Assembly (NCBI RefSeq): GCF_006715395.1
Contig: NZ_VFNC01000002.1
Location: 558,001 to 622,000 of the forward strand
Origin: Streptomyces sp. SLBN-31
Lineage (GTDB): Bacteria; Actinomycetota; Actinomycetes; Streptomycetales; Streptomycetaceae
Direction: 5' to 3'
DNA: 64,000 bases
Positions 1 through 64,000 of this stretch are shown here, one piece after another. The first letter of the stretch is position 1. Each line of letters opens with the position of its first letter. Under the pieces are notes generated by a model, which saw only the letters and a program-made list of their open reading frames with translations, did no database searches and was not told the origin of the DNA. The translations under genes and the position numbers were made by a program.

Positions 1-1093
1 CCGTGTCCAGCAGCGCCTCGACGCGTTCCATGCGGGCGCGGACGGTGTTGCGGCTGACGCCCAGCACCTTGGCGGCGCTGACGGCCGTGAACTCAAGGCC
101 GAGGCGGGAGGTGGCGAGGAGTTCGGCCCGGGTGTGGTGGGCCAGGGTGTCGAGCGGTTCCAGCAGGGTGGCGGTCCAGGCCCGGAGCACGGCCGGGTCC
201 ATCAGGCGTTCGGGGTGGGTGCGTTCGGCGTAGACGGCCTGCTTGTCGGGGCGGAAGCGGGCCACGGCGAGCGCGCTGACGGCCTGTCCGTACGCGGTGG
301 CGGTGCGGGCGAGGCTGTGCGGGGCGCTGCCGCCCAGGAGCAGGCCCGGCCACCGCCCGGTGAGCGAGCGCAGCGCGTCGGCGGCGGCGTCGTGCGGCGC
401 GACGACGATGACGTGGGCGTCCACCGCGGGGCAGCGCACCACCAGCGCCCGCTCCCGGGTGGCGTCGAGACACTCCTCGGCGATGTGGTCGCGTTCCTCC
501 GTTTCGCCTTCCAGGACGTAGACGCACGCGGTGTCCGTGTCGAGCAGGCCGGGCCACAGACCTGCGGCCACGCGGCGCGCGGAGACGGTGTCCTCCACCA
601 TCAGCAGTTGCAGGATCGCCAGGCGCAGGTCGGAGGCGGCGCGCCGGAGCCGGTGCGCCGCCTCGTTCGTCTCGCGTGCCCGGAGCAGGAGTGCGACGAC
701 CTGTGCGGTGTGGGTGACGATGTCCGAGGCCCGCCGGTCGAAGGCGGTCGTGCGGGACACGGCCAGGACCCCGACGGTGCCGGAGTGCGGCAGCTCCACG
801 CCGACCAGGCGCAGGTGACGGCCCGGGTCGCCCCAGGCGGCGGAGGCGATCCGCCCCGCGGTGATGTCCGCGACCAGGTTGGTGTCGAGCGGGACCGGGA
901 CTCCCGCGAGGAGGTTGCCGTCGCCGTCGTGGAGACAGGCGGTCCCCCGCACGGCCTGGGCGAGCCACCCGACGACCCGCTCGACACCGCGTCCGGTGGG
1001 CCGCATCTGTTCGAGCAGTTCACGCGCCCAGGAAGCGTCCTCGGTGGCGCCCGTCGTCCGCACGGAACGGGCGTCGTCCGTCGGGCCAGTCAT
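1..1093 (-). CDS. PucR/CdaR-type helix-turn-helix transcriptional regulator (3' end cut by window edge)
   Basis: I translated this by hand because it runs off the left edge. From ATG at 1093 (preceded by GGAGAAGGGCGAC) the frame stays open to base 1. The C-terminal end visible here reads AKVLGVSRNTVRARMERV, the PucR C-terminal helix-turn-helix, preceded by a GGDEF-like CdaR region (for example the segment with LGGSAPHSLARTATAYGQA). The N-terminal third looks like a GAF-type sensor. Such proteins are DNA-binding regulators that usually control a neighbouring catabolic or transport gene. No partner is visible; the next gene on the same strand upstream is the SGNH hydrolase at 1197-2381, about 100 bp away. 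Only the last few residues should be missing. Confidence 0.85.
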   Translation of the reverse strand, partial: MTGPTDDARSVRTTGATEDASWARELLEQMRPTGRGVERVVGWLAQAVRGTACLHDGDGNLLAGVPVPLDTNLVADITAGRIASAAWGDPGRHLRLVGVELPHSGTVGVLAVSRTTAFDRRASDIVTHTAQVVALLLRARETNEAAHRLRRAASDLRLAILQLLMVEDTVSARRVAAGLWPGLLDTDTACVYVLEGETEERDHIAEECLDATRERALVVRCPAVDAHVIVVAPHDAAADALRSLTGRWPGLLLGGSAPHSLARTATAYGQAVSALAVARFRPDKQAVYAERTHPERLMDPAVLRAWTATLLEPLDTLAHHTRAELLATSRLGLEFTAVSAAKVLGVSRNTVRARMERVEALLDT

Positions 1094-1196
1094 GTCGCCC
1101 TTCTCCTCGTGCGTCGCATCGATCTCGGTATGTCGCGGGGACGTTACCCCACGAGTGCCCGACGGCCGCACGAGTACCGTCCCGCTGAACCGGGAT

Positions 1197-2381
1197 TCAG
1201 GAGCCGCTCTTGCCGAAGGCGCCGCCCTCGGCGAAGGCCAGTGCGGCGAAGCGTTCGCCGATACGCCGGTGGGTGGTGGCATCGGGGTGGAGGTCGTCGG
1301 GCAGCGGCAGTTCGGCGCTGTCGGCCTCGCCGTACAGGCTGCGGCCGTCGAGGTAGTGCAGGTGCGGGTCGTCGGCGGCCCGCTGCTCGACGATCCGGGC
1401 CAGTTCCTCTCGGACGACGGTGAGGGTGAGTTTGCCGTTGTCACGGTCCGCCGGGTCTCCCGCGGCCTGGAACCGGAGGCGGCCGGCGCTCAGCGCGCTC
1501 ATGTCCCAGGCGGTGGGGCCGGGCGTGTCCTCGTGGATGGGGCACAGGATCGGCGAGACGACCAGCAGGGGTGTGGTGGGGTGGCCCTCGCGGATGGTGT
1601 CGAGGAAGCCGTGGACCGCGGGGGTGAAGGCGCGCAGCCGCATCAGGTCGGTGTTGACCACGTTGATGCCGAGTTTGACACTGATGAGGTCCGCGGGGGT
1701 GTCGCGCAGGGTGCGGGCGGTGAAGGGGTCGAGGAGGGCGCTGCCGGCCAGGCCCAGGTTGATGAGTTCCACGCTGCCGAGCGAGGCGGCGAGGGCGGGC
1801 CAGGTGGTGGTGGGGCTCGCGGCGTCGGAGCCGTGGCTGATCGAACTGCCGTGGTGGAGCCAGACCTTGCGGCCGTGGTCGGACGCGGGTTCGACGGGGG
1901 CGTTCGTGCGCAGGGCCACGAGTCTGGTGGTCTCGTTGTGCGGGAGCCAGATCTCGATGTCCTTGGGGCGGTCGGGCAGGCCGGTGAAGCGGAGGGTGCC
2001 GGGATCACCGGACCGCAGTTCGGTGCCGCCCGTGCTCATGTCGATGGTGACGGTGTCGCCGCCCGCCACGGAGGCCTGGCCGGCCGGGCGGCCGTCGACG
2101 AGGAGGTCGTAGAGGCCGTCGGGGCGGGTCGGGGCGCCGGTGTAGGCGCGCTTCAGCGGCAGGGCGTCGAGTTCGACGGCGGTGGCCCGGGTACGGAAGA
2201 CCAGGCGCACCCCGGACGGCTGGGACTCCGCCATCGCCAGCTGCCCGTCGTCGTACTGGGCCCGGGCCCAGGCCGGCAGCCGGTGCGGCAGCACCCCGCG
2301 CTCGGTGTGCTCCACGTCGATCGCGCCGCGCAGCAGTTCGGCGGTGACGGGCGTGGTGATCCAGTCGTGCTCGGTGTCCAT
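1197..2381 (-). CDS. SGNH/GDSL-family hydrolase (esterase/lipase-like), 394 aa
   Basis: The N-terminal ~170 residues form a beta-rich region of the kind that precedes SGNH domains in actinomycete carbohydrate esterases. The C-terminal half holds the SGNH blocks: GSSISHGSDA (block I, nucleophile Ser), LGLAGSALL (block II Gly), KLGINVVN (block III Asn) and DDLHPDATTH (block V, catalytic Asp and His). I see no signal peptide, so it is probably cytoplasmic. The substrate cannot be told from sequence. Its start ATG (2381) lies 16 bp from the end of the TetR gene at 2398-2976, so the two are probably co-transcribed and the hydrolase may belong to that regulator's regulon. Confidence 0.85.
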   Translation of the reverse strand: MDTEHDWITTPVTAELLRGAIDVEHTERGVLPHRLPAWARAQYDDGQLAMAESQPSGVRLVFRTRATAVELDALPLKRAYTGAPTRPDGLYDLLVDGRPAGQASVAGGDTVTIDMSTGGTELRSGDPGTLRFTGLPDRPKDIEIWLPHNETTRLVALRTNAPVEPASDHGRKVWLHHGSSISHGSDAASPTTTWPALAASLGSVELINLGLAGSALLDPFTARTLRDTPADLISVKLGINVVNTDLMRLRAFTPAVHGFLDTIREGHPTTPLLVVSPILCPIHEDTPGPTAWDMSALSAGRLRFQAAGDPADRDNGKLTLTVVREELARIVEQRAADDPHLHYLDGRSLYGEADSAELPLPDDLHPDATTHRRIGERFAALAFAEGGAFGKSGS

Positions 2382-2397
2382 GTCCTCAGCCTGTCGA

Positions 2398-2976
2398 TCA
2401 AGCGGTGGGATGGGCGGGCCAGTTGCGCAGCAGGGCGTCGAGGGCGTCCAGGACGCGCGTCCAGGACTCCTCGGAGCCGGGGGCGCTGTGACTGAAGGCG
2501 CCGGCCGTCTCCAGGCTCGAGTAACCGTGGAAGACGCTGCCCAAAAGCCTTACGGCGTGCGTCTGTTCCGGCTCCGGCAGGTCGTAGCCGCGCAGGATCG
2601 CCCGCGTCATGCGGGCGTGGCGGACACCCGCGCTCACGGCAGCCGTCGCCGGGTCGAGCGGGAACCGGGCCGCGGCCGCGCGCCCGGGGTGTTCACGGCC
2701 GTAGTCGCGGTAGGCGTTGGCGAAGGCGGCCAGGGCGTCCTTGCCGGCCCGTCCGGCCACCGCGTCCGCGGCCCGGTCGGCGAGTTCCTCCAGGGCGAAG
2801 AGGGCGATGCGGGTCTTGAGGTCCTGGGAGTTCCTCACGTGCGAGTACAGGCTCGCCACCTTCACGTCGAAGCGCCGGGCCACCTCCGAGACGGTGACCT
2901 GCTCGAACCCGACCTCGTCGGCCAGCTCCGCACCCGCCCGGACCACGCGTTCCGTGGTCAGCCCCATACGCCCCAT
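2398..2976 (-). CDS. TetR/AcrR-family transcriptional regulator, 192 aa
   Basis: The N-terminal helix-turn-helix is clear: VTVSEVARRFDVKVASLYSHVRNSQDLK, the TetR recognition pattern, followed by a C-terminal WHG-like (TetR_C_33 type) domain. I start it at ATG 2976, with GGAAGAGGG just upstream; an in-frame ATG at 2967 is also possible. A much longer open frame (to 4050) in the same phase is not coding upstream because it lies opposite the FBP and YrdC genes. The gene is divergent from the FBP-domain gene (3049), and a perfect 23-bp palindrome lies in the 72-bp gap. It therefore likely represses itself, the FBP gene and, by read-through, the SGNH hydrolase. Confidence 0.9.
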   Translation of the reverse strand: MGRMGLTTERVVRAGAELADEVGFEQVTVSEVARRFDVKVASLYSHVRNSQDLKTRIALFALEELADRAADAVAGRAGKDALAAFANAYRDYGREHPGRAAAARFPLDPATAAVSAGVRHARMTRAILRGYDLPEPEQTHAVRLLGSVFHGYSSLETAGAFSHSAPGSEESWTRVLDALDALLRNWPAHPTA

Positions 2977-3012
2977 GGTCAGCCCTCTTCCCTCGCCTGT
3001 ATCGATTATGCG

Positions 3013-3035
3013 TTTGCCTAAAGCCTTTAGGCAAA
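3013..3035. promoter_or_regulatory. Perfect 23-bp palindrome, probable TetR operator
   Basis: TTTGCCTAAAG and CTTTAGGCAAA are exact inverted arms of 11 bp around one central C. It is A/T-rich against a G/C-rich background and lies between the TetR gene (start 2976) and the FBP-domain gene (start 3049), the classic position for a divergently acting TetR operator. Confidence 0.8.
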
Positions 3036-3042
3036 TTAGCGT
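3014..3042 (+). promoter_or_regulatory. Candidate sigma-70-type promoter overlapping the operator
   Basis: TTGCCT (3014-3019), a 17-bp spacer, then TAGCGT (3037-3042). The predicted transcript would begin about 7 bp after the -10 box, which is at or next to the ATG at 3049. There is no ribosome site before that ATG, so the mRNA is probably leaderless. The 23-bp palindrome covers the -35 box and most of the spacer, so a bound TetR dimer would block polymerase. Confidence 0.55.
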
Positions 3043-3048
3043 GGCCTT

Positions 3049-3543
3049 ATGGAACCGCTGACCGAGCAAGAGATCCGCGCCGCCTTCGTGAACTGCACCA
3101 AGGGCGAGGCCAAGCGGCTGCACGTGCCGCGCGACCTGGCCGACCGCCCCTGGGAGGACCTGGACTACCTCGGCTGGCGCGATCCCCAGGCACCCGACCG
3201 CGCCTACCTGGCCGTCCAGCTGGACGCCCGCCCCGTGGCCGTCGTGCTGCGCACCTCCTCCGCCGGCTCGTGGCAGACGCGGCGCAGCATGTGCTCGATA
3301 TGCCTGACCGTCCATTCCGGCGGCGTGTCGCTGATGGTCGCGCCCAAGGCGGGCAAGGCCGGGCAGCAGGGCAACTCGGTGGGCGCCTACCTCTGCGACG
3401 ACCTCGCCTGCTCGCTGTACGTGCGTGGCAGGAAGGACGCGCACGCCGGCGCGCGGATGCACGAGACGATCACCGTGGAGGAGAAGATCCGGCGCACCGT
3501 GGCCAACCTCGCCGCGTTCGTCGCCAAGGTGCGCACGGCATAA
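3049..3543 (+). CDS. FBP-domain protein (EF-G-binding, treble-clef zinc finger), 164 aa
   Basis: The protein matches the actinobacterial FBP family (C-terminal treble-clef zinc finger of fusidic-acid-resistance FusB/FusC-like elongation-factor-G-binding proteins). Visible features are the N-terminal EQEIRAAFVNCTKGEAKR start, the first metal pair C-S-I-C (in RRSMCSICLTVH) and the second pair C-D-D-L-A-C (in AYLCDDLACSLY). In FusB the finger binds EF-G and frees stalled complexes; whether this family does the same is inference. It sits divergent from the TetR gene with the shared palindrome, so it is likely TetR-controlled. The start lacks a ribosome site and fits a leaderless mRNA. Confidence 0.85.
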   Translation: MEPLTEQEIRAAFVNCTKGEAKRLHVPRDLADRPWEDLDYLGWRDPQAPDRAYLAVQLDARPVAVVLRTSSAGSWQTRRSMCSICLTVHSGGVSLMVAPKAGKAGQQGNSVGAYLCDDLACSLYVRGRKDAHAGARMHETITVEEKIRRTVANLAAFVAKVRTA

Positions 3544-3552
3544 GCTCGGCGG

Positions 3553-4173
3553 ATGGCGAAGTACTACGACGTGCACCCCGACAACCCCCAGCCGCGCACC
3601 ATCTCGCAGGTCGCGGAGAGCATCCGCTCGGGTGCGCTCATCGCGTACCCGACCGACTCCTGCTACGCGCTCGGCTGCCGGCTGGGCAGCCGTGACGGCA
3701 TGGAGCGGATCCGCACCATCCGCCACCTGGACGACCGGCACCACTTCACCCTCGTGTGCCAGGACTTCGCGCAACTCGGCCAGTTCGTGCGGATCGACAA
3801 CGACGTGTTCCGCGCCATCAAGGCGTCGACACCCGGCAGCTACACGTTCATCCTGCCGGCGACCAGGGAGGTGCCGCGCATGCTGCAGCACCCGAAGAAG
3901 AAGACGGTCGGCGTCCGCATCCCCGACCACGTCGTCACCCAGGCCCTGCTCGGCGAACTGGGCGAACCCCTGCTGTCCAGCACCCTGCTCCTGCCCGACG
4001 AGGAGGAGCCGATGACGCAGGGCTGGGAGATCAAGGACCGGCTGGACCATGTGCTCGACGGGGTCGTGGACTCCGGGGAGTGCGGTACCGAACCGACCAC
4101 CGTCATCGACTTCTCCGGCGGCGAGGCCGAGATCGTCCGGCGGGGCGCCGGGGACGTCACACGGTTCGAATGA
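3553..4173 (+). CDS. YrdC/YciO/Sua5-family protein (L-threonylcarbamoyladenylate synthase-like), 206 aa
   Basis: The whole length is one YrdC domain: ALIAYPTDSCYALGC near the N-terminus (nucleotide/threonine pocket), RHHFTLVCQDF (the usual K-x-R is replaced by D-D-R-H-H here), PGSYTFILPAT, KKTVGVRIPDH and a late TTVIDFSG. This is the YciO-like subgroup, about the length of E. coli YciO, without the extra C-terminal domain of Sua5. TsaC/Sua5 makes threonylcarbamoyl-AMP for tRNA t6A; YciO members do this poorly, so the role here is uncertain. It starts 9 bp after the FBP gene stops and is likely in its operon, linking two translation-associated functions. Confidence 0.85.
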   Translation: MAKYYDVHPDNPQPRTISQVAESIRSGALIAYPTDSCYALGCRLGSRDGMERIRTIRHLDDRHHFTLVCQDFAQLGQFVRIDNDVFRAIKASTPGSYTFILPATREVPRMLQHPKKKTVGVRIPDHVVTQALLGELGEPLLSSTLLLPDEEEPMTQGWEIKDRLDHVLDGVVDSGECGTEPTTVIDFSGGEAEIVRRGAGDVTRFE

Positions 4174-4192
4174 GCCCCTCCGCCTGAGCCGG

Positions 4193-4219
4193 GGGCCGTG
4201 CCGACCGGGTCGGTGGCCC
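4193..4219 (+). terminator. Imperfect GC hairpin after the YrdC gene
   Basis: GGGCC, GTG bulge, CCGAC, CGG loop, GTCGG, T, GGCCC. It lies 20 bp after the YrdC stop. No T-run follows, as is common for Streptomyces terminators. Confidence 0.35.
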
Positions 4220-4292
4220 GTGCAACGATGACCGGGCCCGGCCCACCGGGCCGCGCAGTTGGTCGTCGCCGAGCATGCAGAGAGGCACCCCC

Positions 4293-5048
4293 ATGACCTC
4301 CGTACAGGGAACAGCCATCGACATCACCACCGAGGACGGCGTCGCGGACGCCTATGTGACGCACCCCGACGACGGCCTGCCCCACCCCGGCGTACTGCTC
4401 TACATGGACGCCTTCGGCCTGCGCCCGCACCTGGAGGCGATGGCGGACCGGCTGGCCGAGGCCGGCTACACGGTCCTGGTGCCCAACGTCTTCTACCGGC
4501 ACGGCCGTTCACCGGTGTTCGACCTGCCGGAGTTCATCGACCCCGCGGCCCGCCCGCAGATCTGGGAACAGGTGACGCCGGTACTGATGTCCCACACCTC
4601 GGACCTCGCCGTACGGGACGCCGGCGCCTATCTGCGGTGGCTGGCCGACTCCCCGCTCGTGGCCGACGGCAAGGTCGCGGTGACCGGCTACTGCATGGGC
4701 GCACGCCTGGCCCTGTACACGGCGGGCGGCTACCCGGACCGGGTCGCGGCGATGGCCGGCTTCCACGGGGGCCAATTGGCCACCGACGCACCCGACAGCC
4801 CGCACACGGTGGCCGGGAACGTCAGCGGTGAGGTGTACTTCGGACACGCCGACGAGGACCCCTCCATGCCGCCCGAGCAGCAGCGGCTGCTGGAGGAGAC
4901 GCTGACGGCCGCGGGCGTACGGCATCGCTGCGAGGTCTACCCGGGCGCACAGCACGGGTACACGCAGGCGGACACGGCCGCATACAACAAGGAAGGCGCC
5001 GAGCGGCATTGGGCCGCGCTGCTCGACCTTCTGGCACGCACGTTCTGA
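4293..5048 (+). CDS. Dienelactone hydrolase-family alpha/beta hydrolase, 251 aa
   Basis: The alpha/beta-hydrolase fold shows the DLH triad: nucleophile Cys134 in GYCMG, Asp in HADEDPS, and His in AQHGYT near the C-terminus. A cysteine nucleophile is the mark of the dienelactone hydrolase branch (carboxymethylenebutenolidase and relatives). No ring-cleavage genes are nearby, so the natural substrate is open. I start at ATG 4293 (ribosome site GAGAGG); an upstream in-frame ATG at 4275 adds six residues but has no good ribosome site. A strong hairpin follows the gene, so it is probably monocistronic. Confidence 0.88.
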   Translation: MTSVQGTAIDITTEDGVADAYVTHPDDGLPHPGVLLYMDAFGLRPHLEAMADRLAEAGYTVLVPNVFYRHGRSPVFDLPEFIDPAARPQIWEQVTPVLMSHTSDLAVRDAGAYLRWLADSPLVADGKVAVTGYCMGARLALYTAGGYPDRVAAMAGFHGGQLATDAPDSPHTVAGNVSGEVYFGHADEDPSMPPEQQRLLEETLTAAGVRHRCEVYPGAQHGYTQADTAAYNKEGAERHWAALLDLLARTF

Positions 5049-5090
5049 CAAGTCCCCTCTCCGGCCACGCGTTTCGACAAGTCGCTCCGG

Positions 5091-5117
5091 GCGCCCGCGG
5101 GTTCACCCCGCGGGCGC
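5091..5117 (+). terminator. Strong GC hairpin after the DLH gene
   Basis: An exact 11-bp stem (GCGCCCGCGGG / CCCGCGGGCGC) with loop TTCAC lies 43 bp after the DLH stop. No uninterrupted T-run follows. Confidence 0.55.
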
Positions 5118-5143
5118 TCACGCTTTCCCTCACGGCGATCTTA

Positions 5144-5186
5144 TTGACATGCACGCAACCTGAGTGTCACTTTGAGAGCGCTCTCA
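5144..5186 (+). promoter_or_regulatory. Promoter with LacI-type operator for the GH64 glucanase
   Basis: A consensus -35 TTGACA lies at 5144-5149; the -10 region around 5167-5173 is weak. Overlapping the expected transcription start is TGAGAGCGCTCTCA (5173-5186), a perfect 14-bp palindrome with the CG-centred half-site typical of LacI/GalR-family operators, close to the CebR site TGGGAGCGCTCCCA of streptomycetes. This suggests repression by a LacI-type sugar regulator encoded elsewhere, released by a glucan breakdown product. Confidence 0.65.
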
Positions 5187-5236
5187 GAACAGGTACGGAC
5201 CAACCCCTCGAGTGACCCCACACACGGAGGTGGAGC

Positions 5237-6436
5237 GTGCGCCACAAGCTCCTTCGACGACTGCTGTCCCCCACAGCAGCAGCCGCAGTGATCGCCGCGG
5301 TGATCACCGTCCAGTCGCCCTCGTCGGCCGAAGCGGCCGTCCCCGCGACGATTCCGCTGAAGGTGACCAACAACTCGGGCCGCGGCGACGCGGTCTACGT
5401 CTACACGATCGGCACCCTGCTCTCCACGGGCCAGCAGGGCTGGGCGGACGCGAGCGGCACGTTCCACGCGTGGCCCGCCGGCGGCAACCCGCCGACGCCC
5501 GCACCGGACGCGTCGATCCCGGGTCCGGCCGCCGGACAGTCGAAGACCATCCGGATCCCCAAGTTCTCCGGCCGGATCTACTTCTCCTACGGCCAGAAGC
5601 TCGTGTTCAAGCTGACCACCGGCGGTCTGGTGCAGCCCGCCGTGCAGAACCCGAGCGACCCCAACCACGACATCCTCTTCAACTGGTCCGAGTACACCCT
5701 CAACGACTCCGGCCTGTGGATCAACAGCACGCAGGTCGACATGTTCTCGGCGCCCTACGCGGTGGGCGTGCAGCGGGCCGACGGGAGCACGGCGTCCACC
5801 GGGTACCTCAAGTCCGGCGGCTACAACGGCGTTCTCAACGACCTGCGCGGCAGGTCCGGCGGCTGGGCCGGACTGATCCAGACCCGCTCCGACGGCACGG
5901 TGCTGCGTGCGCTGTCCCCGGGCCACGGGCTGGAGTCCGGAGCCCTGCCCGCGTCCGTCATGGACGACTACATCAACCGCGTCTGGCAGAAGTACGCCTC
6001 GTCCACCCTGACCGTCACCCCGTTCACCGACCAGCCGAACACCAAGTACTACGGGCGGGTCTCTGGCGGCGTCATGAACTTCACCAACGGCTCCGGCGCG
6101 GTCGTCACCAGCTTCCAGAAACCGGACGCCGACAGCGTCTTCGGCTGCCACAAGCTGCTCGACGCCCCCAACGACCAGGTACGCGGCCCCATTTCGCGCA
6201 CCCTGTGCGCGGGCTTCAACCGCACCACGCTCCTGACCAACGCCAACCAGCCGGACACCTCCTCGGCGAACTTCTACCAGGACGCGGTGACCAACCAGTA
6301 CGCGCGCGCCATCCACGCGCGGATGGCCGACGGCAAGGCCTACGCGTTCGCCTTCGACGACGTCGGCAACCACGAGTCGCTCGTCCAGGACGGCAGTCCG
6401 CAGCAGGCGTATCTCACGCTCGACCCGTTCAACTGA
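5237..6436 (+). CDS. Secreted GH64 beta-1,3-glucanase, 399 aa
   Basis: GTG start at 5237 behind GGAGGTGGAGC. Residues 1-34 are a Sec signal peptide (basic RHKLLRR, hydrophobic AAAAVIAAVITV, cleavage near AEAA). The mature part is a glycoside hydrolase family 64 catalytic domain, a thaumatin-like fold that releases laminaripentaose from beta-1,3-glucan; recognisable segments are FNWSEYTLNDSGLWINSTQ, VDMFSAPYAVGV and VFGCHKLLDAP with paired cysteines. No carbohydrate-binding module is attached. Role: extracellular attack on fungal or plant beta-1,3-glucan. The LacI-type palindrome in its promoter implies carbon-source control, and a perfect bidirectional terminator separates it from the M4 peptidase. 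Confidence 0.92.
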   Translation: MRHKLLRRLLSPTAAAAVIAAVITVQSPSSAEAAVPATIPLKVTNNSGRGDAVYVYTIGTLLSTGQQGWADASGTFHAWPAGGNPPTPAPDASIPGPAAGQSKTIRIPKFSGRIYFSYGQKLVFKLTTGGLVQPAVQNPSDPNHDILFNWSEYTLNDSGLWINSTQVDMFSAPYAVGVQRADGSTASTGYLKSGGYNGVLNDLRGRSGGWAGLIQTRSDGTVLRALSPGHGLESGALPASVMDDYINRVWQKYASSTLTVTPFTDQPNTKYYGRVSGGVMNFTNGSGAVVTSFQKPDADSVFGCHKLLDAPNDQVRGPISRTLCAGFNRTTLLTNANQPDTSSANFYQDAVTNQYARAIHARMADGKAYAFAFDDVGNHESLVQDGSPQQAYLTLDPFN

Positions 6437-6443
6437 CACGGAA

Positions 6444-6474
6444 GGGCCTCACCCACGGAGGGTGAGGCCCTTTT
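6444..6474. terminator. Intrinsic terminator between convergent genes
   Basis: GGGCCTCACCC, loop ACGGA, GGGTGAGGCCC, then TTTT. The 11-bp stem is perfect. It lies between the stop of the GH64 gene (6436) and the stop of the M4 peptidase gene (6487) and can serve both strands. Confidence 0.9.
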
Positions 6475-6486
6475 GGTGCGCGGGGA

Positions 6487-8880
6487 TCAGCTGGTCGTCA
6501 GGGCGGTGTCGTCGACGACGAAGCTGGTCTGGAGCGAGGAGTCCTCGGCACCGCTGAACTTCAGGGTGACCGTGGAGCCCGCGTACGAGCTCAGGTTCAA
6601 GGACTTCTGCGCGTAGCCGGAGGCGGCGTTGAGGTTCGAGTACGTCGCCAGGGTGGTCGAACCGGCGGTGACCGTCAGCTTGTCGTACGCGGTGCTGGTG
6701 GTGGTCTCCGACGTGTCGATGTGGAGGTAGAAGGTGAGCGTCGCCTTGCAGCCGCTCGGAATGGTCACCGACTGGGAGAGCGTGTCGGTGTGGGTGGAGC
6801 CGTAGCCGTCCAGCCAGGCGTAGTACGAGCCGCCGTGGGCGCTCTCACCGGTGGAGTTGGTGATGACCCCGCTGGACGCGGTCCAGGTGGTGTTGCCCGA
6901 CTCGAAGCCCTGGTTGCCCAGAAGTTGGGCGGAGGTGCAGGTGCCGCCGCCGCTGGAGCCGACCGTCCAGGTGAAGGAGGCGGTGCCGGTCGCACCCGTG
7001 CTGTCGGTCACCGTGACGGTCGTGCTGTAGGTGCCGGCCGTGGTCGGCGTGCCGGAGATCACGCCCGTGGAGCTGTTGATCGACAGGCCCGTCGGCAGCC
7101 CGCTCGCGGCGTACGACAACGAGCCGCTGTTGGTGCTGCCGGCCGAGATCTGCAGACTCACCGCCGTGCCGACGGTGGAGGACTGGCTGCCCGGGTTGGT
7201 GACCGAGACGCCCGACGAGGGCGGGGTGATGTGGCTGCCGACGTTGATGCCGGCGAAGGCGTTGCCGACCCCGGCGTACTGCGTGGAGCCGGTGCCGTAC
7301 AGCGCGGCGGCGGCGTTCAGGGCGGCGGTGCGGGCGCCGGCGTAGTTGGTGCTCGACGTCATGTACGTCGTCAGCGCCTTGTACCAGATCTGCAGGGCCG
7401 CGGCCCGGCCGATGCCGGTGACGGCGACGCCGTCGGAGGTCGGGCTGTTGTACGTCACGCCGTTGATGGTCTTCGTGCCGCTGCCCTCGGACAGCAGGTA
7501 GAACATGTGGTTCGCCGGACCCGAGGAGTAGTGCACGTCGAGGTTGCCGACACCCGAGTACCAACTGTCCGCGGAGCCGCCGTCCTTGCTCGGCTTGTCC
7601 ATGTAACGCAGCGGCGTGCCGTCGCCGTTGATGTCGATCTTCTCGCCGATGAGGTAGTCACCGACGTCGCTGCTGTTGTTGGCGTAGAACTCCACGCCGG
7701 TGCCGAAGATGTCGGAGGTCGCCTCGTTCAGGCCGCCGGACTCGCCGCTGTAGTCCAGGCCCGCGGTGTTGGAGGTGACGCCGTGGCTCATCTCGTGGCC
7801 GGCCACGTCCAGCGAGGTGAGGGCGTGGGTGCCGCCCGCGCCGTCGCCGTAGGTCATGCAGAAGCAGCTGTCGTCCCAGAAGGCGTTGACGTAGCTGCTG
7901 CTGTAGTGGACGCGGGAGTAGGCGGCGACACCGTCGTTCTTGATGCCGGAACGGCCGAAGGTGTTCTTGTAGAAGTCCCAGGTCGTCTGGGCGCCGTAGG
8001 CCGCGTCCGCGCCGGCCGTCTGGGTGTTGGAGCCCGAACCGGTGCCCCAGACGTCGTCGGAGTCCGTCATCAGGGTGCCGGTGCCCGAGGTGCCGTTGTT
8101 GAGGTTGTACGTCTTGTGGCCGCCGCGCGTGGTGTCGTACAGCTGGTACGTCGAACCCGACAGCGTCGTGTTCAGCGTGACCGTGCCGCTGTACTGGGTG
8201 TTGCCGGTGCCGGTCTCGATCGCCTGGAAGCGGTGGAGTTCCTTGCCCGTGACGGCGTCGGTGATGACGTGCAGCCTGCCGGGGGTGCCGTCGTCCTGGA
8301 AGCCGCTGACGACGGTCTCCCAGGCGAGCTTCGGGGTGCCCGTGCCCGCCCAGATGACCTTGCGGGCACTGTCGGCCTTGGGCTGCTTGGCGTCCAGGGC
8401 CTTGGCCGCCGTGAGGGCCTTCGTCTTCGCGGCGGACTTGGCGACGTCCGCCGTGGTCGAGGCGACCTTGATGGTGTGCTTGTTGTTGAACGTCGTGCTC
8501 ACCGTGCCGGCCGCGAGGGAGGCGGGCGGGGTGTGCACGACCAGATCGCCGCCGAGGACGGGCAGCCCGGCGTAGGTGCGCTCGTACCGGGTGTGCACGG
8601 TGCCGTCGTTGTCCTTGACTACGTCCTTGACGACCAGCTTCTCCTTGGCGCCCAGGCCGAGGGCGCGGGCGGTCGCGCCCGTCTTCTCGGACGCGCTCCT
8701 GATCAGAGCGGTGCGCTGGGCCGGGGAGAGCTTCGCCTCCAGGCCCCCGGTGCGGAGGGGGGTGGGGTGGGGGGCTGCGGGCTGCGCGTTCGCCGGGACC
8801 GACTGGATGCCGACGGCGAAGAGGGCGGCGGTGGAGAGCAGGGCTCCTACCGCGGTCCGCTTGCGGGGAATGGGTCTCAC
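6487..8880 (-). CDS. Secreted M4 (thermolysin-family) metallopeptidase with Ig-like and C-terminal jelly-roll domains, 797 aa
   Basis: GTG start at 8880 with AGGAGAACGA just upstream; the longer open frame to 9063 is not supported. Order: signal peptide (1-33, RPIPRKRTAVGALLSTAALF, ANA cleavage), FTP/PepSY inhibitory propeptide, M4 catalytic domain with zinc motif HEMSH (about 362-366) and the third ligand in GLNEATSD (about 382), late catalytic His in NLDVHYSSG, then a putative-Ig (He_PIG) domain (SLSYAASGLPTGLSINSSTG pattern) and a C-terminal beta domain with paired cysteines. Such zymogens mature outside the cell and degrade proteins; the two tail domains probably bind substrate or cell surface. 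Confidence 0.93.
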   Translation of the reverse strand: MRPIPRKRTAVGALLSTAALFAVGIQSVPANAQPAAPHPTPLRTGGLEAKLSPAQRTALIRSASEKTGATARALGLGAKEKLVVKDVVKDNDGTVHTRYERTYAGLPVLGGDLVVHTPPASLAAGTVSTTFNNKHTIKVASTTADVAKSAAKTKALTAAKALDAKQPKADSARKVIWAGTGTPKLAWETVVSGFQDDGTPGRLHVITDAVTGKELHRFQAIETGTGNTQYSGTVTLNTTLSGSTYQLYDTTRGGHKTYNLNNGTSGTGTLMTDSDDVWGTGSGSNTQTAGADAAYGAQTTWDFYKNTFGRSGIKNDGVAAYSRVHYSSSYVNAFWDDSCFCMTYGDGAGGTHALTSLDVAGHEMSHGVTSNTAGLDYSGESGGLNEATSDIFGTGVEFYANNSSDVGDYLIGEKIDINGDGTPLRYMDKPSKDGGSADSWYSGVGNLDVHYSSGPANHMFYLLSEGSGTKTINGVTYNSPTSDGVAVTGIGRAAALQIWYKALTTYMTSSTNYAGARTAALNAAAALYGTGSTQYAGVGNAFAGINVGSHITPPSSGVSVTNPGSQSSTVGTAVSLQISAGSTNSGSLSYAASGLPTGLSINSSTGVISGTPTTAGTYSTTVTVTDSTGATGTASFTWTVGSSGGGTCTSAQLLGNQGFESGNTTWTASSGVITNSTGESAHGGSYYAWLDGYGSTHTDTLSQSVTIPSGCKATLTFYLHIDTSETTTSTAYDKLTVTAGSTTLATYSNLNAASGYAQKSLNLSSYAGSTVTLKFSGAEDSSLQTSFVVDDTALTTS

Positions 8881-9333
8881 TCGTTCTCCTACTGCGGTGG
8901 CCGCGTGGGGCGGCCGATGACAGACCGGACAGACGGGCGTACTGACCGGGACGAGCCGAGCTGTGCGGGACCGACTGCGTGTCGAGAACGTGGGGGGTGT
9001 ACGGCGGTTGGAGGGAGAATGGCAGGTTGACCGGGGCATGTCAGCGACGTCCGGGCTAATCAAGGGTTATCCCTCTGTGCCGGGGGCATCGCGCGGGAAA
9101 CCCCGAACTCCCGCTGCCGTGAGACGACTTCACATTCAAGACGATCTCGGTCGCCGCCGTGGAGGCGGGCGCGGACGGGCACGCGGGGCGGAAATCGGTT
9201 GCGGCGTGGCCGGCGGGCCCGGTGGCGTGGATCCATGGACGGCGTCGCGGAGGGAGCGCAACGGGCCGGGACGGGAAGGCACGCTCCTCCCACGGCCGGC
9301 CGCGTGGCGCGGACCGGCGGTACGGGCGGCTCT
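8881..9333. other. Intergenic stretch without a recognisable gene
   Basis: About 450 bp between the M4 peptidase start and the broken MFS gene. It must contain the peptidase promoter on the minus strand. I see no convincing -35/-10 pair, operator or RNA gene. Open frames here are out of phase with any known family. Confidence 0.5.
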
Positions 9334-9953
9334 GATGCCGGCCGCGTTCACCTTCAACACCGCGGAGAACCTGCCCGTCGGACTCCTGGAGCCCACTCCC
9401 GGGACCTCGGCGTGTCGGTGTCGGCGGTCGGGCTGCTGGTGACCGGCGACGGCGGCACGGTGGCCGTCGCGTCCCTGCCGCTGGCCCACGGCGTACGGAC
9501 CGTGCCGCTGGATTCACTGCTCGTGGCCTTCGGCGTTGCGTGTCTGGCCGGGGTGACGCTCACCGGGGCGGTGCTGGGCCCTCGGCCACGGACCGCGCTG
9601 AGCACCGCCATCGCCACCCAGGCCGTCGGCATGCTCGGCCTCTGCTCACTCGGCGACCGGCCGGTGGCGGCGGTGCTGTTCCTGATGCTGGTGTGCGGCG
9701 CCTTGGGCCCGGTCTTCATGACCACCCAGAACGCGATGCTGTGGTGCGCCCCGGGGCCGCACCGACATGGCCCTCGCCGCGAACTCCGGCCTCCTCAACG
9801 CCGGAATTGCGGGGCGCCGCCCTCGGCGGGCTGATCCTGTCGCTGACGGACGTCCGCGCCACGTTCCTCACCGGCGGCCTGACGACCGCCGCCGCGTACG
9901 GGGTACTGCTCACCGAGCGACTGCTGCCCGGCCGACCGGCATCCGCCGGGTAG
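9334..9953 (+). pseudogene. Remnant of an MFS transporter (frameshifts plus internal deletion)
   Basis: Three reading frames must be joined to recover MFS sequence. ATG 9334 gives PAAFTFNTAENLPVGLLE (first membrane segment). Near 9400-9415 the frame shifts to read SRDLGVSVSAVGLLVTG and VAVASLPLAHGVRTVP. The text then jumps to LLVAFGVACLAGVTLTG, which in intact relatives lies several membrane segments later, so roughly 200 residues are deleted near 9500. It continues through VFMTTQNAMLWCAPG. Near 9760 the frame shifts again (MALAANSGLLNAGIA) and near 9811 once more (GAALGGLILSLTDVRATF to the stop at 9953). It cannot make a working 12-segment carrier. Confidence 0.8.
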
Positions 9954-10002
9954 CGTCGCAAACGAGGCGCCGGGCCCCGCGAGCTCACCGCACACTGCGT
10001 AC

Positions 10003-10455
10003 ATGTCCACCGACGTATACGGCATGATCGAGTGCAGACCCATGGCCCGGCTCTGGGGTGAGGACGACGAGGACGCCGTGTGGCACGCCGCCATTGACCT
10101 CTTCCTCCTCGATCCCGGCAACGCCTACAACGCTCTGGCCTGCCTTTTCGGCGTCCGCAACGGCTTCGGCTTCCGTCCGCTCGCCGAGGGCCGCGGTCTC
10201 CCGGCGGACGCCTCGGGCGGCCTGCGGGACACCTTCCGGGCGTGGGGCGACCCCTCGGACGCACGCGGCACGACCTGGCTCAGCTGGGCCGAGCTGGAAG
10301 CCGCAGACTGGGACGAGACGGACGCGTCCGGTCGGCTCAGTCGGAGGAGCGCTGCCGGGGCGGGCACTCGGTGGGCGCCGGTCTGGGACGTCATGCGCAC
10401 CCTTGCCGGTCTGCACGGGCCCTCGTACGTGCGGCTTGTGGTCTGGTGCGACTGA
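10003..10455 (+). CDS. Hypothetical protein, 150 aa, Streptomyces-restricted family
   Basis: I do not recognise a function. The sequence starts MSTDVYGMIECRP and continues with a DLFLL..NAYNALACLFGVRNG..FRPLAEGRGLP pattern that I associate with a widespread uncharacterised streptomycete protein family, often found near contact-dependent or phage-like genes, though nothing of that kind is seen here. It is acidic, Trp-rich near the C-terminus, with no signal peptide or membrane segment. No ribosome site precedes the ATG. It follows the MFS remnant by 50 bp on the same strand and appears to be a stand-alone gene. Confidence 0.65.
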   Translation: MSTDVYGMIECRPMARLWGEDDEDAVWHAAIDLFLLDPGNAYNALACLFGVRNGFGFRPLAEGRGLPADASGGLRDTFRAWGDPSDARGTTWLSWAELEAADWDETDASGRLSRRSAAGAGTRWAPVWDVMRTLAGLHGPSYVRLVVWCD

Positions 10456-10523
10456 GCGTCCCACGTCACCGGGCGTGCCCCTAGGCTTGCAGCCCGGACT
10501 GGAACGGCTTGAGGAGTGCAGAC

Positions 10524-11066
10524 GTGTTCGACCCCGCGGTGGAGTGCCCCTATCCCGACGGCGACCGGCCCGACGCGGCGCCCGAGCCGCACGCGCTGCT
10601 CGCACCCGTGCTCGGGTTCCTGGGTACGTGGCACGGGCGGGGGCACGGCGGTTACCCCACGCTCGACGGGGACTTCGCCTACGCCCAGAACGTCGTCTTC
10701 AGTCATGACGGCCGGCCCTTCCTGCGCTACGAGGCACGGGCCTGGCTGCTGGACACGGACGGTGCACCGTTGCGGCCCGCGGCACGGGAGAGCGGCTGGT
10801 GGCGGCTGCAGCCCGACGGGCGGGTGGAGGCGCTGATCACCCAGCCCACCGGCATCGCCGAGATCGCGGTCGGTCGCGCGGCCGAGGGCACGGTCGAACT
10901 CGCCACGCACCAGGTCGCGCTCACCCCGACCGCCAAGCGCGTCGACGCCACCGGCCGCCGCTACACCCTGGCCGACGACGACACACTCGCGTTCGAGCAC
11001 GAGCTCGCGGCCGTCGGCCTGCCGTTGCAGCACCACCTCTCCGCGACCCTGCGCCGCGTGAAGTAG
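10524..11066 (+). CDS. Nitrobindin-type heme-binding beta-barrel (FABP-like) protein, 180 aa
   Basis: The [12 protein letters not shown] motif near residue 30 is the hallmark of nitrobindins (THAP4-like heme-binding domain, formerly DUF1794); the C-terminus [25 protein letters not shown] supplies the conserved His that is the usual heme ligand. These ten-strand barrels bind ferric heme and react with nitric oxide or peroxynitrite. I choose GTG 10524 because GAGGAG lies 7 bp upstream; a TTG at 10509 would add five residues. It stands alone between an orphan gene and the phosphofructokinase. Confidence 0.85.
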
Positions 11067-11275
11067 ACGTCACGGGGCCGAAGGTCCTCACCGGCGGGCC
11101 GCCCGGGAGTCGCCGCCGGGACCCCTGGCACTCATGATGGAGGGAGAGACACCTGGCTCTCCGGGTGCGCACCCGCGGAGGCGGACCGACGACGTCGCCG
11201 GGCAATCGGGAGGCGTGCGGCGGGTCGCGCCGGGACCGAAGGCCGGCCTCCGCCCGGGGGGATAGGGAGGAAACC

Positions 11276-12301
11276 ATGAAGATCGCAGTGCTGACCGGCG
11301 GGGGCGACTGCCCCGGTCTCAACGCCGTCATCCGCAGCGTCGTCCGTAAGGGCGTCCAGGACTACGGCTTCGAGTTCGTCGGTGTGCGCGACGGCTGGCT
11401 CGGCGCGCTGCGCAACAACATGATGCCGCTGGACGTCTCCGCGGTGCGCGGGATCCTGCCGCGCGGCGGGACCATCCTCGGTTCCTCCCGCACCAACCCG
11501 TTCAAGCACGAGGACGGGGTGCGGCGCATCCGGGACTCCCTGGCCGCGCACGACGTCGAGGCGATGATCGTGATCGGCGGCGAGGACACGCTCGGCGCGG
11601 CCACGGAGCTGAGCCGTCAGGGGATCAAGCTGGTCGGCGTACCGAAGACCATCGACAACGACGTGGCCGGCACCGACTACACCTTCGGCTTCGACACCGC
11701 CGTCGGCATCGCCACCGAGGCCATCGACCGGCTGCACACCACGGCCGAGTCGCACATGCGGACCCTGGTGGTGGAGGTGATGGGCCGCCACTCCGGCTGG
11801 ATCGCCCTGCACGCCGGCATCGCGGGCGGCGCCAACGTGATCCTCCTCCCGGAGCGGCCGTTCGACGTCGACCAGGTCTGCGCGTGGGTGAAGAGGCGCT
11901 TCGAGATCAATTACGCCCCGATCGTCGTCGCCGCCGAGGGAGCCGTTCCCAAGGAGGGCGAGATGGTCCTCAAGGACCGCTCGCGGGACGAGTACGGCCA
12001 CGTGCGCCTGTCCGGCATCGGCGAATGGCTCGCCCGGGAGATCGAGGGACGCACCGGCACGGAAGCCCGTACCACGGTCCTCGGACACGTCCAGCGCGGC
12101 GGCACCCCGAGCGCCTTCGACCGCTGGCTGGCCACGCGCTTCGGCCTGCACGCCGTGGACGCGGTCAGGGACGGAGCCTTCGGCACCATGGTCGCCCTGC
12201 GCGGCACCGACATCGTCCGCGTCCCGCTCGACGAGACCCGCGGCAGGATCAAGGTGGTCGATCCGGCGCTGTACGACGAGTTCGAGGTGTTCTTCGGCTG
12301 A
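11276..12301 (+). CDS. pfkA: 6-phosphofructokinase with PPi-type active-site residues, 341 aa
   Basis: ATG 11276 follows GGAGGAAACC. The protein is a full-length PfkA fold: [13 protein letters not shown] (phosphate loop), GGEDTLG (residues 101-107), PKTIDNDV (123-130, catalytic Asp), MGRHSGWIA, and GHVQRGG late. It phosphorylates fructose 6-phosphate to the 1,6-bisphosphate. Position 104 is Asp and position 124 is Lys. In this family Gly104 marks ATP users and Asp104 with Lys124 marks pyrophosphate users, so the enzyme is probably PPi-dependent and reversible, as in Amycolatopsis methanolica. The next gene, 116 bp on, is a class I aldolase acting on its product, so the two form a glycolytic/gluconeogenic pair. 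Confidence 0.92.
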
Positions 12302-12417
12302 GGCGAGGGCCGTTCGACCTCCGCGAGGTGCCGAACGGGGTCTGCCGCGCCACCACGCCGCGCCGCACGGTGGCAGTGGGCCGAGAGACGGCCGTACGAC
12401 GCCCTGGGGGTGTGACG

Positions 12418-13470
12418 ATGACTGACATCCAAGGCTTGCTGGGTGACGAGGCGAAGGAACTGCTGACCCATGTCGCCCTGGGGATTCCCAAGGAGGACCT
12501 GGTGCTGCCGGGCCCCGACTTCGTCGACCGGGTCGTGGCCGCCACCGACCGCTCGCCCCGCGTGCTGCGCAACCTGCAGGCCCTCTTCGCCCACGGCCGC
12601 CTGGCCGACACGGGGTACGTGTCGATCCTGCCGGTCGACCAGGGCATCGAGCACTCCGCGGCGTCCGCGTTCGCCCCCAACCCCCGGTACCTCGACCCCG
12701 CGAACATCGTGGAACTGGCCGTCGAGGGCGGCTGCAACGCCGTCGCCAGCACCCTTGGCGTGCTCGGGGCCGTGTCGCGGCGCTACGCGCACCGCATCCC
12801 GTTCATCGTGAAGCTCAACCACAACGAGCTGCTGACCTACCCCAACCACTACGACCAGGTCATGTTCGGCAGCGTCCAGCAGTGCTTCGACCTCGGCGCG
12901 GCCGGCGTCGGCGCCACGGTGTACTTCGGCTCCGAACAGTCCGACCGCCAGCTGCGGGAGGTCGGCGAGGCCTTCGCCCGCGCCCACGAGCTCGGCATGT
13001 TCACCGTGCTGTGGTGCTACCTGCGCAACGCGGCGTTCAAGAAGGACGGCGTGGACTACTCGGCGTCGGCCGACCTCACCGGCCAGGCCAACCACCTCGG
13101 CGTGACCATCGAGGCCGACATCGTCAAGCAGAAGCAGGCGGAGAACAACGGCGGCTACCGCGCCCTGGGCTTCGGCAGGACCGACCCGCTCGTCTACGAC
13201 ACCCTCACCAGCGACCACCCGATCGACCTCACGCGCTGGCAGGTCGCCAACTGCTACATGGGCCGCGTCGGGCTGATCAACAGCGGGGGCGCGTCGGCGG
13301 GCCAGGGCGATCTCGCCCAGGCCGTGCGGACCGCGGTGATCAACAAGCGGGCCGGCGGCACCGGCCTGATCACCGGCCGCAAGGCGTTCCAGCGACCCAC
13401 CGCCGAGGGCGTCGGGCTTCTCCACGCCGTGCAGGACGTCTACCTCGACGACAGCGTCACCATCGCCTGA
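12418..13470 (+). CDS. fbaB: Class I fructose-bisphosphate aldolase, 350 aa
   Basis: ATG 12418 follows GGGGGTGTGACG. The sequence matches the archaeal/bacterial DhnA-type class I aldolase: [46 protein letters not shown]-like Lys region ([14 protein letters not shown], Schiff-base lysine area) and [15 protein letters not shown] (phosphate-binding loop). It cleaves fructose 1,6-bisphosphate to the triose phosphates through a Schiff base without metal. Streptomycetes usually rely on a class II enzyme, so this is a second aldolase. Co-directional with pfkA upstream, and followed by a strong hairpin. Confidence 0.9.
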
Positions 13471-13492
13471 CGGTGACGCCCCCGGCCGCGAC

Positions 13493-13523
13493 GGCGGACG
13501 GCGGAGCGGAGCCGCCGTCCGCC
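13493..13523 (+). terminator. Strong hairpin after the aldolase gene
   Basis: GGCGGACGGCGG, loop AGCGGAG, CCGCCGTCCGCC: a perfect 12-bp stem 22 bp after the aldolase stop. No T-run. It would end the pfkA-aldolase transcript; the rest of the gap to 13714 holds nothing I recognise. Confidence 0.6.
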
Positions 13524-13714
13524 CGTCCCGGACCGGCCCACATGGCCTCCAGCCTCGCCGACCGGGCGTCACCCCATGGCCGCCGCGGGCCGGCTCCGCC
13601 GCCTCGAACGGACACGGCGCCCCGCGGACCACCCGCGCTGGGCACCGCCGCCCGGCAGGCCGAGGAGCGACAGACCACCACGGCCGTGAGCGCCCGGCGA
13701 CCGTCCGCGCGGGC

Positions 13715-15991
13715 TCAGTTGGGCGCGCCCGGCGGGACCCTCGGCAGCGGGTCGAGGCGGGCCGCGTCAGGGTCGGCCAGAACGGCGCTGATGAGGTCGG
13801 CCGCCTCGCGCTGACCGTCGTGGCCGCCCTGCCGCAACTCGTCGGCGAACCGGCGCAGGGCACTGCGCAGCGCCGTGCGGACGGCGGCGTGCAACGCGCC
13901 CTCGCACACCACGGTCAACAGGTGGTTCAGCAGCGTCCAGGCGGCCGTGTACTGGACGGCGACACCGCCGGGGAGGTCCGTCGGCACCGGGTCCGTGCGC
14001 CGCCAGGTGACGGTCAGGAGCGCGTCGACGACCTCGGTGACGCCGGGGGAGGCCGGGTCGGTGGCGTGCTGCCAGGCGACCCGGTTGAGGCGGGCCGGTT
14101 CCAGGAGCTGTTCGGTGACCAGGGTGACGGCCACCCGGACCGCGTCGAGCGGGTCGAAGACCCGTCCGGCGCCGCTGTCGAGGTACTGCTCGGTACGGCC
14201 GTAGCGGACCGCCGGTGGCGTCACCACGCTCAACGCCGTCTGCGGAAGCGCGAGTTGTTCGGCGCGCAGGAGCTGGGCCAGGCCGGTCAGGGCCGAGCGC
14301 TGGGTGGCCGCGTCCACGGCCCGGGTGCCGCGGCCGTCCTCGCCGGCCAGGCCGTAGGCGTAACGGACCCCGCCGACCAGCCGGGCCACGGCGATCACCT
14401 CGTGGCGGTGCAGGAGGTGCAGGAGGGTCAGCCGTTCCTCCAGTTCGCCGGTCTGCCGGTCGGGCGGGAGGGCACCGCGCGAGAACCCCTCCAGCGCGAT
14501 GCGGCGGGCCCGCAGCATCGTCTCCAGCGCCTGCCGCGCGTCTCCGCCCGTCACCCAGGTGACGGCGTCGGCGTGGGCCGCGTGCGGGCCCTGCGCGTCC
14601 TCGTCCGAGACGAAGAGAAGGCCCGACTCCGCCGCTTCGGCGCGCAGTTGGACGAGGGCGGGGTCCTCGTCGGCGAAGTGCCCGTAGGCATGGGCGACGA
14701 GGAAGTGGTCCCAGGGGCCGAGCCCGGTGCTGTACGCGGACGACAGGTCGATGCGGTCGTCGTCGGTGATGATGACGCGGGCGTGCGGGTAGTCCATGAC
14801 GGACGGCTTCGGATGGGTCGTACTGGCGAAGTTGTGCATGAAGCCGAGCGCGTGGCCGATCTCGTGGGCGGCCAGGTGGCGCAGGCGCGCGAGAACCAAC
14901 TCCTCCACCACGGCGAGCCGTTCGGCCTCGTCGGGACGGCCGTAGGGGGCGAGCAGGGCCTCGCCGAGGGCGCGCACCTGTTCCAGGCGCTGGGAGCCGA
15001 GGCGGACCCGGGCGTGCAGGATCTCGCCGGTGCGGGGGTCGGTCAGCCCCTGCCCGAGCGACCAGCCGCGGCCCGAACGGTGCACCCACACCACGCCGTT
15101 GACTCCCACCTCGTACGGGTCGAACGCCTCGTCGCCGGCCTCGACCCGGTAGGCGTCGGGCAGCCCGATCAGCGCGAAGGCCTCCCGCCACCAGTTGCCG
15201 CCCTCGATCACCGCCGAGCGGAAGGGTTCCGGGATCGCCGGATCGACCCGGAACACGATCGGCTCGGCATCCGGACCAGCCCGGAACCTCGGCTGCATGC
15301 GCACCTGGGTGTCACCCGCGCCGACCCGGCCGTGATCGGCGTAACCGACGCCGTAGCCGCCGGAGTTGGGGTGGAAGCGGCGGACGGGCAGCGGTTCGGA
15401 GGGCAGGCGGACCAGGTTGAGCTGCTGGACGACGGTGAGGGCCCGCGGGTCGGCGGCGTGCGCGCGGACCGCCGCGCCGCGGCCCGGTCCGGCGAAGGTG
15501 ATCAGGGCGGGCAGCCGGGTGGCGGACGGGCCGGTGCGGCTGTCCGCGACGAGCGGCAGACTGCGCGAGTCGTCGACGGCGTACTCCCCCTGCTCCTCGT
15601 CGTACAGATGCTCGGCGATCCGGTCGTGGTCGACCAGGGCGAGGCCGGTGGCGTCCACGACCGCCGCGCCGTCCTCCTCGCGCAGCACCGGCCCGCTCCA
15701 CACCACGGACAGCGGGAACGACTCCTGCCCGGCACGCACGGCGGCCGCGTCGCCGTACGTCTGGAAGTGCTTGTTCCGGACGACGAACAGCACCCGGTCC
15801 CCGATCCGCCGGAACTCCGCGAGCCGCGCCTTGCCGGCCCTCCCCCGGTCCAGCCACAGCTCGCTGGAGCCCAGCCCCTGGGAGAGGGAGACGGTGAGCA
15901 GGAAAGGCTCGTCGAAGTGGCGGATCCCCAGCAGCAGTCGGCCGCCCGGCCGGTCCGGATCGGGCACCAGGTCGATGAAGTCGGCGGTCAT
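13715..15991 (-). CDS. Met-zincin zinc metalloprotease (DUF5117/DUF4953 type), 758 aa
   Basis: The N-terminal half is the DUF5117 region (FLLTVSLSQGLGSSELWLDRG, VVQQLNLVRL); the C-terminal half is the DUF4953 met-zincin domain with HEIGHALGFMHN (about 374-385; three zinc ligands H-E-x-x-H-x-x-G-x-x-H) and the Met-turn PSVMDYPHA. Family members from Bacteroidetes and actinomycetes are usually secreted, but I see no signal peptide after ATG 15991 (AAAGG ribosome site), so this one may stay inside or be exported another way. It is divergent from the metallophosphoesterase gene with 115 bp between starts. Peptidase activity is inferred from the intact motif. Confidence 0.85.
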   Translation of the reverse strand: MTADFIDLVPDPDRPGGRLLLGIRHFDEPFLLTVSLSQGLGSSELWLDRGRAGKARLAEFRRIGDRVLFVVRNKHFQTYGDAAAVRAGQESFPLSVVWSGPVLREEDGAAVVDATGLALVDHDRIAEHLYDEEQGEYAVDDSRSLPLVADSRTGPSATRLPALITFAGPGRGAAVRAHAADPRALTVVQQLNLVRLPSEPLPVRRFHPNSGGYGVGYADHGRVGAGDTQVRMQPRFRAGPDAEPIVFRVDPAIPEPFRSAVIEGGNWWREAFALIGLPDAYRVEAGDEAFDPYEVGVNGVVWVHRSGRGWSLGQGLTDPRTGEILHARVRLGSQRLEQVRALGEALLAPYGRPDEAERLAVVEELVLARLRHLAAHEIGHALGFMHNFASTTHPKPSVMDYPHARVIITDDDRIDLSSAYSTGLGPWDHFLVAHAYGHFADEDPALVQLRAEAAESGLLFVSDEDAQGPHAAHADAVTWVTGGDARQALETMLRARRIALEGFSRGALPPDRQTGELEERLTLLHLLHRHEVIAVARLVGGVRYAYGLAGEDGRGTRAVDAATQRSALTGLAQLLRAEQLALPQTALSVVTPPAVRYGRTEQYLDSGAGRVFDPLDAVRVAVTLVTEQLLEPARLNRVAWQHATDPASPGVTEVVDALLTVTWRRTDPVPTDLPGGVAVQYTAAWTLLNHLLTVVCEGALHAAVRTALRSALRRFADELRQGGHDGQREAADLISAVLADPDAARLDPLPRVPPGAPN

Positions 15992-16106
15992 TTGGGGCCT
16001 TTCGCGCGGACGGAGCTCGGTCGTGATCCTCCCTCAGGCACGGCACGGCCGCCATGGCGGCGCACCCCCCTCTCGTCCGCCGCTTGATCGTTGTTACCGT
16101 GCACCG

Positions 16107-17612
16107 GTGTCTGACTCCTCACGCGATACCGCCGAGGGCGCCGGCTGGGGCGCCGCGGAACCCGGCGAGTACAAGCGGCTGATGCCCGCCAAGGTCGAGA
16201 AGCTCTCCTGGCTCGACCCCAGGACGCTGTGGTCCGCCCGCAACGGCGTGCTGGCCTCCTGGTTCGGCGACCCCACGGGCCGCACCCGCGGCCGTTGGGT
16301 GGCCCAGCGGGAAGCGGCCGGCGCGCCCGCCGACAAGGTGATCCGGCGCGACGACCCGGACCGCTTCTCGTTCATGGTCATCGGCGACACCGGCGAGGGC
16401 GACGAGCCCCAGTACTCCGTCGTGCCGGGCTTCCTGAGGACCAGTCAGGGCACCGACTTCGCGGTCATCACCAGCGACGTCATCTACCCGGTCGGCAGCG
16501 CCGACGACTACGGCAGCAAGTTCTTCCGCCCGTACCGGGACTATCCGGCGCCGATCTACGCCGTACCCGGCAACCACGACTGGTACGAGGGTCTCGGCGC
16601 CTTCATGCGCGTCTTCTGCGGGGACGCCCCACCGCTCCCGGCGGAACCCGCACCGCGCCCCCTCACCCGGGCGTGGTGGAGGTCGCTGCTGTGGCACCGG
16701 CCCCGTCCGACGGACGGTCAACGCCTGGAGGAGACACGGCAGTTGCGGTCCGCCGCCGCCCAACGGGCCGTACAGCCGGGCCCCTACTGGGCGATCGACG
16801 CCGGTCCGCTGCGGCTCATAGGCATCGACACGGGTCTGCTCGGCACCATCGACGCCGAACAGGGCGCCTGGCTGCGCGAGGTCTCCCAGGGGCCCCGCCC
16901 GAAGATCCTGCTCACCGGATCGCCCCTGTACGTGGACGGTGAACACCACCCGTGCACGATCGAGGGGGACGGCGGCACCGTCGACGACATCGTCCGCGAC
17001 CCCGAGCACCACTATGTCGCGGCGATCGGCGGCGACATCCACAACTACCAGCGCTATCCGGTCCAGGTGGACGGCCGCACCATCCAGTACGTCGTCTCGG
17101 GCGGCGGCGGAGCGTTCATGCACGCCACCCACACCATCCCGCGCGTGAACATCGCGAACGTGACGGAGAAGGACTTCCGCTGCTACCCGCTGCGCGGTGA
17201 CTCCCTGGCCTTCTACAGCCGGCTCTACGGACGCCGCCTGCGCCTGCGCCGCTTCTTCACCCTCACCGAGGCCGAGGCCACGGCGGTCGTCGCCGAACGC
17301 CTGGGCATCACGCCCACGCGGGCGCCCGGCGGCCCCGTCCGCGTGACCCGCCGCGTCCGCCTCGTGGCGAGCCTGCTGGGCGCGGGCGGCCGCCCCGACC
17401 GCACCTCCCGCTTCCGCCTCCCGGTCCGCAAGATCTACACGCAGCTGTTCTCACCCGGCTCGGCCACCTACAGCCCGCCCTTCTTCAAGCAGTTCCTGCG
17501 CCTGGACGTCACCCCCGACGCCGTTCGGCTGCGGTGCTTCGCGGCCACCGGCAACCTCGCCCAGGAGATCGAGCCGCCCTTGGAGGACGAGGTGACCATT
17601 CCGCTGCCCTGA
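16107..17612 (+). CDS. Calcineurin-like metallophosphoesterase, 501 aa
   Basis: The dimetal signature blocks are spread over the first 330 residues: VIGDTGEGDE (first Asp), TSDVIYPVG (second Asp), PGNHDWYEG (Asn-His), and GGDIHNYQRY (late His pair). The first block lacks the usual D-x-H His. The C-terminal third is basic and of unknown fold. Substrate unknown; nucleotides, phosphoproteins or phospholipids are all possible. I start at GTG 16107, which aligns with the first conserved region. A TACCGT box (16095-16100) ends 6 bp before the GTG and no ribosome site is present, so the mRNA may be leaderless. Confidence 0.85.
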   Translation: MSDSSRDTAEGAGWGAAEPGEYKRLMPAKVEKLSWLDPRTLWSARNGVLASWFGDPTGRTRGRWVAQREAAGAPADKVIRRDDPDRFSFMVIGDTGEGDEPQYSVVPGFLRTSQGTDFAVITSDVIYPVGSADDYGSKFFRPYRDYPAPIYAVPGNHDWYEGLGAFMRVFCGDAPPLPAEPAPRPLTRAWWRSLLWHRPRPTDGQRLEETRQLRSAAAQRAVQPGPYWAIDAGPLRLIGIDTGLLGTIDAEQGAWLREVSQGPRPKILLTGSPLYVDGEHHPCTIEGDGGTVDDIVRDPEHHYVAAIGGDIHNYQRYPVQVDGRTIQYVVSGGGGAFMHATHTIPRVNIANVTEKDFRCYPLRGDSLAFYSRLYGRRLRLRRFFTLTEAEATAVVAERLGITPTRAPGGPVRVTRRVRLVASLLGAGGRPDRTSRFRLPVRKIYTQLFSPGSATYSPPFFKQFLRLDVTPDAVRLRCFAATGNLAQEIEPPLEDEVTIPLP

Positions 17613-17715
17613 AAGAGCGCTCCCGGCACGGGGAACACCTGCCGCCGGGACCTGGTTGGCACTGCCGTACTGCTTGATACGTCAAACAACTCGTCGAACA
17701 GTTACGGAGCAGCCC

Positions 17716-18753
17716 GTGCCGCCGACCTCCCGTCCCCTGCGCAAGCTCGGTTTCCTGACCATCGGCCTGTTCGACGAAGACGATCCGCGCCGGGGCCACG
17801 AATCCACCCTGGAGATCATCGAACTCGGTGAGCGGCTCGGCTTCGACAGCGCCTGGCTGCGTCACCGGCACCTGCAGTACGGCATTTCCTCGCCCGTCGC
17901 CGTCATGGCGGCGGCCTCGCAGCGCACCAGCCGCATCGAGCTCGGCACCGCGGTCATCCCGCTGGGCTGGGAGAACCCGCTGCGGCTGGCCGAGGACCTG
18001 GCGACCGTGGACCTCCTCTCCGGGGGCCGGGTCAACCCAGGTGTCAGCGTGGGTCCGCCGATGCACTTCGACCAGGTCAAGCAGGCGCTCTACCCGGACA
18101 CGGCGGACGCGGAGGACTTCTCCTACGAGCGGGTGCGGCGGCTGCTGGACCTAGTGCGCGGCAAGAGCGCCAGCGAGTTCAGCGGCGTCGAGGGATTCGA
18201 GACGTTCTCCGACCGGGTGCAGCCGCACTCGCCGGGGCTGGACCGACGGATGTGGTACGGCGGCGGCAGCCTCGGCTCGGCGCGCTGGGCCGGCGAGAAC
18301 GGCATGAACTTCCTGACGAGCAGCGTCGTCAAGGCGGAGGCCGAGGCTCCGCACGGATCGGGCCACGACTTCGCCGAGATCCAGCTGTCCCACATCCGCG
18401 CCTTCCGCGCCCACCACCCCGACGGCGAGAACGCCCGTGTCTCCCAGGGCCTGGTGGTCATCCCCACCGACTCCGCGTCGCCCGAACAGCGGGCCCGGTA
18501 CGAGGAGTACGCGGCCCGGCGCACCCCTCGTACGACGTCACCGCAGGGCCCGGCTCGGCTGTTGTTCGCGCCCGACATCGTCGGCACCTCGGAGGAGATC
18601 GCCGAGCGGCTGCACGCGCACGCCGCGTTCCGCGAGGTGGACGAGGTGGCCTTCGCCCTGCCGTTCACCTTCGCCCACGAGGACTACGTGCAGATCCTCA
18701 CCGACATGGCGACGCGGCTCGGCCCGGCGCTGGGGTGGCGGCCCTCCGTCTGA
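17716..18753 (+). CDS. LLM-class flavin-dependent oxidoreductase, 345 aa
   Basis: A bacterial-luciferase-like TIM barrel: KLGFLTIGLFD at the N-terminus, LGFDSAWLRHRHLQYG, RIELGTAVIPLGWENPLRLAEDLATVDLLSGGR (classic LLM core), VGPPMHFDQ, and a C-terminal segment ending DMATRLGP. Such enzymes use FMNH2 or F420 with oxygen or another acceptor. GTG 17716 has GGAG 6 bp upstream. The gene runs tail-to-tail with a TauD-family dioxygenase, only 2 bp between stops. Both families contain organosulfur-cleaving oxygenases, so a role in sulfur scavenging is a fair guess, not shown. Confidence 0.87.
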   Translation: MPPTSRPLRKLGFLTIGLFDEDDPRRGHESTLEIIELGERLGFDSAWLRHRHLQYGISSPVAVMAAASQRTSRIELGTAVIPLGWENPLRLAEDLATVDLLSGGRVNPGVSVGPPMHFDQVKQALYPDTADAEDFSYERVRRLLDLVRGKSASEFSGVEGFETFSDRVQPHSPGLDRRMWYGGGSLGSARWAGENGMNFLTSSVVKAEAEAPHGSGHDFAEIQLSHIRAFRAHHPDGENARVSQGLVVIPTDSASPEQRARYEEYAARRTPRTTSPQGPARLLFAPDIVGTSEEIAERLHAHAAFREVDEVAFALPFTFAHEDYVQILTDMATRLGPALGWRPSV

Positions 18754-18755
18754 GC

Positions 18756-19748
18756 TCACCACCTGCCGGGTTCGGTGCCGATCACGGGCTGCGACGGCCT
18801 GCCGTCCACGCCGACCGGTACGTCGCCCGTGAGCATGACCCGGTGCATGATCCGCGGGAGGCCGAGGTGGGCGTTGTCGCCGGGCGCCAGGTGGATGGTG
18901 GCCCGGTTGTCCCAGAAGGCGACGCTGCCCGGCTCCCAGCGGAACCGCACGGTGTACTCCGGCCGCACCGCCTGCTCCAGCAGCATCTCCAGCAGGGCCC
19001 GGCTCTCCGGCCGGGAGACGTCGACGATCTGCTCGACGTAGTAGCCGTTGACGTACAGCACCCGCTCCCCCGTCTCAGGGTGCACGCGCACCAGCGGGTG
19101 GACGGAGGCGACCTGGTGGTCCAGCAGGTGTCGCAGGTACGCGTCGTCGCCGGGCCTGGGCTGGTAGCCCACCCCGAGCCGGTGCTCGGCACGCAGGGTG
19201 TCGACGAACTCCCGCACGGGCGCGGACAGTCCGGCGTAGGCGGCCGCCAGGTTGGACCACGTCGTGTCGCCGCCGTAGGGCGGTACGGTCTCGGCGCGCA
19301 GGATCGTCGCTGCGGGCGGGTCGATCCGGGCGCCGTGGTCGCAGTGCCAGCCGCGCAGCAGGGTGTGGCGTCGGCGCTGCAGCCACTCCTCGTGCTCCAT
19401 GCCGAACCGTCCGCCCAGTTCGAGCCGGTCGGCGGTGGTCTCCACCTCGGGAAAGTCCGGCGGTGAGGCGCTGCCCCGCTTGCCCAGGACGACGGGTTCG
19501 CCGAAGCGGCGTGCGAAGGCGACGTGCCGGGCGTGGTCGAGCCGCTGCCCGCGGAAGAACACCACCTTCCAGCGCAGCACGGCCGTGCGGATCGCGGCGA
19601 CCACGGCGTCGTCGAGGTCGTCGGCCAGGTCGACGCCGGTGATCTCCGCTCCGATGTGTCCGGCGACCGGTTTCACCTCGACACCCGCGGCCCGCTCCGC
19701 CGCCGCGTCCCACTCCGTCGTCATACCCACTCCGTCACTCGTGCGCAT
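18756..19748 (-). CDS. TauD/TfdA-family Fe(II)/2-oxoglutarate dioxygenase, 330 aa
   Basis: The N-terminus AGHIGAEITGVDLADDLDD, then VVFFRGQRL, is typical of TauD/AtsK. The iron facial triad is visible as H-C-D in GWHCDHG and the distal His in IMHRVML; the 2-oxoglutarate-binding Arg lies near the C-terminus. FWDNRATIHLAPG is the conserved late block. These enzymes hydroxylate the carbon next to a sulfonate, sulfate ester or carboxylate ether and release sulfite or a similar group. Start: ATG 19748 (GGGGAG close by) or ATG 19724 (GGAG six bp upstream); I keep the longer form. Divergent from the aldo/keto reductase. Confidence 0.88.
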   Translation of the reverse strand: MRTSDGVGMTTEWDAAAERAAGVEVKPVAGHIGAEITGVDLADDLDDAVVAAIRTAVLRWKVVFFRGQRLDHARHVAFARRFGEPVVLGKRGSASPPDFPEVETTADRLELGGRFGMEHEEWLQRRRHTLLRGWHCDHGARIDPPAATILRAETVPPYGGDTTWSNLAAAYAGLSAPVREFVDTLRAEHRLGVGYQPRPGDDAYLRHLLDHQVASVHPLVRVHPETGERVLYVNGYYVEQIVDVSRPESRALLEMLLEQAVRPEYTVRFRWEPGSVAFWDNRATIHLAPGDNAHLGLPRIMHRVMLTGDVPVGVDGRPSQPVIGTEPGRW

Positions 19749-19847
19749 CGGCTCCCCTCACGCCCTCATCCCCACCTGTGCGTTTGATCAAGCACCCCGT
19801 TGTCCGTGACGCTGGAGGTCCGGCACAGTCGAGGGAAGGGTCGCCCC

Positions 19848-20678
19848 GTGGTCAGCATCCCGACGCACACGCTCAACGACGGCACGCGGCTCCCCGCGGT
19901 CGGCCTGGGCACCTGGCCGATGAGCGACGCCGAGGCGGAGCGCGCCGTCGCCGAGGCCCTGGGCCTGGGCTACCGCCTGGTCGACACGGCCACCAACTAC
20001 CGCAACGAGTCCGGAGTGGGCCTCGGCATCGCCCACGGCGGCGTGCCCCGCGAGGAGATCGTGGTCACCACGAAGCTCCCGGGCCGCGACCACGGCTACG
20101 AGGAGACTCTTGCCTCCTTCGAGGACTCCCGCCGCAGGCTCGGCCTGGAGTACGTGGACCTGTATCTGATCCACTGGCCGCTCCCCCGGGTCGACCGGTA
20201 CGTCGACTCGTGGCGGGCCATGATCAAGCTCCGCGAGGAGGGCCTCGTCCGCTCCGTCGGCGTCTCCAACTTCACGCCGGAGCACATCGAGCGGCTGGAG
20301 AAGGAGACCGGCGTCCTGCCGTCCGTCAACCAGATCGAGCTGCACCCGCTCTTCCCGCAGGAGGAGCTGCGCGCCTTCCACACCGCCAAGGGCATCCTCA
20401 CCGAGAGCTGGAGCCCGCTCGGCCGCGGCAGCGACCTGCTCGACGACCCGGCGCTCGTCTCGATCGCCGGGGACCTCGGCGTGACCCCCGGCCAGGTCGT
20501 GCTGCGCTGGCACACCCAGCTCGGCGCGGTGCCCATCCCGAAGTCGTCGGACCCGGGGCGACAGCGCGCCAATCTCGACGTCTTCGGGTTCGAACTGGAC
20601 GCCGGGCAGATGCGGGCCGTCGCCGACCGCGCCCACCGCCGACTGGGCGGTGACCCCGAGGTGCACGAGGAGTTCTGA
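19848..20678 (+). CDS. Aldo/keto reductase, 276 aa
   Basis: An AKR5-like TIM barrel. The catalytic tetrad is visible: Asp in RLVDTATNY, Tyr in TNYRNE, Lys in TTKLPG and His in LIHWP. The NADPH-binding tail shows PIPKSSDPGRQRANL. It reduces aldehydes or ketones, often 2,5-diketo-gluconate-type or methylglyoxal-like carbonyls. GTG 19848 has GGGAAGGG 7 bp upstream; the upstream in-frame start at 19800 has none. Followed after 56 bp by the LigD genes on the same strand; no functional link is evident. Confidence 0.9.
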   Translation: MVSIPTHTLNDGTRLPAVGLGTWPMSDAEAERAVAEALGLGYRLVDTATNYRNESGVGLGIAHGGVPREEIVVTTKLPGRDHGYEETLASFEDSRRRLGLEYVDLYLIHWPLPRVDRYVDSWRAMIKLREEGLVRSVGVSNFTPEHIERLEKETGVLPSVNQIELHPLFPQEELRAFHTAKGILTESWSPLGRGSDLLDDPALVSIAGDLGVTPGQVVLRWHTQLGAVPIPKSSDPGRQRANLDVFGFELDAGQMRAVADRAHRRLGGDPEVHEEF

Positions 20679-20734
20679 GGCGCCCGTGGGGTACTCGCAG
20701 GCCCGCGAGGCAGGACGCACGGAAGGAGCCGGAA

Positions 20735-21349
20735 GTGGGTGACCGGGACCGGCTGCGGGAGTACCGCGGCAAACGCGATTTCCGGCGGAGCGCGGAGCCG
20801 GAGGGCCGGTCCGCATCCTCGGACGGCGAACCCCGCTTCGTCGTGCAGATCCACGACGCGTCCACCATGCACTTCGACTTCCGGCTCCAGGTGGGTGACG
20901 TACTGAAGTCGTGGTCCATCCCGAAGGGCCCCTCCGCCGACCCCCACGACAAGCGGCTGGCCGTGCCCACGGAGGACCATCCGCTGCAGTACGAGGAGTT
21001 CGAGGGCGTCATTCCGGAGGGCGAGTACGGCGGCGGCACCGTGATCGTCTGGGACCACGGCACCTACCAGCCGCTGAGCCACGACCGCGAGGGACGGCCC
21101 GTCGACTTCGAGGAGTCGCTGGAGCACGGACACGCCCGGTTCCGGCTCAAGGGCGCCAAACTGCACGGCGAGTACGCGCTCACCCGGTTCCGCGGCGGGA
21201 GGGACGGGGACGGCAAGGAGTCCTGGCTGCTGGTGAAGGCCGGCGGCGAGCGGGACCGCGGACACGGGGCGCCGGATCCGCGGCGGGCCCGCTCGGTGAC
21301 CAGCGGCCGTACGCTCGCCCAGGTCGCCGCCGACGACGGACGGAAGTGA
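20735..21349 (+). CDS. LigD-type DNA 3'-phosphoesterase (stand-alone PE domain), 204 aa
   Basis: The protein equals the 3'-phosphoesterase domain of LigD, which trims 3' phosphates and ribonucleosides at double-strand-break ends before joining. The metal/catalytic residues line up: His40, His46, Asp48 and Arg50 in the H-x5-H-x-D-x-R stretch, His82 in TEDHPL, and EGEYGGGTVIVWD. GTG 20735 follows AGGAGCC. It is 6 bp upstream of a LigD-type ligase gene on the same strand, so the functions fused in Mycobacterium LigD are split here. No Ku or primase-polymerase gene is in the window. Confidence 0.9.
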   Translation: MGDRDRLREYRGKRDFRRSAEPEGRSASSDGEPRFVVQIHDASTMHFDFRLQVGDVLKSWSIPKGPSADPHDKRLAVPTEDHPLQYEEFEGVIPEGEYGGGTVIVWDHGTYQPLSHDREGRPVDFEESLEHGHARFRLKGAKLHGEYALTRFRGGRDGDGKESWLLVKAGGERDRGHGAPDPRRARSVTSGRTLAQVAADDGRK

Positions 21350-21355
21350 ACGGCC

Positions 21356-22372
21356 GTGCCGGGGCTGCTCGACTCGCTCCCCGAGGAACGGCGCGGGCTG
21401 CTGGCCGCGGCGCGCCCCGGGACGGAACTCGCCGCACGGCCCATGCTGGCCACGCTCAGCGACCGGCGGGACTTCGACGACACCGGCGAGTGGATCTTCG
21501 AGCGGAAACTGGACGGTGTACGGCTGCTGGCGGTCCGTGACGCGGGGCGGGTGACGCTGCTGTCACGCACGGGGCGCCGCCTCGACGACAGCTACCCCGA
21601 GATCGTCGAGGCGCTGTCCGCCCAGTCCTGCGCCGACTTCACGGTCGACGGCGAGGTCGTCGCGTTCTCCCGCGGCCGCACCGACTTCGCCCGGCTCCAG
21701 CAGCGCATGGGACTCACCCGCAGACAGGAGATCGAGGCCACCGGTGTCGCCGTGACGTACTACGTGTTCGACCTGCTCAGGCTGGACGGCGCGGACACCA
21801 CCCGGCTGCCGCTGCGGCTGCGCAAGTCCCTGCTGCGCCGGGCCCTTTCGTACCGTGCGCCGCTGCGCTGGACCTCCCACCGCAATGCGGGCGGCGCCGA
21901 TTCGCTGGCCGACGCGTGCGCCCGCGGGTGGGAGGGGCTGATCGCCAAGCGCGCCGACGGGCCGTACCGGCCGCGGCGGTCCCCGGACTGGCTGAAGCTC
22001 AAGTGCTCCCAGGGGCAGGAGTTCGTCGTCGGCGGTTTCACCGAGCCCGCCGGCAGCCGGGTCGGCCTGGGGGCGCTGCTGCTGGGCTACCACCAGGACG
22101 GGAAGCTGCGTTACGCGGGCAAGGTCGGCACCGGCTTCGACCGGCCGACGCTGCTGTCGCTGCGCGAGCGGCTCGAGCGATTGCGAGTGGACGGCTCGCG
22201 GTTCGAGGGCCCCGTGCGGGAGGCGGGCGCCCGCTGGGTGAGGCCGGAGCTGGTCGCGCAGATCGACTTCACCGAGTGGACGCGGGACGGGATGCTGCGC
22301 CATCCCAGGTTCCTGGGCCTCAGGGACGACAAGAAACCGGCCGACGTGGTTCGCGAGCGGCCCGCGGCCTGA
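21356..22372 (+). CDS. ligD: ATP-dependent DNA ligase (LigD ligase-domain type), 338 aa
   Basis: Nucleotidyltransferase motif I is K-L-D-G-V-R with the AMP-accepting Lys51; motif III (VDGEVVAFS, about 95-104), motif IV (GWEGLIAKRADG) and motif V (WLKLKC) follow, then an OB-fold domain. It seals nicks and ends, using ATP. Start GTG 21356 is 6 bp after the phosphoesterase stop, so the two are certainly one operon. The N-terminal ~25 residues (LLDSLPEERR) are the short lead typical of stand-alone streptomycete LigD ligases. Expected role: non-homologous end joining in spores or resting mycelium, together with Ku encoded elsewhere. Confidence 0.92.
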   Translation: MPGLLDSLPEERRGLLAAARPGTELAARPMLATLSDRRDFDDTGEWIFERKLDGVRLLAVRDAGRVTLLSRTGRRLDDSYPEIVEALSAQSCADFTVDGEVVAFSRGRTDFARLQQRMGLTRRQEIEATGVAVTYYVFDLLRLDGADTTRLPLRLRKSLLRRALSYRAPLRWTSHRNAGGADSLADACARGWEGLIAKRADGPYRPRRSPDWLKLKCSQGQEFVVGGFTEPAGSRVGLGALLLGYHQDGKLRYAGKVGTGFDRPTLLSLRERLERLRVDGSRFEGPVREAGARWVRPELVAQIDFTEWTRDGMLRHPRFLGLRDDKKPADVVRERPAA

Positions 22373-22488
22373 GCGAACCGATCGACGAGGTGGCCGGATT
22401 GACGCGTTCCGGCCCCAACAGGCCTTCCATGGCTCTATGTTCACGGCGGTACTCGATCTTCGCCCCTCGTCCGGAAGGTTGTTCAAGC

Positions 22489-22923
22489 ATGCGCACCGCA
22501 CTCCGCACCGCCGTCGTCGGCGCGATCGTCACCGGCTCGGTCCTGACCTGCGGCACGGCGGGGGCCACGCCGCCGGGGCCGGGGGTCACCGCCAAGCTGA
22601 TCAGCACGACCACCGTCGGGGACACCGACTACGTGCTGCGCGAGATCACCGTCCCGCCGGGCCAGAGCACCGGCTGGCACTACCACGACGGAGTGGTCTA
22701 CGGCTTCGTCCGCCAGGGCACGTTGAGCCACTACCACGCCGACTGCGCCGAGGACGGCGTCTATCCGAAGGGCACCACGGTCCGCGAGCCGGGCGGCCCG
22801 AGCGACGTCCACCTGGGCCGCAACGAGGGTGACACCCCGCTCGTCCTCGACGTGCTGTACGTGCTGCCGCACGGCGCGCCGTTCTCGGAGGACGTCCCGA
22901 ACCCGGGCTGCTCCTTCCAGTGA
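22489..22923 (+). CDS. Secreted cupin-domain protein, 144 aa
   Basis: Residues 1-27 are a signal peptide (RTALRTAVVGAIVTGSVLTCG, cleavage after AGA). The rest is one small cupin barrel: STGWHYHDG carries the metal-binding H-x-H, FVRQGTLSHYHADC follows, and GPSDVHLGRNEG supplies the later His. Two cysteines (ADCAED and PGCSFQ) could form a disulfide outside the cell. Function unknown; secreted cupins of this type may bind metal or small molecules. ATG 22489 has GGAAGG upstream. It runs tail-to-tail with the SpoIIE-type regulator (stops adjacent). Confidence 0.85.
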   Translation: MRTALRTAVVGAIVTGSVLTCGTAGATPPGPGVTAKLISTTTVGDTDYVLREITVPPGQSTGWHYHDGVVYGFVRQGTLSHYHADCAEDGVYPKGTTVREPGGPSDVHLGRNEGDTPLVLDVLYVLPHGAPFSEDVPNPGCSFQ

Positions 22924-25266
22924 TCACACCGGGGGCGGCAGCGTCTGCTCGGCCCAGATGGTCTTGCCGCGCGGGGTCTGCCTGCTGCCCCAGCGCTGGG
23001 TGAGCTGGGCGACCAGCAGCAGTCCGCGGCCGCCCTCGTCGAAGGCGTGCGCCCGGCGCAGGTGCGGCGAGGTCGAACTGCCGTCGGACACCTCGCAGAT
23101 GAGGGCACGGTCGCGGATCAGGCGGAGCTGGACGGGCGGGGCGCCGTAGCGGATGGCGTTGGTGACCAGTTCGCTGACGACCAGTTCGGTGACGAACGCG
23201 GCCTCGTCCAGGCCCCAGGCGATCACCTGCTCGGTGGCGGCCCGGCGGGCGGCGGCGACCCGCTCGGGGTCCGGGGTGATGTCCCAGGTGGCGACCTGAT
23301 CCGCGCCCAGTGCCCGGGTGCGGGCCAGCAGCAGCGCGACGTCGTCGCCCGGCTCCTCGGGCAGTACGGCCTTCAGGATCGTGTCGCACAGGGTGTCGAG
23401 GGTGTCGGCCGGGGCGGCGAGGGCGCGGCACAGTTCGGCGGTGGCGTGGTCGACGTCGCGGTCGCGGTCCTCGATCAGGCCGTCCGTGTAGAGGGCGACG
23501 ACGCAGCCCTCGGGCAGTTCCAGCTCCGTCGCCTCGAAGGGCAGGCCGCCGACGCCCAGCGGCGGTCCGGCCGCCATCGGCACGAGGCTCACCGTGCCGT
23601 CGGGGTACAGCAGGGCGGGCGCGGGGTGACCGGCCGCGGCGAGGGTGAGGCGGCGCGAGACGGGGTCGTAGACGGCGTAGAGGCAGGTGGCGCCGAGTTC
23701 CGCCACCTCGTCGCCCCGGTCGTCGGAGGCGAGGTGGATGACCAGGTCGTCGAGGTGCGTGAGGAGCTCGTCCGGCGCGAGGTCCACGTCCGCGAGGGCC
23801 CGTACGGCCGTGCAGAGGCGGCCCATGGTCGCCGACGAGGGGATGCCGTGGCCGACGACGTCGCCGACGACCAGGGCGACGCGGCTGCCGGACAGCGGGA
23901 TCACGTCGAACCAGTCGCCGCCGATACCGGCCAGCGATCCCGAGGGCAGGTAACGGTGGGCCACGTCCACCGCCGCCTGTCCGGGCATGCCCCTGGGCAG
24001 CAGGCTGTTCTGGAGGGCCAGGGCGGTGGTGCGTTCGCGGGCGAAGCGGCGGGCGTTGTCGATGCAGACGGCGGCACGGCTGGCGAGTTCCTCGCCGAGG
24101 ACGGCGTCGTCGCCGGCGAAGTCGTCCGGATTGGCGATACGGACGCCGACGACGACCCCCAGCGTGGTGCCGCGGGCCCGCAGCGGCACCGCGAACATTG
24201 AGTGCACGCCCTTGCGGTACGGGCGACCCCCCGGGCCCCGTGTGTTGCGTTCGGCGACCCAGCGCACGAAGTCCGGCTCGCCGGCCTGGCTCACCACGGC
24301 CTTCCCGGTGCGCAGTGCCTTCGCCGGCGGGGAGAACGGCGGGTAGACGTCCGCCTCACCGACGTGCACTGCGGCCTCGGGTGTGCCCTCGCTGACCGAG
24401 CCGTGGGCGACGCGGCGCAGCACGATGTCGTTCTCCGGCAGGCCCGGGCTTTCCTCGGCGCCCAGTACCCACTCCAGCAGGTCGACGCTGGCGAAGTCGG
24501 CGTAGCGCGGCACGAGGAGTTCGACGAACTCCTCGGCTGTGCGCACCACGTCCAGGGTGGTGCCGATGGAGGCCGCCGCCTCGTTCAGCAGGGCCAGGCG
24601 CTCGCGGGCCCAGTACTGCTCGGTGCTGTCGAACGCCGCCAGAGCGACGGCGCAGACCTCGCCGGCGGCGTCCCGCAGGGGCCACATCTCGGTGGTCCAG
24701 GCGTGGTCGCGGTTGAGGGCGGGGGCGGCGGTGTAGCTCTCGTAGCGTGTCGGCTGCCCCGTCTCGGCCACCAGGCGCAGATGGGCGAGGAAGCCGCGGC
24801 TGGACTCGGCGTCCTCGACGGTGTCCGCGAAGAACCGGCCGGTGAGCGTCTGCTCCGACACGCCCATGACACGGCAGGCGACGTCGTTGAGCTGCAGGTA
24901 GTGCTGGCGGGTGTCGAAGACGGACATCGACATGGAGGCCCGCTGGAAGGCTTCGGCGGCCAGGGCCGTCCGAGGGTCGCCCGGCGGCTCGACGGTGATC
25001 ACATAGCCGCCGTGGTCGCCGTTTGCTCCGACGACGGGGCAGGCGCTGAGCCGGAGCTCCACGGTGGAGCCGTCGCGGTGGCGCAGTACGACGGTGCCGT
25101 GCCGTGCGGCGACGGCCTCGGCGGGCGCCTCCTCGGCGAGCAGCTCGCGCGCCGCCCGTCCCACGGCCTCCCCGGCCGGGTATCCCGTCAGCCGCCGGGC
25201 ACCCTCGCTCCACCCCGTCACCGTGCCCCGGGCATCGAGAATCGCTGCAGCGGAGGCCTGCTCCAT
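22924..25266 (-). CDS. PAS-PAS-GAF-PP2C(SpoIIE)-HATPase signalling protein, 780 aa
   Basis: Domains in order: PAS (about 1-100, ILDARGTVTGWSEGARRLTGY), PAS (about 115-225, FDTRQHYLQLNDVACRVMG), GAF (about 235-410), PP2C/SpoIIE phosphatase (about 430-640: GGDWFDVIPL, GDVVGHGI, YTDGLIEDRD, DDVALLLAR metal Asp residues all present) and an anti-sigma-type HATPase (about 650-780: SELVTNAIRYG N-box). It thus combines a phosphatase for STAS antagonists with a kinase-type module, sensing something through PAS/GAF. I prefer ATG 25266; a TTG at 25302 adds 12 residues. Stand-alone gene. Confidence 0.92.
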   Translation of the reverse strand: MEQASAAAILDARGTVTGWSEGARRLTGYPAGEAVGRAARELLAEEAPAEAVAARHGTVVLRHRDGSTVELRLSACPVVGANGDHGGYVITVEPPGDPRTALAAEAFQRASMSMSVFDTRQHYLQLNDVACRVMGVSEQTLTGRFFADTVEDAESSRGFLAHLRLVAETGQPTRYESYTAAPALNRDHAWTTEMWPLRDAAGEVCAVALAAFDSTEQYWARERLALLNEAAASIGTTLDVVRTAEEFVELLVPRYADFASVDLLEWVLGAEESPGLPENDIVLRRVAHGSVSEGTPEAAVHVGEADVYPPFSPPAKALRTGKAVVSQAGEPDFVRWVAERNTRGPGGRPYRKGVHSMFAVPLRARGTTLGVVVGVRIANPDDFAGDDAVLGEELASRAAVCIDNARRFARERTTALALQNSLLPRGMPGQAAVDVAHRYLPSGSLAGIGGDWFDVIPLSGSRVALVVGDVVGHGIPSSATMGRLCTAVRALADVDLAPDELLTHLDDLVIHLASDDRGDEVAELGATCLYAVYDPVSRRLTLAAAGHPAPALLYPDGTVSLVPMAAGPPLGVGGLPFEATELELPEGCVVALYTDGLIEDRDRDVDHATAELCRALAAPADTLDTLCDTILKAVLPEEPGDDVALLLARTRALGADQVATWDITPDPERVAAARRAATEQVIAWGLDEAAFVTELVVSELVTNAIRYGAPPVQLRLIRDRALICEVSDGSSTSPHLRRAHAFDEGGRGLLLVAQLTQRWGSRQTPRGKTIWAEQTLPPPV

Positions 25267-25342
25267 ATTCCACAGGATGGTGCTTTTGCCGTGGGGCTTC
25301 AACCGAAGCGGAGGACCGCCGCAGCCCTCCGTCTCCCCGCGG

Positions 25343-25813
25343 TCACTTCTGTTGTGCGGCCCGCAGGGCCTCCAGTGCCCGGTCGGCGTGGGTGTTCATG
25401 CGCAGCTCGCTGCGGACGACGTCGAGGACCGTGCGGTCCTGCCCGATGACGAAGGTGACCCGCTTGGTCGGTGCCAGGGAGAAGCCGCGCTTGACGCCGA
25501 ACCGCTCACGGATCGTGCCGTCGGCGTCGGACAGCAGCGGCATGCCGAGGGTGTGCCGGCCGGCGAACTCCTGCTGCCGTTCGACGGAGTCGCCGCTGAC
25601 GCCGACCGGCCGGGCGCCGACGGCGGCGAACTCGGCGGCCAGGTCGCGGAAGTGGCAGGCCTCCGCGGTGCAGCCCGCGGTGAGGGCGGCCGGGTAGAAG
25701 AAGAGCACGACCGCTCCGTCGGCGAGCAGTTCGGACAGCTTGCGGACGGTGCCGCTCTCGTCGGGCAGTTCGAAGTCGTCGACCTTGTCTCCGACGTTGA
25801 TCGGCTGACTCAT
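25343..25813 (-). CDS. bcp: Peroxiredoxin, BCP/PrxQ type, 156 aa
   Basis: Thioredoxin-fold peroxiredoxin: DKVDDFELPDESG, FFYPAALTAGCTAEAC (peroxidatic Cys then a resolving Cys five residues on, the atypical two-Cys PrxQ arrangement), VGVSGDSVERQQEFA and a late RMNTHADRALEAL. It reduces hydrogen and organic peroxides with thioredoxin-type donors. The usual Pro/Lys before the active site are Pro-Ala here. ATG 25813 has GGGGAGGG upstream and overlaps the stop of the DoxX-type gene (ATGA), so the two are translationally coupled. Confidence 0.92.
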   Translation of the reverse strand: MSQPINVGDKVDDFELPDESGTVRKLSELLADGAVVLFFYPAALTAGCTAEACHFRDLAAEFAAVGARPVGVSGDSVERQQEFAGRHTLGMPLLSDADGTIRERFGVKRGFSLAPTKRVTFVIGQDRTVLDVVRSELRMNTHADRALEALRAAQQK

Positions 25814-26190
25814 GCCGCGCCCTCCCCGCTCCTGGCGACACTGCGGGCCCACAGGACGAGGGGCAGTTGCAGCGGCAGCCGCCCCATGGCCGCGGCCTTC
25901 TGCGACGCGGGCCGGTCGCGCCAGTCGACGGCCATCTTGACGTTGGCGGGGAAGACGCCGACGAAGAACGCGGCCGCGGCGAGGGCCGCCGTCTTCCTGG
26001 TGCGGGGCAGCGCGACACCGGCCGCGAGCGCGAGTTCCGCTGCACCGCTGACGTACGTCCAGGTCCTGGGCGCACCCGGCAGGGAGCGCGGGACGATCGC
26101 GTCGAACTGACGGGGAACGGCGAAGTGGGCGGTGCCCGCGGCGGCAAGCAGACCGGCGAGCAGCAGGGGCGAGCGTTCGGACCGTGACAC
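25810..26190 (-). CDS. DoxX-like four-helix membrane protein, 126 aa
   Basis: GTG 26190 follows GGAGGAACC. Four hydrophobic stretches (LLLAGLLAAAGTAHF, YVSGAAELALAAGVAL, TAALAAAAFFVGVFPANVKMAV, LPLVLWARSV) and the PRQFDAIVP and GAAELAL motifs match the small DoxX family. Members sit in the membrane next to redox enzymes; in mycobacteria DoxX takes part in a membrane oxidoreductase complex for oxidative stress. Here it is coupled by a 4-bp overlap to a peroxiredoxin, which supports a peroxide-defence role. Confidence 0.82.
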   Translation of the reverse strand: MSRSERSPLLLAGLLAAAGTAHFAVPRQFDAIVPRSLPGAPRTWTYVSGAAELALAAGVALPRTRKTAALAAAAFFVGVFPANVKMAVDWRDRPASQKAAAMGRLPLQLPLVLWARSVARSGEGAA

Positions 26191-26296
26191 GGTTCCTCCT
26201 CTGATGACCTGCCGCGCGATGTTACCGGAGGGTAGAGAGGGCCGGTGACCGGCCTCCCCCGAAGGCGGCCCGGGGGCAGGAAGGGCGGCGCCGAGG

Positions 26297-26806
26297 TCAA
26301 GAGGTGGATTCGGTCTCCTCGTCGCCGGCGTAGGCGAGGAAGTCGTCGACCATGCGGTGGAAGAGGGTGGCGAGCTGCCGCAGCTCCTCCGGCGTCCATT
26401 CCGCCAGGGCCGACTGCATGCCGCGGGCGCCGGCGTCACGGACCCGCGCTACGGCCTCCCGGCCCGCCCCGGTGAGTTCGATGCGCTGGGCCCGGCGGTC
26501 GTCGGGGTCGGGGACGCGGGTGACGTAGCCGGACTTCTGCAACTGCTGCACGGTGCGGGTGACGTGGGAGGCCTCCACGCCCAGCCGGGTCGCCAGCTCG
26601 CCCGGGCGCAGCGGCTCCGAGTCGGCGACTTGGCGCAGCAGTGCGACGGCGGCACGATCCAGCGGCACACCGGCCAGCGCCATCAGCCGCTCGTGCCGGC
26701 GGGCGCGGGTGCTCAGGTAGGTGATGCGGGTGAGCGCGCGCTCGATCTCGATGACCTCGTCGGACGCAGGGGTGCCGGGGAGGTCGGGGAGCGGTGGTGT
26801 GGGCAT
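26297..26806 (-). CDS. MarR-family transcriptional regulator, 169 aa
   Basis: A winged helix: LAGVPLDRAAVALLRQVADSEPLRPGELATRLGVEASHVTRTVQQLQKSGYVTRVPDPDDRRAQRIELT, with the DxRxxR wing. ATG 26806 is chosen because a TAGCGT box on the minus strand lies about 7 bp upstream and no ribosome site is seen, fitting a leaderless mRNA; the ORF could extend to 26869. A perfect TTGCGTAACGCAA palindrome lies 20-32 bp upstream of the start, over the expected -35 region, so it likely represses itself. The DoxX/peroxiredoxin pair downstream (about 106 bp) may be under its control. Confidence 0.88.
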   Translation of the reverse strand: MPTPPLPDLPGTPASDEVIEIERALTRITYLSTRARRHERLMALAGVPLDRAAVALLRQVADSEPLRPGELATRLGVEASHVTRTVQQLQKSGYVTRVPDPDDRRAQRIELTGAGREAVARVRDAGARGMQSALAEWTPEELRQLATLFHRMVDDFLAYAGDEETESTS

Positions 26807-26825
26807 ACACCACGCTACCACCTCG

Positions 26826-26838
26826 TTGCGTAACGCAA
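26826..26838. promoter_or_regulatory. Perfect palindrome TTGCGTAACGCAA, probable MarR operator
   Basis: Six-bp arms around one A. It lies just upstream of the MarR gene start (26806, minus strand), about where the -35 element would be. Confidence 0.7.
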
Positions 26839-26881
26839 GTAAAGTCACGCGCTCCCAGGTCCGGTACAACAGCCTTCCGCG

Positions 26882-27532
26882 TCAGGGCCGGTTCGCCACA
26901 GGCGCCAGCCACAGGCCGACGAGCGCGTCGGCGAGGCCGGTCGCGGCGTCGTCCCAGGTGGCGCGCGGGGTAGGCCGGTTCTCGGCCAGGGCGTGCTCGC
27001 GCTCGGCGGGCATCTGCACGATCAGATGACGCGCCATCTCGCCCCGCTCGGCGCGGACTTCCGGCGGCAGGTCGGGCAGACAGGCGGTGAGTCCGTCGAT
27101 GATCCGCCGCAGGGACGGAGAGGAGAGCGACTCGTCGACGACGATCTGATGGAGCACCGGGTCGGTCATGATCTGCGCGCAGAAGCGGGCGTACCAGGTG
27201 GGGCCGCCCAACGCCGCCAAGTGCTGTGGGACGGGGCGCACCAGGCAGTCCACCCAGTCGCGTACGTCCGGTGAGTCGCCGATGCCGGCCAGCAGCCGGG
27301 CGCGGATCTGCTCGATCCGTGTCGCGTGCTTGCGGACGATGGCGCGCACCAGGTCGGCCTTGGTGCCGAAGTGGTAGCCGACGGCGGTGTTGTTGCCCTG
27401 GCCTGCGGCCTCGCTGACCTGGCGGTTGGAGACGGCGTTGACCCCGCGCTCGGCGAACAGCCGCTCGGCGGCGGCGAGGATCAGCTCCCTGGTCGCGTTG
27501 ACCTGTTCCGCGCGTGCCGTCCTGGCCGCCAT
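26882..27532 (-). CDS. TetR/AcrR-family regulator, 216 aa
   Basis: Typical N-terminal DNA-binding domain: RELILAAAERLFAERGVNAVSNRQVSEAAGQGNNTAVGYHFGTKADLVRAI, with the unusual GNNTAVGYHF recognition helix seen in a streptomycete subgroup that regulates MFS exporters. The C-terminal ligand domain is unremarkable. I start at ATG 27532; GTG codons at 27538 and 27541 are alternatives. It is divergent from the MFS exporter (27786). In the 253-bp gap an inverted repeat TTGAC...GTCAA (27693-27718) could be its operator. Confidence 0.88.
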   Translation of the reverse strand: MAARTARAEQVNATRELILAAAERLFAERGVNAVSNRQVSEAAGQGNNTAVGYHFGTKADLVRAIVRKHATRIEQIRARLLAGIGDSPDVRDWVDCLVRPVPQHLAALGGPTWYARFCAQIMTDPVLHQIVVDESLSSPSLRRIIDGLTACLPDLPPEVRAERGEMARHLIVQMPAEREHALAENRPTPRATWDDAATGLADALVGLWLAPVANRP

Positions 27533-27785
27533 GCTCACCACCGCATCGGGACTTCGTTCATCCCGCGGCGGCCAGTCCCTCGGACCGTCGCAGGTCCGCC
27601 GCCCGTGCGGCGAGTTCCAGCTGAGGAAGCCTACGCAATCACACCGCTCGAGCCGGACCCGGCCGGCCCGGCTGGACCCTGCGGACGTCGGGTTGACCGA
27701 GCCTCTAAGCTAAGTCAATCACCTGCCTTAAATCTTGCATTCGCATCGGGTTTCCTGCTCCTCGCACGCCCACGGAGGCTTCTTC

Positions 27786-29264
27786 ATGTCCGACGCCCTG
27801 CCCAACCCGGTGAGCCCGGGCGGACCGGCCGCACCGCGGTCGAACGCCGTGGTGGCCGTGCTGGCCTTCGCCGGCATCGTCGTATCGCTGATGCAGACGC
27901 TGGTCATCCCGATCGTCCCGGAACTGCCGAAACTGCTGGACGCTCCCGCCTCGGACACCGCCTGGGCGGTGACCGCCACGCTGCTGGCCGCCGCGGTGGC
28001 GACCCCGGTGATGGGCCGACTCGGCGACATGTTCGGCAAGCGGCGCATGCTGCTGGTCAGCGTGGTCCTGCTGGTGGCCGGATCGGTGGTCTGCGCGCTC
28101 AGCGATTCGCTGGCTCCGATGATCGCCGGACGGGCGGTGCAGGGCCTGGCGGCGGCGGTGGTGCCGCTGGGCATCAGCATCATGCGCGACGAACTGCCCA
28201 CCGAGCGGTTGGCGGGGGCCACGGCGCTGATGAGCGCCTCGCTCGGCGTCGGCGGCGCCCTGGGACTGCCGACGGCGGCGCTGATCGCGGACCACTACGA
28301 CTGGCACGCGCTGTTCTGGAGCTCGGCCGGCATGGGCGTGGTGGCCCTGGCGCTCGTGCTGCTCTTCGTGCCCGAGTCGCAGGTGCGCTCCGGCGGCCGC
28401 TTCGACGTCCTTGGCGGTGTCGGCATGGCGGTGGGCCTCGTGTCCCTGCTGCTGGCGATATCCAAGGGCGCCGACTGGGGCTGGACAGACGGCACCACCC
28501 TCGGTCTGTTCGCAGCGGCGGTCGTGGTGCTGCTCACGTGGGGCTTCTTCGAACTGCGCACGACCGAGCCCCTGGTGGACCTGCGCACCACCGCCCGCCG
28601 CCAGGTGCTGGTGACCAATCTGGCCTCGATCGCGATCGGCTTCTCGATGTTCGCGATGTCCCTGGTCCTGCCCCAACTGCTGCAGCTGCCCGCGCAGACG
28701 GGCTACGGCCTGGGCAAGTCGCTCCTGACCGCCGGTCTGGTGATGGCGCCTTCCGGCCTGGTGATGATGGCGTTCGCCCCGGTGTCCGCCGCCGTCTCCA
28801 GGGCGAAGGGACCGAAGGTGACGCTGATGATCGGCGCGCTGATCGTGGCCTGCGGGTACGGCCTGAACATCGTGCTGATGTCCGAGGTGTGGCACCTGGT
28901 GCTGGTGTCGTTCGTCATCGGCGCCGGTATCGGTTTCACGTACGGCGCCATGCCCGCCCTGATCATGGGTGCCGTGAACCCCTCGGAGACCGCGGCCGCC
29001 AACAGCCTCAACACGCTGATGCGGTCGATCGGTACGTCCGCGGCCAGCGCCCTCGCCGGTGTCGTCCTCTCCCACCTGACAATCGACCTCGGCGGCTACG
29101 CGCTGCCCTCGCGGAACGGCTTCAAGGTCGTCATGGCCCTCGGCGCCGGGGCCGCGCTGCTGGCCTTCGCCGTGGCGTCGTTCATCCCTGGCCGCCGCTC
29201 CGTCGCCGTGGACGCGCCGATGCCCGCCACCGAACCGTCGGCCGACGCCGCCAAGGTCGGCTGA
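27786..29264 (+). CDS. MFS exporter, DHA2/EmrB-like, 14 membrane segments, 492 aa
   Basis: ATG 27786 follows GGAGGCTTCTTC. About 14 hydrophobic segments, motif A in GRLGDMFGKRRML, motif C-like GVGGALGLPTAALIAD, and RAVQGLAAAVVPLGISIMRDELP are typical of drug:proton antiporters of the EmrB/QacA group (tetracenomycin C and methylenomycin exporters are relatives). It likely pumps a toxic small molecule out of the cell. Divergent from a TetR gene, the standard ligand-induced pump arrangement. Terminator-like hairpin follows. Confidence 0.9.
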   Translation: MSDALPNPVSPGGPAAPRSNAVVAVLAFAGIVVSLMQTLVIPIVPELPKLLDAPASDTAWAVTATLLAAAVATPVMGRLGDMFGKRRMLLVSVVLLVAGSVVCALSDSLAPMIAGRAVQGLAAAVVPLGISIMRDELPTERLAGATALMSASLGVGGALGLPTAALIADHYDWHALFWSSAGMGVVALALVLLFVPESQVRSGGRFDVLGGVGMAVGLVSLLLAISKGADWGWTDGTTLGLFAAAVVVLLTWGFFELRTTEPLVDLRTTARRQVLVTNLASIAIGFSMFAMSLVLPQLLQLPAQTGYGLGKSLLTAGLVMAPSGLVMMAFAPVSAAVSRAKGPKVTLMIGALIVACGYGLNIVLMSEVWHLVLVSFVIGAGIGFTYGAMPALIMGAVNPSETAAANSLNTLMRSIGTSAASALAGVVLSHLTIDLGGYALPSRNGFKVVMALGAGAALLAFAVASFIPGRRSVAVDAPMPATEPSADAAKVG

Positions 29265-29274
29265 CCGGCCGCCC

Positions 29275-29309
29275 CTGATGGCCGCCGACCACCGGTCCGC
29301 GGCCATCAG
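29275..29309. terminator. Long hairpin between convergent genes
   Basis: CTGATGGCCGC and GCGGCCATCAG pair exactly (11 bp), and the enclosed GACC-ACC-GGTC extends the stem. It lies between the stops of the MFS gene (29264) and the TetR gene (29364). Confidence 0.65.
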
Positions 29310-29363
29310 CCGGCCCCTCACCGGGGCAAGAACCGTGCGTCGGCGCCTGTGGCGCGGTGCTGG

Positions 29364-30065
29364 TCACCCGGCGGACAGCTTGTCCAACCACTGCCCCAGC
29401 AGGGCCGATTCGGCCGGGGTGAAGGACGGGGACCGCGCGGCGCGAAGCCGGGCCGCCAAGGTGGCGGCGGCGACCGGGACGGCCCTGTCCCCGTCACCCT
29501 CCTGGCCGTCGGACGCGCCGGAGGGCGGGCGGGTGACCGAGTCGAGCACGGCGTCGCGCAGCCGCTCGGAGAACCCCGGGTCCGAGTACTGCTCGGGTCT
29601 GGTGAGTACGGACAGGGCCGCCCCGACGTTGGCGGACATGATCATCTGAGTGGCGAGAGCGGGCGGCACGGTGAGCCGGCCGGCGGCGGCGCAGCGTTCG
29701 AGGATCCCGTGCAGCAGGGCGTGTGCCTCCTGCGCCGCCGCGGGCGGGACCGTCAGCTCGGGCGAGTACATCAGCCGGTAGTGGTTGGGGTGCTCCAGCG
29801 CGAAGCGCATGTGGTTGTCCCAGCCGCTGCGGAGGTCCGCGACCGGGTCGTCGCTGGGCCGGGCCGCCCGCTTGGAGGCGAGATAGGCCTCAAAGCCCCG
29901 GTCCACGACGGCGGCCAGCAGCCCGGCCTTGTCACCGAACAGCCGGTAGAGCATCGGCGCACCCACGCCCGCCGCCTCGCACACCGCCCGCGTGGAGACA
30001 TCGGCGACCGACGCCTCGGCCAGCAGGTCGGTGGCCGCTTCCAGGATCTTCTCCCGCGCATCCAT
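29364..30065 (-). CDS. TetR/AcrR-family regulator, 233 aa
   Basis: N-terminal DNA-binding domain: REKILEAATDLLAEASVADVSTRAVCEAAGVGAPMLYRLFGDKAGLLAAV. The C-terminal domain resembles the TetR_C_25/WHG group. ATG 30065 is the family-like start; an upstream extension to 30092 lacks a ribosome site. It is divergent from an SDR reductase (30180), and the 114-bp gap is crowded with TACGAA/TTCGTA repeats. Such TetR-SDR pairs usually respond to a reactive or xenobiotic carbonyl. Confidence 0.88.
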   Translation of the reverse strand: MDAREKILEAATDLLAEASVADVSTRAVCEAAGVGAPMLYRLFGDKAGLLAAVVDRGFEAYLASKRAARPSDDPVADLRSGWDNHMRFALEHPNHYRLMYSPELTVPPAAAQEAHALLHGILERCAAAGRLTVPPALATQMIMSANVGAALSVLTRPEQYSDPGFSERLRDAVLDSVTRPPSGASDGQEGDGDRAVPVAAATLAARLRAARSPSFTPAESALLGQWLDKLSAG

Positions 30066-30082
30066 GGGACCACCGTAGCCCA

Positions 30083-30155
30083 TTCGTAGCACCGATACGA
30101 AATCGGAGATACCAGCGCTACGAATCTGTGTTATCGTCGATACGAACCAGTCGTA
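30083..30155. promoter_or_regulatory. Cluster of TACGAA/TTCGTA operator-like repeats
   Basis: TTCGTA-N7-TACGAA (30083-30101) is an exact inverted repeat. Further TACGAA copies lie at 30119-30124 and 30141-30146, the latter forming TACGA-N5-TCGTA with 30151-30155. The cluster sits between the divergent TetR (start 30065) and SDR (start 30180) genes. Confidence 0.65.
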
Positions 30156-30179
30156 GCAGCGCTAACAAAGGATGCAGCC

Positions 30180-30929
30180 ATGACCACTCAGCCCCAGCAG
30201 GACCGGCGCGTGGCGATCGTGACCGGTGGATCACGCGGCATCGGGCGGCAGGTCGCCCGGAGGCTCGCCGCCGACGGTTTCGCGGTCGTCGTCGGGTACG
30301 CCGGCAACAAGGACGCCGCGAACGAGGTCGTCCAGGCCATCGAGGCGGCCGGCGGTACGGCCCACGCCGCCCGCGCGGACGTCGGCGACGATGCCGAGGT
30401 CGCCGCCCTCTTCGACCTGACGGAGGCCACCTACGGCGGTGTCGACGCCGTCGTGCACGCGGCCGGACGCATGCCCCTGTCCCCCGTCTCCGAACTCGAC
30501 CTGGACGAACTCGACGCCCTGTACCGCACCAACATCCGCGGCACGTTCGTCGTCGACCAGCAGGCCGCACGCCGGCTGCGCCCGGGCGGAGCGCTCGTCA
30601 ACTTCTCCAGCTCCGTGGTGGGACTCGCCTTCCCCGGCTACGGCGCCTATGCCGCGAGCAAGGGCGCGGTCGAGGCACTGACCCTGATCCTGGCCAGGGA
30701 GATGCGGGGCCGTGACGTGACGGTCAACGCGGTGGCGCCCGGCCCGACGGCGACCGACCTCTTCCTCGACGGCAAGGACGAGGAGACCGTCGCCCGGCTG
30801 GCCGCCCAGCCGCCGCTGGAACGCCTCGGGACCCCGCAGGACATAGCCGGCGTCGTGGCCTTCCTGGTCGGACGCGAGGGCCGCTGGGTCAACGGGCAGG
30901 TGCTGCGGGCCAACGGCGGCATCATCTGA
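30180..30929 (+). CDS. Short-chain dehydrogenase/reductase, 249 aa
   Basis: Classical SDR: cofactor loop TGGSRGIGRQV, the NADPH-favouring absence of an acidic residue after beta-2 (VGYAGNKDAA), D-V after beta-3 (RADVGDD), VHAAGRM in place of NNAG, catalytic Ser in NFSSSVVG, and YAASK (Tyr/Lys). The C-terminal WVNGQVLRANGG is typical. It reduces a carbonyl or oxidises an alcohol; substrate unknown. ATG 30180 has AAGGA upstream. Divergent from, and presumably repressed by, the TetR at 29364-30065. Confidence 0.92.
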   Translation: MTTQPQQDRRVAIVTGGSRGIGRQVARRLAADGFAVVVGYAGNKDAANEVVQAIEAAGGTAHAARADVGDDAEVAALFDLTEATYGGVDAVVHAAGRMPLSPVSELDLDELDALYRTNIRGTFVVDQQAARRLRPGGALVNFSSSVVGLAFPGYGAYAASKGAVEALTLILAREMRGRDVTVNAVAPGPTATDLFLDGKDEETVARLAAQPPLERLGTPQDIAGVVAFLVGREGRWVNGQVLRANGGII

Positions 30930-31010
30930 CGACGGCCGGTGGCAGCGCCGTTCAGGGGAAACCGGTGGGCCGGGCGCGTGACGGCGCGCGGCGGCGTCGA
31001 CAACTCACCC

Positions 31011-31991
31011 GTGACCCTCCCCCTGATCCCGCCCATGCTCGCCACCCCGGGCACGCTGCCGCCCGTGTCGCAGGACGCCCGCTGGGCCTACGAGACCAAG
31101 CAGGACGGCCAGCGGGTCGTGGCCTACCTCGAAGGGGACGGACGTGTGCGGCTGCGGGCCCGGTCCGGGGAGGAGATCACCGCCGCGTACCCCGAACTCC
31201 GCGGCCTCGGCGCGGCACTGGGGACCACGGCCGCGGTGCTGGACGGGGAGGTCCTGGCACTGGACGAACACGGCCGCGCCGACTTCCAGTTGCTGCAGTC
31301 CCGCATGGGGCTGGCGCACGCGCCCGCCCGGGCGGCGCGGCAGGCCGCCAAGGTGCCCGCCCACCTGGTGCTGTTCGACGTGATGCACCTGGCAGGCCGG
31401 AATCTCACCGCGCTGCCCTACGTCCGCCGCCGGGGGATGCTGGAGGAACTGGGGCTCGACGGGCCCTTCTGGTCCACCCCCGCCGCGCTCGTCGGACACG
31501 GACGGCAGGCTCTGAGCGCCACTCGTGAGCACGGCATGGAGGGCCTGGTCTGCAAGCGGCTGGACTCGGTGTACGAACCCGGGGTGCGCTCCCGGGCCTG
31601 GATCAAGATCCGCAACATGCGCAGCGAGGATGTCGTCGTGGGCGGCTGGCTGGCGGGCATGGGACGGCTGTCGGGGCTGCCCGGCGCGGTCCTGGTCGGA
31701 CAGCGGGCGGCGGGGCGGCTGCGGTACGTCGGCGGGGTGGGCACCGGCTGGAGCGAGGCCGAGCGGACCCGGCTCGCCGGGCTGCTGCGGGATGCCGAGA
31801 CCACCGTCTGCCCCTTCGATCCCGTCCCCTCGGTGCCCGGCGCCCACTGGGTGGTGCCCCGCCTGGTCGGCGAGGTCCGCTACAGCACCCGTACCCGGGC
31901 CGGAATGCTGCGCCAGCCCTCGTGGCTGCGCCTCCGCCTCGACCTGACTCCCGAGGAGGCGGCGGCAGACTTCCCGGACGACCTGCTCTGA
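31011..31991 (+). CDS. ATP-dependent DNA ligase, LigC-like, 326 aa
   Basis: Motif I is K-Q-D-G-Q-R with the probable adenylated Lys30; motif III VLDGEVLALD, motif IV HGMEGLVCKRLDS and motif V WIKIRN follow, then an OB domain. It belongs to the small ATP-ligase group used in actinobacterial end-joining or base-excision repair. I start at GTG 31011; GTG 30978 is also possible and neither has a ribosome site. It follows the SDR by 81 bp but is functionally unrelated. Together with the ligase at 21356 this window has two ATP ligases. Confidence 0.88.
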   Translation: MTLPLIPPMLATPGTLPPVSQDARWAYETKQDGQRVVAYLEGDGRVRLRARSGEEITAAYPELRGLGAALGTTAAVLDGEVLALDEHGRADFQLLQSRMGLAHAPARAARQAAKVPAHLVLFDVMHLAGRNLTALPYVRRRGMLEELGLDGPFWSTPAALVGHGRQALSATREHGMEGLVCKRLDSVYEPGVRSRAWIKIRNMRSEDVVVGGWLAGMGRLSGLPGAVLVGQRAAGRLRYVGGVGTGWSEAERTRLAGLLRDAETTVCPFDPVPSVPGAHWVVPRLVGEVRYSTRTRAGMLRQPSWLRLRLDLTPEEAAADFPDDLL

Positions 31992-32120
31992 CCCGCCGTC
32001 AGAGCTGGCTCGCCGGCGGACATCGAAGCGGCTCCGTCGCGGGCCCGGCGTCGGCGTGATGCGCGTCCGAATAGGTCCGTACGGTGCGAACGCGTCCTTC
32101 CGGGGGTCTATCGTGTCCGC

Positions 32121-33056
32121 ATGTCCGTCCCCGAACTGATCCGTATCGTCTCCCGCGACTCGCCCATGGCGCTCGCCCAAGTGGAGCGTGTCCGCGCCGA
32201 GTTGGCGGCCCTGCACCCCGGTGTGCGCACCGAGGTCGTGCCGGTGAAGACGACCGGCGACAAGTGGATGGGCGTGCTGTCCCAGGTGGAGGGCAAGGGG
32301 GCGTTCACCAAGGAGGTGGACGCCGCGCTGCTGGCCGGCGAGGCCGATCTCGCGGTGCACTGCGTCAAGGACATTCCCGCCGACCGGCCGCTTCCGGCGG
32401 GCACGACGTTCGCCGCGTTCCTCAAGCGCGACGACGTCCGCGACGCCCTCGTCCATCCGGGCGGTCTGACACTGGACGAACTCCCCGAGGGCACGCGGAT
32501 CGGTACCTCCGCGGTGCGGCGCGTCGCCCAGCTGGCCGCCAGTCATCCGCACCTGGAGTGCGTGCCCTTCCGCGGTAACGCCAACCGGCGGCTGGCGAAG
32601 CTGGAGGCCGGCGAGGCGGACGCGCTGCTGCTCGCGGTGTCCGGCCTCGAACGCATCGGCCGCCAGGACGTGATCACCGAGGTCCTGTCGGTGGAGACGA
32701 TGATGCCGCCGATCGGCGCGGGCATCCTGGCCCTGCAGTGCCGGCAGGACGACATCGAGCTCATCGACGCCGTCAGCGGACTCGGGGACCCGGACACGCA
32801 CCGGGAGGCGACCGCGGAACGCATGTTCCTGCACGTGCTGCAGGGACACTGCAACAGCCCCATCGCCGGGTACGCGCGCGTGGCACAGGGCGGCGAACTG
32901 TCCCTGCGGGCGTGTGTGTTCACTCCCGACGGCAAGACGCGCCTGAACGCCCACGAGTGGGCCGGCCGGCTCGACCCGGCCACCCTGGGCACGTCGGTCG
33001 CCGTGGCGCTGCTGCGTCAGGGTGCCCGCGAGATCATCGACGGCATCCCGCACTGA
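32121..33056 (+). CDS. hemC: Hydroxymethylbilane synthase, orphan divergent copy, 311 aa
   Basis: The sequence aligns along its length with Hem[21 protein letters not shown] (Lys83, catalytic Asp84), GTSAVRR (Arg133-Arg134), [11 protein letters not shown], and Cys244 in [13 protein letters not shown], the Cys that carries the dipyrromethane cofactor. It polymerises four porphobilinogens to hydroxymethylbilane. No other tetrapyrrole gene is nearby, whereas streptomycetes keep hemC with hemA, hemD and hemB. Changes such as SRDSP for the usual RGSxLA show it is a divergent paralogue. A TATCGT box ends 6 bp before the ATG and there is no ribosome site, so the mRNA may be leaderless. Confidence 0.88.
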
Positions 33057-33068
33057 GGCGGGCGCGGA

Positions 33069-33590
33069 TCAGGCGGTGCCTTCCTCCGCCTGTTCGCGCA
33101 GAAAGGTGCTGACCTGGTGGGCCAGGACGTCCCGCGCGGAGACCGCGTGGGCGCCCACCGTCTCCTCGTGCAGTCCGATACCGCCCGCCCACAGCCGGCG
33201 GTCGGCCCACTCCTCGTCGACGCGCAGCTGGATCTGGACGTCGACCTGGCTCAGGGAGGCTTCCGGGCCGGCCGCGAACAGCACGGCGGTGGCCCGACGG
33301 AGCGGATAGACGTCGAAGCCCTCGATGAACTGCGAGTTGCGCCAGTCGATGAACGCGGCCTCGCCGTCCGGGCCGATCCGCACGTCGATCTGACCGTCCT
33401 CGAGGTGGATGGTCGAGGGCCGGTCGCCGCGGTTCTCGACGGTCACGCGGACGCAGAAGTAGGTGAGGCCGGCGGCCGCGTCGTCCCGGCCGCGCGGGGG
33501 CTCGGCGGCTTCCAGACGGTGGACGCGGACACGCAGACCGGCATGCTCGTCGTACTCCTGCCAGTCCCCGACCACGTTCGGCTCGTACAC
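33069..33590 (-). CDS. Hypothetical protein, 173 aa
   Basis: No confident family. Residues 35-95 (LTYFCVRVTVENRGDRPSTI) look like a beta-sandwich of the DUF4352/telomere-repeat type, which stabilises against or binds extracytoplasmic ligands, but there is no signal peptide after GTG 33590. That start is chosen because GAAGAGG lies 6-9 bp upstream; the open frame to 33695 has none. The C-terminus is helical (DVLAHQVSTFLREQAEE). Convergent with hemC, 12 bp between stops. Confidence 0.6.
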   Translation of the reverse strand: MYEPNVVGDWQEYDEHAGLRVRVHRLEAAEPPRGRDDAAAGLTYFCVRVTVENRGDRPSTIHLEDGQIDVRIGPDGEAAFIDWRNSQFIEGFDVYPLRRATAVLFAAGPEASLSQVDVQIQLRVDEEWADRRLWAGGIGLHEETVGAHAVSARDVLAHQVSTFLREQAEEGTA

Positions 33591-33784
33591 AATCCACCTC
33601 TTCGACCTCAGAGAGCTGCTTCCTATCTGTGTGCTCAGCGCACTGTCAAATGAGCAGAATGCGCTGTGGCCAGGGAATTCACCCTCTTTGATCACTGATC
33701 AAGCCGTGCGCAGGAACAATCGGCGAAATGTGCCACGCGTACGTGGGAGGGGGCGTGCCGCACATCACGTTCCGAACGGTGTGA

Positions 33785-33922
33785 TCACCGGGCGAGCCGG
33801 CCCAGCAGCGAGGAGGCCGCGGTGATGCCGAGCGCGGCGGCCACGAGAAGCACTGACACCGGGTACAGGGCGTTGGAACCCCGGTCAGGCGTGAGGCGGG
33901 CCCGCCTCGCGCGTCCCCTCAC
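33785..33922 (-). CDS. Candidate 45-aa single-pass membrane microprotein
   Basis: Hand translation from GTG 33922 to TGA 33785. The N-terminus is strongly basic (RGRARRARLTPDRG) and is followed by one hydrophobic stretch (LYPVSVLLVAAALGITAASSLL) and a basic end (GRLAR), the layout of a small inner-membrane protein with a cytoplasmic N-terminus. No ribosome site is clear upstream of the GTG. It lies in a 512-bp gap otherwise free of genes. Conservation would be needed to accept it as real. Confidence 0.35.
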   Translation of the reverse strand: MRGRARRARLTPDRGSNALYPVSVLLVAAALGITAASSLLGRLAR

Positions 33923-33948
33923 ACAAACACGGCCGGAATGTCTGATTT

Positions 33949-33974
33949 GTTTTGGATGTGCCTACCCTGGGCAT
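33949..33974 (+). promoter_or_regulatory. Candidate SigB-type promoter of the sigma-factor gene
   Basis: GTTT, a 16-bp spacer and GGGCAT. The streptomycete SigB pattern is GNNT-N14-16-GGGTAC/T; this differs at one -10 base. It lies about 130 bp upstream of ATG 34103 and would imply positive autoregulation. Confidence 0.35.
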
Positions 33975-34102
33975 GTGCATTGAGTGCTTCGGACAGGAGG
34001 CACGTCCGTGGGAGCCGGCCAGGCCCCGGATGTCTCCGCCGGTCCGAGTCCCTTCTCCCATGGTGTCTGTCCACCCGGCACTGCCCGAGGGAGGTGCGCG
34101 CG

Positions 34103-34897
34103 ATGCGCGTCACCACCGGTAGAAACAAGCCCCACCCGCACGACGACGCCCCCGACACGGCAGTGGCCTTCGAACGGCTGGCAGGGCTTCCCGACGGTCC
34201 CGAGCGCAAGGCGCTGCGGGACGAGCTGGTCCAGGTCTGGCTGCCCATGGCCGAGCGGATCGCCGTCCGCTTCAAGGGGCGCGGCGAGACCCTCGAAGAC
34301 CTCTACCAGGTCGCGGCCCTCGGCCTGGTCAAGGCCGTCGACCACTACGACCCGGCCCGCGGGCACGCCTTCGAGGCGTACGCGGTGCCGACCATCACCG
34401 GGGAGATCAAGCGGCACTTCCGCGACCACATGTGGACGCTGCACGTGCCACGCCGGGTTCAGGACCTGCGCAACCGGGTCAGGCAGGCCGCCAAGGAGCT
34501 GTCCCAGACCATCCCGGGCCGCCCGCCGACCGTCGCCGAGATCGCCCTGCACACACGGCTGAGCCAGAACGAGGTGCGCATCGGCATGGAGGCCCTGGAG
34601 TGCTTCTCCGCCCTGTCCCTCGACGCCGAGATGCCCGGCACCGACGGCTACGCCCTCGCGGACGCCATCGGCGGCCCCGATCCGGCGTACGACGTCGTCG
34701 TCGACCGCGTGGCGGTCGCACCCTGCCTGCAGGCACTGCCCGAGCGCGAGCGCACCATCCTCTACCTGCGGTTCTTCCGCGGCATGACACAGAGCCACAT
34801 AGCCCAGCAGCTCGGCATCTCGCAGATGCACGTGTCCCGGTTGCTCAGTGGATGCTTCGCCCAGTTGCGCGAGGAGCTCCTCGCGCAGGCCGGCTGA
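34103..34897 (+). CDS. RNA polymerase sigma factor, SigB/SigF/SigG type, 264 aa
   Basis: ATG 34103 follows GGGAGGTGCGCGCG. Region 2 is clear (EDLYQVAALGLVKAVDHYDP, then AFEAYAVPTITGEIKRHFRDH), region 3 follows, and region 4 has QSHIAQQLGISQMHVSRLLS. This is the stress/sporulation group 3 family controlled by anti-sigma kinases and STAS antagonists rather than a housekeeping factor. It does not sit beside its own RsbW-like gene; HATPase genes at 38400, 50385 and 50822 are candidate anti-sigmas. A longer open frame to 33938 is not needed. Confidence 0.92.
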   Translation: MRVTTGRNKPHPHDDAPDTAVAFERLAGLPDGPERKALRDELVQVWLPMAERIAVRFKGRGETLEDLYQVAALGLVKAVDHYDPARGHAFEAYAVPTITGEIKRHFRDHMWTLHVPRRVQDLRNRVRQAAKELSQTIPGRPPTVAEIALHTRLSQNEVRIGMEALECFSALSLDAEMPGTDGYALADAIGGPDPAYDVVVDRVAVAPCLQALPERERTILYLRFFRGMTQSHIAQQLGISQMHVSRLLSGCFAQLREELLAQAG

Positions 34898-34933
34898 GCC
34901 GCGCCGCGTCCGGTCCCTCGCGGGCCGGGCCGG

Positions 34934-35299
34934 TCACTGCTCCGGTGACTCCCCCGGTATCTGGGTGGGGCCGAAGCGGTCCAGCGCGTCTTCCAGCTCC
35001 GCGCGGATCTCCTCGGGCATGACCCCGCTGCGGCCCCAGATGAGTATGAGCTCGGCCACGTTCCGCAGCTTGATGTTCGTGTGCTGGGAGACCTCTTTCA
35101 GCACCTGCCAGCCCTCGTCCGGCCCCACGCGGCCGAGCGCGACGATCATCCCGATCGCCTGGTCGACGACGGCGTGCGACGCGACCGCCTCCTTGAGCTG
35201 CTGGACCTCCTCCTGCAGCTCGAAAATCCGCTCCGAGCCCCCGTCCCTGGGCATCGCACCTCCCCGGCGCATGGTCGAAACTCCTTCGGTCTCCTCCAT
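34934..35299 (-). CDS. ANTAR-domain RNA-binding regulator, 121 aa
   Basis: Residues about 45-100 form an ANTAR domain (VVDQAIGMIVALGRVGPDEGWQVLKEVSQHTN.KLRNVAE), which binds tandem hairpins in nascent RNA and prevents termination. An N-terminal coiled-coil stretch (RIFELQEEVQQLKEAV) precedes it; no GAF or receiver domain is attached, so activity may be set by expression or a partner. ATG 35299 has AAGGAG 8 bp upstream; internal ATGs (near 35272 and 35254) also have ribosome sites. It runs tail-to-tail with the sigma factor. Confidence 0.85.
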   Translation of the reverse strand: MEETEGVSTMRRGGAMPRDGGSERIFELQEEVQQLKEAVASHAVVDQAIGMIVALGRVGPDEGWQVLKEVSQHTNIKLRNVAELILIWGRSGVMPEEIRAELEDALDRFGPTQIPGESPEQ

Positions 35300-35448
35300 C
35301 GTGGCCACTCCTTCAGGCCCGCGCCACCGGGCCCGTCCGCCGTTTCGCGACCCCCTCCGGGGTACTCGGCAGGCGCACGGAGCGGTTCCGGTTGGACACT
35401 GGTGGCAGACCGGTGACGGCCGGTCGACGACACCAGGACGCAACTGCC

Positions 35449-36252
35449 ATGAACGACGACACGACACGCCCCACCGCCGCCACCGGGGTGGTCTCCTCGC
35501 ACTCCGTGTTCGGCGCACCCTGCTGGGTGAGTCTGACCAGCCGCGATCTCGACGTCGCCGAGGACTTCTACGGAGCCGTGCTGGGCTGGCGGCTGCGCTC
35601 CGCCAAGCTCGGCGACCGGTTCCGGATCGCCATGATGGGCGACACCCCGGTGGCGGGTATCGCCGCCGTGGCCTCCATGTGGCAGATGGCCGTGGCCTGG
35701 ACCCCGTACTTCGCCGTGCCGAGCGCCGACGAGGCCGCGGCCCGCGCGCAGGAACGCGGGGGTACGGCGGCCGTGGGACCGCTCTCCTTCCCGCCCGGCC
35801 GGGCGGCGCTGCTCGCCGACCGCGACGGCGCGACCTTCGGGATCTGGGAGGGCGCGCTGTTCTCGGACTGGGAGAAGTGGCGCGCGGCCGCCCCCGCCTT
35901 CATCCGGCTGCACACCCGCGACGCCTTCGACGCCGCCATCTTCTACGGCGAGGTCCTGGACTGGGCGACCGAGCGCCCCGGCTGCTGCGAGGTCCGCTAC
36001 GAGGGTGGCGAGGTGGTGCTGCGCAGCCAGGGCGACATCGTGGCCCGCATCGAGTCGGGTGCGCTCGGGGCGGCCCCCGACCCCACCATTCGGCCGCACT
36101 GGCAGATCCACTTCGCGGTCGAGGACGTGACGGCCTGTGTGCGGGCCGCGGAGCGGCACGGCGGCAGCGTCCTGTCCAAGGGCGGCGACGAGGCCGTGCT
36201 GCGCGACACCGACGGCGCGCAGTTCACGGTGACCTCGCGCAAGGAGCGCTGA
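35449..36252 (+). CDS. VOC (glyoxalase/dioxygenase fold) protein, two tandem domains, 267 aa
   Basis: Two vicinal-oxygen-chelate modules: residues about 18-130 (CWVSLTSRDLDVAEDFYGAVLGWRL ... LLADRDGATFGIWEG) and about 145-260 (FIRLHTRDAFDAAIFYGEVLDWA ... VLRDTDGAQFTV). This 27-kDa double VOC form is common in streptomycetes, often near stress genes; chemistry unknown. ATG 35449 has AGGACG upstream, and the family-like N-terminus starts there. It runs tail-to-tail with glgX (3 bp between stops). Confidence 0.85.
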   Translation: MNDDTTRPTAATGVVSSHSVFGAPCWVSLTSRDLDVAEDFYGAVLGWRLRSAKLGDRFRIAMMGDTPVAGIAAVASMWQMAVAWTPYFAVPSADEAAARAQERGGTAAVGPLSFPPGRAALLADRDGATFGIWEGALFSDWEKWRAAAPAFIRLHTRDAFDAAIFYGEVLDWATERPGCCEVRYEGGEVVLRSQGDIVARIESGALGAAPDPTIRPHWQIHFAVEDVTACVRAAERHGGSVLSKGGDEAVLRDTDGAQFTVTSRKER

Positions 36253-36255
36253 CCC

Positions 36256-38399
<2,144 letters not shown>

Positions 38400-38403
<4 letters not shown>

Positions 38404-38903
38404 CGGGCGGCCTCCAGAACGCCGCTCGACTCGCTCGCGAGAGCCGCGACCGGCACCTCGCGGGGCACTTGCAGCACCGCGCGCAGACGCGGCGCGGGCG
38501 CCACGGGGACCAGCGGCACGCGTTCGCCGGCGCGAGCCCGCTGCGAGAACCAGATGACCTTGCTGCCGGTGTCGGTCGCGCAGCACCCCCAGCCGTCGCT
38601 CATGACGGCGATGTGCTCCAGACAGGCCCGCAGGTCCTGGTCCGGGCGCAGTTCGCAGTCGTTCTCCCCGATGGCGGTGATCAGGTGCTGACCGTTCCAC
38701 CACAACTCGATCGACGTGTTCTTGTCCGTGGCGTGCTCATCGATGGCCGTCAGCAGCAGCTCGGCGCCGCGGCAGACCGGCTCGACCAGTGTTTCCAGGT
38801 CCCAGAGCCTGAGGTGTGCGGCCAGGATGCGCCTGACCTGTCCGACCCGCTCCGGACTGACTTCCACGTCGAGGTGGTAGTAGCAGGGCACTGCGGTCTT
38901 CAT
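38400..38903 (-). CDS. Anti-sigma-type ATP-binding (HATPase) protein with degenerate N-box, 167 aa
   Basis: The fold is the RsbW/SpoIIAB-like HATPase, but the N-box reads AELLLTAIDEHA with Thr where the Mg/ATP-coordinating Asn normally sits, and the D-x-G-x-G box is GENDCELRP. Only the GWGCCATDTGSKVIWF end is near normal. It may bind ATP weakly or not at all, and so act as a binding protein instead of a kinase. ATG 38903 has AGGAG upstream. Its stop overlaps the glgX start (GTGA), an unusual link of a signalling protein to a glycogen enzyme. Streptomyces coelicolor glycogen-branching loci carry similar pep genes, as I recall. Confidence 0.8.
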
Positions 38904-39047
38904 CTTCGTTGGCTCCTCACCGGCGAAGCTCCCGCTCCTTCCTCGTCCCGGGCGGGACGGGGCCACCGAACGCGGAGCGTGAGCACTGATCGCTTCTGAG
39001 TCACCTCAAGCGTGGGAGTGGTACGCCATTCGTGCAACACGAGCGCG

Positions 39048-39065
39048 TTGTTGAAGCCCCAACAA
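39048..39065. promoter_or_regulatory. Inverted repeat TTGTTG-N6-CAACAA
   Basis: Exact 6-bp arms spaced by AAGCCC, in the 244-bp gap between the divergent HATPase gene (start 38903) and the DUF5133 gene (start 39148). A possible operator for either; the regulator is unknown. Confidence 0.4.
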
Positions 39066-39147
39066 GACGTTGCGTGGCCATACATGCACCATGTGTGAAG
39101 ACCTCTCTCTGCCCGTGCTTGTCACATCCCGGAAGGTGAACGGCGTC

Positions 39148-39399
39148 ATGCTGCTACCGGCAAAAGCCGAAGTGGCCCGGCAACTGCGGCGGTACCGGGC
39201 CTGGGAGCGGGTCATGCTCGCCTCCCCCACCGACCGCACGGTGCGAGCCACCTTCGAGGACTCGGGCTACACGCTGTGTGTGCTGATGGGCAAACGCTGT
39301 GCGCGCGAGGCCGCCGACGCCGCCGAGCGCTATCTGCGCAGCAGCCTGGGCGCCTACCTCGGGGAGCAGACCGAACGACCCCGGGCGGGCACCGCCTAG
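39148..39399 (+). CDS. DUF5133-type small protein, 83 aa
   Basis: MLLPAKAEVARQLRRYRAWERVMLASPTDR, then VRATFEDSGYTLCVLMGKR and AADAAERYLRSS, is the DUF5133 pattern, widespread in streptomycetes and found near stress and sigma-factor genes. No catalytic residues are evident; it is basic and helical. I start at ATG 39148 (GGAAGG upstream); the frame is open to 39070. It precedes glgE with a GC hairpin between, so it may be the first gene of a separate transcript. Function unknown. Confidence 0.75.
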   Translation: MLLPAKAEVARQLRRYRAWERVMLASPTDRTVRATFEDSGYTLCVLMGKRCAREAADAAERYLRSSLGAYLGEQTERPRAGTA

Positions 39400-39405
39400 C
39401 ACGGA

Positions 39406-39424
39406 GGTCCGCCACCGGCGGACC
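39406..39424 (+). terminator. GC hairpin between the DUF5133 gene and glgE
   Basis: GGTCCGCC, loop ACC, GGCGGACC: a perfect 8-bp stem 7 bp after the DUF5133 stop; no T-run. Could be a terminator or an attenuator ahead of glgE. Confidence 0.45.
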
Positions 39425-39518
39425 GGTGACACCCGCGGGGAGGCACGGCCTTCCGGCGCGGCTGGAAATTCCCGATCGGGCGAACGGCCCGGTCCTGAGC
39501 ACGGCGGAGGCGAGACCC

Positions 39519-41486
39519 ATGAGTTCGATCCCGGCCATCGGCCGAATCCCGGTGCGTGACGTCCGCCCGGTCGTGGAGTGCGGAAGACGTCCGGCGAAGG
39601 CGGTCGCGGGTGAGACCTTCCAGGTCACCGCGACCGTCTTCCGTGAGGGCCACGACGCGGTCGCGGCCAACGTCGTCCTGACCGATCCGGAGGGCACGCA
39701 CGGACCGTGGACGCCGATGCGCGAACTCGCCCCCGGCACCGACCTGTGGGGCGCGGAGGTCACGCCCACCTCTGAGGGCCGGTGGACCTACCGCGTCGAG
39801 GCCTGGAGCGACCCGGTCGCCACCTGGCGCCACAACGCCCGTATCAAGGTCCCGGCCGGCATCGACGTCGGCCTGGTCCTGGAGGAGGGCGCCGACCTGT
39901 TGCAGCGGATGGCCGCCGGGGTGCCCGCGGGTGCCGGACGGGCGGCCGTGCTGGCGGCGACGGAGGTGCTGCGCGACGAGTCACGTCCGGCCGCCTCCCG
40001 GCTGGCGGCGGCGTTGACGCCGGAGGTGGACGCGGCGCTGGCCGCGCATCCGTTGCGGGAGCTGGTGACGGCCTCGGAGACGCTGCCGCTGCTGGTGGAG
40101 CGGGAGCGGGCGCTGTACGGCGCCTGGTACGAGTTCTTCCCGCGTTCGGAGGGGACCGCCGAGGAGCCGCACGGCAGTTTCCGGACCGCGGCCCGGCGGT
40201 TGCGGGCGATCGCGGCGATGGGTTTCGACGTCGTCTATCTGCCGCCGATCCATCCGATCGGCACCACGTTCCGCAAGGGCCGCAACAACACCCTCACCCC
40301 CGGCCCGGAGGATGTGGGGGTGCCGTGGGCGATCGGTTCGCCGGAGGGCGGCCACGACAGCGTGCACCCGCGGCTGGGCACGATGGAGGACTTCGCCTGG
40401 TTCGTGGAGCAGGCCCGCGCGCAGGGGCTGGAGATCGCGCTGGACTTCGCCCTGCAGTGCTCGCCGGACCATCCGTGGGTGCACAAGCATCCCGAGTGGT
40501 TCCACCACCGGCCCGACGGCACCATCGCCTACGCCGAGAACCCGCCGAAGAAGTACCAGGACATCTACCCCATCGCCTTCGACGCCGACATGGACGGGCT
40601 GGTCGCCGAGACGCTGCGGGTGCTGCGGGTGTGGATGGCGGCGGGGGTGCGGATCTTCCGGGTGGACAACCCGCACACCAAGCCGGTGGTGTTCTGGCAG
40701 CGGGTGATCGCCGAGATCAACGCCGCCGCCCCGGACGTGATCTTCCTGGCCGAGGCGTTCACCCGGCCGGCGATGATGCGCACCCTGGCCCAGATCGGTT
40801 TCCAGCAGTCGTACACGTATTTCACCTGGCGCAACTCCAAGCAGGAGCTGACCGACTACCTCACCGAGCTGTCGACGGACACGGCGGCCTACATGCGGCC
40901 GAACTTCTTCGTCAACACCCCCGACATCCTGCACGAGTACCTCCAGCACGGCGGCCGGCCCGCCTTCGAGGTCCGCGCGGTCCTGGCCGCCACCCTCTCG
41001 CCGACCTGGGGGGTGTACTCCGGCTACGAGCTGTGCGAGAACATCCCGCTGCGCCAGGGCAGCGAGGAATACCTGGACTCGGAGAAGTACCAGCTCAAAC
41101 CCCGCGACTGGGAGACGGCCGAACGCCAGGGCCGCACCATCACCCCCCTGATCACCAAACTCAACACCATCCGGCGACGTCATCCCGCGTTGCAGCGCCT
41201 GCGCAATCTACGCTTCCACGACACCGACAACGACGCGGTCATCGCTTACAGCAAGACCACGGGCCAGGACAGGATCCTCGTCGTCGCCAATCTGGACCCC
41301 CACCACACCCAGGAGGCCACGGTCTCGTTGGACATGCCGCAACTCGGCCTGGAGTGGCACACGTTCATGTCCGTACACGACGAACTGACAGGTGAGACCT
41401 ATCACTGGGGCAGGAACAACTATGTGCGGCTCGAGCCCGGGCGGGCCCCGGCACACGTGCTCCACATCCAGAGGTCGTCAGCGTAG
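39519..41486 (+). CDS. glgE: Maltosyltransferase GlgE (alpha-1,4-glucan:maltose-1-phosphate), 655 aa
   Basis: GH13 subfamily 3. N-terminal beta domain (about 1-110), helical insert, then the barrel: nucleophile Asp383 in [10 protein letters not shown] and acid Glu412 in FLAEAFTRP, spaced 29 residues as in S. coelicolor GlgE (Asp394/Glu423); the phosphate pocket KKYQDIYPI is present. It extends linear alpha-1,4-glucan from maltose 1-phosphate. ATG 39519 has GGAGG 8 bp upstream. First gene of glgE-treS-mak-glgB. Streptomyces coelicolor has two such clusters, tied to two phases of glycogen deposition; which one this is cannot be decided here. Confidence 0.96.
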
Positions 41487-41511
41487 TCACCGATCGGAGG
41501 GCCAGAGCCTC

Positions 41512-43230
<1,719 letters not shown>

Positions 43231-43258
43231 ACGTGTGCCGAGGAAAGGACGCGTCACC

Positions 43259-44581
43259 ATGCCGAAGACCGCATCACTGAGTCCGAGACAGGCCGTCGTC
43301 GCCGATCCCATGGCCTCGCTCGACGGGCTGCTGCGCGAGTGGCTGCCCAGGCAGCGCTGGTTCGCGGGCAAGGACCGGCCGGTCACGGAACTCGGCCTGC
43401 TGTCCCTGACCGAGGTGTTCCCGGGCTGTCTGCACCTGCTGGTGCAGGCCGGTCCGGACTGCTACCAACTGCTGCTGGGTGTGCGGGAGCACGTCTCGCC
43501 GCGCCTGGGACGGGCGTTGATCGGCAGGGCCGGGACCGGCCCGCTGGCCGGCCTGACGGTGTACGACGCGCTGCAGGACCCCCGGTCGGCCCAGCTGTTG
43601 TTGGAGCGGCTGAGGTGCCCCGGCAGGTCGGGACCGCTGCTCTTCGAGGCGGCGCCCTCCATGGCGGTGCCCGCCGGGCTGGTCCCGCGTGTCCTGGACG
43701 CGGAGCAGTCCAACTCGTCGCTGGTGTACGGCGAGGAGTTCATCCTGAAGGTCTTCCGGCGCATCCAGCCGGGCGTCAATCCCGACCTGGAGGTGCCGGG
43801 GGCGCTGGCCGGGGAGGGCTGCCGGCGGGTGCCGGCGCCGGTGGCATGGTTCCGGACCACGTATCCGCACGAGGCGACGCTCGGGGTGCTGCAGCCCTTC
43901 CTGCGGGGTGCCTCCGACGGCTGGACGCTGGCGCTGCGCGCGCTGGCCACGGGTGACGACTTCGCCGCGCAGGCCCGTGAGCTGGGCCGGGCCACGGCGG
44001 AGGTGCACCTCGCGCTGGGTGCCGCCTTTCCCACCGGCACCCATGACGAGGGGGCCCGCACGGCGGCGGCGATGGCCGAGCGCCTGGACGCCGCCGCCCA
44101 GGCCGTCCCCGCGCTGCGCCCGTACGTCCCGGGGCTGCGCACCGCGTTCGGCGCCCTCATCTCGTGCGACCCCGGGCCGCCCGCCCAGCGCGTCCACGGC
44201 GACCTGCACCTCGGTCAGGTCCTGCGGGCCGGCCGGGACTGGTTCGTCATCGACTTCGAGGGCGAGCCGTCCCGGCCCCTCGCCGAGCGGCGCGGCACCC
44301 AGTCCCCGGTCAGGGACATCGCCGGGATGCTGCGCTCCTTCGACTACGCGGCACGGCAGCGCCGCCCCTGGCGCCCGGAGTGGGCGCGCCGCTGCCGGGA
44401 GGCGTACTGCGCGGGCTATGCCGACCGGGCCGGCTGGGACCCGCGCAAGAAGCACGGGCTGTTGCGTGCCTATGAGACGGATCGGGCGGTGTACGAGGTC
44501 CTCTACGAGGCCCGGCACCGACCCGACTGGCTACCCGTACCGATGGCGGCGATCGAGCGTCTCGCCGTAAGAGGAGGCTGA
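43259..44581 (+). CDS. mak: Maltokinase, 440 aa
   Basis: Pep2/Mak family, an aminoglycoside-phosphotransferase-like kinase fold. N-terminal cap [31 protein letters not shown] holds the ATP-binding Lys; the catalytic loop is [12 protein letters not shown] and the metal loop [11 protein letters not shown]. It phosphorylates maltose at C1 with ATP, giving the GlgE substrate. ATG 43259 is preceded by AGGAAAGGA; GTG 43235 is possible but would add eight residues. Lies 28 bp after treS and 4 bp before glgB. Confidence 0.94.
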
Positions 44582-44585
44582 CCCC

Positions 44586-46793
44586 ATGGCTCTGCGCGAG
44601 ACCTCACTTCCCGAGCCCTCCGGCCCTGACCTGTCCGGGGCCGCCCCGCCGCTGGACGACGGCGACCGTGAGCGGCTGCTGTCCGGCCGGCACCACGATC
44701 CGCACGCGCTGCTGGGCGCCCATCCGGTCCCCGGCGGCATCGCCTTCCGGACCCTGCGGCCGTACGCCCGCGCGGTCAGTGTCGTGATCGGCAGGAAGCG
44801 GCACCGGCTGACGTCCGAGGGCGACGGCCTGTTCTCCGGCGTGCTCCCGCTGAAGTCGATCCCGCGCAAGTACAAGCTGGCGGTGACGTACGAGGACGGG
44901 GAGCACCAGACGGCCGATCCGTACCGCTTCCTGCCCGCCCTCGGCGAACTGGACCTGCATCTGATCGCCGAGGGACGGCACGAGCAGCTCTGGAAGGCGC
45001 TGGGCGCCGAGCCGATGACCCACGAGGGCGTGGCCGGCACCCGGTTCACGGTGTGGGCCCCCAACGCCCAAGGCGTGCGTGTCGCCGGTGACTTCACCTG
45101 CTGGGACGGCACGGCCCTGCCGATGCGGTCGCTGGGCTCATCCGGTGTCTGGGAGCTGTTCGTGCCGGGCATCGGTGAGGGCGCGCGCTACAAGTTCGAG
45201 ATCACCTCCCGTTACGGCCACCGCTTCCTCAAGGCCGATCCGATGGCGCGGTGCGCGGAGGTACCGCCGGACACGGCGTCGATCGTGCACGCCTCCCATC
45301 ACAAGTGGGGTGACGCGAAGTGGATGGCGCACCGTGGTGACGTCCCGGTGCACCAGGCGCCCTTCTCGGTCTACGAGGTCCACCTCCCCTCCTGGCGCCC
45401 GGGGCTGACCTACCGTCAGTTGGCCGAGGAACTGCCGTCGTACGTCAGGGATCTCGGTTTCACGCATGTCGAGTTCATGCCGGTGGCCCAGCACCCGTTC
45501 GCCGGTTCCTGGGGTTATCAGGTCACCGGGTTCTACGCTCCGGCCTCTCGGCTGGGTACGCCCGACGACTTCAAGTACCTGGTGGATGCTCTGCACCAGG
45601 CCGGCATCGGCGTGATCGTGGACTGGGTGCCGGCCCACTTCCCCAAGGATGACTGGGCGCTGGCCCGCTTCGACGGGGACCCGCTGTACGAGCCCGGCGA
45701 CGCGCGGCGGGCCGAGCACCCTGACTGGGGCACGTACGAGTTCGACTACGCCCGCACCGAGGTCCGCAACTTCCTGGTCGCCAACGCCACTTACTGGTGC
45801 GAGGAGTTCCACGTGGACGGCCTGCGGGTGGACGCCGTGGCTTCCATGCTCTACCTGGACTACTCGCGTGACTCCGGCCAGTGGGAGCCGAACGTGTTCG
45901 GCGGCCGGGAGGATCTGGCCGCGGCGGACTTCCTGCGGGAGATGAACGCCACCGTCTACCGGCGCAACCCCGGGGTCGTGACCATCGCGGAGGAGTCGAC
46001 CGCCTGGGACGGCGTGACGCGTCCGACCGACAGCGGCGGCCTGGGCTTCGGCCTGAAGTGGAACATGGGCTGGATGCACGATTCTCTGCAGTACATGAGC
46101 AAAGAGCCGGTGCATCGCAAGTACCACCACAACGAGATGACGTTCTCGATGGTGTACGCCTACAGCGAGAACTACGTGCTGCCGATCTCGCACGACGAGG
46201 TCGTCCACGGCAAGCAGGCACTGGTGTCGAAGATGCCGGGGGACTGGTGGCAGCGGCGCGCCAACCACCGTGCCTACCTGGGCTTCATGTGGGCCCACCC
46301 GGGCAAGCAACTGCTGTTCATGGGGCAGGAGTTCGCGCAGGGCGCGGAGTGGTCGGAGGCGCACGGGCCCGAGTGGTGGCTGCTCGATCCGGACTACGTG
46401 GCCGAGGGCGACCACCGCGGGGTGCGGGACCTGGTCCGCGACCTCAACCGCCTGTACCACCGCACGCCGGCCCTGTGGCAGCGGGACACCGATCCGGCGG
46501 GCTTCCGGTGGGTGCTGGGCGACGCGGCCGAGGACAACGTCTTCGCGTTCCTGCGGTTCGCCGCAGACGGCAGCCCCCTGCTGGCGGTGTCCAACTTCTC
46601 GCCGGTCGTCCGGCACGAGTACACGCTGGGCGTCCCCGACGACGTGCCCGTCTGGCGCGAGGTCCTCAACACCGACGCCGCGTGCTACGGCGGCGGCGAT
46701 GTCACCAACGCGGACGACCTCAAGCCGGAGGACGGGAGGATCACCCTCACCCTGCCGCCGCTGGCGACGGTCTGGCTGGCCCCCTTGGTGTGA
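44586..46793 (+). CDS. glgB: 1,4-alpha-glucan branching enzyme, 735 aa
   Basis: GH13 subfamily 9: two N-terminal beta modules ([34 protein letters not shown], a CBM48), then the barrel with [25 protein letters not shown] (region I), [17 protein letters not shown] (nucleophile Asp), [12 protein letters not shown] (acid Glu) and [12 protein letters not shown] (region IV). It makes the alpha-1,6 branches on glucan chains from GlgE. ATG 44586 lies 4 bp after mak, with AAGAGGAGG upstream. Full length for the family. It closes the four-gene operon. Confidence 0.96.
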
Positions 46794-46850
46794 CCGTCAG
46801 GGGGTACTCGTGGACGTCGTAGACCCCGCGACGTCCCGGAGGCAGCTCAC

Positions 46851-47939
46851 GTGCGCACTGTCGGAGTGGAGGAGGAACTCCTCCTGGTGGACCCGGAGAC
46901 GGGTGAACCCAAGGCGCTGTCCGGCGCCGTTCTCGCTCGTGCCGAGCAGAGCGGCGCGGACGAGGGCGTGTTCGAGAAAGAGCTGTACGGCCAGATGCTG
47001 GAGTTCGCCACGCATCCGCAGGCCGACATGAAGGACCTCGGCGACGAGATCGTCCGGTGCCGCCGCGAGGCGGCCCGGCACGCCGGGGAGATCGGGTGCA
47101 CGGTGGCCGCGCTGGCCTCCTCGCCGCTGCCCGTCAGCCCGTCCGTCGGGCGGGGCAGCCGCTACCAGTGGATGGCGGAGCAGTACGGCATCGCCGTACA
47201 GGAACAGATGGTGCTGGGCTGTCACGTCCATGTGGCGGTCGAGTCCGACGAGGAGGGCGTCGCGGTCTTGGACCGGATCCGGCCCTGGCTGTCGGTCCTG
47301 GCCGCGCTGAGCGCCAACTCGCCGTTCTGGCAGGGCAAGGACTCCTGCTACGACAGCTACCGCAGCCGGGTGTGGTCGCGCTGGCCGTCGGCCGGGCCGA
47401 CGGAGGCGTTCGGCTCGGCCGAGCGCTACCACCGGCGGGTGACGGACATGGTGTCGAGCGGAGTGATCCTCGACGAAGGGATGGTCTACTTCGACGCCCG
47501 GCTCTCCCAGCGGTACCCGACGGTGGAGATCCGGGTGGCGGACGTCTGCCTGCGGGCGGAGACGGCCGTACTGATCGCCATGCTGGCGCGGGGGCTCGTG
47601 GAGACGGCGGCGCGGGAGTGGCGGGCCGGTCACGCGCCGATGGACCACAGTGTGAGCCTTCTGCGGCTGGCCGCCTGGCGGGCCGCGCGCTCCGGGCTCG
47701 GGGAGGAACTGCTGCATCCGTCGACGATGCGCCGGCTGCCCGCCGAGACCGTGGTGGCGGGGCTGCTGCAGCACGTGGAGGAGGCGCTCGGGGAGAGCGG
47801 CGACCTCGAGCGGGCGCGTGCGGCGTGCGACACGCTGCTGGACGGCGGCACCGGCGCGCGGCTCCAGCGTGAGCTGCTGGAGCGGACCGGGAGTCTGCGG
47901 GAAGTCGTGACCACCTGTGCGCGCCTCACCCAGGAATGA
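46851..47939 (+). CDS. Carboxylate-amine ligase, GCS2/YbdK family, 362 aa
   Basis: GTG 46851 follows CCGGAGGCAGC. The sequence is a GCS2 glutamate-cysteine-ligase-like fold: TVGVEEELLLVD, ELYGQMLEFAT, LGCHVHVAVES (metal His), WPSAGPTEAFGS and PTVEIRVADVCL. YbdK-type enzymes ligate glutamate to an amine with weak gamma-glutamylcysteine activity; actinomycetes make mycothiol, not glutathione, so a different product (for ergothioneine or another thiol) is likely. It is 57 bp downstream of glgB on the same strand and may be read through from that operon. Confidence 0.88.
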   Translation: MRTVGVEEELLLVDPETGEPKALSGAVLARAEQSGADEGVFEKELYGQMLEFATHPQADMKDLGDEIVRCRREAARHAGEIGCTVAALASSPLPVSPSVGRGSRYQWMAEQYGIAVQEQMVLGCHVHVAVESDEEGVAVLDRIRPWLSVLAALSANSPFWQGKDSCYDSYRSRVWSRWPSAGPTEAFGSAERYHRRVTDMVSSGVILDEGMVYFDARLSQRYPTVEIRVADVCLRAETAVLIAMLARGLVETAAREWRAGHAPMDHSVSLLRLAAWRAARSGLGEELLHPSTMRRLPAETVVAGLLQHVEEALGESGDLERARAACDTLLDGGTGARLQRELLERTGSLREVVTTCARLTQE

Positions 47940-47953
47940 GCCCGGCGGCGTGC

Positions 47954-48187
47954 TCAGAAGATCAGGACGAGGGCGTACACCAGGAAGAACGCGGCGACCA
48001 GCACGACGAGACCGATGATCAGCGTCAGCGGCCCCTTCGCCCAGCCCTTGGTGGGATTGTGCGTCTCGCGCGGCCCCGCCTCGGGCATGCTGCTCTCGGC
48101 GGGCGGGGTCTCACCGGGCGGCACTCCCCCGCCGGGCTCCAGGCCGGTGGTGCGTTCGGGTTCCGGATCGGGATTCACGTAACTCAT
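47954..48187 (-). CDS. DUF6480-type small membrane protein, 77 aa
   Basis: Begins MSYVNPDPEPERTTGLEPGGGVPPGETPP, a proline/glycine/glutamate-rich soluble head, then HNPTKGWAKGP and one C-terminal membrane segment (LTLIIGLVVLVAAFFLVYALVLIF). This layout is the DUF6480 family, common and short in streptomycetes, of unknown function. It faces the acyl-CoA synthetase gene on the other strand and ends 14 bp from the GCS2 gene stop. Confidence 0.82.
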   Translation of the reverse strand: MSYVNPDPEPERTTGLEPGGGVPPGETPPAESSMPEAGPRETHNPTKGWAKGPLTLIIGLVVLVAAFFLVYALVLIF

Positions 48188-48340
48188 GTCCGCCGAGTCC
48201 CCCGATCGCCATCAGATCATCACGGGTCCGCAACTTCGTACGTTCCGGTCACCATCCGCACGCACCTGAGCTAGATTCGAGCACCGCCGACAACGGAACC
48301 CGTCGGCATGGTCACCCTCCGTACAGCTCAGGAGCAGCGC

Positions 48341-50248
48341 ATGCGCGACGTCGCCCTCGCTCCCCCCACCGTTTCCCCCCTGACCGGCGGGCTGGCCGAC
48401 AGCATCTTCGACACGGCGGCCCTCGATGCCACCCTTCCGCTTCTCGCCCGCCGGGCCGATCCCGCCTCCAGTACGTGGGAGGAGGTGACCGCCGTGGAGG
48501 TGCGCGACGAGGTCGTGGACCTGGCCAAGGGGCTGGTGGCGTCCGGGATCTCGCCGGGCCACCGCGTCGCGATCATGGCGCGGACCCGTTACGAGTGGAC
48601 GGTGCTCAGTCACGCGCTGTGGGCGGTGGGCGCCGAGGTCGTGCCGTTGTATCCGACCTCCTCGCGCGAGCAGGTGGAGTGGGTCCTCCGGGACGCAGGC
48701 TGCGTGGCCGTGGTGGTGGAGGACGAGCAGGCGGTGATGACCGTCGGTTCGGTGTGCGGTGCGCTGCCGCGGCTGCGCCATGTCTGGCAGCTGGACGCCG
48801 GGGCCATGGACGACCTGGTCGAGCGGGGCCGGCTCATCCCGCTGGCCACGGTCGAGTCACTGCGCCGCATCGTGCTGCCGGACTCCGCGGCGGCCATCAG
48901 CTACACCTCCGGCACCACGGGACGGGCGCTGGGCTGCGCGCTGAGCCACCGCAACCTGGCGAGCGCCTGCGACACGCTGCTGAACGGCTGGGGCCACACC
49001 GTGATCCCGCCGGGCGAACGACAGGCGTCGGTCCTGGCCTTCCTGCCCTTCTCCCACGTCTACGGCCTGCTGGTGCAGACGCTGTGCGTGCGCGGCGGCA
49101 TGGTCATGGCGCACGAGCCGGACATGAGCGAGGAGGCCCTGGCCGCGTCGCTGCGCAGCTTCCGGCCCTCGTATCTCTGCGCCGTGCCCTCCCTGCTGGA
49201 GAAGATCTACAAGAACTTCCTGCGGGCCGCCCAGGAGGCCGGCCGCGGGGCGCTGTTCGAGCGGGCCGCGGACACGGCACGGGACTTCGCCGCGGCGCTG
49301 GAGCGCCAGCGGCTGGGCGGCGGTTCCGGTCCGGGGTTCGACCTGCGGCTGCAGCACGCCCTGTTCGAGCGGACGGTGTACCGCAAGCTGCGCGCCGCAC
49401 TGGGCGGGCGGGTGCAGCGGGCCACGTCCGGCGGCTCCTCCCTCAGCCGGGAACTCTCCCTCTTCTACGAGGGCATCGGCATCTACGTCAACGACGGGTA
49501 CGGCCTCACCGAGGCCGCCGGTGGCGTAACCGCGCAGCCGCTGGGCCGGGAGATGTCGGGGACCGTCGGGCAGGCCCTGCCGGGCACCGACATCATCGTC
49601 GCCGACGACGGCGAGATCCTGGTGCGCGGGCCGTCGGTGTTCCAGGGCTACATCAACGCCGAGGCGGCGACCCGGTCGGTGCTGCGCGGCGGCTGGCTGG
49701 CCACCGGGGACCTCGGGCGCCTCGACTCGGAGGGTTATCTGACGATCACCGGCCGCAAGAAGGACATCATCGTCACCAGCAGCGGCAAGAACGTCGCGCC
49801 GGCCGCCCTGGAGCAGCGGCTGCGGATGCATCCGCTGATCCACCAGGCCGTCGTCGTCGGTGACAACCGGCCCTGCGTGGGGGCGCTGATCACCCTGGAC
49901 CCGAAGTTCCTGGCGTACTGGCGGGGCTCTCTGTCGCTGCAGAGCGACATGCCGAGCCACCAGGCCCGCGAGGAGAACGCGCTGCGGGAGGAGATCGGGC
50001 GGGCCGTGGCCGCCGCCAACAGTGCCGTCTCGCGCTCGGAGTCGATCCGGGTCTTCCGGGTGCTGCCGGACCAGTTCGACATGGCCAACGGGCTGATGAC
50101 CCCCTCCATGAAGTTGCGCAGGGACGCGATCGTGCGGCACTACGCCTTCGAGATCGACGCCATGTACCAGGCCCGCTCGCGACCCGGGCGGCAGACCGTG
50201 CCGGACGAGCTGTCGAACTGGGACGAGGCCGACAACGTGTTCCGATGA
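48341..50248 (+). CDS. AMP-forming acyl-CoA synthetase (long-chain fatty-acid-CoA ligase-like) with altered P-loop, 635 aa
   Basis: ANL superfamily: AISYTSGTTGRALGCALSHRNL is the A3 loop, but the usual P-K-G end is A-L-G, so the phosphate-contacting Lys is absent. YGLTEAAGGV (A5), GWLATGDLGRLDSEGYL (A7), GRKKDIIVTSSGKNVAP (A8) and the late catalytic Lys in PSMKLRRD (A10) are intact. The size and the central helical insert fit long-chain/FadD15-like members. It should activate a fatty acid to its CoA ester through an adenylate, perhaps with changed kinetics. ATG 48341 has AGGAG upstream. It leads into the signalling island but has no obvious tie to it. Confidence 0.88.
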   Translation: MRDVALAPPTVSPLTGGLADSIFDTAALDATLPLLARRADPASSTWEEVTAVEVRDEVVDLAKGLVASGISPGHRVAIMARTRYEWTVLSHALWAVGAEVVPLYPTSSREQVEWVLRDAGCVAVVVEDEQAVMTVGSVCGALPRLRHVWQLDAGAMDDLVERGRLIPLATVESLRRIVLPDSAAAISYTSGTTGRALGCALSHRNLASACDTLLNGWGHTVIPPGERQASVLAFLPFSHVYGLLVQTLCVRGGMVMAHEPDMSEEALAASLRSFRPSYLCAVPSLLEKIYKNFLRAAQEAGRGALFERAADTARDFAAALERQRLGGGSGPGFDLRLQHALFERTVYRKLRAALGGRVQRATSGGSSLSRELSLFYEGIGIYVNDGYGLTEAAGGVTAQPLGREMSGTVGQALPGTDIIVADDGEILVRGPSVFQGYINAEAATRSVLRGGWLATGDLGRLDSEGYLTITGRKKDIIVTSSGKNVAPAALEQRLRMHPLIHQAVVVGDNRPCVGALITLDPKFLAYWRGSLSLQSDMPSHQAREENALREEIGRAVAAANSAVSRSESIRVFRVLPDQFDMANGLMTPSMKLRRDAIVRHYAFEIDAMYQARSRPGRQTVPDELSNWDEADNVFR

Positions 50249-50384
50249 GCGGCTGTGACGTACGGTGTTCGTCACGGCCGCCGGTTTCGGTACGCGTACG
50301 CGTAGCCGTCGCGCACTCGGGAACCAGGAAACGACAGGGACACAGGGGCGGGGCAGTGACGTGACCGCCGAGCGGGAAGGCGAG

Positions 50385-50816
50385 ATGGCAACCGATCACC
50401 GTTGGCACGGAAGTCCGGTCTCCGGCAACATGCCGGAGCGGGTCGCACGCTACCCGGGCGAGCTCCACAATGTGACGGACGCCCGTCTCGACGCGGAGCA
50501 GTTCCTCGACGATCTCGCCCAGGTGACGCCACCGACCGCGCCGGAGCACTGGGACGACATACTGCTGGTCGTCACGGAACTCACGGCCAACGCGGTCCAG
50601 TACGCGCCCGGGCCCATCGAGATCCGGCTGCGCCCGACCTTCGACGGGGTGCACCTCGTCGTCCACGACACCAGCAGCACTCCCCCGGCCCCGCGCCCCT
50701 TCCACCGGGACGGAAGCGGTGGGGTCGGCTGGCACCTGGTGCATGCGCTGTGCAGCCAGGTCAGCGTCGTCACCAACGACGCCGGGAAGGACATCCACGT
50801 CTTCCTGCCCTGGTGA
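50385..50816 (+). CDS. Anti-sigma-type ATP-binding protein (RsbW/HATPase), 143 aa
   Basis: A single HATPase domain: VTELTANAVQYAPG (N-box with Asn), LVVHDTSSTPPAP (G1 box), GVGWHLVHALCSQVSVV (G2 box). The GHKL fold without a histidine-kinase part is that of serine kinases that bind sigma factors and phosphorylate STAS antagonists. ATG 50385 has GGGAAGG upstream; GTG 50361 is another choice. It runs tail-to-tail with the HATPase gene 50822-51277 (5 bp between stops), so two such proteins lie back to back with no sigma gene between them. Confidence 0.85.
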   Translation: MATDHRWHGSPVSGNMPERVARYPGELHNVTDARLDAEQFLDDLAQVTPPTAPEHWDDILLVVTELTANAVQYAPGPIEIRLRPTFDGVHLVVHDTSSTPPAPRPFHRDGSGGVGWHLVHALCSQVSVVTNDAGKDIHVFLPW

Positions 50817-50821
50817 GGGCC

Positions 50822-51277
50822 TTAACGCAGGGCGCGCAGGGGCACCAGCAGACTGATCGTCTTGCCTCCCCCGCCGCGCCGGTCGATGACGATCTCGCGC
50901 GCCAGGCGGATGATGAGCGGCCAGCCGTAGCCGTGTCCGTGGTGGCTCACCGGCAGGGCTCCGGAACCGTAGGCGACGTCCGGGATGTCGTCGCTGTTGT
51001 CGTGCACGGCGAGCCGGATCCCCTCGGCGGTGGCGGCGACCTCGAAGGCCGCCAGTCCGCCGCCGTGCCGGATGGCGTTGGTGACCAGCTCGGACACGAC
51101 GAGGAGCAGGTCGATGACGTCCTCTTCCCGTGCCGTGCGCGATGCCGTGTCCCACTGCCGCCGCACCACCGAGCGGGCGTACTCGCGTGCCGCGGCCGCG
51201 GTCGTCACGTGCGGCACGGCAAGGGTCCCGCCCGGCATGCCGCCGTTCCCCTCGGCCGTCTGGTCGGGCCGGCTCAC
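50822..51277 (-). CDS. Anti-sigma-type ATP-binding protein (RsbW-like serine kinase), 151 aa
   Basis: HATPase: LLLVVSELVTNAIRHGGG (N-box), VHDNSDDIPDV (G1), GYGWPLIIRLAREIVIDRRGGGGKTISLLVP (G2 end). Its likely job is to hold a sigma factor and phosphorylate the STAS partner encoded just upstream. GTG 51277 overlaps that gene's stop (GTGA), so the kinase and antagonist are translationally coupled, the layout of rsbV-rsbW pairs. It is the last gene of the minus-strand phosphatase-B12-STAS-STAS-kinase series. Confidence 0.88.
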   Translation of the reverse strand: MSRPDQTAEGNGGMPGGTLAVPHVTTAAAAREYARSVVRRQWDTASRTAREEDVIDLLLVVSELVTNAIRHGGGLAAFEVAATAEGIRLAVHDNSDDIPDVAYGSGALPVSHHGHGYGWPLIIRLAREIVIDRRGGGGKTISLLVPLRALR

Positions 51278-51657
51278 CGCTCCGTCACTGCCCAGGGCGT
51301 CTCCACAGCGGACCGGACGTCCGGGGCGAGGACGAAGAACCTCGCGGTGCCTGTCACTTCAAACAGCCTTTCGATGCTTTCGTTCAACGGTCCCGCCACC
51401 ACCAGCGGCCTGCCGCGCGCCAGGTGAGCCTGCTGTGCCTCCAGCAGTACGTGCAGGATGGCGGAGTCGGCGAACCCGGTGGCCGAGAGGTCGACGACCG
51501 TACGCGCGGACGATGCCCGCTCCGCCGCGTGCAGCGCCTCCGCGAGCCGTGGGGCGCTGTCGACGTCGACGTCACCGTGCACACTCACGACGGTGACGTC
51601 CCGCTCTCCCTCTCGTACGCGGTGCTGGACGACGGCAGGACTCTCATCGTCGGACAT
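51274..51657 (-). CDS. STAS-domain anti-sigma-factor antagonist (RsbV-like), 127 aa
   Basis: A single STAS domain: VTVVSVHGDVDVDSAPRLAEALH, then VVDLSATGFADSAILHVLLEAQ with the phosphorylatable Ser in the D-S-A loop, and ARGRPLVVAGPLNESIERLFEVTG. Unphosphorylated, such proteins sequester the HATPase kinase and free its sigma factor. ATG 51657 has GGGAGGGG 8 bp upstream; the open frame to 52218 belongs to the upstream gene region in another phase. It overlaps the kinase gene (50822-51277) by 4 bp. A 125-bp gap separates it from the second STAS gene (51783). Confidence 0.88.
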   Translation of the reverse strand: MSDDESPAVVQHRVREGERDVTVVSVHGDVDVDSAPRLAEALHAAERASSARTVVDLSATGFADSAILHVLLEAQQAHLARGRPLVVAGPLNESIERLFEVTGTARFFVLAPDVRSAVETPWAVTER

Positions 51658-51782
51658 ACGACGTCCCCTCCCGCTCACGCTGCTCCTTCCGAACCGGCGA
51701 GGAATCTCTGCCGCTCGCTTCACAGCAGCAGTTACCCGGCTCGCCCGATCGCATTCGGCACGACTTCCCGGCGGCGCCGGAC

Positions 51783-52169
51783 TCAGCCCGTCCCCGGCCG
51801 CCCCTGGCCGTCGGAGTCCTGCTCGTGGGCGGTGAGATGGCCGTGCGTGCCGGTCATCACAAGGACTCGCTCCAGGGCGACGGGCCGCGCCTCCAGGACC
51901 AGACGGACACCCGCCTCGTCGGCGCGGCGCCGAAGCAGCAGCAGGGCCGAGAGGCCGGAGGAGTCGACGCAGTGCAGGCCGGCGAAGTCCAGTCGCACCA
52001 CGCCGGCGGGGCGGTGCCGCGCGGGATCGCCGGGGGCTAGCAACGGCGTGACCGTGTCCACGAGTTCTCGGTGCGTCTCGTAGTCGAGGTCGCCTTCGAC
52101 GCGCACCACCACGCCGTCCGGTCCCTGGTCGACCTCGAGGCCGAACAGCGGTGGGTGAGGGTTCGTCAT
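51783..52169 (-). CDS. STAS-domain antagonist coupled to the B12 protein, 128 aa
   Basis: STAS: DGVVVRVEGDLDYETHRELVDTVTPLL, then RLDFAGLHCVDSSGLSALLLLRRRA with the canonical D-S-S-G phosphosite, and a long C-terminal tail (TAHEQDSDGQGRPGTG). Its ATG 52169 lies inside the stop of the B12-binding protein gene (ATGA overlap), so it is made together with it. It is the natural target of the phosphatase encoded at the head of this operon. An overlapping 503-codon frame is a shadow. Confidence 0.88.
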   Translation of the reverse strand: MTNPHPPLFGLEVDQGPDGVVVRVEGDLDYETHRELVDTVTPLLAPGDPARHRPAGVVRLDFAGLHCVDSSGLSALLLLRRRADEAGVRLVLEARPVALERVLVMTGTHGHLTAHEQDSDGQGRPGTG

Positions 52170-53266
52170 ACGTGCTGTCCGTCTCCTGGCTTCCTCGGTG
52201 CCGGCAGGTGTCTGGCAAGGGTGTCCCGTGCCGCTCGGAGAATGCGGGTGGCGCGGGGAAAGTCCCTCAGCCGGAGGCCGAGCACCTCGAGTGCCGGGTC
52301 CAGCGAGTGGGCGGGCACGTCTCGGGCGGTCAGGACGTCGGCCGTCCAGGCGATGAAGTCGATGAAGAGGTCCTCGTCGGCCACGTACAGGGCCGCCGCG
52401 AGATGGTCGAGGATGTGGCCGATGTCCTCGGCCGTGCGCTGCCGCTGCCGGTCGCTGTAGGCGCGCATCGGCGGGAAGCGGTCCTCCAGCTCGACGAGGG
52501 CCTCCTTGAGCAGCTCCCGCCGGGTGCCGACCACCATGGTGTACTCCTGGTCGGTCAGGTGGGGCAGGTCGTCGACGGTCTGCCGGATGGCCAGGGGCTC
52601 GGGCCGGGCGAGTCCCCGGTCGAGGACGCGGGCCGCCTCGCGGGCGTGCGGTGCCCAGGCGTCGGCGCCCAGGGCACGGGCGTAGCGCCCGTCGGTCCCG
52701 AAGGCCGCGCCGCCCGCGAACACGGGTACCCCGACCGCCTGGCAGGCCGTGATCGCCGCGTGTGCCGTGGGCAGGTGGGGGGAGAGCGTGGCGGACAGGG
52801 CCACGACCCGGGCGCCCGTCTGGTGCAGATGGGCGATCAGGTGGGGTGTGGGCACGTGCGCGCCGAGGAAGTCGACCTGCCAGCCGCGCCGGCGCAGCAC
52901 CTCGGCCAGCAGCCTGGCCGGCAGGGCGTGCCACTCCCCGTCCACGCAGGCCACGGTGATCCGGGACCGGCTGGGGGCGGGGCCGCGGTGCTCGGGGTCG
53001 TGGGCGAGGGCCGCCACGACCCGTTCGTGGATGGCCGTGGCCGCGTGTTCCTGCGCCACCGTGAGCCGGTTCGCCGCCCATTCCGTGCCCACGCGCAGCT
53101 GGACCGCGCCGATCACGTCCAGCAGTGCCGTTTCGGGGTCCAGGCCGGACTCGACGGCGCCGACGACGACGGCGCAGGCCTCGTACTCGTCGCCGGCCCG
53201 GACCGCCGTCCACAGCCGGTCGCGGACGGCGGTGAGGCCGGGGTGGGTGGCGTTCGCGGCGGTCAT
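52166..53266 (-). CDS. Cobalamin-binding CarH-like sensory protein without DNA-binding domain, 366 aa
   Basis: Residues about 1-95 form a four-helix bundle and 100-225 a Rossmann B12-binding domain. Two CarH/LitR photoreceptor marks are present: W-x9-E-H (Trp63, Glu73, His74 in WAANRLTVAQEH) and E-x-H (Glu111, His113 in VDGEWHALPARL), the latter giving the lower cobalt ligand. The residue after Trp63 is Ala, where Thermus CarH has His132, the light-state upper ligand. No MerR helix-turn-helix is present. The C-terminal ~130 residues (DIGHILDHLAAALY... FIAWTADVLTARDV) are helical and unassigned. ATG 53266 overlaps the phosphatase stop and its own stop overlaps the STAS start. Confidence 0.88.
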   Translation of the reverse strand: MTAANATHPGLTAVRDRLWTAVRAGDEYEACAVVVGAVESGLDPETALLDVIGAVQLRVGTEWAANRLTVAQEHAATAIHERVVAALAHDPEHRGPAPSRSRITVACVDGEWHALPARLLAEVLRRRGWQVDFLGAHVPTPHLIAHLHQTGARVVALSATLSPHLPTAHAAITACQAVGVPVFAGGAAFGTDGRYARALGADAWAPHAREAARVLDRGLARPEPLAIRQTVDDLPHLTDQEYTMVVGTRRELLKEALVELEDRFPPMRAYSDRQRQRTAEDIGHILDHLAAALYVADEDLFIDFIAWTADVLTARDVPAHSLDPALEVLGLRLRDFPRATRILRAARDTLARHLPAPRKPGDGQHV

Positions 53267-54924
53267 GCCGTGAACCTTCCCCGGGTGTGGCCATCCACGG
53301 CGCTGAGGTGGGCGTGGCGGGGAGCGGTCACGGTCACCAGGGCCATGTCGTCGTGCGTGCCGTGACCGACCCACTGCTCGGCCAGCATCCGCACGTGGTC
53401 GACCACGGCTTCGGCGGGCATGCCCGCGCAGTGGGCGAGCGCGTCCTCGACCCGCTCGGGGCCGAACATCTCGTCGCCGAGCGGCCCGCCCCGGGCCTCG
53501 GTCACCCCGTCCGTGAACAGCAGGCAGGTCTCCCCAGGGGCGAGTTCGACGTGTGCGGTGGTCGAGGCGATGTTCCAGAAGACGCCCACCAGTGAGCCGC
53601 GTGTGTCCACGCGCTCCACCCGGCCGTCGGCGCGGACGACCAGCGGCGGCGGGTGGCCGCCGCTGGTGACCCGCAGGTGCACCGTCCGCCCGAGGCGGCG
53701 CACGGAGGCCAGCAGCAGGGTGGCGAACCGGGTGTGATGGGAGTTGATCAGGGCGCCGTTGAGGAGCTCCAGCAGCCGCTGGTGGTCACCGGCGAGCGGC
53801 AGCAGGGCCTGCAGGGTGTTGCGGATCTTCCCCGTCAGTACGGCTGCTTCCAGACCCTTGCCGCACACGTCGCCCAGCACGACCATGGTCTCCCGGTCGG
53901 CGTCCGTGCCGGGGTGGACGTCGTAGAAGTCGCCGCCCACCCGGTCGCTCTCCGCGGACGGCCGGTAGGCCCCCGCGTACTCGACGCCGTGCACGGCTCT
54001 GAGCGTGGGCGGGAGCAGGTCGCGCATCAGGGTGCTGGTGATGGCCGCCTGTTCCGCGTACATGCGGGCCGCCGACATCGCCGCTCCGGCCCGGGCCGCG
54101 AACAGCCGGGCGAAGATCTCCTCGCTCTCGGAGAACGCCTGCCGGTCGCCGGCGCGCAGGAGGATCAGCGCGCCCGCCGGCACGCCGTGTCCCGGCAGGG
54201 GGGTCACCACGGCCGAGCCGACGCCGGGCAGGTCCTCGGGCACCAGCCAGGAGGCGATGCCGGCGGGGTCTATCCAGCGCGAGGGCACCGGGGGGAAGCC
54301 GCGGAGGGCTTCGCCCAGCCCGGGGACGCCGGCCGGCTCGGCCTCCACCAGCCGGTGGACGACCTGGCCGTCGGCACCGCAGTGGGTGACGGGGAACCGG
54401 CCGCCCCTGGCCGGGGCCACCACGACCGCCGCGTCCGCGAGGTGCTCGGCGGCGAGGGAGGCGGTGACCTCCATGCACCGTTCGAGGTTCAGTGAGGCGA
54501 GCAGTGCGCTGGAGGCGGCGGCCAGGAACGAGGTGCGCCTGCGCTCCTCGTCGAGGCTGACCTCGGCCTTGCGGCGGTCGGTGTCGTCGACGAGCCACCA
54601 CATCACATTGCCGTCGTCCGTACGGCTGGGGCGGCCCTGGAAGACGCGGTCGCCGAGGCAGCCGTGCGCCGCCGAGCCGGCGGCGTCGTCCGCGGTGGCC
54701 GGACCGGGGGTCAGCTGCTCGTGGGCGCTGGCGATCCAGGCCGGCGCGACGTCCGCGAGGCGCGATCCGACGGCGGCCGTCGGCAGCAGAACGGCGGCGG
54801 CCGGATTCAGGCCGACTACACCGCCCTGGATGTCGGCGACGAGCACGGGATAGGGCGCGGAGCCCCAGGCCCCCTCCGTGGGGGCATCGAGTGGACCGAC
54901 GAGAGAGTGCTGGGATGTGTCCAC
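53263..54924 (-). CDS. PAS-GAF-PP2C (SpoIIE/RsbU-like) phosphatase, 553 aa
   Basis: Order: PAS-like (about 18-110, VLVADIQGGVVGLNPAAAVLL), GAF (about 150-310), PP2C/SpoIIE (about 330-553) with metal Asp residues in VGGDFYDVHPG, LGDVCGKGLEAAVL, LFTDGVTEARG and THDDMALVTV. It should dephosphorylate a STAS antagonist to switch a sigma factor on. GTG 54924 is the best start I can offer (no clear ribosome site); an ATG at 55065 would add 47 residues. Its stop overlaps the start of the B12 protein gene (ATGA), making it the head of the phosphatase-B12-STAS operon. Confidence 0.88.
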   Translation of the reverse strand: MDTSQHSLVGPLDAPTEGAWGSAPYPVLVADIQGGVVGLNPAAAVLLPTAAVGSRLADVAPAWIASAHEQLTPGPATADDAAGSAAHGCLGDRVFQGRPSRTDDGNVMWWLVDDTDRRKAEVSLDEERRRTSFLAAASSALLASLNLERCMEVTASLAAEHLADAAVVVAPARGGRFPVTHCGADGQVVHRLVEAEPAGVPGLGEALRGFPPVPSRWIDPAGIASWLVPEDLPGVGSAVVTPLPGHGVPAGALILLRAGDRQAFSESEEIFARLFAARAGAAMSAARMYAEQAAITSTLMRDLLPPTLRAVHGVEYAGAYRPSAESDRVGGDFYDVHPGTDADRETMVVLGDVCGKGLEAAVLTGKIRNTLQALLPLAGDHQRLLELLNGALINSHHTRFATLLLASVRRLGRTVHLRVTSGGHPPPLVVRADGRVERVDTRGSLVGVFWNIASTTAHVELAPGETCLLFTDGVTEARGGPLGDEMFGPERVEDALAHCAGMPAEAVVDHVRMLAEQWVGHGTHDDMALVTVTAPRHAHLSAVDGHTRGRFTA

Positions 54925-55077
54925 AAACAAGGCACGCGGTGCGCGCCCACCGCCTTCCGGGCCGAGGATTGTTTCCTTCCGACAACTCTCTCCCGAGTGA
55001 CGCCGTGACGGCAAGGGGCCACCGGGAAACCACCCGGAAGGGGACGAGCGTGCGGTCGGCGACATCCCGACGCGGGA

Positions 55078-55410
55078 TCAGTTCGAGCCGGCGGTGGCCC
55101 CGTAGGCCTCCCAGCGGACCTCGGGCCACAGGTCGGCGGCGAGTGCGAGCAGCCTCGACGGCTGGGGCCGCAGGCCCGCGATCCGCAGCAGTCCGCCGCG
55201 TCCGGTGACGGAGTGGTCGACGGTGCGCAGGAGGTGGAGCAGCGCCGAGTCGACGAAGTCGACGCGGGCGAGGTCGAGGGTGAGATACCGCACAGTGAGC
55301 GGCAGCCGGGCCGCGGCGCTCTCGATGGCGGGCCGCGCCCGCTCGTCGATATCGCTGTCCACGGTCAGGGTGGCGGTGCGACCGCCGGGGCTCAGTGAGA
55401 TGCGAGGCAT
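55078..55410 (-). CDS. STAS-domain antagonist, 110 aa
   Basis: A compact STAS domain: RTATLTVDSDIDERARPAIES, TLDLARVDFVDSALLHLLRTVD (Ser in the D-S-A loop), GGLLRIAGLRPQPSRLLALAA. ATG 55410 fits the family start. It is divergent from another STAS gene (55489), with 78 bp between starts, so a shared control region is possible. It ends about 150 bp before the phosphatase start at 54924 and could be co-transcribed with that operon. Confidence 0.82.
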   Translation of the reverse strand: MPRISLSPGGRTATLTVDSDIDERARPAIESAAARLPLTVRYLTLDLARVDFVDSALLHLLRTVDHSVTGRGGLLRIAGLRPQPSRLLALAADLWPEVRWEAYGATAGSN

Positions 55411-55488
55411 GACGTGGGCATTCAGGGGTAATCGCGGTTGCGCGGTGCACACTGGTCGCCGTAGTACGCGCTGTTGTTGGAGGTAGAC

Positions 55489-55860
55489 GTGTCCGTTGCC
55501 CAGAATCCCCTGTCCGTCGAGGTCAGCCTGCCCCGTGAGGATGTGGCCCTGATCACGGTGCAGGGTTACTTGGACGCCGACACCGCGACCGAGTTCCAGC
55601 ACCATCTCGCCAACCAGCTGCATCACGGCCGCCGGCATTTCCTGCTCGATCTCTCGGAGGTGCCGTTCATGGACTCGTCCGGGATGAACATCATCCTCCG
55701 CGTCTACCAGGAGGCCCGGGAACTGCCCGGCAGTGTGCACATCATCTCGCCCACGCCCGCCGTGCGGCGGATTCTCGACCTCACCGGAGTCAGCATCACG
55801 GTCCCCGTGTCGGAGAGCACGGAGGAGGCCCTTGCCCTGGTCGACCAGCCGCAGTCCTGA
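55489..55860 (+). CDS. STAS-domain anti-sigma-factor antagonist (BldG/RsbV-like), 123 aa
   Basis: STAS: LSVEVSLPREDVALITVQGYLDADTATEFQHHL, then LLDLSEVPFMDSSGMNIILRVYQEA with a canonical D-S-S-G phosphoserine site, and HIISPTPAVRRILDLTG. This is the closest in the window to BldG/RsbV. GTG 55489 has GGAGG 5 bp upstream; TTG codons at 55474/55477 are less likely. Single gene, followed by a convergent MarR gene. Confidence 0.88.
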   Translation: MSVAQNPLSVEVSLPREDVALITVQGYLDADTATEFQHHLANQLHHGRRHFLLDLSEVPFMDSSGMNIILRVYQEARELPGSVHIISPTPAVRRILDLTGVSITVPVSESTEEALALVDQPQS

Positions 55861-55943
55861 CCAACTGTTGCCGTTTGACAACTATGGGTGCAGGCAAGAG
55901 AGTGAGCTCGCACGTGGGCGGGAGAGGTGGGGATGAGAAGGGG

Positions 55944-56420
55944 TCAGGCGGTGACGGCGGCGGACTCGCCGTCGTCGTGGATCTGCGCCGCCGCGGCGGC
56001 GCAGAAGGCCTCCAGCCCCTTCAGCAGGGCGGACCGCTGGGCGGTCGGCATCTGTTCGAGAACGGACTGCAGTGCGCTCTCGCGGCGGACCCGCAGGCCG
56101 GTCAGGAAGGCCCGGCCGCGGCGGCTGAGGTACAGCTCCAGTTCCCGCCGGCTGGCGGTGGCCGCCCTGCGCTCGACGAACCCCACGGCCTGCAGCCGGT
56201 CGCACAGCCGACTGGTCGACGGCGGGGTCGAGCCCAGCGCGTCCGCGAGCGTACGCAGGTTGATGCCTTCGTTGTGCTCCAGGATGAACAGGACACGCAG
56301 TTGGGAGGCGGAGACCGGTGCCGTCGAGGCCCGGCCCCACAGGACCTCCAGAAGTTCGGCAGCCTCGGAGGTCACACGCGCCACCTCCTGGGGCTCCGGG
56401 CGCGGGTGCGAGATCGTCAC
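55944..56420 (-). CDS. MarR-family transcriptional regulator, 158 aa
   Basis: Winged helix: VSASQLRVLFILEHNEGINLRTLADALGSTPPSTSRLCDRLQAVGFVERRAATASRRELELYLSRRG, the MarR pattern with its arginine-rich wing. GTG 56420 has GAAGG about 7 bp upstream; GTG 56426 is too close to that site. It sits inside the partner-switching island, divergent from the PP2C gene at 56559 (138 bp between starts), and may control that gene. Confidence 0.87.
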   Translation of the reverse strand: MTISHPRPEPQEVARVTSEAAELLEVLWGRASTAPVSASQLRVLFILEHNEGINLRTLADALGSTPPSTSRLCDRLQAVGFVERRAATASRRELELYLSRRGRAFLTGLRVRRESALQSVLEQMPTAQRSALLKGLEAFCAAAAAQIHDDGESAAVTA

Positions 56421-56558
56421 CCGCACACCTTCTCAGGCTTGCCCGTCGCTGTCAGCCCACCCAGGTGCGCGGCGCAAGGGACCGGGAGCGGTCCACAAGG
56501 CACGGGTGACCGCGTCGCGTCCGTACGGCCGCGGCGGCTCGCCCTCGCACGGAACGGC

Positions 56559-57746
56559 ATGACCGACGACGTGAACAGACTCCAGGCCGCCGGTCGCGCC
56601 CTGCGCACCGCCGCTCCGCACTTACTGGCGGCAACCGTCCGCGAGGTGCTGTGCGGTCCGTACGGCGCCGAGAGCGCGGACTTCCTCATCGTGGACTACG
56701 GGCTGAAGGTGTTGCAGCCCGTCTCCGCGACGGCGGATCCCGCGCAGGCGGTGCCCGTGCACGGCAGCGCGGCGGGACGCGCGTTCGGGGCACAGCAGCC
56801 CTTCGTGCTGGAGGACGACGACGGCCGGGCGTGGATGCACCTGCCCGTCACCGTGCGCGGGGACCGGCTGGGCGTGCTCAGCGTCACACTGCCGCCCAGC
56901 GCACGGCCCGAGGCCGACATGGCCGAACTGGTCGAGCTGGCCCAGATCCTGGGACACGAGGTCTCGGTGGCCGAACGTGACACCGACGTCTACCGGCAGG
57001 CCCGGCGCCGGGAGCGGCTCACACTCGCCGCGGAGATGCAGTGGCAGTTGCTTCCGGCCCGGTCCTCGGCCGGTCCGGAGTACGCCCTCGGCGCCCAGCT
57101 GGAGCCCGCCTACGCGATCTTCGGCGACAACTTCGACTGGACGGTGTCGGCCGACCGGCTGCTGCTGTACGTCACCGACGGCATGGGCGAGGGCATGGAC
57201 GCCTCGCTGCTGACCAGCCTCGGGATCAACGCCCTGCGCAACGCGCGCCGGGCCGGCATCCCCATCGCCGACCAGGCCGCCCTCGCCGACCAGGCCGTGT
57301 ACGCCCAGTACCGCGGCGAGGCGCACCTGTCCGTCCTGCTGGTCGATCTCGAACTGTCCTCCGGCCGCGTGCGGGTGGTCGACGCGGGATCGCCGCGGAT
57401 GCTGCGGCTGCGGGACGGCGCGGTGACGCCCGTGTCCCTCGACGCGCAGCTCCCGCTCGGCATGTTCGAGGGAACCGACTACACGGCGCAGGAGTTCCGG
57501 CTGCGGCCGGGCGACCGTCTGCTGTTCGTCAGCGACGGGGTGCACGCGGTCGCCGCTCCGGGCGGTGAGCAGTACGGAGAACGCGCCCTGGCCCGCGCCT
57601 TCACGGCCACCCGGCTGCTGCCGGCCGCCGATGTGCCGGCCGCGGTTCTGCGGGAGCTCAGCGGCCATCGCGGCCGCCCGGAACCGGACGACGACGCACT
57701 GGTGGTCTGTCTGGACTGGTTCGGCAAGCAGCCGACGGGCGCGTGA
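56559..57746 (+). CDS. GAF-PP2C (SpoIIE-type) phosphatase, divergent metal site, 395 aa
   Basis: N-terminal ~140 residues are GAF-like (DFLIVDYGLKVLQPVS ... GRAFGAQQPFVLEDDDG); the PP2C domain follows (about 165-390). The motifs are off-consensus: GDNFDWTVS replaces GGDWYD, TDGMGEGMDASLL replaces GDVxGHG, with SDGVHAV and DDDALVVCLDW later. The Asp metal ligands are still there, so activity is plausible. ATG 56559 is preceded only by a weak ribosome site; frames further upstream are not family-like. It ends in a palindrome just before the rsbR-like operon. Divergent from MarR. Confidence 0.84.
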   Translation: MTDDVNRLQAAGRALRTAAPHLLAATVREVLCGPYGAESADFLIVDYGLKVLQPVSATADPAQAVPVHGSAAGRAFGAQQPFVLEDDDGRAWMHLPVTVRGDRLGVLSVTLPPSARPEADMAELVELAQILGHEVSVAERDTDVYRQARRRERLTLAAEMQWQLLPARSSAGPEYALGAQLEPAYAIFGDNFDWTVSADRLLLYVTDGMGEGMDASLLTSLGINALRNARRAGIPIADQAALADQAVYAQYRGEAHLSVLLVDLELSSGRVRVVDAGSPRMLRLRDGAVTPVSLDAQLPLGMFEGTDYTAQEFRLRPGDRLLFVSDGVHAVAAPGGEQYGERALARAFTATRLLPAADVPAAVLRELSGHRGRPEPDDDALVVCLDWFGKQPTGA

Positions 57747-57759
57747 GCCCCGGGGCTCA
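57744..57759. terminator. Perfect 16-bp palindrome at the PP2C stop
   Basis: TGAGCCCCGGGGCTCA, which includes the TGA stop. As RNA it can fold to a short hairpin; it may end the phosphatase transcript ahead of the stressosome operon. Confidence 0.4.
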
Positions 57760-57760
57760 A

Positions 57761-57781
57761 GTAACGACACGGTCTCGTTAC
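57761..57781. promoter_or_regulatory. Inverted repeat GTAACGA-N7-TCGTTAC upstream of the rsbR-like operon
   Basis: Perfect 7-bp arms around CACGGTC, 94 bp before the rsbR-like start at 57875. Spacing suits a dimeric regulator. No regulator gene for it is adjacent except the MarR at 55944-56420. Confidence 0.6.
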
Positions 57782-57874
57782 AGTTGTCGCCCGGCAATGG
57801 TTTGCGTCGCCCCGGCCGTTCGGCGGCCACCCCGGTCCACGCAACGCGGACGACTCGGAAAGAGGAGAGAGCAG

Positions 57875-58774
57875 GTGCCGGAACACCAAGCGGCGGTATG
57901 TCAGGGAACGCCGGCTCGGCAGGTAGGGGAATTCCTGTACCGCCATCGCGAACGCATCGCCCAGCGCTGGGCCGACGAACCCCTGTTCCGCAGCGTGTTC
58001 ACGGTCTCGCGGGACGAGGCCGTGGAGGCGGCCCGGGCGGTCGCCGAAGCGCTGGCCCGGGTGGCCGAGTCGGAGCGCGTGCACGACACGGACGCCTCCG
58101 GCTTCGTCGTCGTACGGGAACAGCTGGCCCGTATGGCGGCCGCGCGGTCGCGCGCCGGGGCCTCCATGGCGCAGGTCTCGGGCGAGGTGGAGGCGCTGCG
58201 CCCGCCTGTGGCGAGTCTGCTCGTCGAGGAGTGCGCGGACCTGCCCGCCGACGAGGTCCGGGAGTACGCCACCGAGCTGACGGTCCTGATGGGGACGCTG
58301 CGGCTGGTCGTGCTGGACACGGCACTGTCCGAGGGACAGGCGCTGATAGAGCGGCAGCAGCTCCAGCTGCTGGAGGTGGCCACCCCGGTGATCAGGCTGT
58401 GGGACGGCGTCGTGGCGGTTCCCCTGATCGGGACGCTCGACAGCGCGCGCAGCCAGGTGGTGATGGAGACGTTGCTGGAGGCCATCGTCGAGCAGCACGC
58501 GCGTTTCGCGATCCTCGACATCACCGGTGTGCCGACGGTGGACTCGCTGGTCGCCCAGCACCTGATGAAGACGGTGGCGGCCGCCCGCCTGATGGGCGCG
58601 GAGTGCGTCGTGTCGGGCATCCGCCCGGCGATCGCGCAGACCATCGTCCATCTCGGCCTGGACCTCGGCACGGTGGTCACCCGGGCCAGCCTCGCCGACG
58701 CGCTGGCCTACGCGCTGCACGAGCTGGGCGTGGGCATCGTCGCACCGGCGTCCGGCGGTGCGGGGGCGCGATGA
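57875..58774 (+). CDS. rsbR: RsbR-like stressosome scaffold (RsbRD N-terminal + STAS), 299 aa
   Basis: Residues about 12-150 are the helical RsbRD_N sensor domain (FLYRHRERIAQRWADEPLF), then LLEVATPVIRLWDGVVAVPLIGTLDS (conserved linker with the Thr171-equivalent of Bacillus RsbR) and a STAS domain with VPTVDSLVAQHLMKTV (Thr205-type site is Ser here). RsbR proteins and RsbS build the stressosome, which holds RsbT until stress. GTG 57875 has GAGGAGAG upstream. Its stop overlaps the rsbS start (ATGA). First of five coupled genes. Confidence 0.92.
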   Translation: MPEHQAAVCQGTPARQVGEFLYRHRERIAQRWADEPLFRSVFTVSRDEAVEAARAVAEALARVAESERVHDTDASGFVVVREQLARMAAARSRAGASMAQVSGEVEALRPPVASLLVEECADLPADEVREYATELTVLMGTLRLVVLDTALSEGQALIERQQLQLLEVATPVIRLWDGVVAVPLIGTLDSARSQVVMETLLEAIVEQHARFAILDITGVPTVDSLVAQHLMKTVAAARLMGAECVVSGIRPAIAQTIVHLGLDLGTVVTRASLADALAYALHELGVGIVAPASGGAGAR

Positions 58775-59190
58775 GCGACCGACTCCAGCACGGCGTCGCG
58801 AGCCATGTGCCGGTACTCCGCCTGGGCGAGGTCCTCCTGGTCACCCTCCAGGGCGATCTGCACGACAGTGACGCGCAGCGGCTCCAGCAGGACATCTGTG
58901 AGGCCGTCGCGAGCAGTGGGGTGACCGGAGTGGTGATCGACATCTCCGGCGTCGAGATCGTCGACTCCTTCCTCGGCCGTGTGCTGGCCGAGATCGCGGC
59001 CAACGCCTCGCTGCTGGCCGCCCGGACGGTGGTGGCGGGCATGCGGCCGGCGGTCGCGATCACCCTGGTGGAGCTGGGCCTGACGCTGCCGGGGCTGCGC
59101 ACGGCTCTCACCACCGAGGCTGCCATGGAACTGCTGACGCACCACGACCCGGCGGCCGGCCGCGGCAGGTTGCCCCAGGAGCACGGTTGA
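58771..59190 (+). CDS. rsbS: RsbS-like stressosome STAS protein, 139 aa
   Basis: Single STAS domain: VPVLRLGEVLLVTLQGDLHDSDAQRLQQDI, then VVIDISGVEIVDSFLGRVLAEIA, the RsbS signature with the Ser equivalent to Bacillus Ser59, and ARTVVAGMRPAVAITLVELGLTLPG. RsbS with RsbR forms the stressosome core; RsbT phosphorylates it on stress. ATG 58771 overlaps the rsbR stop by 4 bp and its own stop overlaps the rsbT start. A C-terminal tail of about 20 residues is longer than in Bacillus. Confidence 0.93.
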   Translation: MSDRLQHGVASHVPVLRLGEVLLVTLQGDLHDSDAQRLQQDICEAVASSGVTGVVIDISGVEIVDSFLGRVLAEIAANASLLAARTVVAGMRPAVAITLVELGLTLPGLRTALTTEAAMELLTHHDPAAGRGRLPQEHG

Positions 59191-59630
59191 TGCCCTCGTC
59201 CACGGCCGTCGAGGCGAGTCTGCCGATCCAGTCGGAGATGGATCTGGCCTGGGTCCGCCAGCATGTACGACAGGCCGCCGCTCAGCTCGGCTTCGGTCTC
59301 GTGGCGCAGACCAAGCTGGTCACCGCCGCCAGTGAGCTGGCCCGCAACACGCTCGTGCACGGCGGGGGCGGCCGTATGGAATCGGCGGCGGTGACGCGCG
59401 GACAGGCACGCGGCCTCCGACTGGTCTTCTCCGACGAAGGGCCCGGCATCGCCGACCTGGAACGGGCCCTTGCCGACGGTTACACCTCCGGCGGCGGCCT
59501 GGGCATGGGGCTGGGCGGCGCACGGCGCCTGGTGCACGAGTTCGCCGTCGACAGCACCCCGGGGTCGGGCACCAAGGTCACGGTCGTCTCCTGGGTCACC
59601 CCACCGCTCCGTCCCTACGGAGGCCTGTGA
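59190..59630 (+). CDS. rsbT: RsbT-like serine/threonine kinase, 146 aa
   Basis: HATPase: TAASELARNTLVHGGGG (N-box), FSDEGPGIADLERALADGYTSGGGLGMGLGGARRLVHEF, the RsbT D-G-P-G-I...DGYTSGGGLG...GARR signature. RsbT phosphorylates RsbS and RsbR and, when freed, activates the RsbU-type phosphatase. ATG 59190 overlaps the rsbS stop (TGATG); a TTG at 59187 is also in frame. Its stop overlaps the next gene in the same way. Length is normal for RsbT. Confidence 0.93.
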   Translation: MPSSTAVEASLPIQSEMDLAWVRQHVRQAAAQLGFGLVAQTKLVTAASELARNTLVHGGGGRMESAAVTRGQARGLRLVFSDEGPGIADLERALADGYTSGGGLGMGLGGARRLVHEFAVDSTPGSGTKVTVVSWVTPPLRPYGGL

Positions 59631-60685
59631 TGGCGCGCGCATGGGACGTGCCGGTCCACGACCCCACCCGGCTGCGCGACGCCCGGCTGGCCGTCGAGGA
59701 GGCCGCGGCCGCGGCCGGACTCGACGAGGCCCGGACGGCGGACGCCGCGCTGGTGGCCACGGAGCTGGCCACCAACCTGCTCAAGCACGCCGAGGCGGGA
59801 CGGCTGCTCCTCGACGTCGTCCCTACCCCGGCCCCCGTGGAGGGCGGCGACCAGACCCGCTTCGTGCAGATCGCGGCGCTGGACCACGGCCCCGGTATCG
59901 CCGACGTGCCTGCCGCCCTCGGCGACGGCTTCACGACGGCCAGGTCGCTGGGCGCGGGTCTGGGCACCTGCAGGCGCGTCGCCGACACCTTCGCCGTGCA
60001 CAGCGAACCGGGCCGGGGCACGGTGGCGCTGGCCCAGGTCGGTCCCGGCACGCGCGATGCCGCGCCCGCTGACCGCCGGGTACGGGCCGGTGGTGTGAAC
60101 CTTCCCTTCGGCGGGGCCGAGCACTCCGGCGACGCCTGGACCTGCGTCCGGTCCGGTGACCGGGTGACCTTGATGCTGGCCGACGGCCTGGGACACGGTC
60201 CCCAGGCCGCCCACGCCTCCACGGCCGCGGTCGAGGCGCTGCGGGGATCGGCCCACCTGCCTCCGGCGGAATGCCTGGGCCGGCTCGATACGGCCCTGCG
60301 CGGCACCAGGGGCGCGGCCGTGGCCGTGGCCCAGGTCGACACCGCCTCCGCGACGCTCCGTTTCGCCGGGCTCGGGAACGCGAGCGCCTGGCTGTGGGAG
60401 GACGGTGCCTGGCACTGCCTGCTGTCCCGCCCCGGGATCGTCGGCGTCCACCGGCCCAGGACCCTCACGGACCAGTCGCGGCGCTGGGGCGGCGACCGGG
60501 TTCTGCTCCTGCACAGCGACGGCCTCCCCGGCCGCCGCACACCGCCGTCCGCACCGGATCTGCTGGCGGCCGACCCGGCCGTCATGGCCGCGGTCACCCT
60601 CCGCGACAGCGGCAGCGCCGCCCGGCCGCCCCGCGACGACACAGCCGTGGCCGTCCTGTCGCCGGCACCGCAGGAGGGCCGATGA
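59630..60685 (+). CDS. HATPase-PP2C fusion (RsbT/W-like kinase + RsbX-like phosphatase), 351 aa
   Basis: Residues about 1-135 form a second HATPase (VATELATNLLKHAEAG; DHGPGIADVPAAL; GAGLGTCRRVADTFAVHS). Residues about 150-350 form an RsbX-like PP2C (GGAEHSGDAWT, LMLADGLGHGPQAAHAS, LLLHSDGL, RDDTAVAVL). In Bacillus RsbX is a separate feedback phosphatase that resets RsbS and RsbR; here it is joined to a kinase-type domain, giving opposing activities on one chain. ATG 59630 overlaps the rsbT stop; GTG 59627 is an in-frame alternative. Ends in a 4-bp overlap with the next gene. Confidence 0.9.
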   Translation: MARAWDVPVHDPTRLRDARLAVEEAAAAAGLDEARTADAALVATELATNLLKHAEAGRLLLDVVPTPAPVEGGDQTRFVQIAALDHGPGIADVPAALGDGFTTARSLGAGLGTCRRVADTFAVHSEPGRGTVALAQVGPGTRDAAPADRRVRAGGVNLPFGGAEHSGDAWTCVRSGDRVTLMLADGLGHGPQAAHASTAAVEALRGSAHLPPAECLGRLDTALRGTRGAAVAVAQVDTASATLRFAGLGNASAWLWEDGAWHCLLSRPGIVGVHRPRTLTDQSRRWGGDRVLLLHSDGLPGRRTPPSAPDLLAADPAVMAAVTLRDSGSAARPPRDDTAVAVLSPAPQEGR

Positions 60686-62394
60686 AGCGCACCTGGCGGA
60701 TCGACACCGTCACCGACGCGGCCCAGGCTCGCATCGCCACCGCCCGCCTGGCCTCGGCGTACGGTCTGACCGCGCTCGAACGCACCCGTCTGACGACGGC
60801 GCTCAGCGCGCGGCTGCGGCAGTGCCTGGCCAAGGGCGGCTCCTGGCGGCTCACGCTCTGCGTCACCGCCGTCCCCGCCGAGCAGGCGCAGCTGCACGTC
60901 ACCGTCACCTCCTCGGATCCCGCCGAGCATCCGCCGTGGCGGACGGCCGTCGCCTGCGCCGCGCAGCCGGTCGCGGACGACGATGTCGCGGCCGGCTCCC
61001 CGGCGGATCTGGCCGAGTCCCTGATGGTCGCCGACGAGGACACTGCGCTGCTGTTGGAGAAGCTCACCGAGCAGGAGCAGCTGGTCGCCTTCCACCGGGA
61101 GGAACTGCACCAGACCAACCAGGGTGTGCTGGCCCTGCACGCGGAGCTGGACGCCGCCGGCCAGGCCCAGCAGAAGGCCTTCGCCGCCGAGCGCAGGGCC
61201 CGTCAGGAGGCCGAGAGCGCCCGTCGGCGCCTGACCTTCCTGGCCGATGCCAGCGCCGCCCTGACCTCCTCCCTCAACCACGAAGAGATCGTGCGCCGCC
61301 TTCCGGAACTGCTCGTGCCGGAGTACGCCCGCAGCGTCGACGTCTGGCTCTTCGACGGCGACGACGACCGGCGCCCCCCGGGGCCGCGCCCCGCCGTCGC
61401 CGTCCTGGCGGCGCGCACCGGCCGCCCCCAGTACGCCGCCCGCGAGCCGGGCCACCTGCCCGGCGTCGACGACCAGCCACCCTCGGCACTCGACCCCGAA
61501 CGGCCCCTGCTGTGCCTGCCGTTGCCCACCCGCAGGGCGCCGCTCGGTGTGCTGACCCTGGCACCGCCCGGCGACCGCTGGGAACCGGACGACGCGGTCA
61601 TGCTCATCGAGTTCGCCCGGCGCGCCAGCATCGCGATCGACAACGCCCGGCGCTTCGAACGCAACCGGGACATCGCCGAGACGCTCCAGCGGGCCCTGCT
61701 CACGGACCTGCCCGCCACACCGGGCCTCCATCTGGCCGCCCGCTATCTGCCGGCCACCCACGGGCTGAACATCGGCGGCGACTGGTACGACGCCTTCCGG
61801 CAGCCCGACGGCTCGCTGATCGCCGTCATAGGGGACGTCACCGGGCACGGACTGCACGCGGCCGTGATGATGAGCCAACTGCGCACCGCCCTGCGGGCGT
61901 ACGCCGTGGACGGCGGCAGCCCCGGCACCCTGCTGACCCGGCTGCACACGTTCCTGCACCATCTCCAGCCCGACCTGTACGCCACCGCCGTCATCGCCCG
62001 CTTCCAGCCCGGCCGGCCCACCCTCACCTGGGCCGCCGCCGGCCACCCGCCGCCGCTGCTGCGCACCCCCGACGGACAGGTGCACACGCTGGACGCCAAA
62101 CCGGGCGCCATGCTGGGCATCCCGTTGCACCAGCGGATCGACGACCACACGGTGGACCTCCCGCCCGGGTCAACACTGGCGCTCTACACGGACGGGCTGG
62201 TCGAACGCCGGGCGGCGGGGATCGATCCGGGCATAGCGCGCCTGGCGGCGTCGCTCGGCGGCTTCCGGCCGGACGAGCTCGAGCGGGATCTGGACGGCTC
62301 GGCCGACCGCGTCCTCGACCCCCTGCTCGTCGACTCCGAGCGCGACGACGACGTGTGCCTGCTGCTGTGTCACACCACGGAGGGCTTCGTCTAG
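60682..62394 (+). CDS. rsbU: RsbU/SpoIIE-type phosphatase with HATPase-like head, coiled coil and GAF, 570 aa
   Basis: Residues about 1-100 resemble a worn HATPase head (LASAYGLTALERTRLTTALS) without an N-box Asn. A coiled coil (about 115-180, EDTALLLEKLTEQEQLVAFHREELHQ and QAQQKAFAAERRARQEAE) follows, then GAF (about 190-320) and PP2C/SpoIIE (about 345-560: IGGDWYDAFR, IGDVTGHGLHAAV, LYTDGLVERRA, DDDVCLLLC). It should be the output phosphatase that RsbT switches on, acting on a STAS antagonist such as 55489. ATG 60682 with AGGAGGG overlaps the previous stop. Last gene of the operon. Confidence 0.92.
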   Translation: MKRTWRIDTVTDAAQARIATARLASAYGLTALERTRLTTALSARLRQCLAKGGSWRLTLCVTAVPAEQAQLHVTVTSSDPAEHPPWRTAVACAAQPVADDDVAAGSPADLAESLMVADEDTALLLEKLTEQEQLVAFHREELHQTNQGVLALHAELDAAGQAQQKAFAAERRARQEAESARRRLTFLADASAALTSSLNHEEIVRRLPELLVPEYARSVDVWLFDGDDDRRPPGPRPAVAVLAARTGRPQYAAREPGHLPGVDDQPPSALDPERPLLCLPLPTRRAPLGVLTLAPPGDRWEPDDAVMLIEFARRASIAIDNARRFERNRDIAETLQRALLTDLPATPGLHLAARYLPATHGLNIGGDWYDAFRQPDGSLIAVIGDVTGHGLHAAVMMSQLRTALRAYAVDGGSPGTLLTRLHTFLHHLQPDLYATAVIARFQPGRPTLTWAAAGHPPPLLRTPDGQVHTLDAKPGAMLGIPLHQRIDDHTVDLPPGSTLALYTDGLVERRAAGIDPGIARLAASLGGFRPDELERDLDGSADRVLDPLLVDSERDDDVCLLLCHTTEGFV

Positions 62395-62604
62395 ACGCGG
62401 TCCGGCCATTTCCTTCACTTTTCACCCGGTGCGTTTCCGCCCCCGCGGGGGCAGGGTTGACCCCGACGCGTTCGTCTGCCTGCCGTGCCCGGCTGGCGGT
62501 ACGGCTCAAGGCACGGTGGGATCGATGTGGTGCAAGCAGAGATCCAGGGCAGGCGAAGGGCGTTGGAAGTGACCGCCTGGAGCCGCAGAGAGGGATGAAG
62601 AACC

Positions 62605-63969
62605 GTGACACGACCCAGGATCCTGGTGGTCGGCGCAGGTTTCGCCGGCGTGGAGTGCGTGCGCCGTCTGGAGCGGAAGCTCGCGCCCGACGAGGCCGAC
62701 GTCACCCTGGTGACGCCCTTCGCCTACCAGCTTTATCTGCCCCTGCTGCCCCAGGTCGCCTCCGGGGTGCTGACGCCCCAGTCGATCGCCGTCTCCCTGC
62801 GCCGCAGCAAGCGGTACCGCACCCGGATCATCCCGGGCGGCGCGATCGGCGTCGACCTGAAGGCGAAGGTGTGTGTCATCCGCACCATCACCGACCAGAT
62901 CGTCAACGAGCCGTACGACTACATCGTGCTGGCGCCCGGCAGCATCACCCGCACCTTCGACATCCCGGGGCTGACCGACAACGCCTTCGGGATGAAGACC
63001 CTCGCCGAGGCCGCCTACATCCGCGACCACGTCATCTCGCAGCTGGATCTGGCCGACGCCAGCCAGGACCCGGCCGAGCGGGCCGCCCGGCTGCAGTTCG
63101 TGGTCGTCGGCGGCGGGTACGCCGGCACCGAGACCGCGGCCTGTCTGCAGAAGCTCACGCACGCCGCCGTCAAGCGCTACCCGCGCATCGACCCGTCGCT
63201 GATCAAGTGGCACCTGATCGACATCGCGCCGAAGCTGATGCCCGAGCTGGGCGACAAGCTCGGCCGCAGCGCCCAGAAGATCCTGGCGCGCAGGGGCATC
63301 GACGTGTCCCTGGGCGTCTCCATCGAGAAGGCCGGTCCCGAGGAGGTCACCTTCACCGACGGCCGGGTGGTGCCCACGCGGACCCTGATCTGGACCGCCG
63401 GCGTCGTCGCCAGCCCGCTCATCGCCACCCTCGGCGCCGAAACGATTCGCGGGCGGCTCGCGGTCACCGCGGAGATGACGCTGCCGGGCGAGGACGGCGT
63501 CTTCGCGCTCGGCGACTCCGCCGCGGTGCCCGACCTCGCCCAGGGCGACGACGCGCTCTGCCCGCCCACCGCACAACACGCCATGCGGCAGGGCCCGCAG
63601 GTCGCCGACAACATCATCGCCACCCTGCGGGGCCGGCCGATGCAGCCGTACCACCACAAGGACCTCGGTCTCGTCGTCGACCTCGGCGGCACGGACGCCG
63701 TCGCCAAGCCGCTCGGCATCGAACTGCACGGTCTGCCCGCCCAGTTCGCGGCCCGCGGCTACCACTGGGCGGCGCTGCGCACCAACGTGGCGAAGGTCCG
63801 CGTGGCTACCAACTGGACGCTCAACGCCATCGCGGGCGACGACTTCGTCCGTACCGGCTTCCAGGCCCGCAGGCCCGCCAAGCTCAAGGACTTCGAGTAC
63901 ACCGACGCGTACCTGAGTCCGGAGCAGGTGCGGGCCCAGATCGAGGGGGCGCGTCGCGAGCAGCTGTGA
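62605..63969 (+). CDS. Type II NADH dehydrogenase-like NAD(P)/FAD oxidoreductase, 454 aa
   Basis: Two Rossmann folds: FAD site ILVVGAGFAGVECVRRLE at the N-terminus and NAD(P) site FVVVGGGYAGTETAACLQ (about 170-187); FALGDSAAVPD and PPTAQHAMRQGPQVADNI are the late FAD and quinone-side blocks of NDH-2. It passes electrons from NADH to quinone without pumping protons. The C-terminal region (WAALRTNVAKVRVATNW) could be the amphipathic membrane anchor. GTG 62605 has AGAGAGGGATG upstream. Separated from the stressosome operon by 210 bp in which I see only a GC palindrome (62439-62452). Which substrate it uses is inference. Confidence 0.9.
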   Translation: MTRPRILVVGAGFAGVECVRRLERKLAPDEADVTLVTPFAYQLYLPLLPQVASGVLTPQSIAVSLRRSKRYRTRIIPGGAIGVDLKAKVCVIRTITDQIVNEPYDYIVLAPGSITRTFDIPGLTDNAFGMKTLAEAAYIRDHVISQLDLADASQDPAERAARLQFVVVGGGYAGTETAACLQKLTHAAVKRYPRIDPSLIKWHLIDIAPKLMPELGDKLGRSAQKILARRGIDVSLGVSIEKAGPEEVTFTDGRVVPTRTLIWTAGVVASPLIATLGAETIRGRLAVTAEMTLPGEDGVFALGDSAAVPDLAQGDDALCPPTAQHAMRQGPQVADNIIATLRGRPMQPYHHKDLGLVVDLGGTDAVAKPLGIELHGLPAQFAARGYHWAALRTNVAKVRVATNWTLNAIAGDDFVRTGFQARRPAKLKDFEYTDAYLSPEQVRAQIEGARREQL

Positions 63970-64000
63970 GGGCGGGCGCCGGCCTTCCCGGCGGGCCGTG

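Follow-up and report, generated by a model that had tools for sequence, protein, structure and literature searches.

The 64,000-nucleotide window analysed here encodes a full-length photocobilin whose chromophore-site residues are kept, in an operon where its gene overlaps that of a PPM/SpoIIE-type protein phosphatase, and this coupling is conserved among the closest loci. We propose, with a probability of roughly 60%, that light switches the photocobilin, which would set the activity of the adjacent phosphatase and thereby the dephosphorylation of a STAS anti-anti-sigma protein, a reading that draws on analogy with characterised systems.

Identity of the B12 protein

Pfam recognised both a B12-binding_2 (48 bits) and a B12-binding domain (67 bits) in the 52166-53266 product, corresponding to a helical bundle at approximately residues 14-87 and a Rossmann domain at approximately 102-211. 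These are followed by a C-terminal bilin-binding globin-like domain (approximately 240-351), which makes up the last third of the protein and had been missed by the sequence-only reading, although its B12 domain assignment was sound. Residues 11-354 align to SasPcob (8j2w) with an E-value of 3e-83, the predicted model matches the same structure with a TM-score of 0.93 (by target), and both the full-length alignment and the fold match extend to 8j2y. By sequence, the product is a full-length photocobilin.

The CarH-type signatures W63-x9-E73-H74 and E111-x-H113, with A64 directly after W63, are present as originally described, and alignment places W63, E73, H74 and H113 on the adenosylcobalamin pocket residues Trp61, Glu71, His72 and His108 of SasPcob, and not away from them (PMC10979010). 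The biliverdin-site residues H142, D281 and W307 are likewise kept (His137, Asp270 and Trp296 in SasPcob). With no Pfam match to a MerR-type DNA-binding domain, the description of a CarH-type pocket lacking such a domain stands. To call the protein CarH-like as its nearest kind was, in contrast, mistaken: the NCBIfam CarH model scores 55 bits against a cut-off of 400, A64 occupies the position of the His that completes the bis-His light state of CarH (His132), and the full-length solved relatives are photocobilins. We therefore rejected membership of CarH/LitR. It is also very improbable that the protein is the corrinoid component of a methyltransferase system (MtbC/MtgC type) with no sensory role. 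Several databases label its relatives in this sense (for example, 'methanogenic corrinoid protein MtbC1'), but the weak NCBIfam matches to MtbC (35.7 against a cut-off of 350 bits) and MtgC (30.9 against 310) fall far short, no methyltransferase gene is found among the annotated neighbouring genes, and the full-length match is to photocobilins, which together contradict this reading.

The Ala after Trp63 had been taken to suggest either a light-state ligand different from that of CarH or a purely cobalamin-sensing use. This puzzle is largely settled by SasPcob, which also lacks the CarH His after Trp and takes water or hydroxide in the light (PMC10979010), in agreement with the first option; the second is less likely. 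More broadly, the same switch could be set without any response to light, by a protein that monitors the supply of cobalamin or bilin or uses cobalamin to sense oxygen/redox. We regard this as improbable: 98 of 98 close relatives have the Trp and Glu-His pair around the adenosyl group as well as the Co-ligand His, SasPcob is light-responsive with Gln at the place of Ala64 (PMC10979010), and the published light signature elements (PMC11796333) are found in the protein, whereas its support comes from the loss of the CarH light-state ligand through Ala64 and from six carriers in which heme oxygenase is missing (see below). Divergent photocobilins at three loci next to SpoIIE (L174, L179 and L180) lack the biliverdin Asp.

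The phosphatase operon and its conservation

The five minus-strand genes in series that had been read from the open reading frames are all present at the ends given for them (Table 1), as are the three 4-bp overlaps, between the phosphatase and photocobilin genes (53263-53266), the photocobilin and first STAS genes (52166-52169), and the second STAS and HATPase genes (51274-51277). The second STAS gene most likely starts at its ATG 125 bp past the end of the first. Upstream of the phosphatase start at 54924, a gap of 153 bp leads to the end of a further STAS gene, which is possibly on the same transcript. No sigma factor gene was found within the operon.

Table 1. Features of the photocobilin operon and adjoining genes (window coordinates).
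Feature	Coordinates	Strand	Basis
HATPase gene, convergent to and adjoining the operon	50265..50816	+	kept in close relatives L085, L088, L093
HATPase, anti-sigma kinase type (RsbW/SpoIIAB/RsbA-like)	50822..51277	-	Pfam, NCBIfam
Second STAS protein	51274..51657	-	Pfam, NCBIfam; start ATG 51657 read from sequence
STAS protein, anti-anti-sigma type, Ser in CVDSSGLS motif	51783..52169	-	Pfam, NCBIfam
Photocobilin, 366 aa	52166..53266	-	match to SasPcob 8j2w, residues kept, Pfam
PPM/SpoIIE-type protein phosphatase, 553 aa	53263..54924	-	Pfam SpoIIE, structure model
STAS gene upstream of the phosphatase	55078..55410 (about)	-	Pfam; start read from sequence

Within the operon, Pfam matched STAS twice and HATPase_c_2 once, and the nearest relatives (L085-L090 and L093) have an orthologue of the operon HATPase at the equivalent position. 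The STAS proteins carry DSS and DSA motifs, such that a HATPase kinase is encoded together with STAS bearing a Ser that can be phosphorylated; by analogy, the first STAS protein is the likely substrate of the phosphatase.

The phosphatase itself had been described as PAS-GAF-PP2C. Its catalytic part is borne out by a SpoIIE match (PF07228) of 141 bits and by the motifs GGDFYD, GDVCGKG, TDG and HDD, which we take to be the metal-binding Asp motifs of the PPM domain. The GAF domain remains under the Pfam cut-off (20 against 22.4 bits) and PAS has no Pfam match. In the predicted model, two N-terminal alpha/beta domains precede a long linker helix (residues 266-302); their topology is consistent with PAS and GAF, though it does not prove PAS, and we describe this N-terminus as GAF-like and possibly containing PAS. 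In a structural comparison of the phosphatase, the first 50 matches listed were all to PPM, which left these N-terminal domains without an assignment.

Coupling was counted over the 80 closest loci. A SpoIIE phosphatase gene lies directly upstream of the photocobilin gene in 79 of these, 78 with a 4-bp overlap, which excludes a chance origin of the operon. A STAS gene follows downstream in 72 (65 with a 4-bp overlap), with Ser at the phosphorylation site in 67 of the 72, and a HATPase gene is found in the flanks of just 48. Across a phylum sample, all 12 photocobilins of the same class have a SpoIIE neighbour as compared to none of 13 from other classes, where the genomes encode SpoIIE proteins elsewhere, though not beside the photocobilin. 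Photocobilin-linked phosphatases cluster in a tree, together with four unlinked ones. Exceptions to the coupling are L145, L185 and a broken copy, L197. Two further candidates were discarded: an apparent photocobilin-phosphatase fusion (L097), where one open frame holds both domains but part of SpoIIE lies in another frame, and MarR as a fixed fifth gene, as the flanking genes include a match with E <1e-45 at 15 of 80 loci, and at 6 of 80 it is immediately downstream on the plus strand.

SpoIIE is kept at loci with no adjacent same-strand STAS gene (L106, L113, L132, L147, L160 and L164, and also the divergent L174, L179 and L180), which suggests that the direct partner is the phosphatase. The photocobilin might instead act on the STAS protein or the kinase: in stressosomes, sensors are commonly partnered by STAS proteins, and the frequent downstream STAS overlap would fit such a target. 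Given the retention of SpoIIE at loci without STAS and, for the kinase, the limited occurrence of HATPase, we consider this unlikely.

Proposed switch, cofactors and sigma factor

We posit that the photocobilin carries adenosylcobalamin in its CarH-type pocket and biliverdin in the neighbouring globin-like domain. By analogy with SasPcob and AbDPcob, green light, or red light via the bilin, would break the Co-C bond, releasing the adenosyl group and leaving water, not a second His, as the cobalt ligand, whereupon the head-to-tail dark dimer would open. The subsequent steps are modelled on RsbU/RsbT and RsbV/RsbW. The translationally coupled phosphatase would read the state of the photocobilin, most likely through contact at its GAF-like domain and linker helix, and this contact would control the activating association of two PPM domains. 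Once active, the enzyme would dephosphorylate the first STAS protein, perhaps the second too, and dephosphorylated STAS would capture the operon HATPase kinase, freeing a SigB/F/G-type sigma factor. Gene adjacency of photocobilin and phosphatase does not equal contact. The sign of SasPcob action changed with biliverdin and AbDPcob was still dimeric in light by SAXS (PMC10979010), and the output may therefore be something other than a switch between dimer and monomer.

A wider version of this proposal, which we advance only tentatively, is that the standalone photocobilins of actinobacteria serve a single PPM phosphatase lineage as its dedicated light switches, detached from the enzyme. Their change between dark dimer and light form would directly govern linker-helix pairing, as RsbT does with RsbU, placing a two-chromophore light gate on a general stress switch, and the partnership would be old enough to be common to distant branches of the class.

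The window's own genome encodes a heme oxygenase and a corrinoid adenosyltransferase. Heme oxygenase is uninformative as support for biliverdin within the genus, where it was present in 44 of the 47 genomes tested (absent in G013, G250 and G426), and outside the genus it speaks against generality, with PF01126 not found in six photocobilin carriers (G043, G044, G046, G054, G131 and G418). The window's genome holds 11 SigBFG-type genes above cut-off. A SigBFG-like gene occurs in the flanks of 9 of the 80 loci; these genes best match different paralogues of the window's genome (L045, L044, L041 and L048), and assignment by synteny was therefore abandoned. The two matches to a SigB-like promoter pattern within the window, at 30277 and 35342, both lie away from the operon.

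Relation to known systems

The wiring of the B12 protein to a phosphatase-STAS-kinase switch, as put forward by the sequence-only reading, agrees with the operon structure and is not new in outline: a STRING network suggests STAS, SpoIIE and PP2C proteins as potential SasPcob partners (Zhang et al. 2024, PMC10979010). Among the openly licensed papers searched, we found nothing beyond that prediction to link photocobilin-type proteins experimentally with partner switching. What is added here is the strength of the coupling. Its near-constant 4-bp overlap, and the lack of such coupling at all 13 loci examined from other classes, suggest one direct, testable phosphatase target. A likely target is thus offered for a recently described class of light sensors that combine vitamin B12 with a bile pigment, here encoded alongside a phosphatase and proteins of a type that turns on stress genes. 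If correct, green/red light would feed into the partner switching of sigma factors in many soil actinobacteria, and the phosphatase could serve as a light-gated tool.

SasPcob of Saccharothrix syringae (8J2W/8J2X), an adenosylcobalamin/biliverdin photoreceptor of solved structure, is likewise a standalone protein with B12 and bilin-globin domains and the same cobalamin and biliverdin residues. It differs in its identity to the B12 protein of only 46-48%, in having Gln instead of Ala after Trp, and in that its partners are a network prediction, whereas here an operon with a phosphatase, two STAS proteins and a kinase is seen in the sequence. Zhang et al. call the function of standalone photocobilins less clear, and report that they act in trans on another protein, with light-exposed holo-SasPcob activating AbDGC (PMC10979010). 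AbDPcob (8J2Y), a photocobilin-diguanylate cyclase, shares both sensory domains and has a light-controlled enzyme output; this output is fused, however, and biliverdin is bound weakly, with His for Asp at its site. CarH/LitR proteins (5C8D, 8C31 and others) share the B12-binding domain with W-x9-EH and E-x-H, while the photocobilin lacks their MerR domain and the His at position 64 and has an additional globin domain. According to Baral et al. (2025, PMC12143880), linker-mediated pairing turns on PPM phosphatases, and in RsbT-RsbU and RsbQ-RsbP a separate partner controls a PPM phosphatase with a sensor domain, a linker helix and a STAS substrate, much as proposed for this operon, where the partner is, by sequence, a photoreceptor.

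Photocobilin identity and chromophore sites

Sequence searches of solved structures matched the B12 protein to the Saccharothrix syringae photocobilin SasPcob (8j2w/8j2x; E 3e-83, residues 11-354), to AbPcob (8j2y; E 1.4e-37, residues 46-348), and to CarH at about 4e-9 in the B12 part only. Its AlphaFold model (38 sequences, mean pLDDT 88.9) follows the 8j2w fold along its full length, with TM 0.93 by target and 0.84 by query; the match to CarH extends over about 205 columns. Search and model together identify the protein as a photocobilin, with a predicted bilin-binding globin-like domain after about residue 240.

The sequence-only reading placed W63, E73, H74 and H113 in a CarH-type cobalamin pocket, and alignment sets them on SasPcob Trp61, Glu71, His72 and His108, the residues that checked our numbering (paper numbering = structure chain + 6). 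Its suggestion, from the Ala after Trp63, of a light-state ligand unlike that of CarH fits SasPcob, for which PMC10979010 reports no bis-His light state of the CarH kind and water/hydroxide as the final cobalt ligand; this explains the missing His at position 64. The biliverdin site of SasPcob takes in His137, Asp270 and Trp296 (PMC10979010), which align with H142, D281 and W307. AbPcob, a poor biliverdin binder, carries His in place of Asp270 (PMC10979010), whereas the window protein retains Asp. A passage of PMC10151467 describes C-x-R-D as often present in bilin-binding globins; the window protein has no Cys three residues upstream of D281, so a bilin would be bound non-covalently, as it is in SasPcob.

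Across 98 close sequences, window included and two loci with matches below 240 residues left out, W63, E73, H74, H113, H142 and D281 are invariant, with W307 in 97 and A64 in 95. The four cobalamin residues are likewise kept in all 20 loci L166-L185, D281 in 14 and W307 in 18. Three divergent photocobilins adjoining SpoIIE (L174, L179, L180) carry Ala or Thr in place of the biliverdin Asp and Arg in place of His142, and PF01126 heme oxygenase is also missing from two of the three genomes; these are possibly cobalamin-only versions.

The window's own genome encodes one PF01126 heme oxygenase and a corrinoid adenosyltransferase. Heme oxygenase occurs in 50 of 69 genomes tested, and was not found there in photocobilin carriers G043, G044, G046, G054, G131 and G418. 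Biliverdin supply is plausible here, but not universal among carriers.

Gene coupling to a SpoIIE phosphatase

The five minus-strand genes in series with three 4-bp overlaps, recognised previously, were borne out subject to corrections, and Pfam confirmed the domain calls (SpoIIE, two-part B12-binding, STAS, STAS, HATPase). The source genome comprises 9.47 Mb in three contigs, and the closest protein and locus matches of the window are Streptomyces.

We scanned, with purpose-built profile HMMs, the flanks of the best 80 of at least 494 confirmed relatives, ranked by likeness to the window protein in one-per-species genomes. A same-strand SpoIIE gene lies upstream in 79/80 (counting L097, where it is split across frames; L145 is the exception), and in 78/80 a photocobilin-frame start codon overlaps its stop by exactly 4 bp. 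Downstream, 72/80 have a STAS gene whose end falls within 900 bp, 65 of them with the same 4-bp overlap, and HATPase was found in the flanks of 48/80, some flanks being cut at contig ends. These loci span Streptomyces, Mycobacterium, Mycolicibacterium, Amycolatopsis, Saccharothrix, Actinacidiphila, Streptacidiphilus and Nonomuraea. Given 67 SpoIIE matches in the window's genome, we estimate chance adjacency at about one in a hundred.

A phylum-wide draw of 396 genomes, not selected by neighbours, gave 34 matches (E <=1e-20) in 30 genomes, 26 extending into the C-terminal domain; flanks were scanned for 25, G419 being left out. SpoIIE neighboured photocobilin in 12/12 loci from the window's class versus 0/13 from other classes, and loosening the search to E up to 10 revealed none beside those 13, of which L181, L182 and L183 are short on one side. 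All ten other-class genomes carry SpoIIE-family matches elsewhere. Of the 12 loci from the window's class, nine have a same-strand STAS gene directly after the photocobilin gene. A second draw took in 61 genomes (the window's and 60 relatives); SpoIIE adjoins 16 of its 18 photocobilin loci (E <1e-20, C-terminal part reached), three loci being common to both draws and kinship making the counts not fully independent. Lacking it are a second, broken copy (L197) and L185, which is from the window's class, at 31% identity and with one internal stop.

On a tree of 47 photocobilins, built by a quick method and with several long branches, adjacency to SpoIIE requires 3 changes versus 13.6 in shuffles. 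It marks the main clade, including SasPcob, and the distant L174/L179/L180 clade, whose genomes belong to one genus, probably mycobacterial, since its closer photocobilins cluster with named Mycobacterium loci. Two separate origins of the pairing are possible. Among 58 SpoIIE domains placed in a tree, one cluster (SH-aLRT 93) unites 18 linked phosphatases, those of the distant clade among them, with four unlinked ones: a lone SpoIIE (L236), one of two tandem genes (L237), one in a SpoIIE-STAS-HATPase run (L235) and that of a second SpoIIE-STAS pair in L136. These sequence relationships fit an old pairing. The L136 pair lacks a photocobilin, directly follows the SpoIIE-photocobilin-STAS set and looks like a tandem duplicate.

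Genomic setting and relation to known photocobilins

No sigma factor gene lies within the operon; 11 SigBFG-type genes exceed the cut-off in the genome, and the evidence does not warrant linking any one of them to the operon. Elsewhere the same genome encodes two LitR/CarH-like proteins that combine MerR and B12 parts; in both, the Trp of W-x9-EH is followed by Ala or Gln instead of His, and an ECF-like sigma gene adjoins one of the two genes.

Coordinates of the operon and associated features
Feature	Location	Strand	Remark
PAS-PAS-GAF-SpoIIE-HATPase	window 22924-25302		
SigB/F/G-type sigma factor	window 33938-34897		
HATPase	window 50822-51277	-	operon
STAS	window 51274-51657 (start probable)	-	operon
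STAS	window 51783-52169	-	operon
Photocobilin	window 52166-53266	-	operon
Phosphatase	window 53263-54924	-	operon
Stressosome-like set	window 55474-62394	+	adjoins operon
STAS		+	first of set
MarR family	window 55944-56426	-	subfamily recurrent near photocobilin operons
SpoIIE phosphatase	frame to 57746	+	set
RsbRD-N/STAS	57743-58774	+	set
STAS	to 59190	+	set
RsbT-like HATPase	59187-59630	+	set
HATPase-PPM	59627-60685	+	set
GAF-SpoIIE phosphatase	frame to 62394	+	set
SigBFG-type	~4 kb beyond window end		adjoins HATPase
MerR-plus-B12	L006 1384-2439	-	
MerR-plus-B12	L007 763-1857	+	
SpoIIE-STAS pair	L136 10718-12933		

The stressosome-like set has several 4-bp overlaps, and its order is the same in L085 and largely so in L086; light and stressosome inputs may thus be linked in a small clade. 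MarR matches (E <1e-45) flank 15 of the best 80 loci.

Ten of 37 congeneric genomes, the window's own included, carry a photocobilin (E <1e-60). Six plasmid records contain a long match; the three Streptomyces ones inspected are annotated in series as PP2C phosphatase, cobalamin-dependent protein, STAS and, directly after, MarR. These plasmids (L239, L240, L241) are large, linear and typed mobilizable, so the operon may move between strains.

This analysis adds the extent of the gene coupling (its size, its reach and its limit to one class), an intact bilin site and a named candidate for the direct target, which reduces the question of what standalone photocobilins control to one experiment. 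The finding is of little surprise given Zhang et al. 2024 (PMC10979010), where the photocobilin class, and a suggestion of its wiring, were already published.
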